From assembly GCA_903813345.2 (NCBI GenBank), contig CAIIXF020000010.1:22829181-22893180 (forward strand): a DNA stretch of 64,000 nucleotides. The letters run 5' to 3'. The notes under the pieces are model-generated. The model did not search any database. It saw only the letters and a list, made by a program, of their open reading frames with translations, and was not told the origin of the DNA. The position numbers and the translations under genes are program-made. Shown in pieces: positions 1-64,000 of the stretch (positions are counted from its first letter, which is position 1; each line of letters starts with the position of its first letter). The stretch is from Owenia fusiformis. Taxonomy: Eukaryota; Annelida; Polychaeta; Sabellida; Oweniidae.

Positions 1-565
1 GCTACTCGACCAGCACAACACAATCACAACATAACACAACCAATTTGAAGTTTACATAACTTAATGAGACACAACCTGATAACAAACTAACACAGCCCAA
101 CTAGACGCAACCATACAAACAACCACCAAAACACATCGAACTAACACAATCAAGCACAACCAAACAACAAACCAGCACAACAAAGCCAACGAGCCGACCA
201 CTCTCTGGAAACAACACCAATCACACAACGCAATCTGACACAACCAGAAACCTCATCCTACTGGACACAACCCGCTACTCGACCAGCACAACATAATCAC
301 AACATAATCACAACATAACACAACTACTTTGAAATTAACATGACTTAATGAAAAACAACTACCAAACTTACACAACACAACCAGGCTCAACAAGACAAAC
401 AAGAACTAAAACACAATCGACTATCAAATTAACACACAACCAAACAACAGACCAACACAACACAACCAACAAGCGATCACTCTCTGGAAACATCACCAAT
501 CACACAACACAATCTGACATAATCAGAAACCTCATCCTACTGGGCACAACCCGCTACTCGACCAG
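1..565. repeat. CA-rich tandem repeat, about 275-bp unit, cut by the window edge
   Basis: The block that starts at position 1 (gctactcgaccagcacaac) starts again near 274 and a third time near 552, each time followed by the same CA/AAC-rich text, for example the segment ending in a shared cactctctggaaac at about 207 and 485. That gives two full units of about 275 bp and the start of a third. The units differ by small indels. Base composition is strand-biased (A and C on the plus strand). Open frames through it are a by-product of this bias and look non-coding. The array probably continues to the left. Confidence 0.8.
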
Positions 566-1130
566 CACAACACGTTTAGGTTGTGAAAAACATTTCAAGC
601 TTAAACTACCCAATACCAGTTTCCTGGTACCAACGCAGGAAAAAGTTAATAGCCTGTCTTGAGAATTGTACCTTGTCGAACAGGAGTGGGTATTCGATGC
701 AGACGTACCGTGATGTAGTGTTCTGCTCTACTCTCACAAAATGATGAATGATGCCTGGCATAGGACATTTATATATACTAGAGAGGAGTTGACAACTGAC
801 ATATCACTGACATGTCAGCCTGGATTTCAAAACTGAAAACTGAATTTTTTGGCGATCGCACCCCCCCCCCCTTGACCGAAAGCTGGCTACGCCCTTGCTT
901 GTGTCAGCATGTTTGTGAACAAGATTCTGTTATTAAAACATAAGAGCGTACAGAGACATTGCATGTGTTTATCTGGCCAGTAATTGCAGCAGGTGCATAT
1001 ACAGGCCTACAATATCTAATTTTATTTTAATAACATTTACAAAAATCATATTGAAAAAGAAAAGAAAGATTTATTAACGCATTTATTAACGCAATTTTGA
1101 TTTACACACCCCCACAACATGGAATAGTCA
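566..1130. other. Intergenic, with a G/C-tract element end
   Basis: No gene was seen. At about 851-897 there is a run of C after gatcgcac, then ttgaccgaaagctggctacgccc. This is the same terminal sequence as the inverted-repeat element at 22776-23051, so it is probably a solo or truncated copy. Confidence 0.5.
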
Positions 1131-4100
1131 TTAACTTTTGCATTGATTTCGGGAAAGTATTGAGATTTGTAGTAATTCATGACATTCTATTCCCAGATAG
1201 TTTAACAAAATACTTGAAAGAACTCAACAGGACATGGCGGATGCTTTACAGGGGAACCAGTTCGCCATGCACATCCCGGGATGCACATACAGTAGCGTTG
1301 TATGATATTGTACAAGTTCTGTAAAGTAGCCTACAATATGTACAGTGTACCTTTGTCCAGCGGATAATGCATTGATTTCGGAAAAGTATTGAGATTTGTA
1401 GTAATTCACGACATTCAGTTCCTGGGTAGTTTAACAAAATACTCAACAGAACATGGCGGATGCTTTACAGGGGAACCAGTTCGCCATGCCCATCCCGGGA
1501 TGCACATACAGTAGTTGTATGATATTGTATGTACTTGTAAATTCTGTAAAGTAGCCTACAATATGTATATAATATTTTATATTTTTGCAATGATTTCGGG
1601 AAAGTATATTCCCAGGTCCGTAGCCAAGGGGTGCCCAAACCCCCGCTGGCCAAAATTTATTTCAAAATCATGAAGTTTTTCCTATTTTTGAGTGATTTTG
1701 GCCAAATTTGCTAAAGTGAACCCCCCCCCCTAGAATTTTTTGGTAAAGTCACCCCCACCTCTTGGAAAATTCTGGCTACTCCTAATACTGAAAAACAAGA
1801 TAAAACAAGATGCTTGCTTTGTGTACTGAGCTTCATTGCCAAGACTGACTTCAGGGGAAAACCAATAAAAAACGGTGAAAGAAATGCTAACGAACTTCTT
1901 GAATAGATAATTTACGTTTAACGAAAATGTACCAATGTTATTAGCAGAAATTGCTCAAATTAAATTCAATTAATAATAAGATCAAGCAGTACAGATCGCA
2001 GGAACATCATCATGGTATGAATCTCTGAATACATGTTCGTCTTAATATCGTCCTTAGAGCAAATGTTGACAAGTCTGCAAATCCAGGTATCTCCCTTACA
2101 AATAAACTGCATTCACCAAAAACATAATTACTTTTCATTATCTTTTTACAGCATATCTTAACTATAAGTGTTTATATGTGAACTGAACAGTCATCAACTC
2201 CCTGATATTAAATTAACTTGGTTTAACTTATTCAAATTACTTTCGATTATATTTAGAAATAAAACGTTTATCGATTTTGCGAGGGTCGTTTTAAATTTTC
2301 CTAGATGAAAGTGAAGTGAGGTAGGACATCCCACAATGATATTATCAAAGGTTCAAATGCTAACTTGCTGATTGGAGTAAAATCAACAAGAGCATTATCC
2401 CGTGCGTTTATAATCTAAATATAGACATTGAGCGCGCTATTGGTCAAAATTACCGACATAAACATTCAGGTCAGTAAAGCATGTGGCTTTCTCTTGAAAT
2501 ATGAAATAACTCGACTTCGGAAAAGTATTGAGATTTGTAGTAATTTATGACCAAATAGGCCTATATAAAATAACTCAATTGAACATGGCCGATGCTTACA
2601 AGGGAACCAGTTCGCCATGCACCTACAATGGCGTTGTATGATACACTACTAATGTATTGACAAGTACATAGTATTATATATTTTTGCATTGGTTTTTGAA
2701 ATGTATTGAGATTTTTAGTAATTCATGACAATCAGTCCCCGGGCAGTTTTACAAAATAAATATGCCTACATGAAATAACTCAATTGAACGGGGCGGACGC
2801 TTGATACATTGATTTCGGGGATGTATTGAGATTTGTAGTAATTCAATCATGACGTTCAGTTCCCGTGCAATTTCACAAATAAATCAATGAAATAACTCAA
2901 TTGAACAGGGCGGGTGCTTACAGGGGAAACAGTTCGCCATGCACATACAGTGGCGCTGTATGTTACACTGTATTGACAAGTACATAATGTTATATATTTT
3001 TGCATTGGTTTCGGAAAAGTATTGAGATTAGTAATTCATGACATTCAGTTCCCGGGCAGTTTCAAAAAATAAATAGGCCCATATGAAATAACTCAATTCA
3101 GGAACAGGGCGGATGCTTACAGGGGAACCAGTTCGCCATGCACATACAGGGGCGTTGTATGATACACTGTATTGAGGAAAGTGTTGAGACTGTTGTAATT
3201 CATGACATTCAATTCCCAGGCAGTTTTACAAATAAATCTATGAAATAACTCAATTGAACAGGGTGGACGCTTGATACATTGATTTCGGGGAAGTATTGAG
3301 ATTTGTAGTAATTCATGACATTCAGTTCCCGGGCAGTTGCACAAATAAATCTATGAAATAACTCAATTGAGCAGGGCGGACGCTTACAGGGGAACCAGTT
3401 CGCCATGCACATACAATGGTGTTGTATGAAACACCACTACTGTATTGACAAGTACACGATATTTTATATTTTTTCATTGGTTTCGAAAAAGTATTGAGGT
3501 TAGTAATTCATGACATTCAGTTCCCGGGCAGTTTCACAAAATAAATAGGCCTATATGAAATAACTCAATTCAGGAACAGGGCGGATGCTTACAGGGGAAC
3601 CAGTTCGCCATGTACATACAGGGGCGTTAACTGTATTGACAAGTACATACTATTTTATATTTTTGCATTGGTATTGGAAAAGTGTTGAGACTGTAGTAAT
3701 TCATGACATTCAATTCCAAGGCAGTTTTACAAATAAATCTATGAAATAACTCAATTGAACAGGGCGGACGCTTGATACATTGATTTCGGGGAAGTATTGA
3801 CATTTGTAGTAATTCATGACATTCAGTTCCCGGGCAATTTCACAAATAAATCACTGAAATAATTCAATTGAACAGAGCGGATGCTTACAGGGGAACCAGT
3901 TCGCCATTGCACATACAGTGGCGTTGTATGATACACTGTATTGACAAGTACATTTTTTTCATTGGTTTTTGAGACTGTAGAAATTCATGACATTTAATTC
4001 CAATGACAGTTTTACCACGGGCTTTCAATTAGAAATAAATTTATGAAATAACTCAATTGAACAGGTTGGACGCTTCCGATACATTGATTTCGGGGAGGTA

Positions 4101-4390
4101 TTGAGATTTGTAGTAATTCATGACATTCAGTTCCCGGGCAATTTCTCAAGTAAATCTATGAAATAACTCAATTGAATAGGGCGGATACTTACAGGGGAAC
4201 CAGTTCGCCATGCACATACATTGGCATTGTATGATACACTCGTCTGTATTGACAAGTACATAATATTTTTTTATTTTTGCATTGGTTCGGAAAAGTATTG
4301 AGACTGTAGTAATTCACGACATTCAATGCATTCCAAGCCCGGGATTCCCAGGCAGTTTTACAAATAAATCTATAAAATAACTCAAGACGT
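1130..4390. repeat. Degenerate satellite array, roughly 200-310-bp units
   Basis: The anchor ggggaaccagttcgccatgc recurs near 1251, 1470, 2601, 2923, 3122, 3399, 3594, 3889 and 4195. Between anchors the same modules return: a cattggtttcggaaaagtattgag block, gtaattcatgacattcagtt, cccgggcagtttcacaaata and atgaaataactcaattgaac. Spacing varies between about 195 and 310 bp because modules are lost or doubled. An interruption at about 1600-2500 contains C-tract sequence (about 1720-1760) and unrelated DNA. Short open frames on either strand are repeats of one another and not genes. Confidence 0.85.
2435..2496. repeat. Dispersed repeat fragment, copy 1
   Basis: The segment containing taccgacataaacattcag and gtggctttctctt is closely matched at 22168-22224. 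This is a dispersed repeat of unknown class that interrupts the satellite region. Confidence 0.55.
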
Positions 4391-5320
4391 TTTTACAGAT
4401 TTAAATGAAATTAATAACAGTTAACTGTCTGTCGAATTTAAAGGTTCACTTATGTTTGCAAGCAACGCATTGTGTAATGCAATGATACATTTCGATATTC
4501 TTTTCAGGTAAACAGAAATATACGAAAATATGATTTTTTTCACTTCAACCATTATGTTTAGAATATACCAAAGTACATGTGTCATACTATAAATAGCATT
4601 AAACGTTAATACAATGTACAGTATTTAAAACAAGGCCTCTGGTTTCAAGTCATGATATTTCATTTTAGACATGTTTGAGTATTTTTAACGTTTAAAACAA
4701 ACCATTATTATTATGGAGCTATCACACTTATGACATATGGGCTCATCGTTCGACAACATGTGAATACTTTGCTGGGGCAGACAGCGGGACACGGCGTGTA
4801 TACACGATGGGCAAAACAAATAGTTTAACAGCAAAATATATCCAGTCACACCAAATTAAAAAATAATTAATTAAAACATGTATGCCCGAAATAACCACTC
4901 AGTGGCGAAAGGTGAGCCCATAGTGGCGAAAGGTGAGCCCATATAGCGAATGTGACACTCTGACAGCTATTTTAATTTTTGTTATTGTTATTGATTTTAA
5001 AATATATACCCGTCCCACATTAATTGAGCCTGCATGCCCCATCATATATAGTTTTAAGCAACTACAATATTTAATCCCGGCCCATGGTTAGAACATTTGA
5101 TGTCTCAGTCACCGTTTGATATCCCATCTGCTAAATGATATTATATTCTTTTTACAGGTGACGGACATGTGAATTTTGGGGTTATACATGGACACATGCG
5201 AGGAAGGCACGACGTAAAGAAGGGCGGGGGTCTTTACTCAAGGAAAGGTGTAAAACGCATCATGTGATTCAGCAGGAACAGTTCAGAAATAATTCAGAAC
5301 TACGGTTGCATTCATGAATT
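4391..5320. other. Intergenic, nothing recognised
   Basis: AT-rich sequence with no exon-like open frame. A short direct duplication (agtggcgaaaggtgagccca) occurs at about 4901 and 4922. Confidence 0.5.
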
Positions 5321-6030
5321 CAGTTGCCGGCTGGTGGTTTAACCATGGGCTTTCAACTAGAAGGGTATGCAACTCTATGTAATAACATGAGACCTTCAAA
5401 ATGAGCAATGACATGCTTCCCTTTTATGGCAATATTTCAAAAAGTATTAGATAAATGTATATGTTTTAGTATTATTTTGAATAAAAATCAATTTTTAATA
5501 TGATTTAAGCATAAAATATATTCAATATCATATAAAAGTAAACAAAAGAGACCAATAAGTATATGAGTTATCAAGCTGTTCTCGTTGAGTATTGCATTGT
5601 GGGTAATTATTCAAGAACACATTCCAATAAAAACATAATTTGTGGGAGAATGTTCACTTTCTGTATTGTCATAATTATGATGAATTCTAATTTTTATTAA
5701 ATTATCAAGATGTATGTAGAAGATCATGTTTTTATTTTTGAGTTATTTCTTTTAATCATCAATAAAAAGTACAAAATAAGATTTTCTTGGAATGTGTACA
5801 TTCTCCAATTTTGAAAACCCATGGCAATGTTTATGTATGAAATATGGGAAGTTGCCTACCCTTCTAGTTGAAAGCCCATGGTTTAACCTAGTTTTAAGCC
5901 ATTTTAAACATAAATGAAGGAATAGTGACGTCACTATTCATATTTAAATGAGTTGGACATGAAATAGCCTAATTGGTGAATCTGTCAGCCGTCAGTTGAA
6001 TTGGTGAATGCTACCTCGACGCCCAACAGC
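5321..6030. mobile_element. Inverted-repeat (MITE-like) element with 39-bp arms
   Basis: Positions 5335-5373 and 5849-5887 are inverted copies of each other, with core ccatgggctttcaactagaa and its complement, separated by about 475 bp of AT-rich DNA. The left flank (ggctggtggtttaac at about 5329) and right flank (tcagccgtcagttgaatt at about 5985) are matched by about 59745 and 59867, so a second family member sits near the right end of the window. No transposase was seen, so it is probably non-autonomous. Confidence 0.65.
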
Positions 6031-7030
6031 AACAATGCGTCTATACCCGGGTGTTTATACTTCATGTTATGCATGCAGTTTCTTGTTTTATTGTTAACAC
6101 TTAAAGTTAATAATTAAGGGTTTAATTTATCTTCCAGGTATTCATAAATAGTTGACGTTGGTCTGTTGACGGTGATGATGATGATGACAATTTTGATGAC
6201 GAGCTCTAGATTCATTTCGAATAATTAATCTTTAGATAGGCATTTTGCGTACTGTATTTAAGTTTATACATTTTTAATTTATTAGAGCTAGCATTCTGAT
6301 TTATCAGAGCCATGCACTAGAATGCTTGAAAGAGAGAGTCTCCATATTCCAAAAACGGTAAAGGTTGTTGATTCCACGATGTAAAGCTAGCTTTACATTT
6401 CCTTTGCTTGGTTTTATAAGAAGGTTAAGTTACACGTTTTTAAGAACTTGTACCCGAGCGTGTACATTTCGTTCCCGGGGGATACTGTTCCACTCTCATA
6501 TTCACCTGGGACTGTTTTCCGTATGTCTTTATACTCAATCGACCAAGTAAACAGTTCAAATGGGAGAAATAGTTATCTAAAGAACCACGTGTGTCTTAAC
6601 CCTATTATCACCTTAGCAGACGGGGACAAACTCTTGCAAAAATACATATAGATTATTAAAGCACGATTATAGATATTTAGTTTTAAGCTAATTACTTTCT
6701 GTGCTTCTTTAATCAATGACGTTTTCAACGGTTTATTGTGTTGCTTTGTTGTTAAAATATATTTTTGATATTTGACCTATAGTTGCTTTCCAAAATGCTT
6801 GTTTTCATTTCTTGTGACAGTTATTTTTTCATACCTGTGTGCATGGCTTATATACCTGCATGTAGCATGGTGATTGACCAGGAATAATCTGACCGGGATA
6901 GACGTCCATGATTATAACAGAGGCGTATTAAGTCAAATGAAAAATTATCAATATGCCTCTGATTATTATGAGACTGGATATTGGATATAAGACTCCTCGT
7001 ATATCCATGGGAGGATGAAAGTGTTATTAT
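6031..7030. other. Intergenic, nothing recognised
   Basis: AT-rich DNA with a short GATGAT run near 6175 and no supportable gene. Short open frames at 6365-6651 overlap each other in different frames and show no protein-family pattern or splice context. Confidence 0.45.
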
Positions 7031-7032
7031 GC

Positions 7033-8573
7033 CACCACTAGAATTATATATATAGTCTCCGACTTTTTGTGGACGGTGCTCGATTGTTTGTGTTCGGAGT
7101 TCGGTGGTTGGTATTTTAAAATCTGGTCTGAACGGTCATTATTCATGATTCCCACAATTTGACATCTTTGATCAGTAACTATACAAAACAAATAAACAAA
7201 TACTAATTAATTGTCTGGAGCACGGCGATCTCTTTCCGGCACAAACAGGATATTTTGATTTCTTAAAATTGTTTGATAAACAGATATAATCTTTTTTCTT
7301 CATTGGCTGCAAATATGCATTTAGGAGGGTGGAGGGCTATTACCATGGGGAGTAACTTTTGACAGTTTTGACAATCATGCGAAAAGTAATCAGAATGGTG
7401 AAAAAATGCATGATTTGAAAGGAATATAGGCCGATGGGGGGGGGGGGGGGGGGGGCAAACGCTCCCAAAGTTTTTGCAAGTTTCTTCAAATTGACCAAAA
7501 AATCTACAAGTTCTCAGAAGGAGATCAAACTTTTTTAACTTGCTTCAAATTGATCAGGGAAAATTTAAATTATCAGTTCCAACTGGACATTGTACATGTA
7601 CATGTACGATGCATTCCACTCTCTGACCAGATAATGATTCAATTTCTCAATTTTCAAATTAAAAATAGGAAAAGCTTGCATCATATTGATCCTCAGGCGC
7701 TCTTCCCGCCAGGAAAAAGTCGTGAGTTATTTTAATACACTGGAGGGCGTAGGCAGCTTTCAGTCAGTCAGGTTACCCAGGGGGGGGGGGCGATCTTGGC
7801 ATAAGCAAGGCAAAAACAAATTTTTCGAAGATTAGTTTTGAGTTTTACAAAATATGATGCAACTGCCTTCAAAATTGAGCTAGACGCTTTCAATTAAGAG
7901 CATTTTAAAGCTATTTTCTTCTTCTATCCAATGGTTCTATTTTCATTGGTTATCGGGGTCGCACCCGTCCCCATGGTTACGCCTTTGCATAGTACTGAAC
8001 ACAATAAAGTGCAGGAATGGATCTTAGAATACAGTTGCATTTTAAATAATAAGAATAAGAAAATTGAGGATAATTAGTTACGATGGTCTCGGCCTACATT
8101 AAAGGCGTAATATGATATCAATTTGAAATTAAAAACAGTATAATGCCTCCACCTGTTTAATTTTCTGGGGATACAATGCAATGGGGAAATGAAGTTAATT
8201 TCGTCATAGCTTGATTGAACTTTATCAGAAATCTCGAAACTTGATTACACTTGCTTTCAAAATATTTGCTCTTTCCAAATATCATGGAGTTGATTGCAAT
8301 TATGTTCGATGAAAAATCAAACTGCTATCAAAAGGCTTATTATTATATGGGTTAAAAGTTTTTTAGGATTATCAATACCATGCAAGTTTCCTTGGTTCCC
8401 ATGATACTACAAGATGACACTACAAGTATAACCATAATAATCATTAATCAAAGTACTATTGATCTGCCTGTGTGATAACATTTTGTTGCAGATGCCGAAC
8501 GCCGAACACCAACCGCCAAACATCGTTCACAAAAAAAGTTGGAGACAAATGTCTCTACTTGTGGTGGTGACAT
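7033..8573. mobile_element. 1.5-kb element with about 90-bp terminal inverted repeats
   Basis: The left end (about 7033-7126: gtctccgactttttgtgga, then a GGTGGTTGGT block) is the inverted complement of the right end (about 8485-8573: ccgaacgccgaacaccaacc, then aaaaaagttggagac). No transposase frame was seen inside. It carries a poly-G run at about 7437-7455 and a nested G-tract element at about 7741-7989. Related termini occur at about 36870-36985 (inside the Tudor gene) and about 49050-49590, so this is a multi-copy family. Confidence 0.7.
7741..7989. mobile_element. Nested copy of the G-tract family
   Basis: It starts with a degenerate gggcgtaggcagctttcagtc, has a G run at about 7780, then ttcaaaattgagctaga, and ends with gttacgccttt. 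The order and inner sequence match the elements at 22776-23051 and 30950-31075, in inverted order. Confidence 0.55.
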
Positions 8574-9340
8574 AGATATAAGACCCAAAACCCGCATCCC
8601 AAACAGTTCCTAGATCTATAATGGAGATAAAACCTTAGTTGAATATTCAAATTGAACCAGTAAAACAGATGTAAATTAAGTTCCCTTCTTGAAGTTTCAC
8701 AAGATCATGAAGCCTGAACAGTTGATTTCACTCTTTATCAAAAGTCATGGATGATTGCTGTTGGATAGGAATGAAATGAATAAAAAAAAACTAGCCTATT
8801 GAATGTCTGTGCGAATGGTATACAATAATTTAGATTTCTCAAAGTTGCTTTTCCACTTACTTAGTAACTCACTTTAATCCATAATCACATATCAATACAG
8901 GCTCATTTCCTCTGGCCACCATACCATTGCAATGTAATGACGGGAAATGGTCGCTGGATTAAGTAATCAAACGTCTCAATTAGTTGAGCGTTTGTTTTTG
9001 TTGAATGTTTCTAGAAAACAAGGCGTAATTCTGATTTTGATATTATTGCAATGCACATAAAGCACATAAAGCATAGTTCTATGCATGTGAGGAATCTACA
9101 TGCATAGTTCATTTGATAGAGGGAAGGGGTGGCGTAAACAATTTCTGACTGCCAAGTACCCCTCTAGAAGCCCATTATACCAAACCCTCCACTCACGCAC
9201 ACACGCAGTCCATGTTGGGTATGAAAATAGAAACGGATCAGGCCCAAGGGGGGGGGGGTAAAACCACACACCCTTGAAGAAAAGTTTCTGACGGGGCTGA
9301 GCCCCCCCCCCCCCTCGGCAAAAGCAGATTATGAATAATG
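8574..9340. other. Intergenic with opposed G and C runs
   Basis: No gene was seen. At about 9249-9313 a run of G is followed about 50 bp later by a run of C, forming an inverted G/C pair typical of the termini of the local G-tract elements. Confidence 0.45.
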
Positions 9341-9800
9341 TAGCCAGTCCATGATAGTTTCTCGGAGATATCTTTGAAGAATTACCAACTTATCAAGACA
9401 GATAACAATATTAAATGTAGATGGCAAAATAAACGCGTAAAATAAACCCATCATGCATGTGACTTGTCAAATAAGAAATAAAAACAAAGAAACAAACATA
9501 AAAACCTATGCTCATTAATTAAGGGGAAAATCAGATTTAGCAAGCAAACTCCGAGACTTAACAAGAATTTTTGAATATTTTTTGCTTATATCATTCCGAT
9601 CCTTGTCATAGTTGTCAAATAAAAAATCCCCTTGGCAAGAAGGCCGCAGCTTATACTTTAAAGAAAGTAGTCGGTCCATGATAGTGTCTGGGAGTTGTCT
9701 CTGAAGAATTCTCAACATATCAAGATACGGCTGATAATATAAAATGTAGATGGCAAAATAAAACGGCATGCCCCTCTAAACATATGCTCATTAATTAATA
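9340..9800. repeat. Degenerate direct duplication, about 310-bp period
   Basis: The module gtccatgatagt, then gaagaatt, then atgtagatggcaaaataaa, then tgctcattaatta occurs at about 9347-9520 and again at about 9668-9799. The second copy reads on the minus strand as an 84-codon open frame (9515-9769); the first copy has stops in the equivalent frame. I recognise no protein family and treat it as a decayed repeat. Confidence 0.5.
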
Positions 9801-10260
9801 TGGTTACAAGCAAAAAAGGATATAAAAAGGATATATAAAATGATTTAAATGGTTGCAACGCATTATCTATTTTAACAGAAATCAAGATAGTAACTCATGC
9901 AACAAAACGGAAAATGGTTTAGAAAATAAATCAATGAGATCAACGTTATACAATGATGGAAACAAATCAGATAGTAAAAAATCGTATTCTAATTTAATTC
10001 CTAAATCAAGTCTCAACCCTCCAGACACTGGTGACATTTGAACGCATTTTATCTAATTTAAATTAGAACTTAAATTAGATTTTATGTAATTTAAACAATC
10101 AAATCAAATCAAAAGTAAAACATGCAAACAGGTATAACTGCTTATTTGATCTAATATCCGAGGAAATGTGCGTCCGGGGTGTGTGACGCTTATTTACAGT
10201 CCTACATCGCCGCTGAACACCCTGAAAAGAAATCTGCTTATGATAAGTTATTCTTTTTAT
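9801..10260. other. Intergenic, nothing recognised
   Basis: AT-rich. A 62-codon open frame at 9853-10041 is asparagine/serine/lysine-rich, as expected by chance in this composition. Confidence 0.4.
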
Positions 10261-10261
10261 A

Positions 10262-10590
10262 CCATGGTCAGAGCAATATCTCAGTATTCAATAGCAAGTG
10301 ATAAATCATATATTTAGGATATGGATGATATTGGGATTAGAGGGATGATATGGCTATCAACCCGGGTATTATTAAAAAATTTCATTTTTCAAAAACAAAA
10401 ATTTTAATTTTTTCAAACATTTTCTCTCATTCAAAAGAGGATTTTAGATATATTTTGCTCTTGATCATGGTATAAGGTCGTTATTCACCTGTCGGGATGA
10501 TATTGAGAATATCCCTCGGATGATATCAATATTTCCCTCTGTCACTGCGTTCCCTCGGGATATATTCATATCATGTGATATTCCCCATAT
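10262..10590. mobile_element. Palindromic GATATC-rich element, copy 1
   Basis: It contains accatggtcagagcaatatc near the left end and ttgatcatggtataaggtc further right, which are inverted relatives. Between them are repeated gatgatat and tcatcc motifs and a T-rich core. A second copy with the same order of modules lies at 14911-15430, inside a TM2D2 intron. Confidence 0.6.
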
Positions 10591-10692
10591 GAAATCCCTC
10601 CTGGTGATTAACTTCTTTGTATATACTTTCAACTAATTTAACAATGAAACAGAAACACAATGCATGCCAAACATTATCTATTGTTATATTAT

Positions 10693-11262
10693 GGCCCGGG
10701 GGGTTCACTATATATAAACCTTGACGGGGATCCTCGGCGCATGTGGGGTACCTTTTTCAACATTTGGTATGGCAATGGACCCATATTTTAGGATTTGGTA
10801 TGGGAATGCCCGGAAATTTCTGACTTCTGAGGTATGGCAATGGTCGGACTTTTGCTCTTCTGGTATGAGAATGGTAGATACGTTACCTAACATTCGTGGT
10901 ATGGCATTGGTCCAGTAGTTGCAAATTTGTATGACATTGATCCTATATTTCATTTACTTTGAATTAAGGTATGGCATTGGTCCAATATTTGGACATTTGG
11001 TATGGCATTCGTCCTACATTTTGACATTTGGTATGGCATTGGTCTCATAATTGGGCATTTGGTATGGCATTGGTCCTATATTTGGACATTTGGTATGGCA
11101 TTGGTCCTATATTTGGACATTTGGTATGGCCTTTGGGCGTTATTTTGGTTGGTATGGGAACATATTGAAATTTGACAGATTGGTATGGGAACATATTGAT
11201 ATTTGAGGCTTCAGCCTAGGACCCCCGTCGAGTTTTATATTCAGTGAACCCCCCATGGTTAT
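10693..11262. mobile_element. MITE-like element filled by a roughly 33-36-bp minisatellite
   Basis: The ends are inverted repeats of about 42 bp: ggggggttcactatatataa at 10698 and ttatattcagtgaacccccc at about 11235. The interior is mostly tandem repeats of a unit built on catttggtatggcattggtc (clear copies from about 10965 to 11130, degenerate ones from 10760). Overlapping open frames on both strands reflect repeats, not genes. Confidence 0.75.
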
Positions 11263-12640
11263 TTCATAGTTTGCACTTGTATTCAGCAACTGTGTTTCTC
11301 AAACCAAATATGGGATAAACCTTTTTAGGGTTATCACGTCAGACTTAAAACGTCGCTTGAGGCAAGATGCATAAACTATATAATTCCACGGCTATAACTT
11401 GAAGAACGCCATTGTTGTGTCTGTACCCCTTTAGGATGGGCCGTATATTGTTCTTGTGTGTATCCTACCCACGGGAACCTACAAAACAGAAAAATATATA
11501 ATAACATTATCAAAAGGGGAAGTCCCGTCTATATAAATCCCTAGATTGAAGTCGTTGAAACATTCCCATATTTGCAACAAAAGAATGATAAACCAAAGTC
11601 AGTTAGTAGTAGTTGTACCATATGCATGAATTGTAGCTTTTGGGAAAGATGATAAAACGCAAAATATAATTCAAATGCTTGGTGAAGTCAGGCATTCATG
11701 ATCTAACAAGAAATTTAGGGAAGGCGTTGATTATAATTAAACGTAAAAGCAAAAGTTGACCATTGCATCTCGGTGGTTATCATGGCAAATGAATGTTCAT
11801 TCGAAGACTTCATTTTGCAAATTTGACCCAAAATCACACGAAAAATGGTCAGAATTATGAAAAACTGCATGATTTTGAAAGAGTTTTTGGCCAGGGGGGG
11901 GGGTTGCCTAAAATAAGTGAAACTTTGAGAACCCACGGGAGTACATGTAATTACTCACTGTAGAAGTTAAATGCACGCGAGGAAATGCTTGTTTTATTTG
12001 TGATACTCCCTAGATTTGCTTGTTGTGAATCAATAGAGTAAGAACGATACGTTTTGGATGTAAATAATATTAAAAGTTATTGAATGATTTGAAGTGCAAT
12101 ACAGGATATATTCTGCTCGAGAAATTGCGTATTGGAACGAGACGAAGTCGAGTGCCAATACAGAATATCGAGACAGAATATCATAATGTAGTTATTAAAT
12201 TCACACGTTTGGTGTATTTGCTATTGCCGAAATTATGTACTGTTGTACATAATTACATAAATACATAATGTACGTAATTGTGTCTGTTGCAATTTCACAA
12301 TTTCAAGCTGTAATCGGCCCTTGTGCCCGGGAGTAGAAATAAACTATATCTATGACAACATATGTCATGTCACTAAATTTAAACCCCTTATTTATGGAAA
12401 ATACTTGACATTGTTCTTACTATGGATATATAGGATTTAATTCGAATTTGAAATCCGGAATTTTTAGTACTTTAAAAAGATGTATTAAATATGGATATTC
12501 TTTGTACAGTTTGTGCATTTACAGGATGTTGTGTACGTAGAAACAGAGAGGCTAGCTACATGTACACGTATTTTAGAGAACTTGTACGTGAACATATAAT
12601 AAATATGAACCCCTGGGTTTCCTGTCCCTCCCTCAATTTA
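11263..12640. other. Intergenic, nothing firm
   Basis: No exon with family support was found. A G run near 11896 resembles those in the local G-tract elements. The 5' exons of TM2D2 should lie upstream of 13927 but I could not find them here. Confidence 0.4.
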
Positions 12641-12810
12641 TTTTTTTTACCATCGGGAAGCTATCGTTCCGAGCTAAACCATGGTGTTATTTATTAAGAA
12701 TTCCGACGACAAATTGCAGAATTATAGACCGATTAATGCAGTTTCTCAAATGGCTTGTTTAGAGCCAGAAAAGTGTATTCAGACTGTAACATGGTTGCTA
12801 TATTGCTCTG
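12640..12810 (+). pseudogene. Possible LINE reverse-transcriptase scrap
   Basis: The frame at 12681-12944 includes KLQNYRPINAVSQM followed by EKCIQ. This resembles the NYRPISLLS...FEKCI block near the start of many LINE reverse transcriptases. Neighbouring motifs are missing and the frame soon loses similarity, so at best it is a short decayed fragment. The resemblance could be chance. Confidence 0.25.
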
Positions 12811-13532
12811 GGTTTCGTCAGAGCCGACCGGCCGTGTATGATGTAGTATTGAAGGCCGGAGTGCAACTAGAGCACGTCCCCCCAAAAAGGTTAATTCATC
12901 AAAACTACTCCGGGACTGTACACACGCGCACGAAACTACTGTAAGAAGAATAGGCGTAACATTCCTGTCGACTTATTAATAAACGTAATTTAAAAAAAAA
13001 TTAAATCACCGAAAAGCGTATACAACTGCTTCAAATGTTTGTACATGTGTGCCACTGGACCAATGTGAAATGGAATGATCCGTAATCACTTTAATTGTAT
13101 TCTTTTTCAAAACAGATTAGACGAATCAAATATTCATTGAAACTGAGAAAAACGCAACACTAAAATCTTGTCTGAAATTTGAGTTAATATAGTCTCTACT
13201 ACATATTATGTAAATGAAAAATAATGTAGGTTTAGTTTAATTAATATGCGTATACAATCGTTGAGCGAAGGCAACACTGGCGTTAAGCTATGTAAGCACG
13301 AACGGTTCGCGGGTTAAGTCCTGTCGCAAAGCAAGGTAAACGCGAGGTAGTCACACACGCGAAGCGACCGCGCCGCTCAAGTAAAACAAGGGTATCGCAC
13401 TCGCACGGCAAAGGAGTGTACGGCGGACGGCAAAGTGACACTTTCGTTAATAGATGGACTGTATACATGTAGTCCCACAGAACAAAACCCCAAAAATGGG
13501 GTTATATACAGTGTATATATATATATGACCTC

Positions 13533-13810
13533 TATACAGGGTGTCCCGAAAGTATGGGCCCCCCCCCTAGACAAACATATACTAGTGTTGTCATAGTATG
13601 TGTCATATATCATTTTAAAGCTTATCCAAAGTAACATTGATTCGCCAAGAATGATGGTTCAACTCTCAAATGTGAAAAAATTACAGTCATTTCAAAATTT
13701 AGTGTTTGGTCAAAATTGGGTTCAATTTTACACCATATCGCTAGTTAATGTGTCCTCCCGGGCCATCTTAACAGCATCAATTCTTTTTGGGTCAGATGGA
13801 TATTGAGTTG
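13533..13810. mobile_element. Partial element with a CAGGGTGTCCC terminus
   Basis: The sequence tacagggtgtcccgaaagta at about 13536, followed by a C run, is of a kind that occurs at the ends of DNA transposons and MITEs in invertebrates. No matching inverted end was seen before the TM2D2 exon at 13927, so the element is incomplete or its other end has diverged. Confidence 0.35.
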
Positions 13811-13926
13811 AAAAAAGAGAACGGTGAGGGTAGATACTCCATGGAAACTCTTCTAAAAGTTCCTTAACAGGTTTTAAGAGGATTATAAAATTCTTCATTT
13901 AATTATTAATATATTCATTATTATAG

Positions 13927-15610
13927 TGGGGTGGAGAAAAATATGATGAGGTTGACCATACTGCTGTGATATGCCATGCATTGGATGGCATTGAGTGCCA
14001 TGGCAACAGAACATTCCTCAAAGATGGCTTCCCATGTATAAGGTAATATACTTCATTTTGTCAAAAAATAACCTTTTTATCACTAAGTATAAAATAAAAG
14101 AGCTTATATTGTGGTAGGGATTGATACTAGGTTCATACCCAAAGGTCTGAGCTCTTCCTAGATCTGATATCCAACAGTAGCATTTTAACATGACATATTA
14201 TCTTTATTTAATACTTAATCCCAGGGTGGGAGTGTCAAATTTTGGTCAATCACTGGAGCATGATATTTAACCAAGAAACCAAGGAATTCTTTTTTAAAAC
14301 CTGTTTAATCTCAAGCAAAATAAATTGTACTTTTATATTGTGATCTGTATTTCAGATATAATGGACATTACTTTGTGACAACTCTGATCTACTCAGTACT
14401 GTTGGGGTTCCTTGGGGTGGATCGCTACTGTTTGGGACATACAGGTTAGTGATTGGAGAATTACATATACAAAAACAAATACTAACTCAGAGATCAGAAT
14501 CCATGATCCTTTCAGCATTGAAACATGTTGGCTCTGCACCCACTTGAGATTTTTGAAATAGATTTGCATATTTGTATGTTCAGACTAATTTTGGTCAGAA
14601 TTTTGAAAATTTGGCAATCACTCAAGGAAAAATCATGGAGTGAAAACAAAGATTGGATTAGCATATCTAAGAACTAGCATATCTAAACATTAGTAAACGC
14701 TCCCGGGTAAACGCTATGTTAACAAAGAGAATGATCCCTAGGATTTTTGAAATTGAGGTACAACACCCTACTCTAATATGCTCATTCTGTGTTTTTGTCT
14801 CTGAAATTGTATAAAGAAAAGTTCCCTTGCTCAGAATCTAAAAATAACACTAAAAAGGTATTTGGTTAAAGGTTGTAGGATTTTGCACAAAAATTTAGTA
14901 TCAACATCTTCATATTTATACCATGGTCAGAGCAATATCATGTATAATATAAAAGCAAGTGATAAATCACATATTTGGGACAGGGACGATATCAGGAATG
15001 ATATCGGGTTGAGAGGGATGATATCAAGAATGATATTGATATCATCCCGGTTAAATTCAAAAATTTTACATTGCTTCAAAAAACTTTTTTTTTCAATTTC
15101 CCCAAATTTTTCATTTTTTCAAAAATTTTCATTTTTCCCAAAATTTTCATTTTTTTCAAATTTTTGGGTTCAAAGATGATTTTCATTTTTCAAATTTTTT
15201 AAGTATTACGTTTTTCTTTTTCCATAATTCTCAATGCACATTAGGGCCAAACATTTTTTTCTGTTATTCATCAGAGGACTATAGGTAGACATTGCTCTTT
15301 ACCAAGGTATAAGGTCATTATTCACCTGTTGGGATGATATGAGCAATATCCCTCGGATGATATCAATATTTCCCTCAGTCACTGAGTTCCCTCGGGAAAT
15401 ATTGATATGATCATCAAATGGTGAATAATTTCTCAATCCTGGTTTAGGATGTCTGTAACCTGTGTAATACTTTTCATTATTTCAGGGACCGCTGTCGGGA
15501 AGATGTTAACCCTTGGTGGCGTGGGAATCTGGTGGATTGTTGATGTTATATTACTTGTAACTGGAGGGTTAAGACCTGCTGATGATAGTAACTGGGTTCC
15601 ATATTATTGA
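13927..15610 (+). CDS. TM2D2: TM2 domain-containing protein 2 (TM2D2), last three coding exons
   Basis: Coding exons are 13927-14042, 14356-14444 and 15486-15610, with canonical acceptors and donors and phases 2 then 1, ending in TGA. The first reads [21 protein letters not shown] and a cysteine-rich stretch, as in the extracellular part of TM2D2. The next two give two hydrophobic membrane segments joined by [11 protein letters not shown] and then TAVGK...[11 protein letters not shown], ending SNWVPYY. The family motif DRF is DRY here. TM2D proteins are small two-pass membrane proteins; in flies the three TM2D genes act with Notch signalling, but the molecular role is unsettled. The N-terminal exons, including the signal peptide, were not found and probably lie upstream. 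TM2D2 is preferred over TM2D1 and TM2D3 because of the HTAVxCxALDGIEC block and the GHTGTAVGK loop. Confidence 0.9.
14911..15430. mobile_element. Palindromic GATATC-rich element, copy 2, in a TM2D2 intron
   Basis: It has the same modules and order as 10262-10590: accatggtcagagcaatatc, agcaagtgataaatca, a T-rich core, ccaaggtataaggtcatta, and gatgatatcaatatttccct. It lies entirely within the intron between 14444 and 15486. The open frame across the T-rich core is low complexity. Confidence 0.6.
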
Positions 15611-16120
15611 GGATTTACCATAAGAGTTGTTGCGATAATTGGACACTTCAGTTCATTGCCACATGTCTGAAATAAACAACAATCTACTCTGATTTACCTC
15701 TCAGAAGACTGGACTCAGAAAACAGTGCTGGACTGAACATGAATGAGCTGAGTCGAGCTCCCAGTTCTTGATGTTCAAAAAGGAATATAAAATGACATTC
15801 TTTTATGTCAACTAAACTATAACATTGATACAGAAAACCAATGCAATTTTTAAAATTTTTATTTGCATTATAATATCAGTGTTTGCCGATCACACATCAC
15901 AATATCGGTTCAATCATTTTGCATTGATAACTGTGATAAATCATGACAATAGGTTAACCTACACTACAGGAATTCATACTCAGCTTGAATACAACACAAA
16001 ATGATTCCAAGCTCTCTGAAGTTTGAAAAATGAAAATACTCGGTTGTTAATCCATAGATAATTCTTGAAAATGAGACATATTTTTGGGATTATATGGTCT
16101 TATTGTCAATAAAACGTTTT
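15611..16120 (+). other. TM2D2: TM2D2 3' untranslated region
   Basis: It follows the stop codon at 15608-15610. The first good poly(A) signal is AATAAA at 16108-16113; another AATAAA occurs near 16521. The end of the transcript is inferred from these signals only. Confidence 0.5.
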
Positions 16121-18058
16121 AAAGTGTATTGATGTTTTTTGGATGCAAAACATAATCGAAATGCATGAAAAAACTCCCCTGATTCATTCGACAAACAACT
16201 CCCCCCTCCATTATGATTATTATGTATAGTCACCAAAGCCATGAATTAAAGTCCAATTGAGGCTAGGGTTATGAAATTAAATGTTTAGTAAATCCTCTCA
16301 CATCTATTTCAAACTACATAATATAAAATAAGATTGATGTTTTCATTGAAAATAAGAGATGATTCGTGTTTTATTTGTTTTGATAGAAATATGTAATTCA
16401 TCATGCAATTCTTGATTCCCTATGTAAAAGGTCTAATAAGTGTATATATTGTGTATACATGTATATTACATGTACTGTATTATAGTTATTGTGTACATAA
16501 TGTAAAATCTCCAAATCATGGAATAAAATGAAAAAAATTAACCATTCTAATATATTTTTATCATTCATTCATAATTGGTGAATCTACAGTTGCATAATAT
16601 TCAATAAGTGTCATGGAAGCATCTCAAGGCTATGGGAATTGAAAATACACTTTCATATCTATCTACTGTACATGTTTTACCATCAGGGAAACCTATTAGA
16701 AATACATGGGTCATACATTTAATATGTTAAATCAATTCATTGTCATATATACAATGTTCTAAATCATTTCTTAGGCCATTATAGTGAAATATTGGACCGG
16801 AGGGGTTTTACACACTTAGGCAAATTTTGCACTTTCATTTACAAAATGATTACACATGTAGTGTAATCATAATGTAACACATCAACAAATTATGTTACTC
16901 ATCAAGTTCGACTTGTTGTATCATCCCATCGATGTGTAGATTCAATGCAATCAAGCAATTTGTAAACTATGCAAATAGGATGATTTGCATATTGATTATG
17001 ACGTCATAACTGTTTGTTCTTGCATATTTTATCTTAATCATGATGTATTAATCTGTGAAATTATTGTCTTTAGAATAGTAATGCTTTTGATTAGATTAAT
17101 TATTTTAGTTGAGTTTTTGAGAGTTTATAATGGAGAGCTATGATGTAAAGTAACCGTGTATTGAGAACTAACACGACAGTTACAGTATCTTACATTTCCA
17201 GTCTGCCAGTTACCTTCTCTTAAGTGGTGGAAGATATCGTTGAACTGTGGCGCCCACGCATATGAACAAATTATCATATTCCATAGTTCCAATGTCATAT
17301 AAGTCTGATTTGGTTCAAATATCAAAGCGTTCAAACTATAAAGTAGTTTAAAAACTAAAAATATCGAAATTGACCATTCCCATCTGCCATCTTTGATGGG
17401 AAGGTGACGGCCGTTACCTTCACTTGATACTGATCAGTGAAATTGAAGCATTGGGATGGTATTGAGACCAATAAGGAAGAATTATAATTTCTTTGGAAGA
17501 TATTGCATAATATATTAATTTATCCATGCAATGAGAATAGATTTTAGATCGTTTGAAAGAATTTTCACTTTGTGAAATTTGTAATGTCATAAACAATGTC
17601 AAACAATTCTTTTATGAACTAGGAAAATTAGAAATGTATGGAATTATATTTGTGCAAATAATAGGTACAGAAATGTGATAGATATAAAGATGTTGGCCAA
17701 GAGACCAATTTTTGATTATAACCAGAACAAAACTGGAAACATATTAGCCTATCAAAATGAAAAAGTATGTTTATTGTTGAAATATAATAAAAAAAGATCA
17801 GTATAAAAGTGTTGCTTAAAATATTATCCCATATATCTTTATTTAGACCATTAGTGTCTGTAAAGAATCCCAGGCCTGTATAAGCTTTTAGGTAGAGGTT
17901 TCAGTGAAAATGATTGGTCCCTTTTAAAAATTGTGCAACAGTGCTTTCCTGTTACTTCAAAAAGAGGCTGGCACATGCAAAAAGTTTTTGAGTAGGCTAA
18001 TACGTTCGAAAATATTCTCAAATTACTTCATCTTGCTGACTAAACAAAGACAAACAAT
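16121..18058. other. Intergenic / promoter side of the Tudor gene
   Basis: AT-rich, with no further exon recognised apart from the repeat at 17219-17440. The 5' UTR and promoter of the Tudor gene should lie in the right part, but no clear core promoter element was identified. Confidence 0.4.
17219..17440 (-). mobile_element. Dispersed element, inverted relative of 37295-37530
   Basis: The segment starting tggtggaagatatcgttgaa and ending cacttgatactgatcagtga is the reverse complement, with moderate divergence, of 37295-37530. The ends themselves are roughly inverted to each other. No coding potential was seen. Confidence 0.65.
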
Positions 18059-18146
18059 ATGTCTGATACAATATGTGAGATATGCAGTATCAGAGAATCT
18101 ACAATAGAATGCATAGACTGTGCGAAGGGTGGAGGTAAACAAGAAT
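18059..18146 (+). CDS. Tudor gene exon 1: first half of B-box-like zinc finger
   Basis: The ATG at 18059 has A at -3 (aacaatATG) and opens a frame MSDTICEICSIRES...ECIDC. This gives two Cys pairs (CEIC, CIDC) spaced as in B-box fingers. The donor gtaagt follows after one base of a codon (phase 1), matching the acceptor phase of 25123. The exon is 7 kb from the next one. An additional upstream coding exon cannot be excluded. Confidence 0.7.
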
Positions 18147-21100
18147 GTAAGTGAAGCCATCTTAGATCTTCATTTTTTTAAAAGTGAAAATGAAATTGAA
18201 TTTCAATTTGAAATGAATTTTATGTTCTTTGATTGATATATATTATTATATTGCAACCAATTCATTTTCAAAATCTCAGAGACTTATCGTATATTTCACA
18301 GGAACTTGTAGCACTAGACTATGAGATGCTTATCATGTCAGATCTGAGTCAATAAGACTCAGACATAAACATTATCATAGTGCTACAAGTTAGTCCCTGT
18401 GGTATTACCCCCATAAATGTGGGGTTATTTTGAGTTTTTTTATATTTAGGACATTTGTTTCTCAAAATAACCCCACAAAGTTTAGGCTTTGATTCTTTGC
18501 GGTTTTTTTCACATGATTTGAAGATTCAAGTTCTGACAATATCGGCAGTTTCCTTACCTTTTTTCTTCTCTTCTGTGAAGAGGATTCTTTTTCCAATGTA
18601 ATGAGCGATCGATCAGTGGAAACAATACTTTATAACTGGAACAATTTGCTGTAATATTTGACTCTCGAAATCTATTCAAATTTTGGCCATTTTCGCGCGT
18701 TGCATTCTGGGAGGAATTATGTGGTAGATGGGAAACTTAACAGTGCCAAACGAAATCACCTGTCAAATTAATAACAAAATTATTGCTTATGCCTAAGTTC
18801 AGGAAAACAAAGGCCGTAGACGATACAGCAGCCAGACTTGAGGTTGAAAATCCTTTTAATACACCCCGGAAGGTGAAAATCATTTTTCAAAATTTCCCTC
18901 CATTTTTACTTTTGGATTTCGTATTTACACGAAGTTTGTCATTTAGATAAAAAATATCGACTGCTCATGAAATTTGAAAAACTTTTTTAGAAATATCTGT
19001 TATCCGTATTAAATCTTCATTACAAGAATGAATACAACACTTAGAGGGCTATATTTGGAAGCATGTTGAAGATTAATGTCTTGTCGATACGAAAAACATA
19101 AAAAAGTGAGTAAATTCTAATAATATTAGTACAAATTCTATGTGTATGCTATTGTTTAGCAAATCCCCAAAGAATCAAAGTACTAATCGGTGTGGGGTTA
19201 TTTTGAGAAACAAATGTCCTAAATATCAAAAAACCTCAAAATAACCCCACATCTATGGGGGTATGTGGTATATGTATATTTCACATAGAATAAATAGGTG
19301 CCCCTTACCTCCTGCAAAAGATATGTGGATTTTGATATAATAGCTTTCACAGCCCACTTGGACAGCTGAATAATAGTGACCTTTAAATCATGAATAATGA
19401 GAACCGCGGGTTACTTTTGGTCTCTAACTGTGGGGTTTGTGTAAAAAACCAGGTAACCTGGTGACTGGTAATTAACGTTCCTAGCAGGGTTAGGAATTTT
19501 TTTATTTATAACGTTGGATCTGGACGATACATGTACGTTATTTTCGACGTCACATTTTGAGGTTATTTCACATCGTAAGAACGTTTTGATAACGTTAACT
19601 TTTAACTTTACAATAACGTCGGTAATGAACCAATTTAGTGAGAACATATTGACGTTTTTGTAATGACCACATGACAGAATTTTTTGGGGAATATACATAT
19701 ATATTTTTCTTTCAAAGTTTCCTTCCCGGAAGTTGATTTCTGATTGAAATAGTTCAAGGCATGTGATAGGACAAATAGTTATCCAACACTCAATTTCCAA
19801 GCAGTAATCAGTACGAGTCCTACAATTGGCCATTGACCTGATTTAAACCATTTTCAATAGGTCAAGTGCGATCACGGGATCATTATATTTAAACATGTGC
19901 ATGCGCAAGAAACTGAACCAAAAAATGGAACCTCGCTTAGATTGCCCCTAAAGCAAAATATTTCTGAGCCATCAAATTGCTTCGAAATACGTAAAGAAAT
20001 GTGTGTTTAATCCTTCAATATAATTAATACCATTCAATGACAAACTAGACTCGCTAGAACGTTGATTTATTTATCGCATCCTACGACCCCCACTACGTTT
20101 GTGGTCCACAATCTAAAGTGGTCGTAGTATTCAACACTCCCCCCAGTTTAAAATGCCCAAGTTAAAATGCTCAATTCTGCAAGTGAAATTAGTGAATTCT
20201 GCAAGAAGAAAGGGCTAATTCTGCAGAAATTCCGTGGATATTCGCGGCATTTTTTTATATAATATAAATAACTGTTATTAATTTATGTCTTTGTTTAACT
20301 TTCTGACGAGAACCGAAAGAAAAACTAATGGTTTTCGAACCAGTAAACGGGAAAATATCGTGATAGTCAGGTAGTCAGTCACTACATACATGCTGCCATC
20401 TAACGGCAGAAATCAAACGATGGCGTTTAGAATTTTCACTTCGCATAATTTGGGTTATTTCTGCAAGGGATTTGACTGAAAACGTGTCAAATTGTTACAG
20501 GTAAGACTGACTTTTTAAACTTTTGGAAAATATATGGATTCTGCGGAAAATTCCGCGGAAATTGACCAAAATAGTTGATTCTGCAATTCCGCGGGCAGAG
20601 GCAAATTCCGTCCGCGCTCTGCAAACACGGAATCCTGGGGGCAGTGATTCAATAATGATTCAGACAGATACATAACAAAAGCGATACAACATTTCATCAA
20701 TTTATTCCGTCCAGTGTAAAAACGTGACTTTGAATTCCTTGAATATTTTTCAAGGGACGCAGTTTTTTGAAAGAGGATGCATTTTTTGAAAATCAGTACG
20801 TCCCAGGGACACAAACCTACTGAAATCACTGATCATTGAGCACTATTGTACTGATGTACTGTGAGTTTACAATATACATTTGTACAAATTGTTGTATAAC
20901 GATGATAACTGCTCATTGTGGACCCATCTGTACAGTACATGTATTTATATTATATAGACATCATATTTCTCTTGCAGCATCAGCTGGCGCCATAGGTAAA
21001 ACTTTCTAAAATTTCCACTAGATATTACAAAATATTATTACCATTGCTTATTTCGTGTGTGCTGTTGCTATGGTGATGGTATCTTTTCCTGCTGCACTTG

Positions 21101-24100
21101 TTACTTCCAATTGTTTAGAATGTGCACCCTCTCATCACTTGTTTGCAGTCAATATGCTTCCAGGTTGGATTATATTTACTCAATTACTGAGTATGAGCAA
21201 GAGTATTCCTTTATTATGCTTTAGTATTTTAATGTTCTGTAAATACATTATTTCCTCTTTCTGATTTATGCCTCAGAAAATTTTCACAAATAGCTCCCTA
21301 AATGCGGGAATTCACATTTTTAAGTTATTTAAAGAACATATTTTGTGTGTGCATTTAAATAAAAGGCAATAAGGCATTGAATGATCGCAAATTAATTGTT
21401 TTAATTTTTTTGCTTTGGAAGGTCCAATGTTATTACAGATATGACATTTTTAGACTCATGATAGCCTTGCCCAAGTCGGTATTTTTTTACTTATCTGATC
21501 TTGAATTATTACTGCCTTGTACAATCCAATACACCTGCGCTGATATTATGCAGAGTTATTCAACGGTTTCGAGATTTCCATAATACCTACGCTATCGGGG
21601 GTATCGCGAAACCTTATTGATTAACAGATATAGGCGTGGACAGTCTGGACACGACGTGTGACTTCAGGCTGATTGACCAAGCAAAAAAGTTATCAGGTTG
21701 ACCTGCATAAGCAAAGCAATCTTCCCGATTTGAAATTCAATGCCGATGATCTGATCGATCGTTTCTTTAGAGTTACAATATATTATGTAATTAAATGTAC
21801 ATAGGGAATGTAAGAGTCATTAATATAAATTGAATCATGCAATAGATTTAAAACTGATTTCGCGATGAAAATGCAAGACTGAGTCCAATGTAGCGGGTCA
21901 TGTAGTCGATCAGTGATTGAATCTCAGCCTAATGTTCATTTGAATTCAGCGATCGTTTCAACGTTTATTGTTGAAATCTTCTCACCTCCGGTTACCGATC
22001 GATGCTCCGGCATCCACTAAACTCTGATTGATATTTATCTGATAAAATGTTTGTATTTTCATGATGAATTCATGCAAGTTTGTTCGTGAAAAGTCCCGGC
22101 GAAAAGTAAAAAGTGTACTTGTTTTTGACCGTGCATAATAATGAGCTAACGCTGCAGGGCCGTCGTTGATTGGTCAAATTTTACCGACATAAACATTGAG
22201 TCGGTAAAGCACGTGGCTTTCTCTTTGGTACAAGGCGGTCATAATAGAAATCAAGATAGTAAAAGAGACCGACTTGGGCAAGGCTAGACTCATGAGAACT
22301 TGATTTATAGGGAATAGTATTATTTGCTGGGAGTGGGATGCCATACTGTGTAGCTCAGGTTTTCTAGTTTGGGTTTGAAAATGCATGTACAGTATTCATT
22401 TTAAGAGGGCTCCAATTTGATATTATCCTGCTTTAAAGACAACATTAAGACCTTAGATGCTTTGAAACCATTGTTTAGGCAGTTTGACAGATCCTTGGAA
22501 AATTGACTTCTATAGCATGTTTTAATTCCTAAGATATGTTATATGTTAATTGCTCTTCAGATTGATAATTCAGATTGCAAATTATCTGTATCAGGATCAC
22601 ATTTACTGCTTTTGACTGCTTAATTTCCCTTGCAAGTATGGATGGTATTTTGGTATACATGTACTTACAGGTTAGTTCCGTATGTTCAGAATTTTAATGG
22701 CTTCCTAATTGGAGTCCTTTGTTACTTTTATACATGGTTTACAGTTTTCAGTTTTGCACAGAGAACAGATAACATGGGCGTAGCCAGGGGGGGTGCGATG
22801 GGTGCGATCGCACCCCCCCCCCATAACCTTTGAAAATATGAAAAAAGAGCTTTAATGAGAAAAGAGCTTTAAAATGCTTTTTATTTGAAGCTTCTAGCTC
22901 AATTTTGAAGGAAGTTGCATCAATTTTTGTAAAATTCAAAAGAAATCTTAATTTTTTGTGTTGCTTATGGCAAAATCGCACCCCCCCCCTGACCGAAAAC
23001 TGAAAAATTTTCGGCGATCGCACCCCCCCTGACTGAAAGCTGGCTACGCCCCTGGATAAAGTAGGTCACTGAATTTTTGAATTTCATACATAGTAAAAAA
23101 TTATTTATCCTCAACCCTGAAGTCATATGTCATTTTCAGGAACATATCACTAACTCCATATGTACATGGTCTACCTCTTCCAGTTTTGCACAAAGCGTAT
23201 AAAAATGCACCTAATGGTGCACACCTAATCATTAGGTGCATTTGTATACGCTTTGTGCAAAACTGGAAGAGGTAGACCATGTACATATGGAGTTAGTGAT
23301 ATTTTCCTGAAAATGACATATGACTTCATAAGAAAGCTATTAAAGTTTCTGAATATACAGAATTACCCCAAACAGTGTTGGAAATAGGGATTTTAGTGCC
23401 TGGTATATTTATCCATATACTTTGGAGCAGTAGATAAATTCATTTCATATTGGTTCAAAAATATATTGTATTTATTTCCAATTGACAATTCATCCACACA
23501 TTCTGAAATATCATTGACCATTTTTTATATAGACCAGTCATTTGGTTTGTGTCAGTGCCTTATTTCCTACACTGTACTTATTGTGATATTTGTGTGCTGT
23601 CTTAGCTATGCAGTAACAACTGCCCTCTCCCATTTATTCTTTCTCTTACAGCTGTTGATGTAGAATTTGGGTGAATGGTAATAGGCTTGATACAAGACTA
23701 ATTAAAAGTAGCTAGAGCTTTTTCAAAATGAATATCTTATCCTCTACAGGTTTTTATCTCACACTTTCCATTCTGGCTTTTGTTCTATTTTTGCTTTCAG
23801 GAAGACACATGATCAGCAAACCTAAAGTTTGAACATTCATAACAACCATTCTGTTATTATAAAAAAATAATCATTGTATGTAGTCATTAAAAGGAAAAGT
23901 ACCAATTTTTATGTATAATGCCAGCAATCAAACTAACTATTATGGTCAAGATTCAATTCAATTCAATTTATTAAATTAAAAATCAATCATATGTTTTATA
24001 CTATACATGAAAAAGACACCCCACGGGGCGTATACATTTCATGACTCATTAGATTTTCAACAATCATGTTTTATTTATAAACCAGTATCACCCTATGCAG

Positions 24101-27100
24101 ACAGAGCCTGTGGGAAATATTGGGTGCGGCGGAGGGTGCGGAGCTAACGGTCATTTTTGAATTTAAAATTGGGATATTTCTGAAACTAAGCCGTTTTGGG
24201 ACTTCAAATATACCAAGATATGTATATTTGACACCAAATATCAATAAAATTGTGAAAATAGTAGTGCAATTCATTTTATAGCGACGCAGTATGCCTTAAA
24301 CATTTCCCAGACCTATATATTTTGAGACTATCCTTTTAATACTGCGTCCCCAGCATTCATAAAAATGGTGTTCAAGATACACTACCCATGCAAATTATTT
24401 TTGCATCTTGGAAGCCAGGCAGTATCTGTGTGATTTTATAAAAATTCGGAAATGTTCTTCAGATATGAGCCCCTCTAAATATTGGGTGCGGAGCTACATT
24501 TATGGAGCTGCTCCGCACCCAATATTTAGAGGGGCTCATATCTGAAGAACATTTCCGAATTTTTATAAAATCACACAGATACTGCCTGGCTTCCAAGATG
24601 CAAAAATAATTTGTATAGATAGTGCACCTTGAACACCATTTTTTATGAATGCTGGGGACTCAGTATTAAAAGGATAATTTCAAAATATATAGGTCTGGGA
24701 AAGGTTTAAGGCACACTGCGTCGCTATAGAATGAATTGCGCTACTATTTTCACAATTGTATTGATATTTGGTGTCAAATACACATATCTTGGTATATTTG
24801 AAGTCCCAAAACGGCTTAGTTTCAGAAATATCCCAAATTTAAATTCAAAAATAACCGTTAGCTCCGCACCCTCCGCTCATTTGCTCCGCACCCAATATTT
24901 CCCACAGGCTCTGTCTGCATAGGGTGAGTATATAAACCAGATATAAATGCAAGATTACTGTATGATTACAGCATGATAATTATGTTCATCCGAATATTTC
25001 AATGTATTTTTACTTTGACTCATTTATATAATTTGAAAAAATGGAATATTACCGAGCAACCCCACTGTGAAATATGTTAATCTGGTATGTAATATGTAAT
25101 GAGACATCCTTTCATGTTTCAGCTCCAGTGTTGCTGTGCCAGACTTGTGGTGACTCATGGCATCAAGGACGTATGTCCTCTCACAAATATGTCCTACTGA
25201 CCTCTAAGGTAATTAAATCAAAGGGGGAACTTTGGCTTAATAACGCAGATGCGAGTAGGTAGTTACCAGTTTCACCACCAGGTGGCTCGTTCCGGTCAGA
25301 TAGCATGGCGGGTATAGAAGAAAGTTCCCTTTAACTTAAATTACATCTGTTTTAGTGGTTCAATTTTCATATATCCCTTATATATATAATATTTATGCAA
25401 ATTAAAATATGTCCAGTAAAAGAAAATGTTATCTGTCCAATACAAGAAAAGATATTTCACTTTTTGTGATTTTGTAACACAGGGTCTATTGGGAATCAAC
25501 CCGAACAAGAAGTCACATTTTCAAAAAAATTGAATTTTCAAAGTTGATAAACAACTTTTGAAACCAAATTCTTTGATGTACTTTTACATGAAGATTTCAA
25601 ATATGACATCACTTTGACTTAATTTTGAATATTTAATAACGTAAATCAAGATTATTTCTACTCGCATCTAGTCTATTCAGATAGTTGATTATCTCTCTCA
25701 ATGTTAAGACTGATTTGATAAATTTATCATATGAACATATATATTAGCATACAGGTAATGCTAACTATTGTTTTCAGCAACACAAGACAGAAGTCCGCAG
25801 TAAGCTTGACAAATATTTGAGGTACTTTGTAATCTCTTTTCCATTTTACTAATTTTTTAAAACATTATTACTGTATGATCATCCCAAATTACAATTTCGA
25901 ACAAAATGTAATATCAATTAAGTACATACATTTTTGAGCAAAGATTTTTTTTTTTTTTTTCTTAATTGTAGTGTTTCATTTCAGCCAAACCAAATCTATA
26001 GACAACAAGATCTCAGAGTTAGGTCGAGTTAAAACAGACCTTCTTGCCAGGTAATATTATCAATCAATATATACTAATATATATAATGTCAACTTGAGTT
26101 GTCTCATTCAAGGTGGTCTACAAAATTTGTTCCATTGCGATTAACCATTGAATTCCACCTAACCAAGTAAAATATGAATGCCAGATATTGCAATAATTGC
26201 ACCATACAAACTAACAATATTTTATTTTAATATGGTCAAACATTATCTGAAATCTAAGAATTTAAAGAAAACGGTTTTACTTAGATTGAAGTTGGCTCAT
26301 CCAGTGAACTGCTATGAAACAATATTTGTGATGATTAGTAGTCATTGTTTGTGATGATGAGTCACTCTGAAAAAATTGCCTTAACAAAGTCTTTTGGAAA
26401 GTATTAATGCAGACTTAACAACTCTCAGAATGTGCAAAGATTAGACGTGTCTTTAGCATTTTGTTGCATTTCCAGACAGCAAATTTTTGTGCGAAACATC
26501 CAAGAAACAGTTACCTCTGTACAATCAAGACTCAAGGACAAAGGAATGGAGATGGTGAAAAAGCTCAAAGAACATGATCAAGCCAAATTTGAAGGTCTCC
26601 AAAAGAGTGAATTGGCTCTAAAAGAAACATTAGATGAAATAAAGAAGGTAAGCCATGAACACGGTGAGCAAACAGTCTGGGGTCAATGGAGAACACTGGG
26701 GTCATTCCCGGTGCGGTATGGTTGCTCACTGTGATGAAAGTGCTCAATTCTAAAACTACTTTCACAGTTAAGTTGTTTTCCAGGATTTTTTCTTATAGTC
26801 TTGAGTGCATGGGCAGAATATTTATTCACAGATACCAGAATTATGTATCTATGCACATATTAATTTTGCATAAATTTGAACTTCCAGAAATGCTGCATTA
26901 TTAATTCATCAGGGCATATTTTTACGTAATTAACACTTTTCTCAAAGAAAATTTCACCTGATATTGATATAAATGTAAGTTTTCGTTGAGAAAAAAATAA
27001 ATTTCCTCATGGTTGAATAATATAAAATAGATAGATGTAAGCTATTCTGGTGATGAAAGTATTCCTTTCTAAATGTTACGCAATATGTCTTTGTAGATTG

Positions 27101-30100
27101 GCCAACAAGTAGGGGTGACTCTTAAATTAGAGCATAGTATGGAAGTATTCCTTTCTAAATGTTATGCAATATGTCTTTGTAGATTGGCCGACAAGTAGAA
27201 GTGACTCTTAGATTAGAGCACAGTATGGAAGTATTCCTTTCTAAATGTTATGCAATATGTCTTTGTAGATTGGCCGACAAGTAGAAGTGACTCTTAGATT
27301 AGAGCATAGTATGGAAGTATTCCTTTCTAAATGTTATGCAATATGTCTTTGTAGATTGGCCGACAAGTAGAGGTGACTCTTAGATTAGAGCACAGTATGG
27401 AAGTATTCCTTTCTAAATGTTATGCAATATGTCTTTGTAGATTGGCCGACAAGTAGAGGTGACTCTTAGATTAGAGCACAGTATGGAAGTATTCCTTTCT
27501 AAATGTTATGCAATATGTCTTTGTAGATTGGCCGACAAGTAGAAGTGACTCTTAGATTAGAGCATAGTATGGAAGTATTCCTTTCTAAATGTTATGCAAT
27601 ATGTCTTTGTAGATTGGCCGACAAGTAGAAGTGACTCTTAGATTAGAGCACAGTATGGAAGTATTCCTTTCTAAATGTTATGCAATATGTCTTTGTAGAT
27701 TGGCCGACAAGTAGAAGTGACTCTTAGATTAGAGCACAGTATGGAAGTATTCCTTTCTAAATGTTATGCAATATGTCTTTGTAGATTGGCCGACAAGTAG
27801 AAGTGACTCTTAGATTAGAGCACAGTATGGAAGTATTCCTTTCTAAATGTTATGCAATATGTCTTTGTAGATTGGCCGACAAGTAGAAGTGACTCTTAGA
27901 TTAGAGCATAGTATGGAAGTATTCCTTTCTAAATGTTATGCAATATGTCTTTGTAGATTGGCCGACAAGTAGAAGTGACTCTTAGATTAGAGCACAGTAT
28001 GGAAGTATTCCTTTCTAAATGTTATGCAATATGTCTTTGTAGATTGGCCGACAAGTAGAAGTGACTCTTAGATTAGAGCACAGTATGGAAGTATTCCTTT
28101 CTAAATGTTATGCAATATGTCTTTGTAGATTGGCCGACAAGTAGAAGTGACTCTTAGATTAGAGCACAGTATGGAAGTATTCCTTTCTAAATGTTATGCA
28201 ATATGTCTTTGTAGATTGGCCGACAAGTAGAGGTGACTCTTAGATTAGAGTACAGTATGGAAGTATTCCTTTCTAAATGTTATGCAATATGTCTTTGTAG
28301 ATTGGCCGACAAGTAGAAGTGACTCTTAGATTAGAGCACAGTATGGAAGTATTCCTTTCTAAATGTTATGCAATATGTCTTTGTAGATTGGCCGACAAGT
28401 AGAGGTGACTCTTAGATTAGAGTACAGTATGGAAGTATTCCTTTCTAAATGTTATGCAATATGTCTTTGTAGATTGGCCGACAAGTAGGGGTGACTCTTA
28501 AATTAGAGCATAGTATGGAAGTATTCCTTTCTAAATGTTATGCAATATGTCTTTGTAGATTGGCTGACAAGTAGAAGTGACTCTTAGATTAGAGCACAGT
28601 ATGGAAGTATTCCTTTCTAAATGTTATGCAATATGTCTTTGTAGATTGGCCGACAAGTAGAGGTGACTCTTAGATTAGAGTACAGTATGGAAGTATTCCT
28701 TTCTAAATGTTATGCAATATGTCTTTGTAGATTGGCCGACAAGTAGAGGTGACTCTTAGATTAGAGGACAGTATTGAAGTATTCCTTTCTAAATGTTATG
28801 CAATATGTCTTTGTAGATTGGCCGACAAGTAGAGGTGACTCTTAGATTAGAGCACAGTATGGAAGTATTCCTTTCTAAATGTTATGCAATATGTCTTTGT
28901 AGATTGGCCGACAAGTAGAAGTGACTCTTAGATTAGAGCATAGTATGTTTGAACAGGAAATAGAGCCATGGGAAGCTAAGGTAATGACAGTTTTACAACA
29001 GTTCATTCACATCACCTCCATAATGTGCTTTCTTATTGTATAGCTTCATCTCTCTTCAAGAACAAATAACACAAACATGTACATTGTTTATGCTTTCTAT
29101 TTACTCTAGCTCTAGTTTCCAATATTTTGGTTATTGTTTCCCTTTTTATATCCCCTCCAAGAAGTATTGCAATAATTTATGAGGTGACATTTTGCTATGT
29201 TGATATCTTGTATTGAAATATTCATTTCTTGTGTTCCAGCTCACAGATGTTGACACAAGTGGGCTTATAGATCCTCTCCCTTCCTTTGATACTCAGTTCA
29301 CTGTTGACTATAGACCAATTAATAATGCTGTGGAGGAACTTACAATTAAGATTGCCACAGAAGGTGAGAATGTCCATATTTTCCTATGAAGTTCAAATGT
29401 TATGCACCATATTTTAAGATTCATAAGATGACAGACCACCAACCCACTTTGTTAGGAAACATGCTGCAATTGAATCCTTACATTTCTATTGACAGTCTTT
29501 TATCACCCATCTACCAAACAAAATGGATTATGTTTTGTTATTGGTATCATGTTTCCAGAGTGAAATGAAACATCTTTCCAAACCTCATTGGAACAAATGA
29601 CATAAACACAACATGTTTAGGTCTCTCAATATTGTAATTGTAAAAAGGAAATTTTGGTTGATTTTAAAAAAGTATCTTGTTAATGAAATAAAATGTTTAT
29701 CTTGAGTTTTATCTATTTTGGGTGATTTTGTTTTAATTTTTTGAATACTTTTTTAAAATCAACCAAAAATTCCTTTGTATAACTATAATATTGAGAGGTC
29801 TAAAAACATGTTGTATATGCTATTTTGTTCCAACAAGGTTCGGAAAGACATTTTATTTCATTCTCAAGAATTGGTAGAAAGAGCAAAAACAGTTGCACTA
29901 AAAAAACAAAAAAATGTTAACAAAAACAGTCATATAAAATACTTCTAAATAAATAATTTTCACATTAAATTGTTGTCAATCAGTCAACATTACATAAATA
30001 CCGTGTTTTTTACAGAATGTTTTCAATAATTGGTTTAAGAGAAAAACATTGTTGAATTCAGTTCTCCATATCGATACCAATCCTTTGAACTTTTAGTGAT

Positions 30101-33100
30101 ATAAACATTTAGTTGCATGTTGCATGTAATTGTATAATTAATCAACAAATCATTTCGAGCATTTTACCAGTCTAAATAAGAAAAATCCAAAACATGTAAA
30201 AATGCACCAATTTCCCATAATTTTTCAATTCTTAAGCTGCTTTCTTCTATTGAAAGAGATGCTGCTGTATTTAACTAAGTCATGTATTTTTAAAAATCCC
30301 AGTTTATTGGTGAGACATCTCACAGATATAAGGCATCTTCTTTTTACAGTCCTTGTTATACCACTGGCCAAAATGTTCTGTAGCTTCTTTGAATGCAATC
30401 ATAGTTACGCATTGGAAGAATGGAACAGGTTGTCCTTTTCCCCAGTTAGTGAACTTCTGAAAACAATTGAATCTTTTTATCTAGCAGGCTCATATTTCAA
30501 TCATTCAAAGTTCATGGTTTAAAATTTCATCAAAATTTACTGTTCGAGTATACAAAAATATTAATAAATCAGGATTAAATTGAATTATTCAGTTCAGGGT
30601 GTTTAAATTCAAGTAAAATATAATATAAAATGCATGAAATCACTATATTACCTGATGGTTGATTGAGTGGTTGTTGTAGTTGTCAGCCCACCATGCCTTG
30701 GCCACTTTAAAGTCATGGTTCACCTTCCCTCCTGTCCACACATAGACTAAATACAGAAACATAACTATAGTTTATTGCAAAACATCGAGTTTGTAGAAAA
30801 AACCGGGTACCGGGTAGTAAATCCTCCATGCTGGGTTCAAACCTGGTACCCGTTACCTGGTCGAAAAAACCAGGTACCCCAAAAAACGAATATATAACAT
30901 TAGAAAACGTGTACGATTTGTTTTAAATTTACAAAAATGTATGTAACTTCCTTCAAAATTGAGCTAGAAGCTTCAAATAAAAAGCATTCAAAGGCTCTTT
31001 TCTTCCTCTATCATCATGGGCATATTTTCATTGGTTATAGGGGGGAGGGTGTTATCGCACCCTCCTGGCTAGGCCTATGACATTGTAAGACGTAACAATT
31101 TACACTTCAGTGGACGTTTCGTCGAAAATTGGGATAACTATGATTAATAATCAAAATCTTACACGTTGCATCATGTAAATTAACACAAGTCATCTCTCTA
31201 CTAAAGTAACGATAGCTATTTACAGAATTAAATCATAATCAAAACAATTCATGTACCAACATATGAACTATGGAAAATAGAGTAAGATTGATTTGTCATG
31301 TTTTTCAAAACGTCTTACAATGTCACAGGCGTAGCCAGGATGGGGTGCGATGGTGCGATCGCAACTCCCCCCTATAACCAATGAAAATGCTATTTATTTG
31401 AAACTTTTAGCTCAAGTTACGTGCATTTTTGTAAATTCAAAACAAATCTTACACGTTTTCTAATGATATATGTTATATATTCGTATTTTTTGTTTGTTTT
31501 GGGTATCCAGTTTTTTCGACCAGGTACCAATTTTCAACCCAGCATGGAGGATTTACTACCCGGTACCCGGTTTTTTCTACAAACCCCAAAACATCTTTTT
31601 AGCAGAGACAGAATCTATGGCTCACTCCTTCCAATGTAGAAATATCAATATCTTTAAAAAATGTCCCCCTAACTTTTAATGCCTCTTAATATATTGATAC
31701 CAGTTCAAGCTTGCCCATCTTACCATGCCTGGAAAACTTGTCTTTATAACGTACAATAATATTCTCCACTTCCCTTTGCTTCATTCTGTATGGATAGCAT
31801 GCTGGCATTCATTTGCCTACAATGTGCTGTTGCTTCAGCATGTGTTCTCACATCAGAGTCCCCAAAGCCTGATAGCCAGTAACATTCATCCACCCCCTTG
31901 GTCCAGTCCCGTGGGCAGCAAGTGTCTGTGTGGGATATATCTACCGAAACATGTTGAACAAACTATTGTGTATTGAAAATTGTCTGATCTGTTTACACAT
32001 TATTTTTAGAAAATGAACCACTATTCTTGCATATTCCATCCTATCGCCAGATATGTATGAATTATGTTGTATTAATTCATCCCATTGTCACACCGGAATA
32101 GCCTGACTACGGTAACGTCAGATACCGTTGTCACAAATGGCGGACATAACCGTCGCTTCAACGGTTTAATCACTTGGTCCTCATTTCATGGGATTTTATC
32201 GTCGCTAATTCTGTGCATGCATTAAGCTCTTGTGATAATGTATCATATGAAACTCCATTTTCAATCAAATTGGGTCTTGAATCGCCACAATATAGCGTCT
32301 TTGATATCGTCAATGACAACAGAAACTGAATTTGAGTAATTTAGAAAGACAACGGCATATGGTAATTACAGTGTCCGTTGTCCCGTATCTCATTTTGATC
32401 GGTTAAATTAAATACTTTATTTTGATTTTAGAACATTATTAACTGTACAATGAGTATAAAGACTCATTTAGAAAGACAACGGCATATGGCACACATCCTA
32501 GTTTTCTGCATGAGAAAAATGCAAATTCTGCGCAGAAATTCTGCATGAAAAAGCCAAATTCTGCACCAAATTCTGCATGAAATCTAAAATTCTGCACCAA
32601 ATTCTGCACGGGGAAAAATGAAATTTTGTGGTACGAGTATGTGCAAAAAGTGAAATTCTTGCTAAATTCAATTATTTTCTCCAAACATAAACAATTCTTG
32701 AACTCCACTCATGCTGCTATATTCGGCGATAATGGACAACTGCAGTAATAACACCAGATGCAATGTTAATTAGCGGCAAAATTTACCAAATGCTCACTTG
32801 TGAACTATAACGAAATTCGAACTATCACGAAATTCCAGATCAATATGCAGGGAATTCAGATGCCGTCTATTTATATATGATGAAGTAAAACGCAAGAAAA
32901 AGCATGATTATTTGCGTTCGAATACAATATTAGACATATTATTGCAAAACAATTACGAGGGACTGTCATTGGTTTCAAATTTCGTGATTATGTTAGACGC
33001 AGTCTTACCTCTAAGTGCAAAGGCAGAAGTTCGAGAATTTAAAACAGATTTCAGATTTCCTCTTGAAAATCTGACAAAACACAAGTATCTGACAACAAAC

Positions 33101-36100
33101 GAGCGGAGTCTTTGGGTGTTTAGGTGAGTGACAAATATGAGATGAGTTGGTTGACTGGAAAAATCATGTTTTCCGCGAGATTCCGTGCCAAAACAAAAAT
33201 TCTGCAAAAAATATGAAAATGCAAATTTCTGCGGTTTTTCTGCGGCGACGCGGAATCACGGAATACTAGGATGAGGGATATGGTAATTACAGTGTCCGTT
33301 GTCCCGTATCTCATTTTGATCGGTTAAATTAAATACTTTATTTCGATTTTAGAACATTATTAACTGTACAATGAGTATTAAGACACTTTGATTGATTGTT
33401 GTACCAAAGGAATTTAGTCTCGGTACTCTATTAAACATACAGTTCATGAAAATCTAATTGAAGCGACGGTTATGTCCGCCATTTGTGACAACAGTGTCTG
33501 ACTTTACCGTTGTCAGGCTATTCCGAGGTGATTGTGATAATGATCCATCTGATTAAAATTATGAGCATGCTTGATATCTTAGATTTCTATATGTGTCAAA
33601 GGATTGGAAAGGACATGCAGGATGAAATATATATTTTAGAGAAAATGTTTTTGTTGCATTACAACCTACCACTTTCCCTAATGTAGAACATCCATTGGCT
33701 ACTGTTGATGAGGTCATGTGACACTGAAGCATTGTATGCGATGCAATATGAAAGGCCTTTGTTGTAACTCATAGCCCTACACGTCGGCAACTTGCTACAA
33801 AATCTAGCACAGTCCAGTATAGTTTTTGATCTTGCAGAAGAAAATATTTCATATTTTGAAAGTGCAAATAGGTTTCCCTGGTAGTAGAATGTTGTCATGT
33901 CAGTATTCAGCAACACACCTAAACATAATTGTTAAATGTATGAAAGCAATAGACTAGATGCAAGTAGAAATAATCTTGATTACGGCATCAAAAATTAAAA
34001 TTCTGTCAATAGTACAACAAAGTGATATCATATTTGAAATCTACATGTAAAATTAGAAGAAATACTAGAAATGTATCTTTAGAATTTGTTTATCATTTTT
34101 TGAACATGTGACTTTTAGGTCGGGGAGGTTCCCCTTATATTGTATTGTAGTGTATTTTGATGTTTGTTATCTATCCAAAATTAGCCACCTAGTGGTGAAA
34201 CAGGTATTACCTACTGGCATTTAGGTTATTGAAACATATAATGAAATATAATTATGATTGGTTGAGAACTATTCCATTTCATAATGTTTCATCTGTAATA
34301 AATTAGAGTGTCTTACCTTTATAGATTAAAGTGAGTGTTATCAAAAAATACAGCAAGCATTTTACAGACATTTTATTCGTTCTTCTAGATGTTTAAAGAA
34401 ATAAGTCTGTGGCAATAAATTTATTTCCCTCTTCCAGCATAATATAAACAAGCTGTCATCAATTTGTCAATCATGTCATGTCAGATCCTCTCTATTACTT
34501 TCTTAATTTCTTTATATTCCTATCTATTTTTGTTTCAATTCCTCTATATCTGTATATTTCTATTTCTTTGTTCATTCCTCTCTATTTCTCTCTACATTTC
34601 TCATTATTTCTTTCTATCTATTTTTCTGTTAATTTCTTCTCTTTCTGTTTCAATTGTACTTGGTCTTTTCTCATTGAATTGTAATAATGTAGAATCTTTT
34701 GTTGATTCAGATATGATGGAAACTGTTTAATAATGATGGACAATTAGAATGCAATTTGTCAGTCGTTGATTCTCTTATAACTATTAGTAAACCATTTACC
34801 TTCTTCATAGTATTTACTTACATTTTGAGAAAAATATTTATTTATCAATCAGTATAATATTATTGCACTTTCCTAATGATGTTTTAGCTGATGAGTTAGG
34901 TTGTGTATCATTGTTTACTACTCTGACAGTTCAATGCAATGTTGTACACATACAAATTACATTGGGTCCCGTACAAGCTCATACGAGCCAAGAGAATTAC
35001 GAGTCATTACGGGCAAAAAGGAGCACAATCCTTGTACCGGCTCGTATGGAGCTCTTTTTCGAGGCCCCGTTCTAGCTCGTACGATGCTTGTAATTGTTGT
35101 TTTCGACAGCCAGTGGGGAGTTCCAAGTTTGATAGTCCATTAGGAAGTTTATGATTTAATTAATAATCATTTTCATTACATTCTACTGGTAGTGTATGGG
35201 GTTTAAACAAACAAGATTGAGTATATGAACTGAGGCACTGAAAAGAAACTACAATAAGACCACCTATAGGGTATTCACATTTCCAGGATCTCGATTTAGA
35301 TAGGTGTTCTGTTGAAATGTTCACATTTTGAAGTGTTTATATTTCAAGGTGCACTTGAGAGGTGTTCATACTTTGAGGTATTCACTCAAGAGGAGTATTT
35401 ACTGAATTTATTAAAAATTCAAAAGTATAGAAGTAGAATGCTGAACATTGAAATATAATTATATGAGATGTAACATATATATTTATTTTGTATTTGTAGA
35501 GCCTCCAGCAGATTTACCCCTCAAACCAGAAGGTCCTATAGTGCCAGAGCCTGGTGTATCCTCTGTCCTGTACACCAGTTCTAGGCTCACTTCTAAAGGG
35601 ACATTCTGGGCCCAGATTGCTATGACACCAGAGGAAAATGAATACTTAGATAGGATAAGCTACAGTATCAGGTATTGTGAAACTTGCTTAAATCATGCGT
35701 TTTTTCAGTAGATCAGAATTCACTTTTCAAATTTTGTAAATCAATATTTAGTTAGTCATATGCTTTTCATAAAACTCATGAATCTGACCGTCATATCATC
35801 TTACTGGGAATCGTGAAATATTCAATTATTTTGACCAGATTTGTCATTTCTTTGACAAAGAGAGTTTTACATCCAATGAAAAAATGGTGGTAACGGTACA
35901 TGTAAATGTTTAACACAGGACATTTAAACTCCATATTCATCTGTTCTTTATCTTGTACATGTATATTAATCATGGCTTTATGTTATAGATCTGACTACAT
36001 ACAACAGGCTGACATTAAGCCATACTCAGAGATTGATGAAGTGTTGAAAGTTGGGGACTTGTGTTTCGCCCGCTACCAACATGACTTTAAGTGGTACAGA

Positions 36101-39100
36101 GGAAAGATAGAAGAAATTAAGGTACGATCTTACCAAAACACCTTCTGGGTCTTGAGATTTCTATATTAAAAACTTTTCTGTTCATATTCAGGACACATTA
36201 ATCAATCAACAGGCAAAAGAGAATGGTCTCTGTTTTTGGGAAATTTTGCAACGCTTTCCAGGTTAAAGTCCAAATTTCCACTAATCATGCTTTCATTTGC
36301 CTGTTATCAGAAATTCTTACTGAATACAAGAAACATAAGTAGTTAATTGTACAAATATATATACCAATGAGAAAATTCTAGTAGAGAGAATTGTATTGGA
36401 GCTGTCAGTGCAGGTCATGTGGCCAATGTACATGGTGACACAAAAAATCCCAGCCTCTAATTTTGGAAGAACTTTCTCAGTTGTGATGAAATATTTTTTA
36501 TTGCTATTATAATATGAGAAATTCATTCCAAAATTAAAGGGTTGCATTTTTGTGCCACCCTAATTAAGACTATAAGTGGACAGGGAAGGTTTTAAGATTA
36601 TATCCATGCATTGTAGGGTGATAAAGCTGATGTGAGATTTTTGGACTATGGCAACTTTGAACGTGTCAACCTTACACATATACTCCCATATAAACATACT
36701 CCACAGTATGATTTCCCATTCAGGGTAAGTAAAACACACAAACACATTATTCTGTTAAATCTGAAACAAAAGTACTTCCTTGTTTGGAAATAGTTTTCTT
36801 GTTTATATAGTGATATTGTTGAATGAAATTTACAATTCATTGTTTAATTTTTTAGTCTCTTTTTGTGGATGGTTTTCAGTGGTTGGGTGTTCAGAGTTCG
36901 GCACTTGGGGTTTTAAGTTCAGTATCTGTGACAAATGGCATGTGGTGATATTTTGCATGTTAATGCCTTGTCTTTTTAAGTTGATAGCTAGAAAAGTACT
37001 CAGAAGTGTTGACCTTAGAGGTTTTAATCACTAGATATCATTACAGTCTGTAACATCCTAAACTGTTTTTGTAAACCTAATTTCTACTTACAATATCTTT
37101 TAATTTACAGTCCGTAGAGTGTTGCCTATTTGCCCATCTAGACTCTAGTCTTGCTCAACAAGCCCGCTGGGACTTCGTTGACATTGTCAGTCACGCTAAC
37201 ATTAAAGCTACATTCAAGAATAAGGTAAGAGGGTCAACAACACTTCATCATTTTGCATTTGTTTTAAAGAATTAAGATTCAAGAGTCACAGGGTTCACTG
37301 GTCAGTATCAAGCGAAGCTAACAGCCGTCTCCTTCGCATCAAAGATGGTAGAGGGGAAGTTAAGATTTCGATATTTTTAGTTTTCATCGAATTTAACTAC
37401 CTTATAGTTGACGTAATGCTTATTCATTTGGACCAAATCAGACTTATATGACATGGAAATTATATGGAATATGATAATTTGTTCATATATCATGCGTAAG
37501 TGCCACAGTTCAACGATATCTTCCACCGCTCTTTGATTATACATTGAGTGAAATATGCATATTAACCAGAGAGATTATTGATCTTCAGGTTGCTGACACA
37601 GATATATGGTACATTAACATGGATTTAGTGCTGCTGGATGATGGCTCTGAGATTAATGCCAATGATCACATAATGGCATCAGGTTTGTATTGCTTAGATT
37701 CTCTCTGTTTAATGGAGCAGCAATGATTATTGATATGTAGTAAAAGCCAAAAGATTTTGGACCCCAAGTGACCATCAGCCACTGTATGCTGTGTTATGAT
37801 ACAATTGTTGCTATACTAGCTTTTGTTGTATCAAAAAGTTGTTTTTGAAGAGCTTTTTTGAAAAATTGTGAATATATTTAATAATTTCAATTGTTAATCA
37901 ATATTTTCCTGAATGCATAGCATGCTTCCTAATCTAGCTATTTGTGTTAAAATTAAGAGGGTTAACAAGCACAGAAAAGTGGTCCAGCGAAAATAATCGA
38001 TTAACACTTATTTTGAATTATAAGGTGTAAATTGAAAATATATTATGTACCAGCATATAACCTGGTAACATTTGTTTTGGTTCCAGGAAATATAAGACCA
38101 AAAACCTTTTCGGAACATTTTCTTTTCTTGTGACAAATGAAATGATATTAAACAAAATTTTCAAACTACATTGGGCCTGTTATGTCTGATGTTCGAGCGA
38201 GTAGTTTTACTCTGTTCTATTATATACATTTTTATATGTAAATGTATTGTTTCAGATGCTAAAGGCAAAGCTCCTTCTGGGCAGCTCAAGTACACAGACA
38301 TACGACTACAAGAGGGCACTCTTAAACCAGAGGATGTAGTCAAAGCAAATGCAGGAACAAGATCTCCATCAAAGTCAAGTCAGGATAACACTGATGGCAA
38401 AAGTCAAACTCAGGAAGTTACTGGTGCAATAAAACAATCTCCAATCAAAACAGTCAATAAAAGTGTAAATGATATAAAGGAATGTGAACCCAAGTATCAA
38501 ATTCTAAAAGAGTTTGATTTAAAGGAGGTAATAGGAGATTCCAAAGATGTGAAACTTCCCCAGGGCATCCTCCCCCTGTTGCCTGGTGCCATGAACTCTG
38601 CTGGAGATCATGCCACTCCAAATGAACAATTGAAACCAAAGCCACCCACACCTCCTAAGGGGTCCCCGATTAAGAGTCCCCATAGTCCAAGTGCTGCAAC
38701 GCAACTCCTAATGGGACAGTTACCTCCTCCTGGACATCTCGGATCTTTGTGCCAAATTCCACCGTTTGTAATAAATACAAACGAGCCATTATCGAATAAT
38801 GAACAGAACACATTAGTGAAAGTATCTGATGGTGAAAAATCCTCTGACTTGAGCAGTTTGCCTATGATTAATACAGATGTTGTACAGAGTGGATTCAGCA
38901 ATGCTGCTGGAATTGATCTGAATTCAATCGCCAGTAGTATGGCAGATCAGCTCATGGGCAATCCGATCGGTCAGAGCATTCACACTAATGACAATGCTAC
39001 TCTTAACACCTTTGAACAGGGGCTTATTCTCTCTCCAAAATCGATGAAATCAGACACCACTGAAAGTACTATTGATTCACATGTTGTCCTCTGTACAAGA

Positions 39101-42100
39101 GATACAAGCCCTGATCTAAGTGATAATAGTGAGCCAATCTGCCCAAATGAGCAAGTGGACCAATCCCAAAAAGCAACCATTGAGCAAACTGTTTCCTGTG
39201 AAACTCCCAAGTTCCAGCCTCTTGCATCTAGTAAAAATTCATCCCCAGAATCAGTAGCTGTGAAACATAATATAGAAACTGACAGTAGTGCTAAAGTGGA
39301 TAATGCCAGTGATAAGGAATTACTAAAAAGTGCTGTATATCAAGTAAGGCCCATGCTGCCGGGTGTGTCCACAGAGCTAATCCAACCAGAAATAAGGGAC
39401 GATATAGAGACTGGGGTTGATTTGAGTACATCTGATGAATTTGTTGACACTGTTGAACCAGAGAATTTCACTTCCGATGGAGCAGATAGTGAAGCTCCCA
39501 AGCCTGCCATTAATCCAATTGCCAGAACAGAGGGAGATATGGAAACTTTCAAACCTTTGGTAGACTCAAAGACAGATTCTGAAGGGAGTAAAGATAAATG
39601 TGCTCCCAATTCAGAGCTTGATCCAAACACAGATACAAATAAGTGGGACTTGGAATCTCGAAAAAATGAGCTAAAACCCATTATAAATGACAAAGAGGAT
39701 CTAGAAACTCAACTAGAGCTAGAAGCCAAGTCTAATGTTATAGAGGATTTAGAAACTCCTAGACCTGAAATTGTCTCAATATTGAGTGTTGAAGGAAATA
39801 AAGACACTGGTAAACATATGACCAATGGCCTTGTGAATGCAGAATTGGATATAGAAGCCTCAAGGGCCACTGTACAAGAAAAGATAGAAACCTTAAAGAC
39901 CACTGTAGATAGAAATATAGAAACCTCAAAGACCTCAAATTCTGAAGGAAAAATAGATGCCTATAATACTAATGCACAAGGAAATGCTGAAACCTTAAAA
40001 CTCACTTTAAATGAGAATATAGAAATCGCTAATACTAATAAAATAAGGAATAAAGAATCCTCAGAGTCAAATAAAGGATCAGTTGGGATTGTCCCTCTTA
40101 TGGATATTCAGTTGGAAAAAGCACCACTCAGAGAGACAACACCAGTGAAGGAGATAATACAAGGTGAACATATACAATTGTTATATAGCAAGACTTTGAG
40201 AATATTCGATAGGGGATGGGTTCAGCTAGAAGTTAATACTTGTTCATGTTCATAGAAATAGTTGAGAAGTTGTTCTCATTTTACAAGAATTATGTTGTGA
40301 GTTTGATCATTTTGTGATCATTTTATTACTTGAGTTTTGTTACATTTTCTGTTTTAGAAGCCATCAGTTCAACAGAAAGCAAGTCAAAGATAGTGCCTTT
40401 AGGTAGGTAATCTAGATTGTTAGATGTAAGTTCCCTGTCTAGATCTAATTTAGGCATCTATTGGTCAAAATGTCTCAGATTCATGTATCGATGAAGCCGT
40501 TAATGTCCAAATTGTTCTTTCTTACATACAGCTCTAAGTGCATTCATTTGAATGATCAGAACTAAAAACTCATCAAAATGAAGGCATATTTTTTGTTGAT
40601 TGATATATTTTTCTTGTCTATACAGGTCAGTCTAGTCCAGGTAGTACAGCATATTCTAAAGTATTCAAAAACAGAGTCAAGGCAGTTGGAACCAGCTTTC
40701 AGGCTAGTGTGACATCACAATTGGAGAAAAATGCCACCTTTTGGGCAACGTATTGCCATGATGACAAAGCTGAAGAATTATTTGAGATATTCAAACATGA
40801 TCTGATGTAAGAAATAATTTAGAAACAGTTTTGCGTATTACTTAGGTTTTACTTGTTTAACTTAAAAGTCTGGACCATTATCGTAATGCTAGATTTGCAA
40901 TCATTATGTTCCATTTTTCAATTGCATGTTTGAGAGCTTATATATGACCTATATTGTAGTGCAGAGTGTTATGTCCATTTGATGAGATATCTAATCTTAA
41001 ATCCAAGTGCCCAGATCTTTATTTCATAGTGTAAGCCAATCAGATCAAATATTGAGTTCTTTCTCCTACTCATATTTATGAAAATACAGAATATTCCAAT
41101 TCTTTCAAACATTTCTTTGCCCACCTTGATTTATTTTTACCCCTGTGTAGAATTGCATATGTACCTTTACATAACATTAGTGCCTATTTATTGGTAGACA
41201 TTACTTTGCATGCATATCGTTGCATGGACTTTCTAATTTAATAGACTAGGAATGTACATATATATTGATTTATCTGCATTTTAGAAAGTCTGCCCAGATG
41301 ATGTCTCCTCCAAAACCTGTGGCCCCAGGTCAACTGCATCTTGGACTCGACTCCCAGAAGCAATGGGCCAGAGTGAAAGTGACATCTATACCCAATGAGG
41401 ACTGGGTAAGAGCTAATTACCCTTCACAAAATATTCAATACATTTTCATGAGTTATTTAAAACTTATTTAGATCATAAAGTTAAGTTAAATTAATTTCAC
41501 ATGCATGCTTGTTTTTAGAAATAAAAATGTATATTTTTGAAAGGATTGGTAAAACAGAGAACAGAAACTCAAAGTATATATCATTAATGGGTTTATCTTT
41601 CAGATTAATGTTGACTTTATAGACCTTGGGAAGAGTAGCTCCATTCATGCCTCCACCCTGCGTAGACTACCCAACAAGTTCCTATCTATTCCATGGCAGG
41701 TAAGCTGCACTAATTTCCCAAATAACTTGTTGGAGTCTAAAATAGAAAATGATATTTGACAATATCTGTGTTTGCTTTAGCTTGCTATGCTATTCATATA
41801 ATTGATCTCTGTAATAATAATGTTACAAGTGTTACGATTCTGGGTAATATCTATTGCCATAGCAACAATTCATAGTACTGAAAACACTCTTACACTTCTT
41901 ACATATTGATTGAGACTTGAGAAGTCAGGGGAAGATTGACTTGAAATCATACAGTGATCACTGAAAGACATGTAAAAGATATTTGCAGAAATGAGGCAAC
42001 AACAATAGTTAACAATGCCAATGGACTATACTAGATCAATCCACAAACTAATACTTTGTGCCATCATGTGGTAACAATTTGTCATGCCATTGCCCTTTAT

Positions 42101-45100
42101 CGTATTGTGCTATGGTCTTGGATAATTGTGCTCATAGTAGTGGGTTTATCTAACTGTGCCATGATTGTAGCTAATTGTGCTGATTGTGATTGTAGTCTGT
42201 CAAGTGCCAGCTGAAAATACCAGAGAGTGTACTCCCAGAAATCTCAGTTGGGTCAGCCAGGATCTTCCAACAGCTTACAGCAGGGAAACAGTTGCAGTTT
42301 GTCGTGGTATGTACTATATACACCAAGTATCATGTTGTGGTGTGTACTATATACACGAAGTATCATGTTGTGGTGTGTACTATATACACGAAGTATCATG
42401 TCGTGTTTTATACACCAAGTATCATGTCGTGGTATGTACTATATACACCAAGTATCATGTTGTGGTATGTACTATATACACCAAGTATCATGTTGTGGCG
42501 TGTACTATATACACGAAGTATCATGTTGTGGTGTGTACTATATACACGAAGTATCATGTCGTGTTTTATACACCAAGTATCATGTCGTGGTATGTACTAT
42601 ATACACCAAGTATCATGTTGTGGTGTGTACTATATACACCAAATACTATGTTGTGTGGTATGTACTGTATACACCAAGTATCATGTTGTGGTATGCACTA
42701 TATACACCAAGTATCATGTCATGGTATGTACTATATACACCAAGTATCATGTTGTGGTATGTACTATATACACCATACACCAAGTATCATGTTGTGGTAT
42801 GCACTATATACACCAAGTATCATGTCATGGTATGTACTATATACACCAAGTATCATGTTGTGGTATGTACTATATACACCAAATACTATGTTGTGTGGTA
42901 TGTACTATATACACCAAGTACTATGTTGTGTGGTATATACGATATTCGTACAATAACATGTTGTGGTATGTACAATTTTGTACAATGTTCAGTATACACC
43001 AAGTACCATGTTATTGTAAGTACAGTGATAGTATGTTTTGATATGTACAATAGATGCCTACTGTGAAGTTTGTACATTAAAACATGCAGTATTGTGTTCT
43101 TCATTAAAAAACTGGATTCAAGTTGTACTTTTACAAATGTTGTGGTTGTGTAACACTTAGATACTGTGGTGAGAAAAACCTAGCTTCCAGTTAATAATTT
43201 AATGAAAACTGTAAAATCAAGAACTTGATCTTGAATGCTAATGATTAAGTCATCTCACATGTAACAAAGAGACTATGGAGATGGTATGATCAATATTAGC
43301 AGACTGGGCTTTTTATTAAAAACTGTAAAGAATGTTTTGATTTTAGGAGGCTTGTAAGAAGGAGAATCCTGTAGTTGTCACTGTCTTAGATACTCTACAA
43401 AATCAGCCAATCAACATCAACAGCCTCACATTCAAAGATGGTTAGTCAACTATTATTATTATCTCTTAAAAATGTTAAGTAGGGGTCCTATTAAAATGTC
43501 AGTGTATTTTCTTAAGTTGGGACTACAATCAGGTCCCACTATGCATTTGATATGGGGGCATTGATATGGCATTAATGTGACATCATTGTCAGTTCAATGG
43601 TATCAATAAACACTTAAAATGGACTTTTTATCCTTTCCAAATAGAATAACAATAGCAATAATGACATTTTGTATTTGACCAGCCCATTTATTATATCTGT
43701 AAATATCTAAATATGTTTCATGAACCTGTTATGATAAATATATGAACTTTCTAATTATAACATACACAATGCACATGCATTTTGAGAAAAAATGATATAC
43801 TGTAGAAAGCTTATGAATGACTTTAACAGTGTGTAGTTTATTAACCAATAGTTCTAGTTAGATTAATCATAGATTTGTGTGCCTCTTTGGCTTCATTTGC
43901 ATTTTATGCTTTATTTCATGATTCTCATATTTTCTGTGATAAAACTTCCACTGTTTTTCTTTCGGAATTCTCACTATTGGATTTGTGCCTTTTTGTAAGT
44001 GCACTACTATTTTTGGCCTTTTCTAACTGGTACTTAATGTGAATGAGGAAGCTGGTAATGGAAAGTATGTCAATCATGATGCTTATGCATGATGGCTTGC
44101 CTGACTGAGTGCCTCTAACTTGCAGCACCAGAGAGGCATGCATACAACAGAAACAATTGCTCCCCTGGAATAGATATGCACCAGGATATGCCCCAATCAA
44201 TCAGAGGGGGACCACACCATCCACAGCTCAATCTGAATTTTCAAAGGTCACCACATACATTTTATGCCAACAGACCAGCTAAGAGCCCTTCACCGCCAGT
44301 ATTCCCTGGGATGGTGTTACCAGATTTTAGCAAGCCACCTCCAAAGGTTCCCCTGAGACACCCTGGTCCTCTCCCTAGCCCACCCTTAGGAATTATGCCC
44401 CCTGTCTCCCCAGGATTCCTACCCCCAGAGGCTCAAGCAGGAGTTCACTGCTCTATGTATATACCACAGAGTGACCCTTTGTGTGGACGGCAAGTGTATC
44501 ATCGTGATAGACACATTCTTGAAGCCATAGAACCTTGCCATGATGGTGGGAAAAACGCTGCCATCCAGGCAGTTATAAACCAAGCAAGGAAAGACATGGG
44601 AGTAGGCTCGCATGTAACTCAAGCAATGTTTGATGAGAAATTTGCGAAGCAAGCAATTTTTGATCAAACCAAAAAAATTCAACAGGGCCCTGCTTATCAA
44701 CCAGGTTTTGATCCAGGAATAAATAGATTCCAACATGCTGCTCCTAATCAGTCAACTCTTATTCCCAGGACCAACAGTTATAGACAAGTGTTTGCTAATC
44801 AAGCAACATGTAATCAAAGGGCAAACAATTTCAAACAGAGCTCATCTCATCAATTAACATTTGATCAAAGAACCAACAGTTACAAAGAAGGCTCTATGAA
44901 TCAAGTTACATACGATCCAAATACTCATCAAGTAACATCAGAATCAAGGTCCAACAATACCTGTGAAGGTTCTGCTAATCAAGCAACATTTGATCTCAGG
45001 ACTAACAATTCCCAACAATGCTCTACTAGTCAAGCAACATTTGATATTAGAACCAATAATTCACAAGAATGCTCTCCTAATCAAGGAATATCGGATCCTA

Positions 45101-47678
45101 AAACCACTAATTACAATGAAGGCCATATAAGTTACCCAGCAAATCCACAAAAAAGTTCTGTGAAAGTTGGTCAAGCCCTAGTTCAAGGAGGTTATAATGC
45201 ACAAGCACAAAGACTGGATAAGCATTCAGGGTCCAGTTTTAATCTTAAGTACAGCCCATATGCTCGCCCTGGTTGCGCAACACAGAGTCAAACCCATGAA
45301 AGTGTTCAACCAGGACAAACTATGGGACAAAATGAGGATATTGCAGAGGAACATGATGACAGAAAACATCAACCAAATAAAGACCTGAAACGAGACCAAA
45401 TGAGCATAAGTCACAGAGCAGAAAGTACTGGTTCATTCCTGGGTGGGTTATGGATTCCTCATGATATGTTGAATAAAACCAAAATGACTGCTCCCCACCC
45501 GAATGCCAAGTTTGCCTACCAGTGCCAATCATATAGCAATGTTTACAATAGCAACAGCCAAAAAACTCCCACTCCTTTTCAACAGGACTCCCGTCAATAT
45601 CATACTGGCAAAGTTATAGCTGTTGCACCTCTGAAACATGAGGAGGTTTGGACAACTAGTGAAGTGAGCAACACACACAAACAACCTTGTCCTAACATTC
45701 AAAAGGAGGCCTCTCAAATTGAAGACAAAAGTCATCATAAACCTGGAACCTTTCACAAACCAGTAGAGGTACGAACTCTAAGTGAAGGAAAAGACATGAA
45801 TGATGACAGAAATCAGAAAACAATCAGTCCCTTCAAACAGGCTGAATTATGGACAGTAGAACAAGAAAACAGATTTGAATTGACAGTAAAGCCTGATTCT
45901 GATGCCACTCCTGGCAGTGCTAATGCTTCTGCTTCATTTCCAAGTATGTCTAGCATGCTGCCTTCATCCTCCTCTCCCTCTCACACTCAAGACATGTCAA
46001 GTCAAAGTAAAGTAAGTGACCCCTCTGCATCAGTGTGGCCTAAGTGTGAACTGTGGCAACAATATGATAACGTCCGTGCGTTTATTTCTACAGTGACAGA
46101 TCCTGAGACTGCTACCACTGCTGAAGATGCCAATGAACCTAAGAAGGCTGCAGCCAATTACAGAGTCCCTACTCCTCCTGAAGATCAAGAATCACCAAGC
46201 AAAGAATCAAATACCAACTCTCCATCTAGTTCAGATGCTGACATTGCTCTATACATCAATAAATTGATTCCGAGTGAGCAATCAGCCGCTGGATTACACC
46301 AGCAACCCAGTCCTGCCACTTATGTACCACCCAACCCAGAGAGCCCAGAGAAGGCTGTGCGGGTAGAGGATACCCCTGTCTCTACTGAGTCAAACTCTCA
46401 AGGTAATGTTACATTGATCTGATATGGACACATTTATATTATGTCACCTCCAAGAAGTTGTGACATAGTGCTCTAGCCACCATTTTTGTGAACACCAATT
46501 AACGTTCATGTCTGTAACAATTTGTCTGAATTTTTGAGTGAATCATGTCTGTAATTATATTCCAAATATTGAAAGATACGTCATAAAAAATACAAAAAGA
46601 CATAAGATAGAGATTATACTATTTTGTATCTAATTGTGATTATCTTTGATCATTTGTGTTTCTCAAATGTTCGAAATATTATATACTCTTATTCCTTTAC
46701 TTTCTGCTAGTGTAAATCAATTTCTAAAGAAAGGAAAATGGAAAATCCATATTTTGAGGGGAGTGGGCTAACAAACTTAAGATTTATTAATTACATTTGT
46801 GGATGACATTGGTTTTCTGATATGATTCCTGATTCTGTGAAAAGACACCTTGGAAATTACTTTTTTATGTTTCAGGTGTAAGTGGCTTTGATGAAGATGC
46901 CTGGCAGGAGTCAAGCGGACCAACAAGTTCTGCACAACCACCAACTGACAGCTGGAAACCTTCTAATGCAAGGTACAAAATTAGAGAATGTGTTCATGAT
47001 AACCTTCTACCAAAAAATGTTATTCCATTTGGTGACAGCATTTAGAATGGCAGGTTATGCACAAACATTTGATGACATTAATAAAAGTGTTAATTATGAA
47101 CCAAACTCTGTTAGTCTGGAATTTCCAAAGAACAAATAAAAAACCATCTTTGCAGTCTTTTCTAAAATGCATTTCAGTATACACTTTAATAATGTCTTAC
47201 TTCAGAGAGATCTCAAAATTAACAGAATTGCAATCACTCACTTGTTTTATTACACAGATGGATCAGTGGATGGATGGACTGACCAACAGATGGCTGCCTC
47301 ACTATATCCCTTTCAAACTTAGTTCATAGGAGTAATAAAGCCTATGTATCATACCTAAACTAGTTTCCATTATAAAGTAACAATGCTACACATTGTGTTT
47401 TCAGACGACCAAATCAACAGCGTGAAAGAAATGATAGTGATGGCTCAAGGTCTCAGAGGGAATGCTTCAACTGCAATCAGAAAGGACATCAACAGCGTGA
47501 CTGCCAACTGCCTAGGAGACAGCAGCAACAGAGACGGGATCTAAGAGGGGACAGGAAAGGCGGATATAGAGACAAAAATCGATCCCAACGTGGTGGAGGA
47601 GGGAAAAATACATATAATTGTTACAGTTGTGGTCAAAGTGATCATATCGCAAAAGATTGTCCAACTCCAAAACAGTGA
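18059..47678 (+). CDS. Large B-box / double-Tudor / CCHC zinc-knuckle protein (22 coding exons)
   Basis: Exons: 18059-18146, 25123-25208, 25778-25821, 25985-26050, 26476-26647, 28903-28980, 29240-29363, 35500-35671, 35989-36121, 36617-36724, 37111-37224, 37589-37682, 38256-40163, 40358-40402, 40626-40806, 41285-41405, 41604-41699, 42196-42306, 43347-43440, 44126-46402, 46876-46972, 47405-47678. Every junction has AG/GT and matching phase. The total is 6483 nt, giving 2160 residues. Domains: B-box-like finger (about 5-50), coiled coil (59-178), extended Tudor 1 (about 225-426), acidic linker (427-1062), extended Tudor 2 (about 1080-1278), Q/N/S-rich region (1279-2037), two zinc knuckles (2090-2103, 2142-2155). 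Tudor proteins of this kind usually bind dimethylarginine on PIWI or other germ-granule proteins, so a role in germline RNA granules or the piRNA pathway is inferred. RNF17/TDRD4 is a loose relative (RING plus Tudors), but I know no standard TDRD family with C-terminal CCHC knuckles. No upstream RING was seen. Confidence 0.85.
18404..19265. mobile_element. 860-bp element with about 95-bp inverted ends, Tudor intron 1
   Basis: The left end (about 18408-18505) contains gtggggttattttgag, aggacatttgtttctcaaaa, taaccccaca, then tttgattctttg. The right end (about 19170-19263) is its inverted complement, starting caaagaatcaaag and ending accccacatctatgggggt. The interior is AT-rich without coding sequence. 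The DNA just left (18290-18400) also has a palindromic stretch around cttgtagcacta / tagtgctacaag. Confidence 0.75.
19411..20180. other. Tudor intron 1 sequence with a solo element end
   Basis: At about 19430-19495 gtttgtgtaaaaaaccaggt followed by gttcctagcagggtt resembles the termini of the palindrome at 30789-31585. A 140-codon minus-strand open frame (19411-19833) covers this end and has no family pattern; it is probably a chance frame. Confidence 0.4.
20185..20640. mobile_element. TTCTGCA-rich element
   Basis: It is rich in ttctgca / attctgcag repeats at the left and attccgcgg motifs at the right, ending tgcaaacacggaatcctggg. The same motifs and a similar end occur in 32490-33277, so the two are probably members of one family. 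Confidence 0.5.
20978..20995 (+). CDS. Candidate 18-nt cassette microexon in intron 1
   Basis: A T-rich tract ending in cttgcag is followed by 18 bases and then gtaaaa. It enters and leaves in phase 1, the phase of both neighbours, and would insert six residues (SAGAI-like) between the two Cys pairs of the B-box. It may equally be a chance match in a 7-kb intron. Confidence 0.3.
   Translation, partial: HQLAP
21451..22302. mobile_element. 850-bp element with short inverted ends
   Basis: The sequence agactcatgatagccttgcc, then caagtcggt at about 21452, is inverted at about 22269-22297 (accgacttgggcaaggctag, then actcatgag). It lies in Tudor intron 1. No coding frame was seen. It contains the dispersed fragment at 22168-22224. 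Confidence 0.6.
22168..22224. repeat. Dispersed repeat fragment, copy 2
   Basis: It matches 2435-2496: attggtcaaattttaccgac, ataaacattgagtcggtaaa, gtggctttctctt. Its class is unknown. Confidence 0.55.
22776..23051. mobile_element. G-tract MITE, complete copy
   Basis: It starts gggcgtagccagggggg and ends tgactgaaagctggctacgccc, giving short inverted termini plus inner gatcgcaccccccc blocks near both ends. The core reads aagcttctagctcaattttg. Related full or partial copies lie at about 851-897, 7741-7989, 30950-31075 and 31328-31460. Confidence 0.75.
23118..23328. mobile_element. Near-perfect 210-bp hairpin
   Basis: Two arms of about 98 bp (from gaagtcatatgtcattttca to aatgcacctaatg, and its complement) differ at only two or three positions and are separated by a loop of about 12 bp around gtgcacacctaatc. 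It lies in Tudor intron 1. It is probably a young fold-back MITE. The transcript would form a long near-perfect RNA hairpin. Confidence 0.85.
24086..24930. mobile_element. 845-bp giant palindrome (fold-back element), Tudor intron 1
   Basis: The left arm (about 24086-24494) starts tatcaccctatgcagacaga. The right arm (24510 to about 24926) is its inverted complement, ending tctgtctgcatagggtga. The centre reads ttgggtgcggagc, a 15-base loop, then gctccgcacccaa. Divergence is a few percent with one small indel. The two arms therefore show the same short peptide-like frame on opposite strands; this is a consequence of the palindrome and not a gene. Confidence 0.9.
25123..25208 (+). CDS. Tudor gene exon 2: second half of B-box-like finger
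   Basis: The acceptor tttcag at 25117-25122 opens a frame LLCQTCGDSWHQGRMSSHKY. It supplies CxxC and two His, completing a B-box-type zinc site with exon 1. It ends TSK before gtaatt, phase 0. In TRIM and RNF17-like proteins the B-box precedes a coiled coil, as here. Confidence 0.8.
25248..25669 (+). mobile_element. MITE with 12-bp inverted ends, in Tudor intron 2
   Basis: It starts agatgcgagtag (25248-25259) and ends ctactcgcatct (25658-25669), a perfect 12-bp inverted repeat. It begins only 39 bp after the exon 2 donor. An inverted, shorter relative lies at 33955-34215 in intron 7 of the same gene. Confidence 0.75.
25778..26647 (+). CDS. Tudor gene exons 3-5: coiled coil
   Basis: Exons 25778-25821 (QHKTEVRSKLDKYLR), 25985-26050 (SIDNKISELGRVKTDLLAR) and 26476-26647 (NIQETVTSVQSRLKDKGMEM, then MVKKLKEHDQAKFEGLQKSE) join in phases 2, 2 and 0. 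The sequence is lysine/glutamate-rich with heptad-like spacing of L, I and V, as expected for a B-box-associated coiled coil that mediates self-association. A poly-T tract of about 16 bases lies just before the acceptor at 25985. Confidence 0.8.
27054..28947 (+). repeat. 86-bp tandem array: 22 copies of a 3' splice site plus half-exon
   Basis: Each unit holds an intron tail (ggaagtattcctttctaaat, then tatgcaatatgtctttgtag) followed by the first 45 bases of exon 6 (IGRQVEVTLRLEHSM). The acceptors lie at 27097 and every 86 bp to 28903, that is 22 sites with no indel. Units differ only by a few point changes (agaagt, agaggt or aggggt; gcacag or gcatag). A rare variant with aggggt and cttaaatt appears in the first unit and again near 28490, which suggests unequal crossing-over or conversion. 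Only the last unit is followed by the rest of the exon and a GT donor. Confidence 0.95.
28903..28980 (+). CDS. Tudor gene exon 6
   Basis: This is the last of the 22 repeated acceptors, followed by 26 codons, IGRQVEVTLRLEHSMFEQE then IEPWEAK, and donor gtaatg; phase 0 on both sides. The other 21 copies lack a donor. Reading from any of them reaches a TAG after about 33 codons, in the next unit. The last copy is therefore the only one that keeps the protein open. Confidence 0.9.
29240..29363 (+). CDS. Tudor gene exon 7: linker before Tudor 1
   Basis: The acceptor gtgttccag opens LTDVDTSGLIDPLPSFDTQF and continues to TIKIATE with donor gtgaga, phase 1. No domain was recognised; it links the coiled coil to the Tudor region. 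The following 6.1-kb intron contains the nested minus-strand gene. Confidence 0.8.
29561..29868. mobile_element. 300-bp fold-back element in Tudor intron 7
   Basis: The arms of about 120 bp are inverted copies: gaaatgaaacatctttccaa, then tcattggaacaaa at left; ttgttccaacaaggttcgga, then gacattttatttcattc at right, with ttggttgattttaaaaaagt and its complement inside. Divergence is higher than in the 23118 hairpin. Confidence 0.75.
30304..30456 (-). CDS. PAN-lectin gene exon 5 and stop
   Basis: The acceptor ttttcag is followed by KFTNWGKGQPVPFFQCVTM and GQWYNKDCKKKMPYICEMS, ending CACCAATAA. The stop codon lies inside an AATAAA hexamer (30303-30308 on the plus strand). No better poly(A) signal was noticed just downstream. 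Confidence 0.85.
   Translation of the reverse strand, partial: KFTNWGKGQPVPFFQCVTMIAFKEATEHFGQWYNKDCKKKMPYICEMSHQ
30304..34371 (-). CDS. Secreted PAN/apple plus C-type lectin domain protein, nested in a Tudor intron, one-base frameshift
   Basis: Minus-strand exons in order: 34371-34317, 33918-33670, 31940-31724, 30746-30652, 30456-30304. All splice sites are GT-AG and phases are 1, 1, 1, 0 if the frameshift in exon 3 is discounted. Exon 1 is a signal peptide. Exon 2 resembles a PAN/apple domain (DCARFCSKLPTCRAMSYNK, CIAYNAS). Exons 3-5 form a C-type lectin domain: CCPRDW, CRQMNASMLSIQNEA, YVWTGGKV, NWGKGQP, then GQWYNKDC and PYICE before TAA. The usual calcium/sugar motifs EPN and WND are absent (GQPV and WYNKD), so calcium-dependent sugar binding is unlikely. 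Length would be about 255 residues. Near 31774 an extra base in a GGG run shifts the frame: upstream it meets TAA soon after, while the downstream frame is closed upstream by TGA. This is either a pseudogene or null allele, or a base-call error. Confidence 0.8.
30652..30746 (-). CDS. PAN-lectin gene exon 4
   Basis: The minus-strand acceptor tttag, then YVWTGGKVNHDFKVAKAWWA and NYNHSINHQ, and donor gtaata. It enters in phase 1 and leaves in phase 0. It is the middle of the lectin domain. Confidence 0.8.
30789..31585. mobile_element. 800-bp fold-back element inside the nested gene
   Basis: The left end gtttgtagaaaaaaccgggt and right end acccggttttttctacaaac are inverted, and the match continues inward: tcctccatgctgggtt / aacccagcatggagga, then a G-tract MITE copy in each arm (about 30950-31075 and 31328-31460), then gacattgtaagacgt / acgtcttacaatgtc-like ends. 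It sits in the intron between lectin exons 3 and 4. Confidence 0.8.
31724..31940 (-). pseudogene. PAN-lectin gene exon 3 with +1 frameshift
   Basis: The frame starting from the acceptor at 31941-31942 gives DTCCPRDWTKGVDECYW and CRQMNASMLSIQNEAK, the first half of a C-type lectin domain. After the codons for EAK one extra base is present; the continuation EVENIIVRYKDKF lies in the next frame and leads in the right phase to donor gtaaga. A second in-frame acceptor exists 15 bases downstream (cacacag). Confidence 0.75.
32091..33530. mobile_element. 1.4-kb element with about 75-bp inverted ends
   Basis: The left end caccggaatagcctgac ... ttgtcacaaatggcggacat (32091-32168) is inverted at 33457-33530 (atgtccgccatttgtgacaa ... 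gtcaggctattccgaggtg). It lies in the intron between PAN exon 2 and lectin exon 3, and therefore also in Tudor intron 7. It carries a 127-bp internal tandem duplication and a nested insertion. Confidence 0.8.
32490..33277. mobile_element. 788-bp insertion nested in 32091-33530, 6-bp target duplication
   Basis: The insert starts cacacatcctagttttctgc and ends cggaatactaggatgaggg, with short inverted ends around catcctagt. The hexamer atatgg lies on both sides (32484-32489 and 33278-33283). Removing the insert plus one hexamer rebuilds the second copy of the 127-bp tandem duplication (32341 onward), which continues to about 33384. The interior is rich in ttctgca. Confidence 0.75.
33670..33918 (-). 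CDS. PAN-lectin gene exon 2: PAN/apple-like domain
   Basis: The minus-strand acceptor gtttag is followed by 249 nt to donor gtaggt. The frame reads VLLNTDMTTFYYQGNLFAL and then SKTILDCARFCSKLPTC, with five cysteines in PAN-like spacing and a WMFYIRE end. The donor gtaggt (phase 1) is preferred over a gttgta three bases on because its phase fits exon 3. Confidence 0.8.
33955..34215 (-). mobile_element. Inverted relative of the 25248-25669 MITE
   Basis: It starts agatgcaagtagaaataatc and ends ccacctagtggtgaaacagg, then attacctac, matching in reverse the ends and interior of 25248-25669 (gccacc...ggtggtgaaac and gattatttctactcgcatct). Confidence 0.65.
34317..34371 (-). CDS. PAN-lectin gene exon 1: signal peptide
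   Basis: The minus-strand ATG at 34371 opens MSVKCLLYFLITLTLIYK, a typical hydrophobic signal peptide, ending after one base of a codon before donor gtaaga (34316-34311). Phase 1 matches the acceptor after 33919. Confidence 0.75.
34487..34680. repeat. Pyrimidine-rich tract
   Basis: About 190 bases dominated by repeats of ctctatttct and tttcttt. Two forward frames are open through it only because of composition. Confidence 0.7.
34940..35110. other. Repeat-like segment with CGTACGAG/CTCGTACG motifs
   Basis: Within Tudor intron 7, cccgtacaagctcatacgag at left and ctagctcgtacgatgcttgt at right are roughly inverted. It is probably a short MITE. GC content is higher than in the surroundings. Confidence 0.35.
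35500..37682 (+). CDS. Tudor gene exons 8-12: extended Tudor domain 1
   Basis: Exons 35500-35671, 35989-36121, 36617-36724, 37111-37224 and 37589-37682 join in phases 2, 0, 0, 0, 1. The first carries SRLTSKGTFWAQIA, the SN-like N-terminal strand of an extended Tudor domain. Then comes the core: VGDLCFARYQHDFKWYRGKI, ADVRFLDYGNFERV and THILPY, followed by the SN-like C-terminal half (SVECCLFAHLDSS to DLVLLDDGSEIN). The FLDYGN motif and WYR retain the aromatic cage plus Asn expected to bind symmetrically dimethylated arginine. Confidence 0.9.
36870..36990. mobile_element. Fragment of the 7033-8573 element family
   Basis: ctttttgtggatggttttca, then gttcagagttcggcac and cagtatctgtgacaaatggc resemble the left terminus at about 7060-7126. 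The segment cattttgcatgttaatgcct that follows is shared with about 49560. It lies in Tudor intron 10. Confidence 0.55.
37295..37530 (+). mobile_element. Dispersed element, relative of 17219-17440
   Basis: It runs from tcactggtcagtatcaag to caacgatatcttccaccgct in Tudor intron 11 and is the reverse complement of 17219-17440 with moderate divergence. Confidence 0.65.
38256..40163 (+). CDS. Tudor gene exon 13: 636-residue acidic linker
   Basis: The acceptor tgtttcag is at 38248-38255 and the frame stays open for 1908 nt to CAAG|gtgaac at 40163. The open frame runs on to 40257, but the donor at 40163 is the one whose phase fits the next exon. Composition is S, E, D, T, N and P-rich, with proline-rich patches near the start (KPPTPPKGSPIKSP) and imperfect short repeats of an ETLKTT / ETSKTS type near 39880-40050. 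It is probably disordered. No catalytic motif was seen. Confidence 0.85.
40358..43440 (+). CDS. Tudor gene exons 14-19: extended Tudor domain 2
   Basis: Exons 40358-40402, 40626-40806, 41285-41405, 41604-41699, 42196-42306 and 43347-43440 join in phases 1, 2, 0, 0, 0, 1. They give SQLEKNATFWATYC (SN-like strand), QKQWARVKVTSIPNEDW, INVDFIDLGKSSSI, LRRLPNKFLSIPWQ, SVKCQLKIPESVLPE, then KQLQFVV and ACKKENPVVVTVLDTLQNQP. The fold pattern is that of an extended Tudor domain, but the DYGN signature is DLGK, so methylarginine binding is probably lost or altered. The first exon is a 45-nt exon. Confidence 0.85.
42296..42960 (+). repeat. 33-bp minisatellite that begins at the exon 18 donor
   Basis: The unit is built on gtatgtactatatacacc and aagtatcatgttgtg, present about 19 times. 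The first copies are exactly 33 bp apart (42323, 42356, 42389), then some are 26, 34 or 40 bp. The exon's last codons and donor (GTC GTG|gtatgt) form part of the first unit, so gtatgt or gtgtgt donor-like sites recur. The exon's reading frame stays open to a stop at about 43041; all three forward frames are open for hundreds of bases, as expected for a repeat whose period is a multiple of three. Confidence 0.9.
44126..46402 (+). CDS. Tudor gene exon 20: 759-residue Q/N/S/P-rich region
   Basis: The acceptor acttgcag (44118-44125) continues in phase 1 as PERHAYNRNNCSPG and then stays open to TCTCAAG|gtaatg. The first part is proline-rich (PSPPLGIMPPVSPGF). Residues coded at about 44612-45120 are about ten imperfect units of 17-19 residues built on NQATFD.RTNNS. 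The tail is S/P/T-rich (SSMLPSSSSPSHTQ). It is probably disordered and suited to multivalent contacts in RNA granules, which is an inference from composition. No known domain was seen. Confidence 0.85.
46876..47678 (+). CDS. Tudor gene exons 21-22: two CCHC zinc knuckles and stop
   Basis: Exon 46876-46972 (VSGFDEDAWQESSG, phases 1 to 2) and exon 47405-47678 (phase 2 to TGA at 47676-47678). The last exon has CFNCNQKGHQQRDC and CYSCGQSDHIAKDC, both perfect C-x2-C-x4-H-x4-C knuckles, joined by an arginine/glycine/glutamine-rich stretch including GGYRD and RGGGG. Such knuckles usually bind single-stranded RNA. RG-rich stretches can be arginine-methylated and so could themselves be Tudor ligands. 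Frames upstream of the second acceptor (46973-47330) are intron. Confidence 0.9.
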
Positions 47679-48995
47679 GATTTCTTTGTACAACATTTTC
47701 TAATGTGGATACTGCTCAGAACAATCAAATACTCTTACCATGACAACTCTGACCATATATGTCATAATGTTATGTAAGATGTGCATCATAAGTAATCAAT
47801 CAAAACAAGTCATGTAGGACATATAGGCATATAGCATACTTACAGTTGAGATTTTTGCCATAGTCCTTGATGGTTCTAAAAGATTAGATTAGAGCATTCA
47901 TGGAAATTCAAATGATATTCTGAATGTAATACATTTACCTAAATATATCTAAAAAGCTAGGATCATGAGAAAACTTCAGCTTTTAGAGAAGTTTTGCAGG
48001 AAAATATGCTGTGTGAATAATGTATAGTTAAGGACTAGCCACTTGCCCGTTTTTTCCTATTTAAAAGCGCTGTGGCAATATACATACTCTACATACTATA
48101 CATATTACATATTCTGCCATATAAAAAACTGACATCTTTGTTTTATAAACATTATTTTTGTAAGTTTTGAAAAGAGTAACTGATTTCATGTATAGTAAAT
48201 CATGTAGAGTACTTTTCCAGTATTATATTTATTATTTCATTTTTGTATATATATTTATCATTATCCTTTACAATGGTAATGTTCAACATTCTTTTTTCTT
48301 AGCCATGTACATATGTTAGTAGACATATGCCTCCTTTAATGTATTGTATGCTGATATAGTTATTAGTTAATAGTATAGCAATTATAGTTATAAAGCATTT
48401 AAAGGAGGATTTATAGAAATTGTTAATTAACATCTCAATTGATCGAATCTGTTTATTTAGAATTTTACCATTTACTGTGTTACGGTCATACGGACAGTTA
48501 CTGATTACTGAAAATATATAATTTTGCAAGCAGTAAAATAATTAAGTACAGATACAAGAATTAGTGTGTACCAAAAGTTTATTTAGTTATATATAAACCT
48601 AGTGATATTCTTTTTGTACCCACTGGAGAAGCGTTGTTGGTTATAACGCAGAGTAAACGTACATACTTAGGTATTAAAATCAAATTTTGTAGTACCATGT
48701 TGTACCCACACTATCATCATAAAATTGCATCAAGTTTTTAATTTTTAAAAAACATGACTTTAAACAGTGCTATAGCCAGAATTGAAGGAGATAAATGTCT
48801 TGGAAGTTCATTTTATTTTATTTATTGTTCCAACAACTTCATCTTTTCTGGCATAAAGATCATTCCAAAAAGACCCAAAGAAAATTTAACATTTTATTTA
48901 GTTTTTCATAGTCTGGTTACTCTCTTGCTAGAATAAAAAGGAGTATATCAGATCATTTTGAGTAATATTTTTTTAAATGATATTACTCAATAAAA
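47679..48995 (+). other. Tudor gene 3' untranslated region
   Basis: AT-rich DNA after the stop codon. Candidate poly(A) signals are AATAAA at 48932-48937 and 48989-48994. No other gene was seen here; the 3' end is inferred from the signals only. Confidence 0.45.
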
Positions 48996-49047
48996 TAAAA
49001 CAATATTATGAGAAATTATCTGATATTGGATTTATCCCATGATTAAA

Positions 49048-49595
49048 TTTAATCGCGATAGGCGGTTGGTGGTTGGGGATCGGCATCTGTAACAAATTCT
49101 TACAACTTATAATAACTTAACAAATACTGTTTAGACTGACTTCAATCTGACAAGTTTTCTGAAGTTCAAATTTGACTTAAGATCTAAGATTTGACCTTCA
49201 ATGACCTTCTCAAGGTCAGAAAAACTTTTTTTTCAAAATCATCTACAAGCTCTCAGAAGTTTAAATCTGACTTTAGATCTGAGATTTCACCTTCAGTGAC
49301 CTTCTTAAGGCAAAAAAAGGTCAAAAGGTATTTTTTCTACTTGCCTCAAATTGACCAAATTTTTTTTTCAAATCATCTACAAGTTCTCAAAAGTTCAAAT
49401 CTGACTATAATCAATTGACTTTCGTGTGCATTAAAATAAATGCAATATAATTTATTTTTCTAGTCTGCCTGTACAAGGTATGAAGGGTGCTCTTTCAGAA
49501 TGGATGTTTTTTATTTTTGCTCATCATGTTGGTTGTCTCTTACACACGGCAGATGGTGACATTTTGCATGTTAATGCCTTGTTTTGAAATGGATC
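49048..49595. mobile_element. Element of the 7033-8573 family with an inner duplication
   Basis: The left part ggcggttggtggttggggat, then cggcatctgtaacaaa matches the termini near 8488-8530. About 49151-49415 contains a roughly 115-bp tandem duplication built on aaaatcatctacaagctctc, aagttcaaatctgac and agatctgagatttcacc. The right part (gttgtctcttacacacggca, then cattttgcatgttaatgcct) is shared with about 36940-36985. Confidence 0.55.
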
Positions 49596-49764
49596 AACAT
49601 TACTGTACCTCCTAAATTGAGAAAAATAATCTCAAATCAACCTTTTCTGTAAATGTTGTTGATTAAGTAAGAGCCAATTTACATTTAAAGATGTCATGGC
49701 AGTTATGATTTTCTGCTATAAATTGTTTTCTGATGTACAGTTATGCTAGAGTATTTTCAGGCCA

Positions 49765-50345
49765 TACTGAGGCTATATACACCCAGTCAATATCATACCA
49801 TGGCTATATACACAGGGAATATCATATCATGGCTATATGTACCAAGGGAATACCATAACATGGTTGTATATACCAAGGGAATATAATACCATGGTTATAT
49901 CCACATTGGGAATATCATACCATGGCTATATACACCCAGTGAATATCGTGGTATATACACATAAGGAATATCATACCATGGCTATATACCCAGTGAATAT
50001 CATAGCATAACTATAGGAATGTCATACCATGGCTATTTACACAAAAGGAATATAGCATGGCTAGATACGCATTGGGAATATCATACCATGGTTATATACC
50101 AGTGAATAGAATATCATACCAAGGCTATATAGCGAATATCATACCATGGTTATAATAAATGCCTTGGGAATATCATACCATGATTATATACACCCAGTAA
50201 ATATACCATGGCTATATACACATAGGGAATATCAAACCACTGTTATATTCACATGAGGAATATCATATAAATATCATACCACAGATATAAACACATAGGG
50301 AATACCATACCACATATACCATGGTTATACTTAAAAACACCCAGG
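49765..50345. repeat. Degenerate 30-40-bp minisatellite downstream of the Tudor gene
   Basis: About 15-18 imperfect units built on ggctatatacacccagtgaa and tatcataccat. Unit length is irregular. The core ctatatacacc...agt...atatcat resembles the unit of the minisatellite at 42296-42960. Confidence 0.8.
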
Positions 50346-51688
50346 GTTTAATGGTTTTATACAGGTTTTCTTTCTGCTAGAGATCCATTATTGCCATGTC
50401 ATTTTTATATGGAGATTCCTGTACTTTGTTTGTATGAAACCTCAGCAACTTCAATCATGTAAATATTAGTTAGGTAGCACATGACTGAAAATGTTTTTAA
50501 GAATAAAACACGTTTATAAGTAATTGAATAGGATTTTGTTTCATTATTTCTTCTGGGAGAGGGATGCAAATCGAACTTGTAAATAGAAATAGATGTCATT
50601 GGTGAGCCACACTTAGGCAATTATTTAAGGATTGAAGCATGGATTCAGTGCAATGTAAAATGACCATTCCTTGAGGGTGTTGCTTTCCAAAATTTGCATC
50701 GAATTTTCATTTTAGGAAACAATGACTGAAAGGAATGGTCATTCCACAATGCATCCACTCTCGGGCTTACATTCTTTTCACATTGCAAAATTCCATGTCA
50801 CAAGATACGGAGTCACTAAAAGAACATACTAGTATTTTCAATGAAACTTTATGAAGTTGGCAAAGCATCAATTTCAATCTGTAGAGTCCATTTGTCACCT
50901 TGACAACCACATGAGGCGTGACCTTGGATGCATGATTGGTGATATAATGCTTGCTTTTTAAGAGATTAATTTATTCTAACAACCCTCCCCATTTTGTTCT
51001 ACTGGACATGCTTTCAAATTAGCTGGATGTTTCTTTTATGGAATCACTTCCTTCTTAAGATGAGTTTTGTGTTCTAAAATTCAGTTATTACTGAACATAA
51101 ATAAGATTACATCATTCTGATGATTGAATCAAATAGAGACAAAGAAAAACATTTAAAGGATCTTCATTATTGTGATAGCTGTGCTCTCTTTGTCTTTATT
51201 CTTCCAAAGTGAAGCAGATTAGTGGGGCTCTGGCACATACAAGAATGGGTCTGCCATGTATTTCAAAATCCTCACTATTGTCAGGGGGGGGGTGTATCTT
51301 ATGTTTCCTCAGCCTGATCACTGAATTTCCAGTTTTTGTTATTTAGATCAATAAAAATGTTACATAGATGGCAGCAGGAGCATAACAAGTAGTATGCATT
51401 GCGATAGAACATTCTTGACTCGCATGTAAAAATAACATTGAACCACTTCCTTGTTTGGAAGTTTTCTACACTTACCAAGAATGAGTCTGTAGAAGACAAT
51501 TTTTTCACAAAAATACAGTGAATATGATTGTTTCATATTAGGACTACAAAAATGTATATGATATACTTATACTCTTTAAACACTTCAGTTACTTTCTAGA
51601 ATCTAAAAGGAAGGACTTGTCTTTGACTGAAAGTTGATGTCGTAAAACAACTTGTCAATCAATTAACCAGATTACGACAGTAAAAGTT
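50346..51688. other. Intergenic between the Tudor gene and the third gene
   Basis: No exon was recognised. There is a G run near 51285-51293. The right part probably holds the upstream promoter of the third gene; no core element was identified. Confidence 0.4.
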
Positions 51689-51697
51689 ATGGCGGCG
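51689..51697 (+). CDS. Possible tiny first exon (MAA)
   Basis: ATGGCGGCG followed at once by the strong donor gtaagt, phase 0. It lies 330 bp upstream of the MSESENEEK exon and would fit the same downstream exon by phase. It may be a third alternative start or a chance match. Confidence 0.25.
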
Positions 51698-52019
51698 GTA
51701 AGTAGAAATTTTTGACTTTTAAATTCTTTGGAATTTCACTTTCTACACATGGTTTATGTATCTTAATTACTTCAAAGTAATACAAACTATAGAACTATCA
51801 TTTCAGCATCATTAAATGTCATTTCTTGGATGTCAATATTCGTTGCGAATGAGATATAGCACGGCATTCTTTCACAGTGAAAAATCAATACATTCAGCTA
51901 TGGGTTGACATTTGCAATTGGTCTGCGGCTAGGCTTGTGACAGGCTTGAACTATTTGTTGATGCGTAGCTAGTTGAAGGAGTTGTATGGACCAAGGAGTC
52001 AGACTTTAACACTAGGAAT

Positions 52020-52046
52020 ATGTCAGAGTCTGAAAATGAAGAAAAG
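52020..52046 (+). CDS. Third gene, candidate first coding exon a
   Basis: The ATG at 52020 gives MSESENEEK followed by donor gtgagt, phase 0. It is nine codons, acidic. It fits exon 63407-63466 in phase, as does the exon at 61776, which suggests two promoters of one gene. I do not recognise the protein. Confidence 0.5.
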
Positions 52047-53073
52047 GTGAGTAGATTTACAAATCTAATACTTATTGAGGACAGATTTAGAACAGCCAAG
52101 AAGAAAACTTGGAAATTGTTTTCGCTGTCTGGCTTTTCCAATTCTACTTATTATTTTGGGGAGGGATGATTAGTTCTCATCCCCCCAATAGTTCTAAAAC
52201 TTATCAAAGAATGTTTGATTGAAAATTACTTATATAAGTTATATGGTGACAATACAATATACATTTATAGACTATGTATCTCATAAACGTGTACAGTAAA
52301 GGGAGACAATATAACAAAGGTGGAAAGTACTATATGCTGGTATATTACTAATATCTGTCATAGTTAGATAATTTTTCTTGCATTCAATCAATGAATATGA
52401 TATATATCAAGGGTGTAGCATTCACTATCTAATTCATACATACTGTGACACTTCAATACCATGATCGTATGTATGAATAAAACAATTGATACGAATGATG
52501 AAACTAATTTGTAATTTTTATCTATTATAGAATTAATAAATAAAGTATATCCTCATGTAGACACATTTATTATATAAAGTTTATTATACACATTTGACAA
52601 TGACATTTAGACATTTAAATAGTGGCAAAGACTCCATAAACAGATAAATTATATAGTTTTCTATTTACAAAATGTGATTTATAACAAAATCAAATATGGA
52701 CAAATTTAATAAAATTAGTTTTATATCAATGATTATCATTGTAATTTTATAGAAATAAAATATATGTTTGATATTATAACTACAGAATCTTTTGACAAGA
52801 CTTATTTTTAAAGTAGTGGCTAATCTTAAAGAAAAGGTAATTAAAAAGGTACTGTTTGGGGTTAGATTTATTGTTGAGTGTCTCAAGCTTACAAAATTAT
52901 ACTTTTTTGCAGGGGTAAGATTTGTCACTTTTATTATTTCTTTCACGAAGAAAGATATTATCAGGAATATTTATCGTTGAAAAATAATATCAGATCGTGA
53001 ATTGTAGAGTAAGAGATTAGCAAGCTCTGATGAATTATCGCATTGTCGTGCCGGATGAACTAGTTTAAACCCT

Positions 53074-53087
53074 GTCTCTATGGCAAC
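53074..53087 (+). promoter_or_regulatory. X-box-like motif (GTCTCTATGGCAAC)
   Basis: It fits the two half-sites of the RFX consensus (GTNRCC, spacer, RGYAAC-like) with one weak position. Found by eye only. Confidence 0.3.
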
Positions 53088-53749
53088 AATAATAAATGGC
53101 AAGTGTCGTCATGCAACTCCAATGTAATCCAGTGACAATCTGAGTTTAACTAATGCTACATGTCGACTAGCATTAATAATTCAGTTTAATTAGATTTTAG
53201 AGCTTTACAATAATGGTTGGTCATGATTAAATATTAATAAGTGTTTTAAGTGGGCTTGGTAATTATTGCAAAGTTGTATGCCAGAGAAAGCTAAGTGAGT
53301 TTATTGTGAAATGCCATCAGTGTGTCTACTGTCAACAAGGGACGCAGTCTCCACGGCAATAATTTCCTACCCTGATCAATAATGGTCATGGATAGTTTCT
53401 ATTATATACACCGCTTTGCGTCTCAAATTCAATTGCTCTATTCTCTATTGGCAAAATCTATCAGAAGCAGATGTGACAGAAAACTTATTGAGAAACCAAT
53501 AATGCTCATGCAGGGCCACTTCAGATAACTTATCACAGTAGAAATGGATTAATGATTATTTTATCAAGTATCCATTCTGAGGCCCTTCATGTGACAGTGA
53601 GGACCCATAACATGAATTATTATGCCTCATGTCTGGGTGATAAGTTCTTATGAAGTGTTCAATAGGTTTGACTTTCATCTCTATTCCTGTAATGTCCTCA
53701 TACTTCCTCCCAGCTGCGACTCAAGCTGGTCTCTAAACAAACTCTACCA

Positions 53750-53782
53750 GTTGTCATGGTAATGGGACATCGTCATGGCAAC
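53750..53782 (+). promoter_or_regulatory. Pair of X-box-like motifs
   Basis: GTTGTCATGGTAAT at 53750-53763 and CGTCATGGCAACC at 53770-53782, 8 bases apart. Each is an imperfect RFX-type inverted half-site pair. Confidence 0.3.
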
Positions 53783-54029
53783 CAGGTGTGTTAATGCTTA
53801 ACTACCTGGCTGTAGTTGGTAACCAATCATTCATGAACCATTACAAGTCCATTAAACAGTTTATCCAGAGAGCTCAGAGATTTTCACCAGGTCCCTTAAT
53901 CCTAAGTTCTATCAAGCCAAAATGCAAGGACAAAATCCTGCTTCAAGTGGTACATGGTCAGTCAATAGGCTGGTTTATTAGTCCATACTGTTCTTGTTTT
54001 TCAAATGTTGCCTATTGGTTCTTTTCATT

Positions 54030-54701
54030 ACGAGGGTTGTCCCATAAGTCTTGAAATTTTTATTCTTATTCATAGAATATTTGAGATACAATGATAAAAA
54101 TTTCACATTTTCTAACGTAGATATATTTCTACTATCTCTGTAAGTTTCATAGCATAATAAGATCATTTGGTAATGTTACAGATGATTAAAAATGGAATGT
54201 TGGGGGTACCCGGGGCAGAAAACAGGATAAAAATACAAATATGACGTAAAAATTAAGGATTTGGAAACCCCTGGCTCAGCTCAACACGTTGCCTTTTCTG
54301 CTCCTCTGTCAGAATATGTGGAATGAATCTAGGGGCTACCTTTGACATCCAAAGGTCTTTCTTCATCACTCTGTGAGCAGTACTCTTACTAATATCAAAG
54401 TCTAAGCGATCTTCCTACACTGAGTAGTTCTCATTTCAGCCCTTATAGGCCTACTCTCTGCAATATGTGATATGAGATTGTCACTGGATTTTGGCCTTCC
54501 ACTTCTAGGAGCATCTTCCAGGCTGGTATCTCCAGTTTTTAACTTCTTCTATCACCTCCATATTGTAGGTGCACTTGGAGTTTACTGTCTATATACTTTT
54601 TCCATGGCTGTTCTTGTTTGTGTAGGTGTATGCCTTAAGGAGGCGTGGTATTGCACAACTGCACGCAAAGATTTAACATCTGGTGACAAAATCCCTGCCA
54701 T
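54030..54701 (-). pseudogene. Decayed mariner-type transposase (N-terminal part) with one terminal repeat
   Basis: On the minus strand an ATG at 54701 opens SPDVKSLRAVVQYHASLRHT. After stops and a frameshift it continues EDAPRSGRPKSS and, in another frame, SKSTAHRVMKKDLWMSKVAP, then RFIPHILTEEQKRQRVELSQ, ending at a stop near 54253. The APRSGRP linker, the helix-turn-helix-like block and the VAPRFIPHILTEEQK block fit the N-terminal DNA-binding part of mariner transposases. The catalytic DDD part is missing. At 54031 a terminus-like cgagggttgtcccataagtc follows a TA dinucleotide, as for mariner 3' ends. The opposite terminus was not found. Confidence 0.75.
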
Positions 54702-56973
54702 TTTGATTTTCAAAATGCTGTGGCTCTGTACCAAAATTGAGCAATTGTGCTAGTTTATTATGACATCACAGAGGTATTTAATAAGTGAATGAATCTATCT
54801 AAAATTAGTGTCCAAAGCTACCTCACTGACTTACACCCTTTTGCAAAATGTAGAAATGTGACAATTATCTAAGTGTTCAAGAAAACATTTGGATCATAAA
54901 ATACAGTGTGTTATGGAAGTTCTCGAATGATCATAGAAGGATAAGAAGTAAATTGTAATTTAGATCATCTGTTAAATATTTCATATTTTCTATTTTATAG
55001 AACTGTGGCCAACACACTAAAATGCAATAGAAGTTTATAAAACATTGTGATGGTCTGAAAATTGAAAATCAGGCAGTGCTTCAAACGTGAGATTGGGATC
55101 AGGACATGACTAAAGTTATCTAAGAATCTGTTTCATGTTATAACATGGTGCAGCATGTAATGTGTAAGATGTTAGAAGGACAAGGTATAAATAGGTATAG
55201 GTAGTTGGTGATTAGTTGGCCCAGTCTTAACGACTTACCAGAAGCACAGCGATAGAAATCAACAACCAGGTAGCATCACTCTTTAAGAGATGTTCACTTT
55301 CTCCATACTCTTCAAATCTAAGATAATCTTTTATTTGATTTATCTAGGTCAGAATTCAATTCAATTCACATTTAATTCAACTAACATAAAAACTTGGAAG
55401 CTGCATTTGAGATCATAAAGATTTCGTCAGTAACATAGCTGCTTAATAATATTAAGTGTAAGAGGGTGCTATAGATAGCTGATTGAATTCAGGGTTAGGT
55501 ATCTCATAGGAATGCCCATAAGTATATTTCCACTTTCACTTTCAAACCCCAAAATTCTTAAGATTTGGGTTTCTTTTTTGAAGAGAACGTTTGCATGGGG
55601 AAGGATGGATACTTTTAAAATGATGAATTTAAATTATGATGAATTTTGAAACCAATGAAACATGTTTTTCCTCCTGTCAATTTAGATTAATTTTACAACG
55701 CATTGGTATGTCATTTGATATTACCCATGGAATTTGATATGCTAATGAATTTTACACAATAAAGGATAGGAAATCGAATAGTTTTACTGAAGCAGAAACA
55801 TTATAAATTATGAAACAAATAATTTTTTATTTTAACTAGTTTACTTCTGTTATTTCCTCTGGATCACTTTTGGTTAAACCTGAGTTGACTGTTTTGCAGC
55901 CTGCTCAAAGTATTGAGGTGGCTCAAGCATTTCCATGTAATTACAACAAATAAAGAGGAATCTAAAGGAATTAAAGACAATACTCCCAGAGACAATGTTC
56001 TAAAATATCAAAGCTCATGAAACCTCAATTCTTTATTCATATACTAGAGAGAAGCAGGAAATCACAGAGGGAACTTTTTTGGAAGGGTTACCTTACCTTA
56101 TATATGGCAGTGTGGTAGTAAACTTATCTTGCAATTATAAGTTTAATCAATGTTACTATCTATAGCTAGAGACAACTGGTAATGTGTGCTGTGTATGTAT
56201 AGTGGTATGTGATACCAGTGTGATGTTGTGATGTTGCATATCCCAGATATGTGATGGAAAAATCTGTGACTGCTGGTTGAGCAAAACTTCAGGGCACAAT
56301 CATTATCATACAATTTCTATTAATGGTTATATAAGCTTTTTATTAAATATGTACATATAATGATAATATAAGGGATTTCTTGAATATAAACATGGATGGT
56401 TGTCTGTTATTTGGAGGCTACTAGAAACCCCATGTATGTGATAAAAGGCAAATACTATGTAATCTGGATGTCAAAAAACTTTTTGTTGCAGACATTTTTC
56501 ACAGATGAATTTTCATGCGTCATGGTAAATGGAGACGTTATATTGATATATATCCCTTGTAGAGTAAAAACAGACAATTTACCTGACTTTAAAGTGATTT
56601 GTTTACTTGTAATTATATTTTACCAGGAAGTTTTCCTACCACAGCCATTAATTATGAACGTAGTGATAAATCAGAATGCACAATAGGCAAACTTTGAAAT
56701 ATACACAAACTTCTTCCATCAAAACGCCAGTGAAACTTTTCTTTGATGACATCATCAGGACAGCAATGAATATGGGGTATATGGCCAAACAAAGAATGAG
56801 TGTGGTAAATACCAATAAGCTGTAGAAGTGGAATGGTGCTTATAACACATCACCTGAGAGTGCCAATGTACATATATACAGAAATACTTTCTGCTAAAGA
56901 AGTTTATGGCCGGAGAGTCTTTAGTTTCCCCTTGAAGGTGTCACTTTAAACTCATCTGCCTAGTTTTTACATT

Positions 56974-57018
56974 GGTTGCTATGGTAACCAGCTGGCCTAT
57001 CTTTTTACCATGACAACC
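56974..57018. promoter_or_regulatory. X-box-like motifs in the long intron
   Basis: GGTTGCTATGGTAACC (56974-56989) is a perfect 16-base palindrome-like X-box. TACCATGACAACC follows at 57006-57018. An RFX-type factor could bind. Seen by motif only. Confidence 0.4.
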
Positions 57019-59155
57019 AGCTGTGAGTCTGTATCATCTTTTATCTCCAACCTGGGATGACATCCTCTCTTCCCCTGTGCAAACTGCCCATCACATCATG
57101 TCAATTTCATGCATTTTTACAATACAGGTTAAATGAATTTGCTATTTCCTGACATTTCTGTATGATTAATATTACTCTTCACATGGACACATTTTATTTC
57201 TTGACAATTTCTCTGGTAAAATCTGGATTTACTTTCAAAAAAGTGACCATCATATCCTGTCATGCTTTCCTTTTTCATCCAGAGATAGTATCCTGCTGTA
57301 ATAGCACAGATGTCAGTTAGTTGCTTTTTGCGAATCTCTTTTTGTTTGCCTTGTTGCTCTGGACTGGATTATGTCAACGTATCATGGGAGGTTTTTTGGA
57401 AGAAACTTTCAGGTATCTGTGTAAACAATATGCTCCTACTTATTTTTAGTGGTTTTTAGTAATTTTTAGATTTCCTTATAGGATTTTGAGTTTCCTCATT
57501 GATTTTCAATGATATTAGAGGTTCATATTGGGATAAATGAGAAGTTGTTATATGCATGAGTTTGTCTATCATATTTTGAGCTAGACAGTTTGCAACCTTC
57601 ACATTCTTGGGTCTTTCAAGGGTTTTATAGTATGGCACAGGACCCCAGTATACCTATCTCCAGCCACAACCTATCAACTGTTTATTTTATTTTTGCCATA
57701 GTTTGAACATGTCTAAATGCACATTAATGTTGCGCAAAATTGATGAAATAAAAAATGATTGACAATGACTGATTCTATTTGCTAAAAATGTTTCTACCAC
57801 AAGCTAAATATTTCTTGGTGAGAGCCCTGACATTTATAGCAATAAATAACTGATCCTTGTTCGTATGCATTAGTAGTTTTGCTTTTAGTCCTTGTGTGGG
57901 CTCACCGCCCTCTAGACTATAGATTCTTAGAAAAATAGAAAATAACCGTTTTTGCAGTTATGCAGGGAAATGTGAAATGTGGAAGCAGGTATAGATGTAG
58001 GAGCCCCACTCTTGAAGGGTGATATTCATTCTGAATTATCAGAATTATCTCTGAGCTTATGATGCCAGAATGAGAGTAGAAAATATGAATACCACAAAAG
58101 GTAATACCAAGAAATTCTACAGCAATGATGAAATAAAAAGTTCTATATAATAATGATGAGTTGATCTATGTTATTCAGTCACAAATGAATTGCTCTATAT
58201 GTTAAATTAACTATGAGATAATAACATTTGGTAGTGTGCTCCAAATTACCAATTTCATTTAATCCATGATTTACAATATGTCAACTTAATATCGTCGTAG
58301 TAATTTAGAGGAAATAAAGCAATAGTAGCAACAATCAAGTGACATTCCAATGGATGTCGACTATGACCATTTTGTAAAATTGATTTGTCTCCAAGTTAGT
58401 CGGAACTTAATAGTGGGTCTTTTCTAATTTCCATTATCCTGCTGCTCAGGGGTTAATTTATGTAAGATGAAGCTCTCTTTTCAATAAGTGAAACCAAAAT
58501 ACATTTATTGTAAAGGGTACTTTTTGTTAACATCTGGGAGATCATCTGCCCTGTGGCTGAGAGGTCTGTACTAATTATTATACATACTATTGTAAATAAT
58601 GCTCTCATTTATATAAGGAATCATACTTTTGGAAAGAGTATAGATTATCTCATCAAGTTCCAGAGAGAGAATGATGATGTATCAAATGTATCATCACATT
58701 GTTCTTTGCATATATGTCAATGATATATTCATGTTGAGGTTGGTTTTGCTTACTACTGCAGTGCTGCACGTTTCAGAAAAATGTATAGCTTGGGAAGGGC
58801 ATATGAACATTTATTACAGACATAATCCAGATGTCACACTAAAGTAAAAATATAATATCAAATATAAAAAAAAAATACCATTAAACATTTATAACCAGCT
58901 TTTTTTAAGTTAGATAATTTCTTTTATTTGCATATAAAGGCCATGAATATTGTCCACATTTTACTTTTATTGTTTTCTGATGTCAGAAAATGTCTCTATG
59001 ACTTTAAGTCGGTATGCATGATTTTACTGCGACCAAGTTTGATAATCCTCTAATCTCATTGGTCACATAAGGTCATGTGGTATTCACCAGATTACCTTCT
59101 GTGTTTTGAGACATGGGCCACAGGAAAGAGTAATCCAACACCAGAACATGTCATT

Positions 59156-61010
59156 GGTACCTGTTACACTGCTTGGTTGAGTCTAACGAAGCATTTTTGT
59201 AACGAAGGTTAGCGACAAAATTGTGTCCACACTGGCTTTATCCAACCCTAACGAAGCAATTATTTGGTGTTACACTGCACTTAAAATGCTTCGTTGCGCG
59301 TGCGCATTACTCATCTGCCCCACCCACTTATTATGATTAATATCTTTATTCTTTTGATATAAACAATTGATGAAACTCAAAAATATAATTTTTAATCTTT
59401 ATTTTAACAATTCAGCACAGAAAAAGACTAGATCAAAATTCTCGGGAAAATAAAACCAGATGAATGTGATCATTCCGTACACATGTCCATACATTTTTCC
59501 TATCATTTCGATTTTTATATATTTCACCTGTCAATACGATTACAAGTATTGTTTTCATTTTCAATCATTTCCTTTGGAAAACATATGGAATAAAAATAGG
59601 CCTATGTTAATTACTAGGAGGAATTGGATTTGGGGTTTATACAGAGGACTAGTATGTAATATCGTATAAAAACGTTCAATTTCCAAATGGACTTCTCAGT
59701 ATATTTCAAATAGTGTAGCCATTACTAAAATATCTTGGTGTTCGGCTGGTGGTTTAACTACTATTTCATGACCAATTCATCTTAATATGAATATTACCCG
59801 TTTCGCCAATATTCCATGCATATTTGAGTGAGTTTGACATAAATTAGTATGTTAATCCATCAGCCGTCCGTTGAATTCGAAAATGGCGCAAGGAAGAAAC
59901 TTGAATATCAGTTGTAAGCATCGTCTTACGACACATCAATAGTGTTTGGGGCTGGCCTAAAACATGCAGCCTCTCTGTGGCAAATATCTGTCGACACGAA
60001 ACAATTTTGGCCACCGTTCCTTGTCCGCGGGTGGTTTTACCGTATTTGTATACGGAAGTTTTGAAACGTAATTAATTCAATATATTTAAACATGAAGTTT
60101 AAATTCAATTACAATTTAAAATCGTCGAAGAATAGAATAATGGAACGACTAGTACAAGTATTGCAATGGGGCGATAACCAGTTGAATACGATTTCTGAAG
60201 AGAGACATTTTCGAATCAATCAAATCGGCTAAATTCACCTGATGTGATTCACCGGGAAGCAATTGTATCAGTATCATGGTATTAACACCTTTAGAATTAC
60301 ATTCAAGGTATAATTATTCAAGGCGCAAGAAAAAATTAATATTAAACATGTATGCCACAACTTTCTATTTAGTAAGCATATCTTATGTAATTTCAAAAGT
60401 TTACCCTTCCACACTTGAGACGGAGTTTTCCGAAAGAGGGACATTTAAATATTCTAGGTTTATTCTCAAATAGATCAGATAAACGTTTCAAAGCTACCGT
60501 ATACATATATACGGTGAACCTGAGTTTTTTAGATTTAATACTTTTTGTCATATCAATGCGAGGAAAGGCAGGGAATCGAATGAAATGCTACGAAAGACGG
60601 TAAATCACATTTGTACGTGGCGTTTAGGGCTTGAGTTAGCGTCAATCAGTGACGCAAATAGGTAATTATTTTAATCAAAACGTGGCATTATAATGATACG
60701 TACTTAAAAACATGTTCTTTCCTCGCAATTCCTCTCATTTAATATAAAATGATGAATGTGCTCTTTGTTACGCGCATGCGCAAACCGCCAACTAAGCAAT
60801 TTCTAACGAAGCTACCTGTTACACAGGCCAAAAAAGCTTCGTTGGGACCTAACCTTCGTTGAATTTTCTACTCAATTGCTTCGTTATCAACTAAGCTTTT
60901 CTAACGAAGGCGGAGGTGTTACACTGGCCCAAAATTGCTTCGTTACGAAGCTTTTTGTCAAATTGCTTCGTAACGAAGCATTTCAACTGGCCTGTGTAAC
61001 AGGGGTCATT
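59156..61010. mobile_element. 1.85-kb element with long, internally repeated inverted ends
   Basis: The left end (about 59160-59320) starts cctgttacactgcttgg and contains several taacgaagca / ttcgtta motifs and gcgcgtgcgcatta. The right end (about 60770-61007) has cgcgcatgcgcaaa, many repeats of attgcttcgttacgaagc type, and ends ggcctgtgtaacagg. gtcatt lies close to both outer ends and may be a target duplication. The middle contains the 59745-59880 relative of the 5321-6030 element. No transposase was seen. Confidence 0.7.
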
Positions 61011-61775
61011 ATGTATAGCCTAAAATAGCCAGGACACTCTTTGAGCCCCTTTGACACAACTGTTCCTAATTATCACTGTCCACTTCCTAGAATCTGCCAT
61101 GCTATCAATTACTTAGGAGAGAAGTTGGTAAGTCAAGGTTCGGTGTCCAAGAGAGGCCGACAGCTAGGCGCCAACAAGATTAGCAGTAACTGAAACTGGT
61201 TGACAGAAACAGGAACATGTGACATCAAAGATGGATCATTAATCCCATAATCCCCATCACCTAAGTTGATAATTACCATCATGTGATTCGTTAGTTGAAG
61301 TCACATGATATGTTTCTATTTGGTTTATGTGCTATGACACAGTATGTCCTTATAGTTGGTAAGTGATGCCAGAACAGAAGCTGTTTGTTAGCCAAGGTGG
61401 AGGGTATGAGAGGTTGAAATAAGACACTTTATGAACCAGACTACTTTGACAATTTCAAAGTCAAACAACACGTCAACTTTGAAGCTTTGGATTAATACAG
61501 TAGGATCGTTCATCCAATATCATTGATAATTGTTTTAGATCATTAAAAAAGGAATAAGAATAACTCTTTGGATTATCAATAGTATATACTGTATAAAAAC
61601 AAGGATTTTGAACAGTCACCAAAAGAGGTTGATTTATCAGTTAGTAATTAGGAAAGTTGTCTGAGACATCAAGGGCCTGCATATCTATGTAGGCAACCAT
61701 TGCTGTGGTTACCACTTTACCAGTGTGTCAGTCACTCACCTAGTCCACTCAGTCAGTCAGGTACACCAGGCCACC

Positions 61776-61832
61776 ATGTTGAAGGATGTGGAGCTGGAGG
61801 AGATAATGGAAGAAGACTCTCCTGGGGAGAAG
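61776..61832 (+). CDS. Third gene, candidate first coding exon b
   Basis: The ATG at 61776 sits in an optimal start context (gccaccATG) and opens MLKDVELEEIMEEDSPGEK, 19 acidic codons, before donor gtaaaa, phase 0. The next exon with a good acceptor in phase is 63407. I do not recognise the protein family. Confidence 0.6.
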
Positions 61833-63406
61833 GTAAAAAGATCACTTTTAGAGCCGCCTTTGTCTTTTGATCTCATGATGTCATAATTTAAAATAAATTG
61901 TATGCTCTTACTTTTAGGTATAATGATAAGAGTTGGACATCACAAATAAATATTTCATAGAAATGGAAGCCTTTACAAATTGTCATTGTAATATTCAACA
62001 AATATGTGACTTCATATTTCTGTTTTATTTCATGTATTTGTGCACATTATTGTATGATATTTGGTTGCTTCATCATAATTATGTACCAGTGTTGTCATGA
62101 ATAAAGCTTACTTTTACATATTTTGCTGGTTCATATTGCTATGCATGAATTATGGTGACTGAGTGAAATTCCAAAGGGTTTTATATTGTAACAGTTGTAT
62201 TTGTATTATTAATTTCCTTTGTTTAAATGTGATATTTACTTTCTTATCGCAACTTTAATCAGGCTTCCAGGAAATTGTGTAATGTATGTGTAAACAAACT
62301 TGTTGTTTTACCAGTTTACACCAAACAGAATGGGTACAGCACTTCATCTACATATTACTCATCGCCCACTGCACTTTGAAAAATGGAAAATTGTTGTTGC
62401 AATAAGCCTAATACCACATCATTATAATTGTTTACTTGAGCTTATGACATAATCTCTAAGTCTCATAAATATGATATTTTCATGAAGAAATTATGTCGTG
62501 TTGGAGAATAAGAAACAATTGGGCACAGAGAGTTTATTTATTTATTGTTACAAGGATGTTCTTGAATTAAAAGTTTCAGCACTTCAAAAATTATCAATTG
62601 CTCTAATTTTTGTGAGCCAAAACATTGCACTAATCCTGAAAGCTCGACTTTCATCATGAGAGGGTCTAGGGTGATACAGTACTATAAATATGCATATAAC
62701 AGACTTTGGTGGGAAATGAAGTTATAACATACCTGACGTGCTTTTCTATTGAAGTCAGCATTCAATAATTAGGCAAATACAAAACAGTATTATGCCATAT
62801 AACCCCTCCTTTTCAGCCATATGTGAATGACATAATAAAAAAACAAAAGAAAATAAGGACGATCACCAATTATATGCTAAATAAGAATGAATTTCAAACA
62901 TCAGTTATTCTACTACTTCATTTCACAGGTCATTTACCTTTGTTTTTTGGCAGAGAGATTGCTTGAGATTGGTTACTGCTGACCAGTCAGCTTAAGCATT
63001 CTCTCCATGATAGTGCTGATATTAATGAACCAAAGTATGTACTTGGATCACTTTTTATCATATATGTCACTTCAATATTCTGTTTAGAACTGCCCATTCT
63101 GGTTTCATTTTATGGTCTACGAATATGCTTTATCCAGTTCAAGGGTTATAGAGACTATACATCCTGGATTACCAAGGGATAAAGCTGGTAATCGAGTATG
63201 GAGACTATATATGTGGACATTTTCTAAACAGAATAAAGCTAAGTCTTGTATTAAGCCTTTGTATTCCTCCTCGTTCTTGATCTGGGTTAGGCAATACATA
63301 CTAGAAGGGGAGGGGTAACCAGAGACCTGATATAAGACTAATTGATGGTACATGTTGAATGTTAAAATGTTGAATGTTGTCATGATGATATGTGTTTTAC
63401 CTTCAG

Positions 63407-63466
63407 ACCCCGGGGCAACCGCCCAGCCAGACCGTCTCTGACATGTTTAGGGGGATGCTAACTACG
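63407..63466 (+). CDS. Third gene, next coding exon
   Basis: The acceptor ttttaccttcag opens TPGQPPSQTVSDMFRGMLTT, 20 codons, before donor gtaatt; phase 0 on both sides. The composition is unlike the surrounding AT-rich DNA (CCCCGGGGCAACCGCCC), which supports a coding exon. The gene continues to the right of the window. Confidence 0.6.
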
Positions 63467-64000
63467 GTAATTTCATTATTTATATCAGCATGTTACCTTT
63501 AACACTATTCCCAAGTATCAGTCTAAGCCCCTTTAATACCCACATTTCCAGTAGGTCCCTAATCATAGTTTGGTTTAGAGATAACTAACTTATTGGCATG
63601 TGGCTCTTTAAAACATCATATCTTTTGCCCTTTGACAATCATCTGACCTTTAAGTTTAGTAAAATAAAAGACATACGTTTGTATATATGTAGCTGGAACA
63701 TGTCATTCAATGAACATATGACAATGATCTGGATTATCTTCCAATCTCCAATAATAGACAATTACATTTACATTTAATTGATTTTTAGTTCTAATCCAGA
63801 TGTCAACATAACATTTAGCAATCATAATATCATAGTGCCCTCTGTAAGATCACTGTCACTACATTGACACACTTTAATTAGAGATTATTTTATGATCTAG
63901 TCTATATTCAATAACAATATGTAGTCAGATAATTATGAAACAAAATGTTCTAACCAAATTGGAGATTTTAAGATTTTCAGCACCAAAAATTTAAAATCAT
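63467..64000. other. Third gene intron, to window end
   Basis: AT-rich, with no further exon recognised. Confidence 0.4.

Follow-up and report, generated by a model that had tools for sequence, protein, structure and literature searches.

A splice acceptor repeated in a 22-copy minisatellite, with a second array at a splice donor, in a Tudor-domain gene of the annelid Owenia fusiformis

Minisatellites that lie over exon-intron boundaries have been described in amphioxus under the name of 'mirages', which occur at both 5′ and 3′ ends and are reported to undergo concerted evolution (PMC3087553). The described cases include Adh3, the globins BflGb6 and BflGb9, TnC and PGBD5 (PMC3087553, PMC3902484), and the lancelet PGBD5 gene is described as carrying two such arrays, one over a 5′ and one over a 3′ splice site (PMC3902484). 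Mirages are length-unstable, with haplotypes of six and of three units on record, and the published RT-PCR suggests that splicing is regular (PMC3087553). Repeats of other kinds are also known to supply or steer splice sites. Units of the minisatellite in human IFI6 (6-16) serve as splice donors, and use of the downstream donors gives rise to three mRNA species (Turri et al., 1995, as cited in PMC4526556). In the canine merle PMEL insertion, which is a SINE with a poly(A) tail, the length of the repeat at the intron-exon boundary decides acceptor choice, an effect that has been demonstrated in the dog (PMC7349775). The repeat gene UBC is described as having a tandem array of dual-specific splice sites, in which AGGT acts as both donor and acceptor between coding units (PMC10809524).

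Here we describe two arrays over splice junctions in one Tudor-domain gene of Owenia fusiformis, found in a stretch of 64,000 nucleotides of genomic DNA (the window, to which all coordinates refer). The 23 exons of this gene reproduce exactly a deposited Owenia protein of 1510 amino acids, P0001, with every intron bounded by GT and AG, and a protein assembled by hand from the exons matched P0001 at 100% across the 1180-aa query. P0001 contains two Tudor stretches and two CCHC zinc-knuckle stretches, and the proteins of solved structure that it matches are Tudor proteins, TDRD3 and TDRD1 among them (13 sequences); the label 'germline-type gene', given in the first-pass annotation, draws on the Tudor domains rather than on expression data. 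The protein presumably comes from the published Owenia gene set, which was built with RNA-seq junctions, Mikado, Augustus and PASA (PMC9977687). RNA-seq support is given there for 31,678 of 31,903 transcripts, a figure that applies to the gene set overall and not to the exon 6/7 junction itself (PMC9977687). When residues 1–250 of P0001 were used as a query, P0001 was the sole match among 941 scored candidates, and no orthologue covering exon 7 appeared. With the 1180-aa query and the best 7998 candidates by common words, the matches listed were P0001 and five turtle TDRD1 proteins covering 6–11% of the query, and an exon 7 orthologue was again not found among them. Within the window, no known RNA family reached its gathering score and no tRNA was found.

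Table 1. Positions in the window of the Tudor-domain gene, its two arrays and the elements of the last acceptor copy.
Feature	Position	Strand	Basis or detail
Tudor-domain gene, 23 exons, 1510 aa	18059–47678	+	identical to P0001
Exon 6	26476–26647	+	donor gtaagc; looks coiled-coil (our reading)
22-copy array, 86-bp unit (intron end and exon start)	27053–28944	+	Tandem Repeats Finder and unit alignment
Copy 22 (last), acceptor used in P0001	28859–28944	+	
Branch-point-like TTCTAAAT of copy 22	28873–28880	+	motif only
Acceptor TGTCTTTGTAG of copy 22	28892–28902	+	
Exon 7 of 23, 78 nt, phase 0-0	28903–28980	+	
Exon 7 donor gtaatg	28981–28986	+	
Exon 19 (111 nt), 3′ end ..TTTGTCGTG lying at copy 1 of the donor array	42196–42306	+	
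Second array, exon 19 donor repeated in 21 units of 33 bp	42300–42973	+	

The main array lies in the 2255-nt intron opened by the exon 6 donor; its first acceptor is 449 nt from that donor and its last 2255 nt, and the intron downstream of exon 7 measures 259 nt. Tandem Repeats Finder reported it at 27053–28947, with a period of 86, 22.0 copies, 97% matches and 0% indels, and its score of 3594 is the highest among the 30 rows returned for the window. The end reported by the program exceeds that in Table 1 by the ATG beyond copy 22, which matches too. The unit joins the final 44 bp of the intron to the opening 42 bp of the exon, so that the exon begins at unit position 45; the repeated exonic part comes to 45 bases when the following ATG is included. 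Alignment of the units gave 22 copies with no indels, 10 of 86 positions variable and eight copies identical to the consensus. Every copy keeps the branch-point-like TTCTAAAT, a putative branch point recognized by its motif, as well as the acceptor TGTCTTTGTAG with its AG, and in every copy ATT follows the AG. Beyond the unit, copy 22 continues as ATGTTTGAAC and earlier copies as ATGGAAGTAT, with ATTGAAGTAT after copy 20, and the rest of exon 7 with a good donor is found only 3′ of copy 22. This anatomy had been proposed in the first-pass annotation, namely an indel-free 86-bp unit in 22 copies that joins acceptor, branch-like motif and exon start, with the exon remainder and donor only at the last copy, and it is borne out by the repeat finder, the alignment and the sequence AAG/gtaatg at the end of exon 7. 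Two details change: the array starts one base earlier than the 27054 given there, and the exon, counted there as the sixth, is the seventh of 23 in the deposited model.

The second array repeats the donor of exon 19. This exon ends ..TTTGTCGTG/gtatgt at 42306, and a 33-bp repeat, whose unit holds about 7 exon bases and 26 intron bases, runs on to approximately 42973. At the donor place, 18 of the 21 units have GT, one has GC and two have neither. P0001 joins the first donor to exon 20 (KQLQFVV/EACKK); splicing from the second donor would lengthen the protein in frame by 11 residues, and from the third by 22. Past the first, 18 units bear a donor (17 GT, 1 GC); the C-terminal reading frame is retained with seven of these and lost with 11, so frame does not compel the model to take the first donor, and two later donors outscore it (6.7 vs. 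5.1). Exon-proximal selection gains a little credibility from this, although score alone does not predict the choice. The 33-bp unit resembles a 31-bp array at 49771–50309, with 1 of 2000 letter shuffles doing as well, and its intronic part may be a member of a dispersed minisatellite type. Homology between the 86-bp and 33-bp units was rejected, as 459 of 500 shuffles aligned equally well.

In sequence, and in the deposited protein, the Owenia arrays match the amphioxus mirages in their anatomical features. In both, the tandem unit spans an exon-intron boundary, which here belongs to a real gene whose model is identical to P0001; 5′ and 3′ boundaries are both affected; splice signals persist in many copies, here in all 22 acceptors and, at exon 19, as 18 GT and one GC among 21 units; and the authentic copy is used. 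As in the 86-bp array, it is the intron end and exon start that are duplicated in BflGb6 (PMC3087553). Divergence of edge copies, as in mirages, is present at one edge of the 86-bp array, where copy 1 is the most diverged of all with seven differences from the consensus, and absent at the other, where copy 22 has one change; copies 2–22 differ from one another by a mean of 0.019 per pair. The unit is 86 bp long and free of indels in Owenia against 150–160 bp in BflGb6, and the 22 copies compare with six or three in BflGb6 and with two to seven, depending on the assembly, in PGBD5. Owenia is an annelid, whereas the amphioxus mirages are from a cephalochordate. The exon 19 array recalls the donor units of IFI6, but the deposited Owenia model uses the first donor only, and the main Owenia array is one of acceptors. 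The merle insertion differs in that the Owenia array is made of copies of the native acceptor. The Owenia gene shares with UBC a tandem array of splice sites, but ATT rather than GT follows the AG in all 22 units, so that the dual-specific arrangement with AGGT at unit boundaries is absent. A search of titles and the beginnings of abstracts, in which subscription journals are little covered, returned no splice-junction array from an annelid, which is weak evidence of absence. Splice-junction arrays are thus already known from lancelets; as far as our searches show, what is new is the phylum, the copy number and the presence of two arrays in one annelid gene.

In P0001, exon 6 is joined to the acceptor of copy 22. 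Entry at any of the 21 upstream copies would instead bring translation to a premature stop in no more than 33 codons, ahead of the 16 remaining exons. The earlier expectation of about 33 codons followed by TAG describes 20 of these copies and fails for copy 18, which would reach TGA after two codons. Use of the last acceptor had also been called obligatory; it is so if P0001 is to be made, with the alternative that exon 7 is skipped, which keeps the frame and gives 1484 aa. Use of this acceptor is known through the gene model, and the predictor could have picked the sole copy that keeps the frame. To score acceptors, a small matrix derived from the gene's own other acceptors was used. On this matrix copies 2–22 all reach 6.8, which puts them in the middle of the gene's acceptors at rank 11 of 22, and copy 1 reaches 5.6. 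Since copies 2–22 have equal scores, the acceptor itself does not mark the last copy. What distinguishes copy 22 is its position, as it adjoins the exon remainder, purine-rich by our reading, and is 78 nt from a good donor. This donor ranks ninth of the gene's 22 and scores 9.4, while donor-like GTs within the repeated units score at most 1.7 and one just past the last copy 2.2. Copies 21 and 20 would yield exons of 164 and 250 nt, which are ordinary sizes. RNA structure was rejected as the discriminator, the folds of the unit, of the unit with the next intron half and of exon 7 being no more stable than shuffled sequences (z = −0.16, 0.51 and 0.89, respectively).

We think that the 86-bp array is probably a mirage-type minisatellite over a splice junction, tolerated through use of the exon-proximal copy and with some leakage. 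An 86-bp stretch across the junction of intron 6 and exon 7 would have undergone a tandem duplication, probably between an ATG triplet in the intron and another in the exon, and unequal exchange would then have expanded it, perhaps neutrally, to 22 copies, 21 of which are now intronic. Splicing would mostly pick the copy adjoining the exon body, nearest to the exon 7 donor and the purine-rich remainder; use of an upstream copy would produce a nonsense transcript, and the array should lower output somewhat through such leakage. The same process probably acted on the donor side at exon 19. In the deposited model, the copy bordering the exon body is the one used at both arrays. This passive reading is favored by the amphioxus arrays, with their seemingly intact splicing, and by the exon 19 array, since repetition of a donor points to a growing minisatellite more than to a device for choosing among acceptors. 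Nor do the exonic changes show coding constraint, as expected of upstream copies that do not code: by our reading of the variable positions, six of the eight alter a codon or create a stop (the one in copy 18) and two are silent. Placed at random within the gene, an 86-bp unit would cover a junction and keep 3 nt or more to either side of it in 11.4% of cases, and a unit of 33 bp would do so in 4.0%. With Tandem Repeats Finder rows at about eight sites in the gene by our count, two junction arrays are no proof of a bias toward junctions.

How far exon definition could single out the last copy may be judged against a human dataset, in which the sites closest across the exon were favored when flanking introns were longer than 250 nt, although acceptors with two long flanking introns showed only a reduced upstream preference (PMC9225289). 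Given that reduced preference, and given that exons of 164 and 250 nt are ordinary, exon definition would be a weak discriminator here, and use of the last copy is not guaranteed. It was the array itself that lengthened intron 6, and the 259-nt downstream intron is barely over the 250-nt limit. From the weak effect on human acceptors, the length of the downstream intron and the sizes of the alternative exons, we infer that some leakage into stop-containing transcripts is to be expected.

An alternative that we consider unlikely is that the array is a regulated or length-dependent decoy, in which the 21 upstream acceptors compete with the true one, full-length output falls with copy number or shifts with splicing factors, and nonsense-mediated decay clears the rest. 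The first-pass annotation had suggested roles of this sort, as a splicing timer, as dosage control through nonsense-mediated decay or as an allele-length-dependent regulator. Such a decoy would be consistent with the 22 intact acceptors, equal in score in copies 2–22, with the stop that every upstream copy meets so far ahead of the last exons, and with the merle PMEL case, where repeat length at an acceptor is known to govern splice choice (PMC7349775). It would also fit the distribution of variation within the unit, mean pairwise diversity being 0.0062 in the intron half and thus lower than the 0.0423 of the exon half. This contrast draws on few independent changes (binomial p = 0.03 without copy 1 and 0.10 with it), two of the exonic ones being located in a CpG. 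Lower diversity in the intron half could reflect selection on decoy acceptors, but because the contrast is weak and two changes lie at a CpG we do not claim it. Against a decoy stand the amphioxus mirages, which seemingly leave regular splicing undisturbed (PMC3087553), and the exon 19 array, where stop logic is lacking and seven of the 18 later donor-bearing units keep the frame while 11 do not.

That the array is an artefact of assembly or polishing, the true one being much shorter or of another length, or a second haplotype having been collapsed, seems to us very improbable. The length of minisatellites is hard to assemble, and one amphioxus mirage was apparently misassembled in a draft genome (PMC3087553). 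The published Owenia assembly, however, was made from PacBio reads with an N50 of 25.75–30.75 kb, ample for a 1.9-kb array, and polished with Illumina reads (PMC9977687; the window is presumed to come from that assembly on the strength of its exact identity with P0001), and the copies bear individual variants at 10 positions. Least probable of all, and rejected here, is the idea that the intron is removed stepwise, with the upstream copies as recursive splice units or mini-exons: every unit does offer an acceptor, along with GTs in a context resembling a donor, but joining any AG/ATT acceptor to exon 6 would rebuild no donor, and the donor-like sites score far below the real one.

Returning to the tolerated minisatellite, the finding of both an acceptor and a donor boundary array in a single annelid gene suggests that mirages occur beyond the lancelets. 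One intron here holds 21 acceptors of equal score and a slightly weaker copy 1, only one of which yields P0001. As the 22 acceptors have branch region, pyrimidine tract and AG in common and are set apart mainly by position, the Owenia array constitutes a natural test of position alone in acceptor choice, which exon definition explains only partly in human data (PMC9225289). There is also a slim chance that this is a protostome gene tuned by the length of a mirage, in which each additional 86-bp copy adds a full-strength decoy and a stop and copy-number alleles give graded amounts of Tudor protein. If such length-tuning were true, splice-junction minisatellites would be widespread in animals with minisatellite-rich genomes and not a lancelet oddity. 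If leakage scales with copy number, the array would provide a natural allelic series for splicing-coupled decay.

An exact match of the Tudor gene to the deposited 1510-aa protein of Owenia fusiformis (P0001) requires the micro-exon 2. At the 33-bp array carrying the exon 19 donor, the first donor is the one found in P0001. This donor array and the degenerate array downstream of the gene have CTATATACACC and TATCAT in common. The repeats of intron 2, complementary over 237 nt (95%), 134 nt (96%) and 42 nt (100%), and the further 99-nt pair look like inverted-repeat elements. The open frame in intron 8 matches a PAN domain at 7.8e-06.

Repeats and other features in and near the Tudor gene (window positions)
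Feature	Positions	Strand	Location
Micro-exon 2, 18 nt	20978-20995		Tudor gene
Inverted-repeat pair, 99 nt	23118-23328		
Inverted repeats, long and near-perfect	24088-24927		Intron 2
Open frame with PAN domain	33662-33931	minus	Inside intron 8
33-bp repeat, 2.5 copies	39851-39934		Within coding exon 14 (1908 nt)
33-bp donor array, 21 units counted	42300-42973		At the exon 19 donor
Region of candidate alternative acceptor	44126-46402		Tudor gene
51-bp repeat	44971-45116		Within the frame opened by the candidate acceptor
Degenerate 31-bp array, ~17 copies	49771-50309		~2 kb beyond gene end

A candidate alternative acceptor, ACTTGCAG|CACC, lies 1968 nt 5' of exon 21. Its use would give a long in-frame exon, and the frame then stays open for 2166 aa, vs. 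1510 aa.
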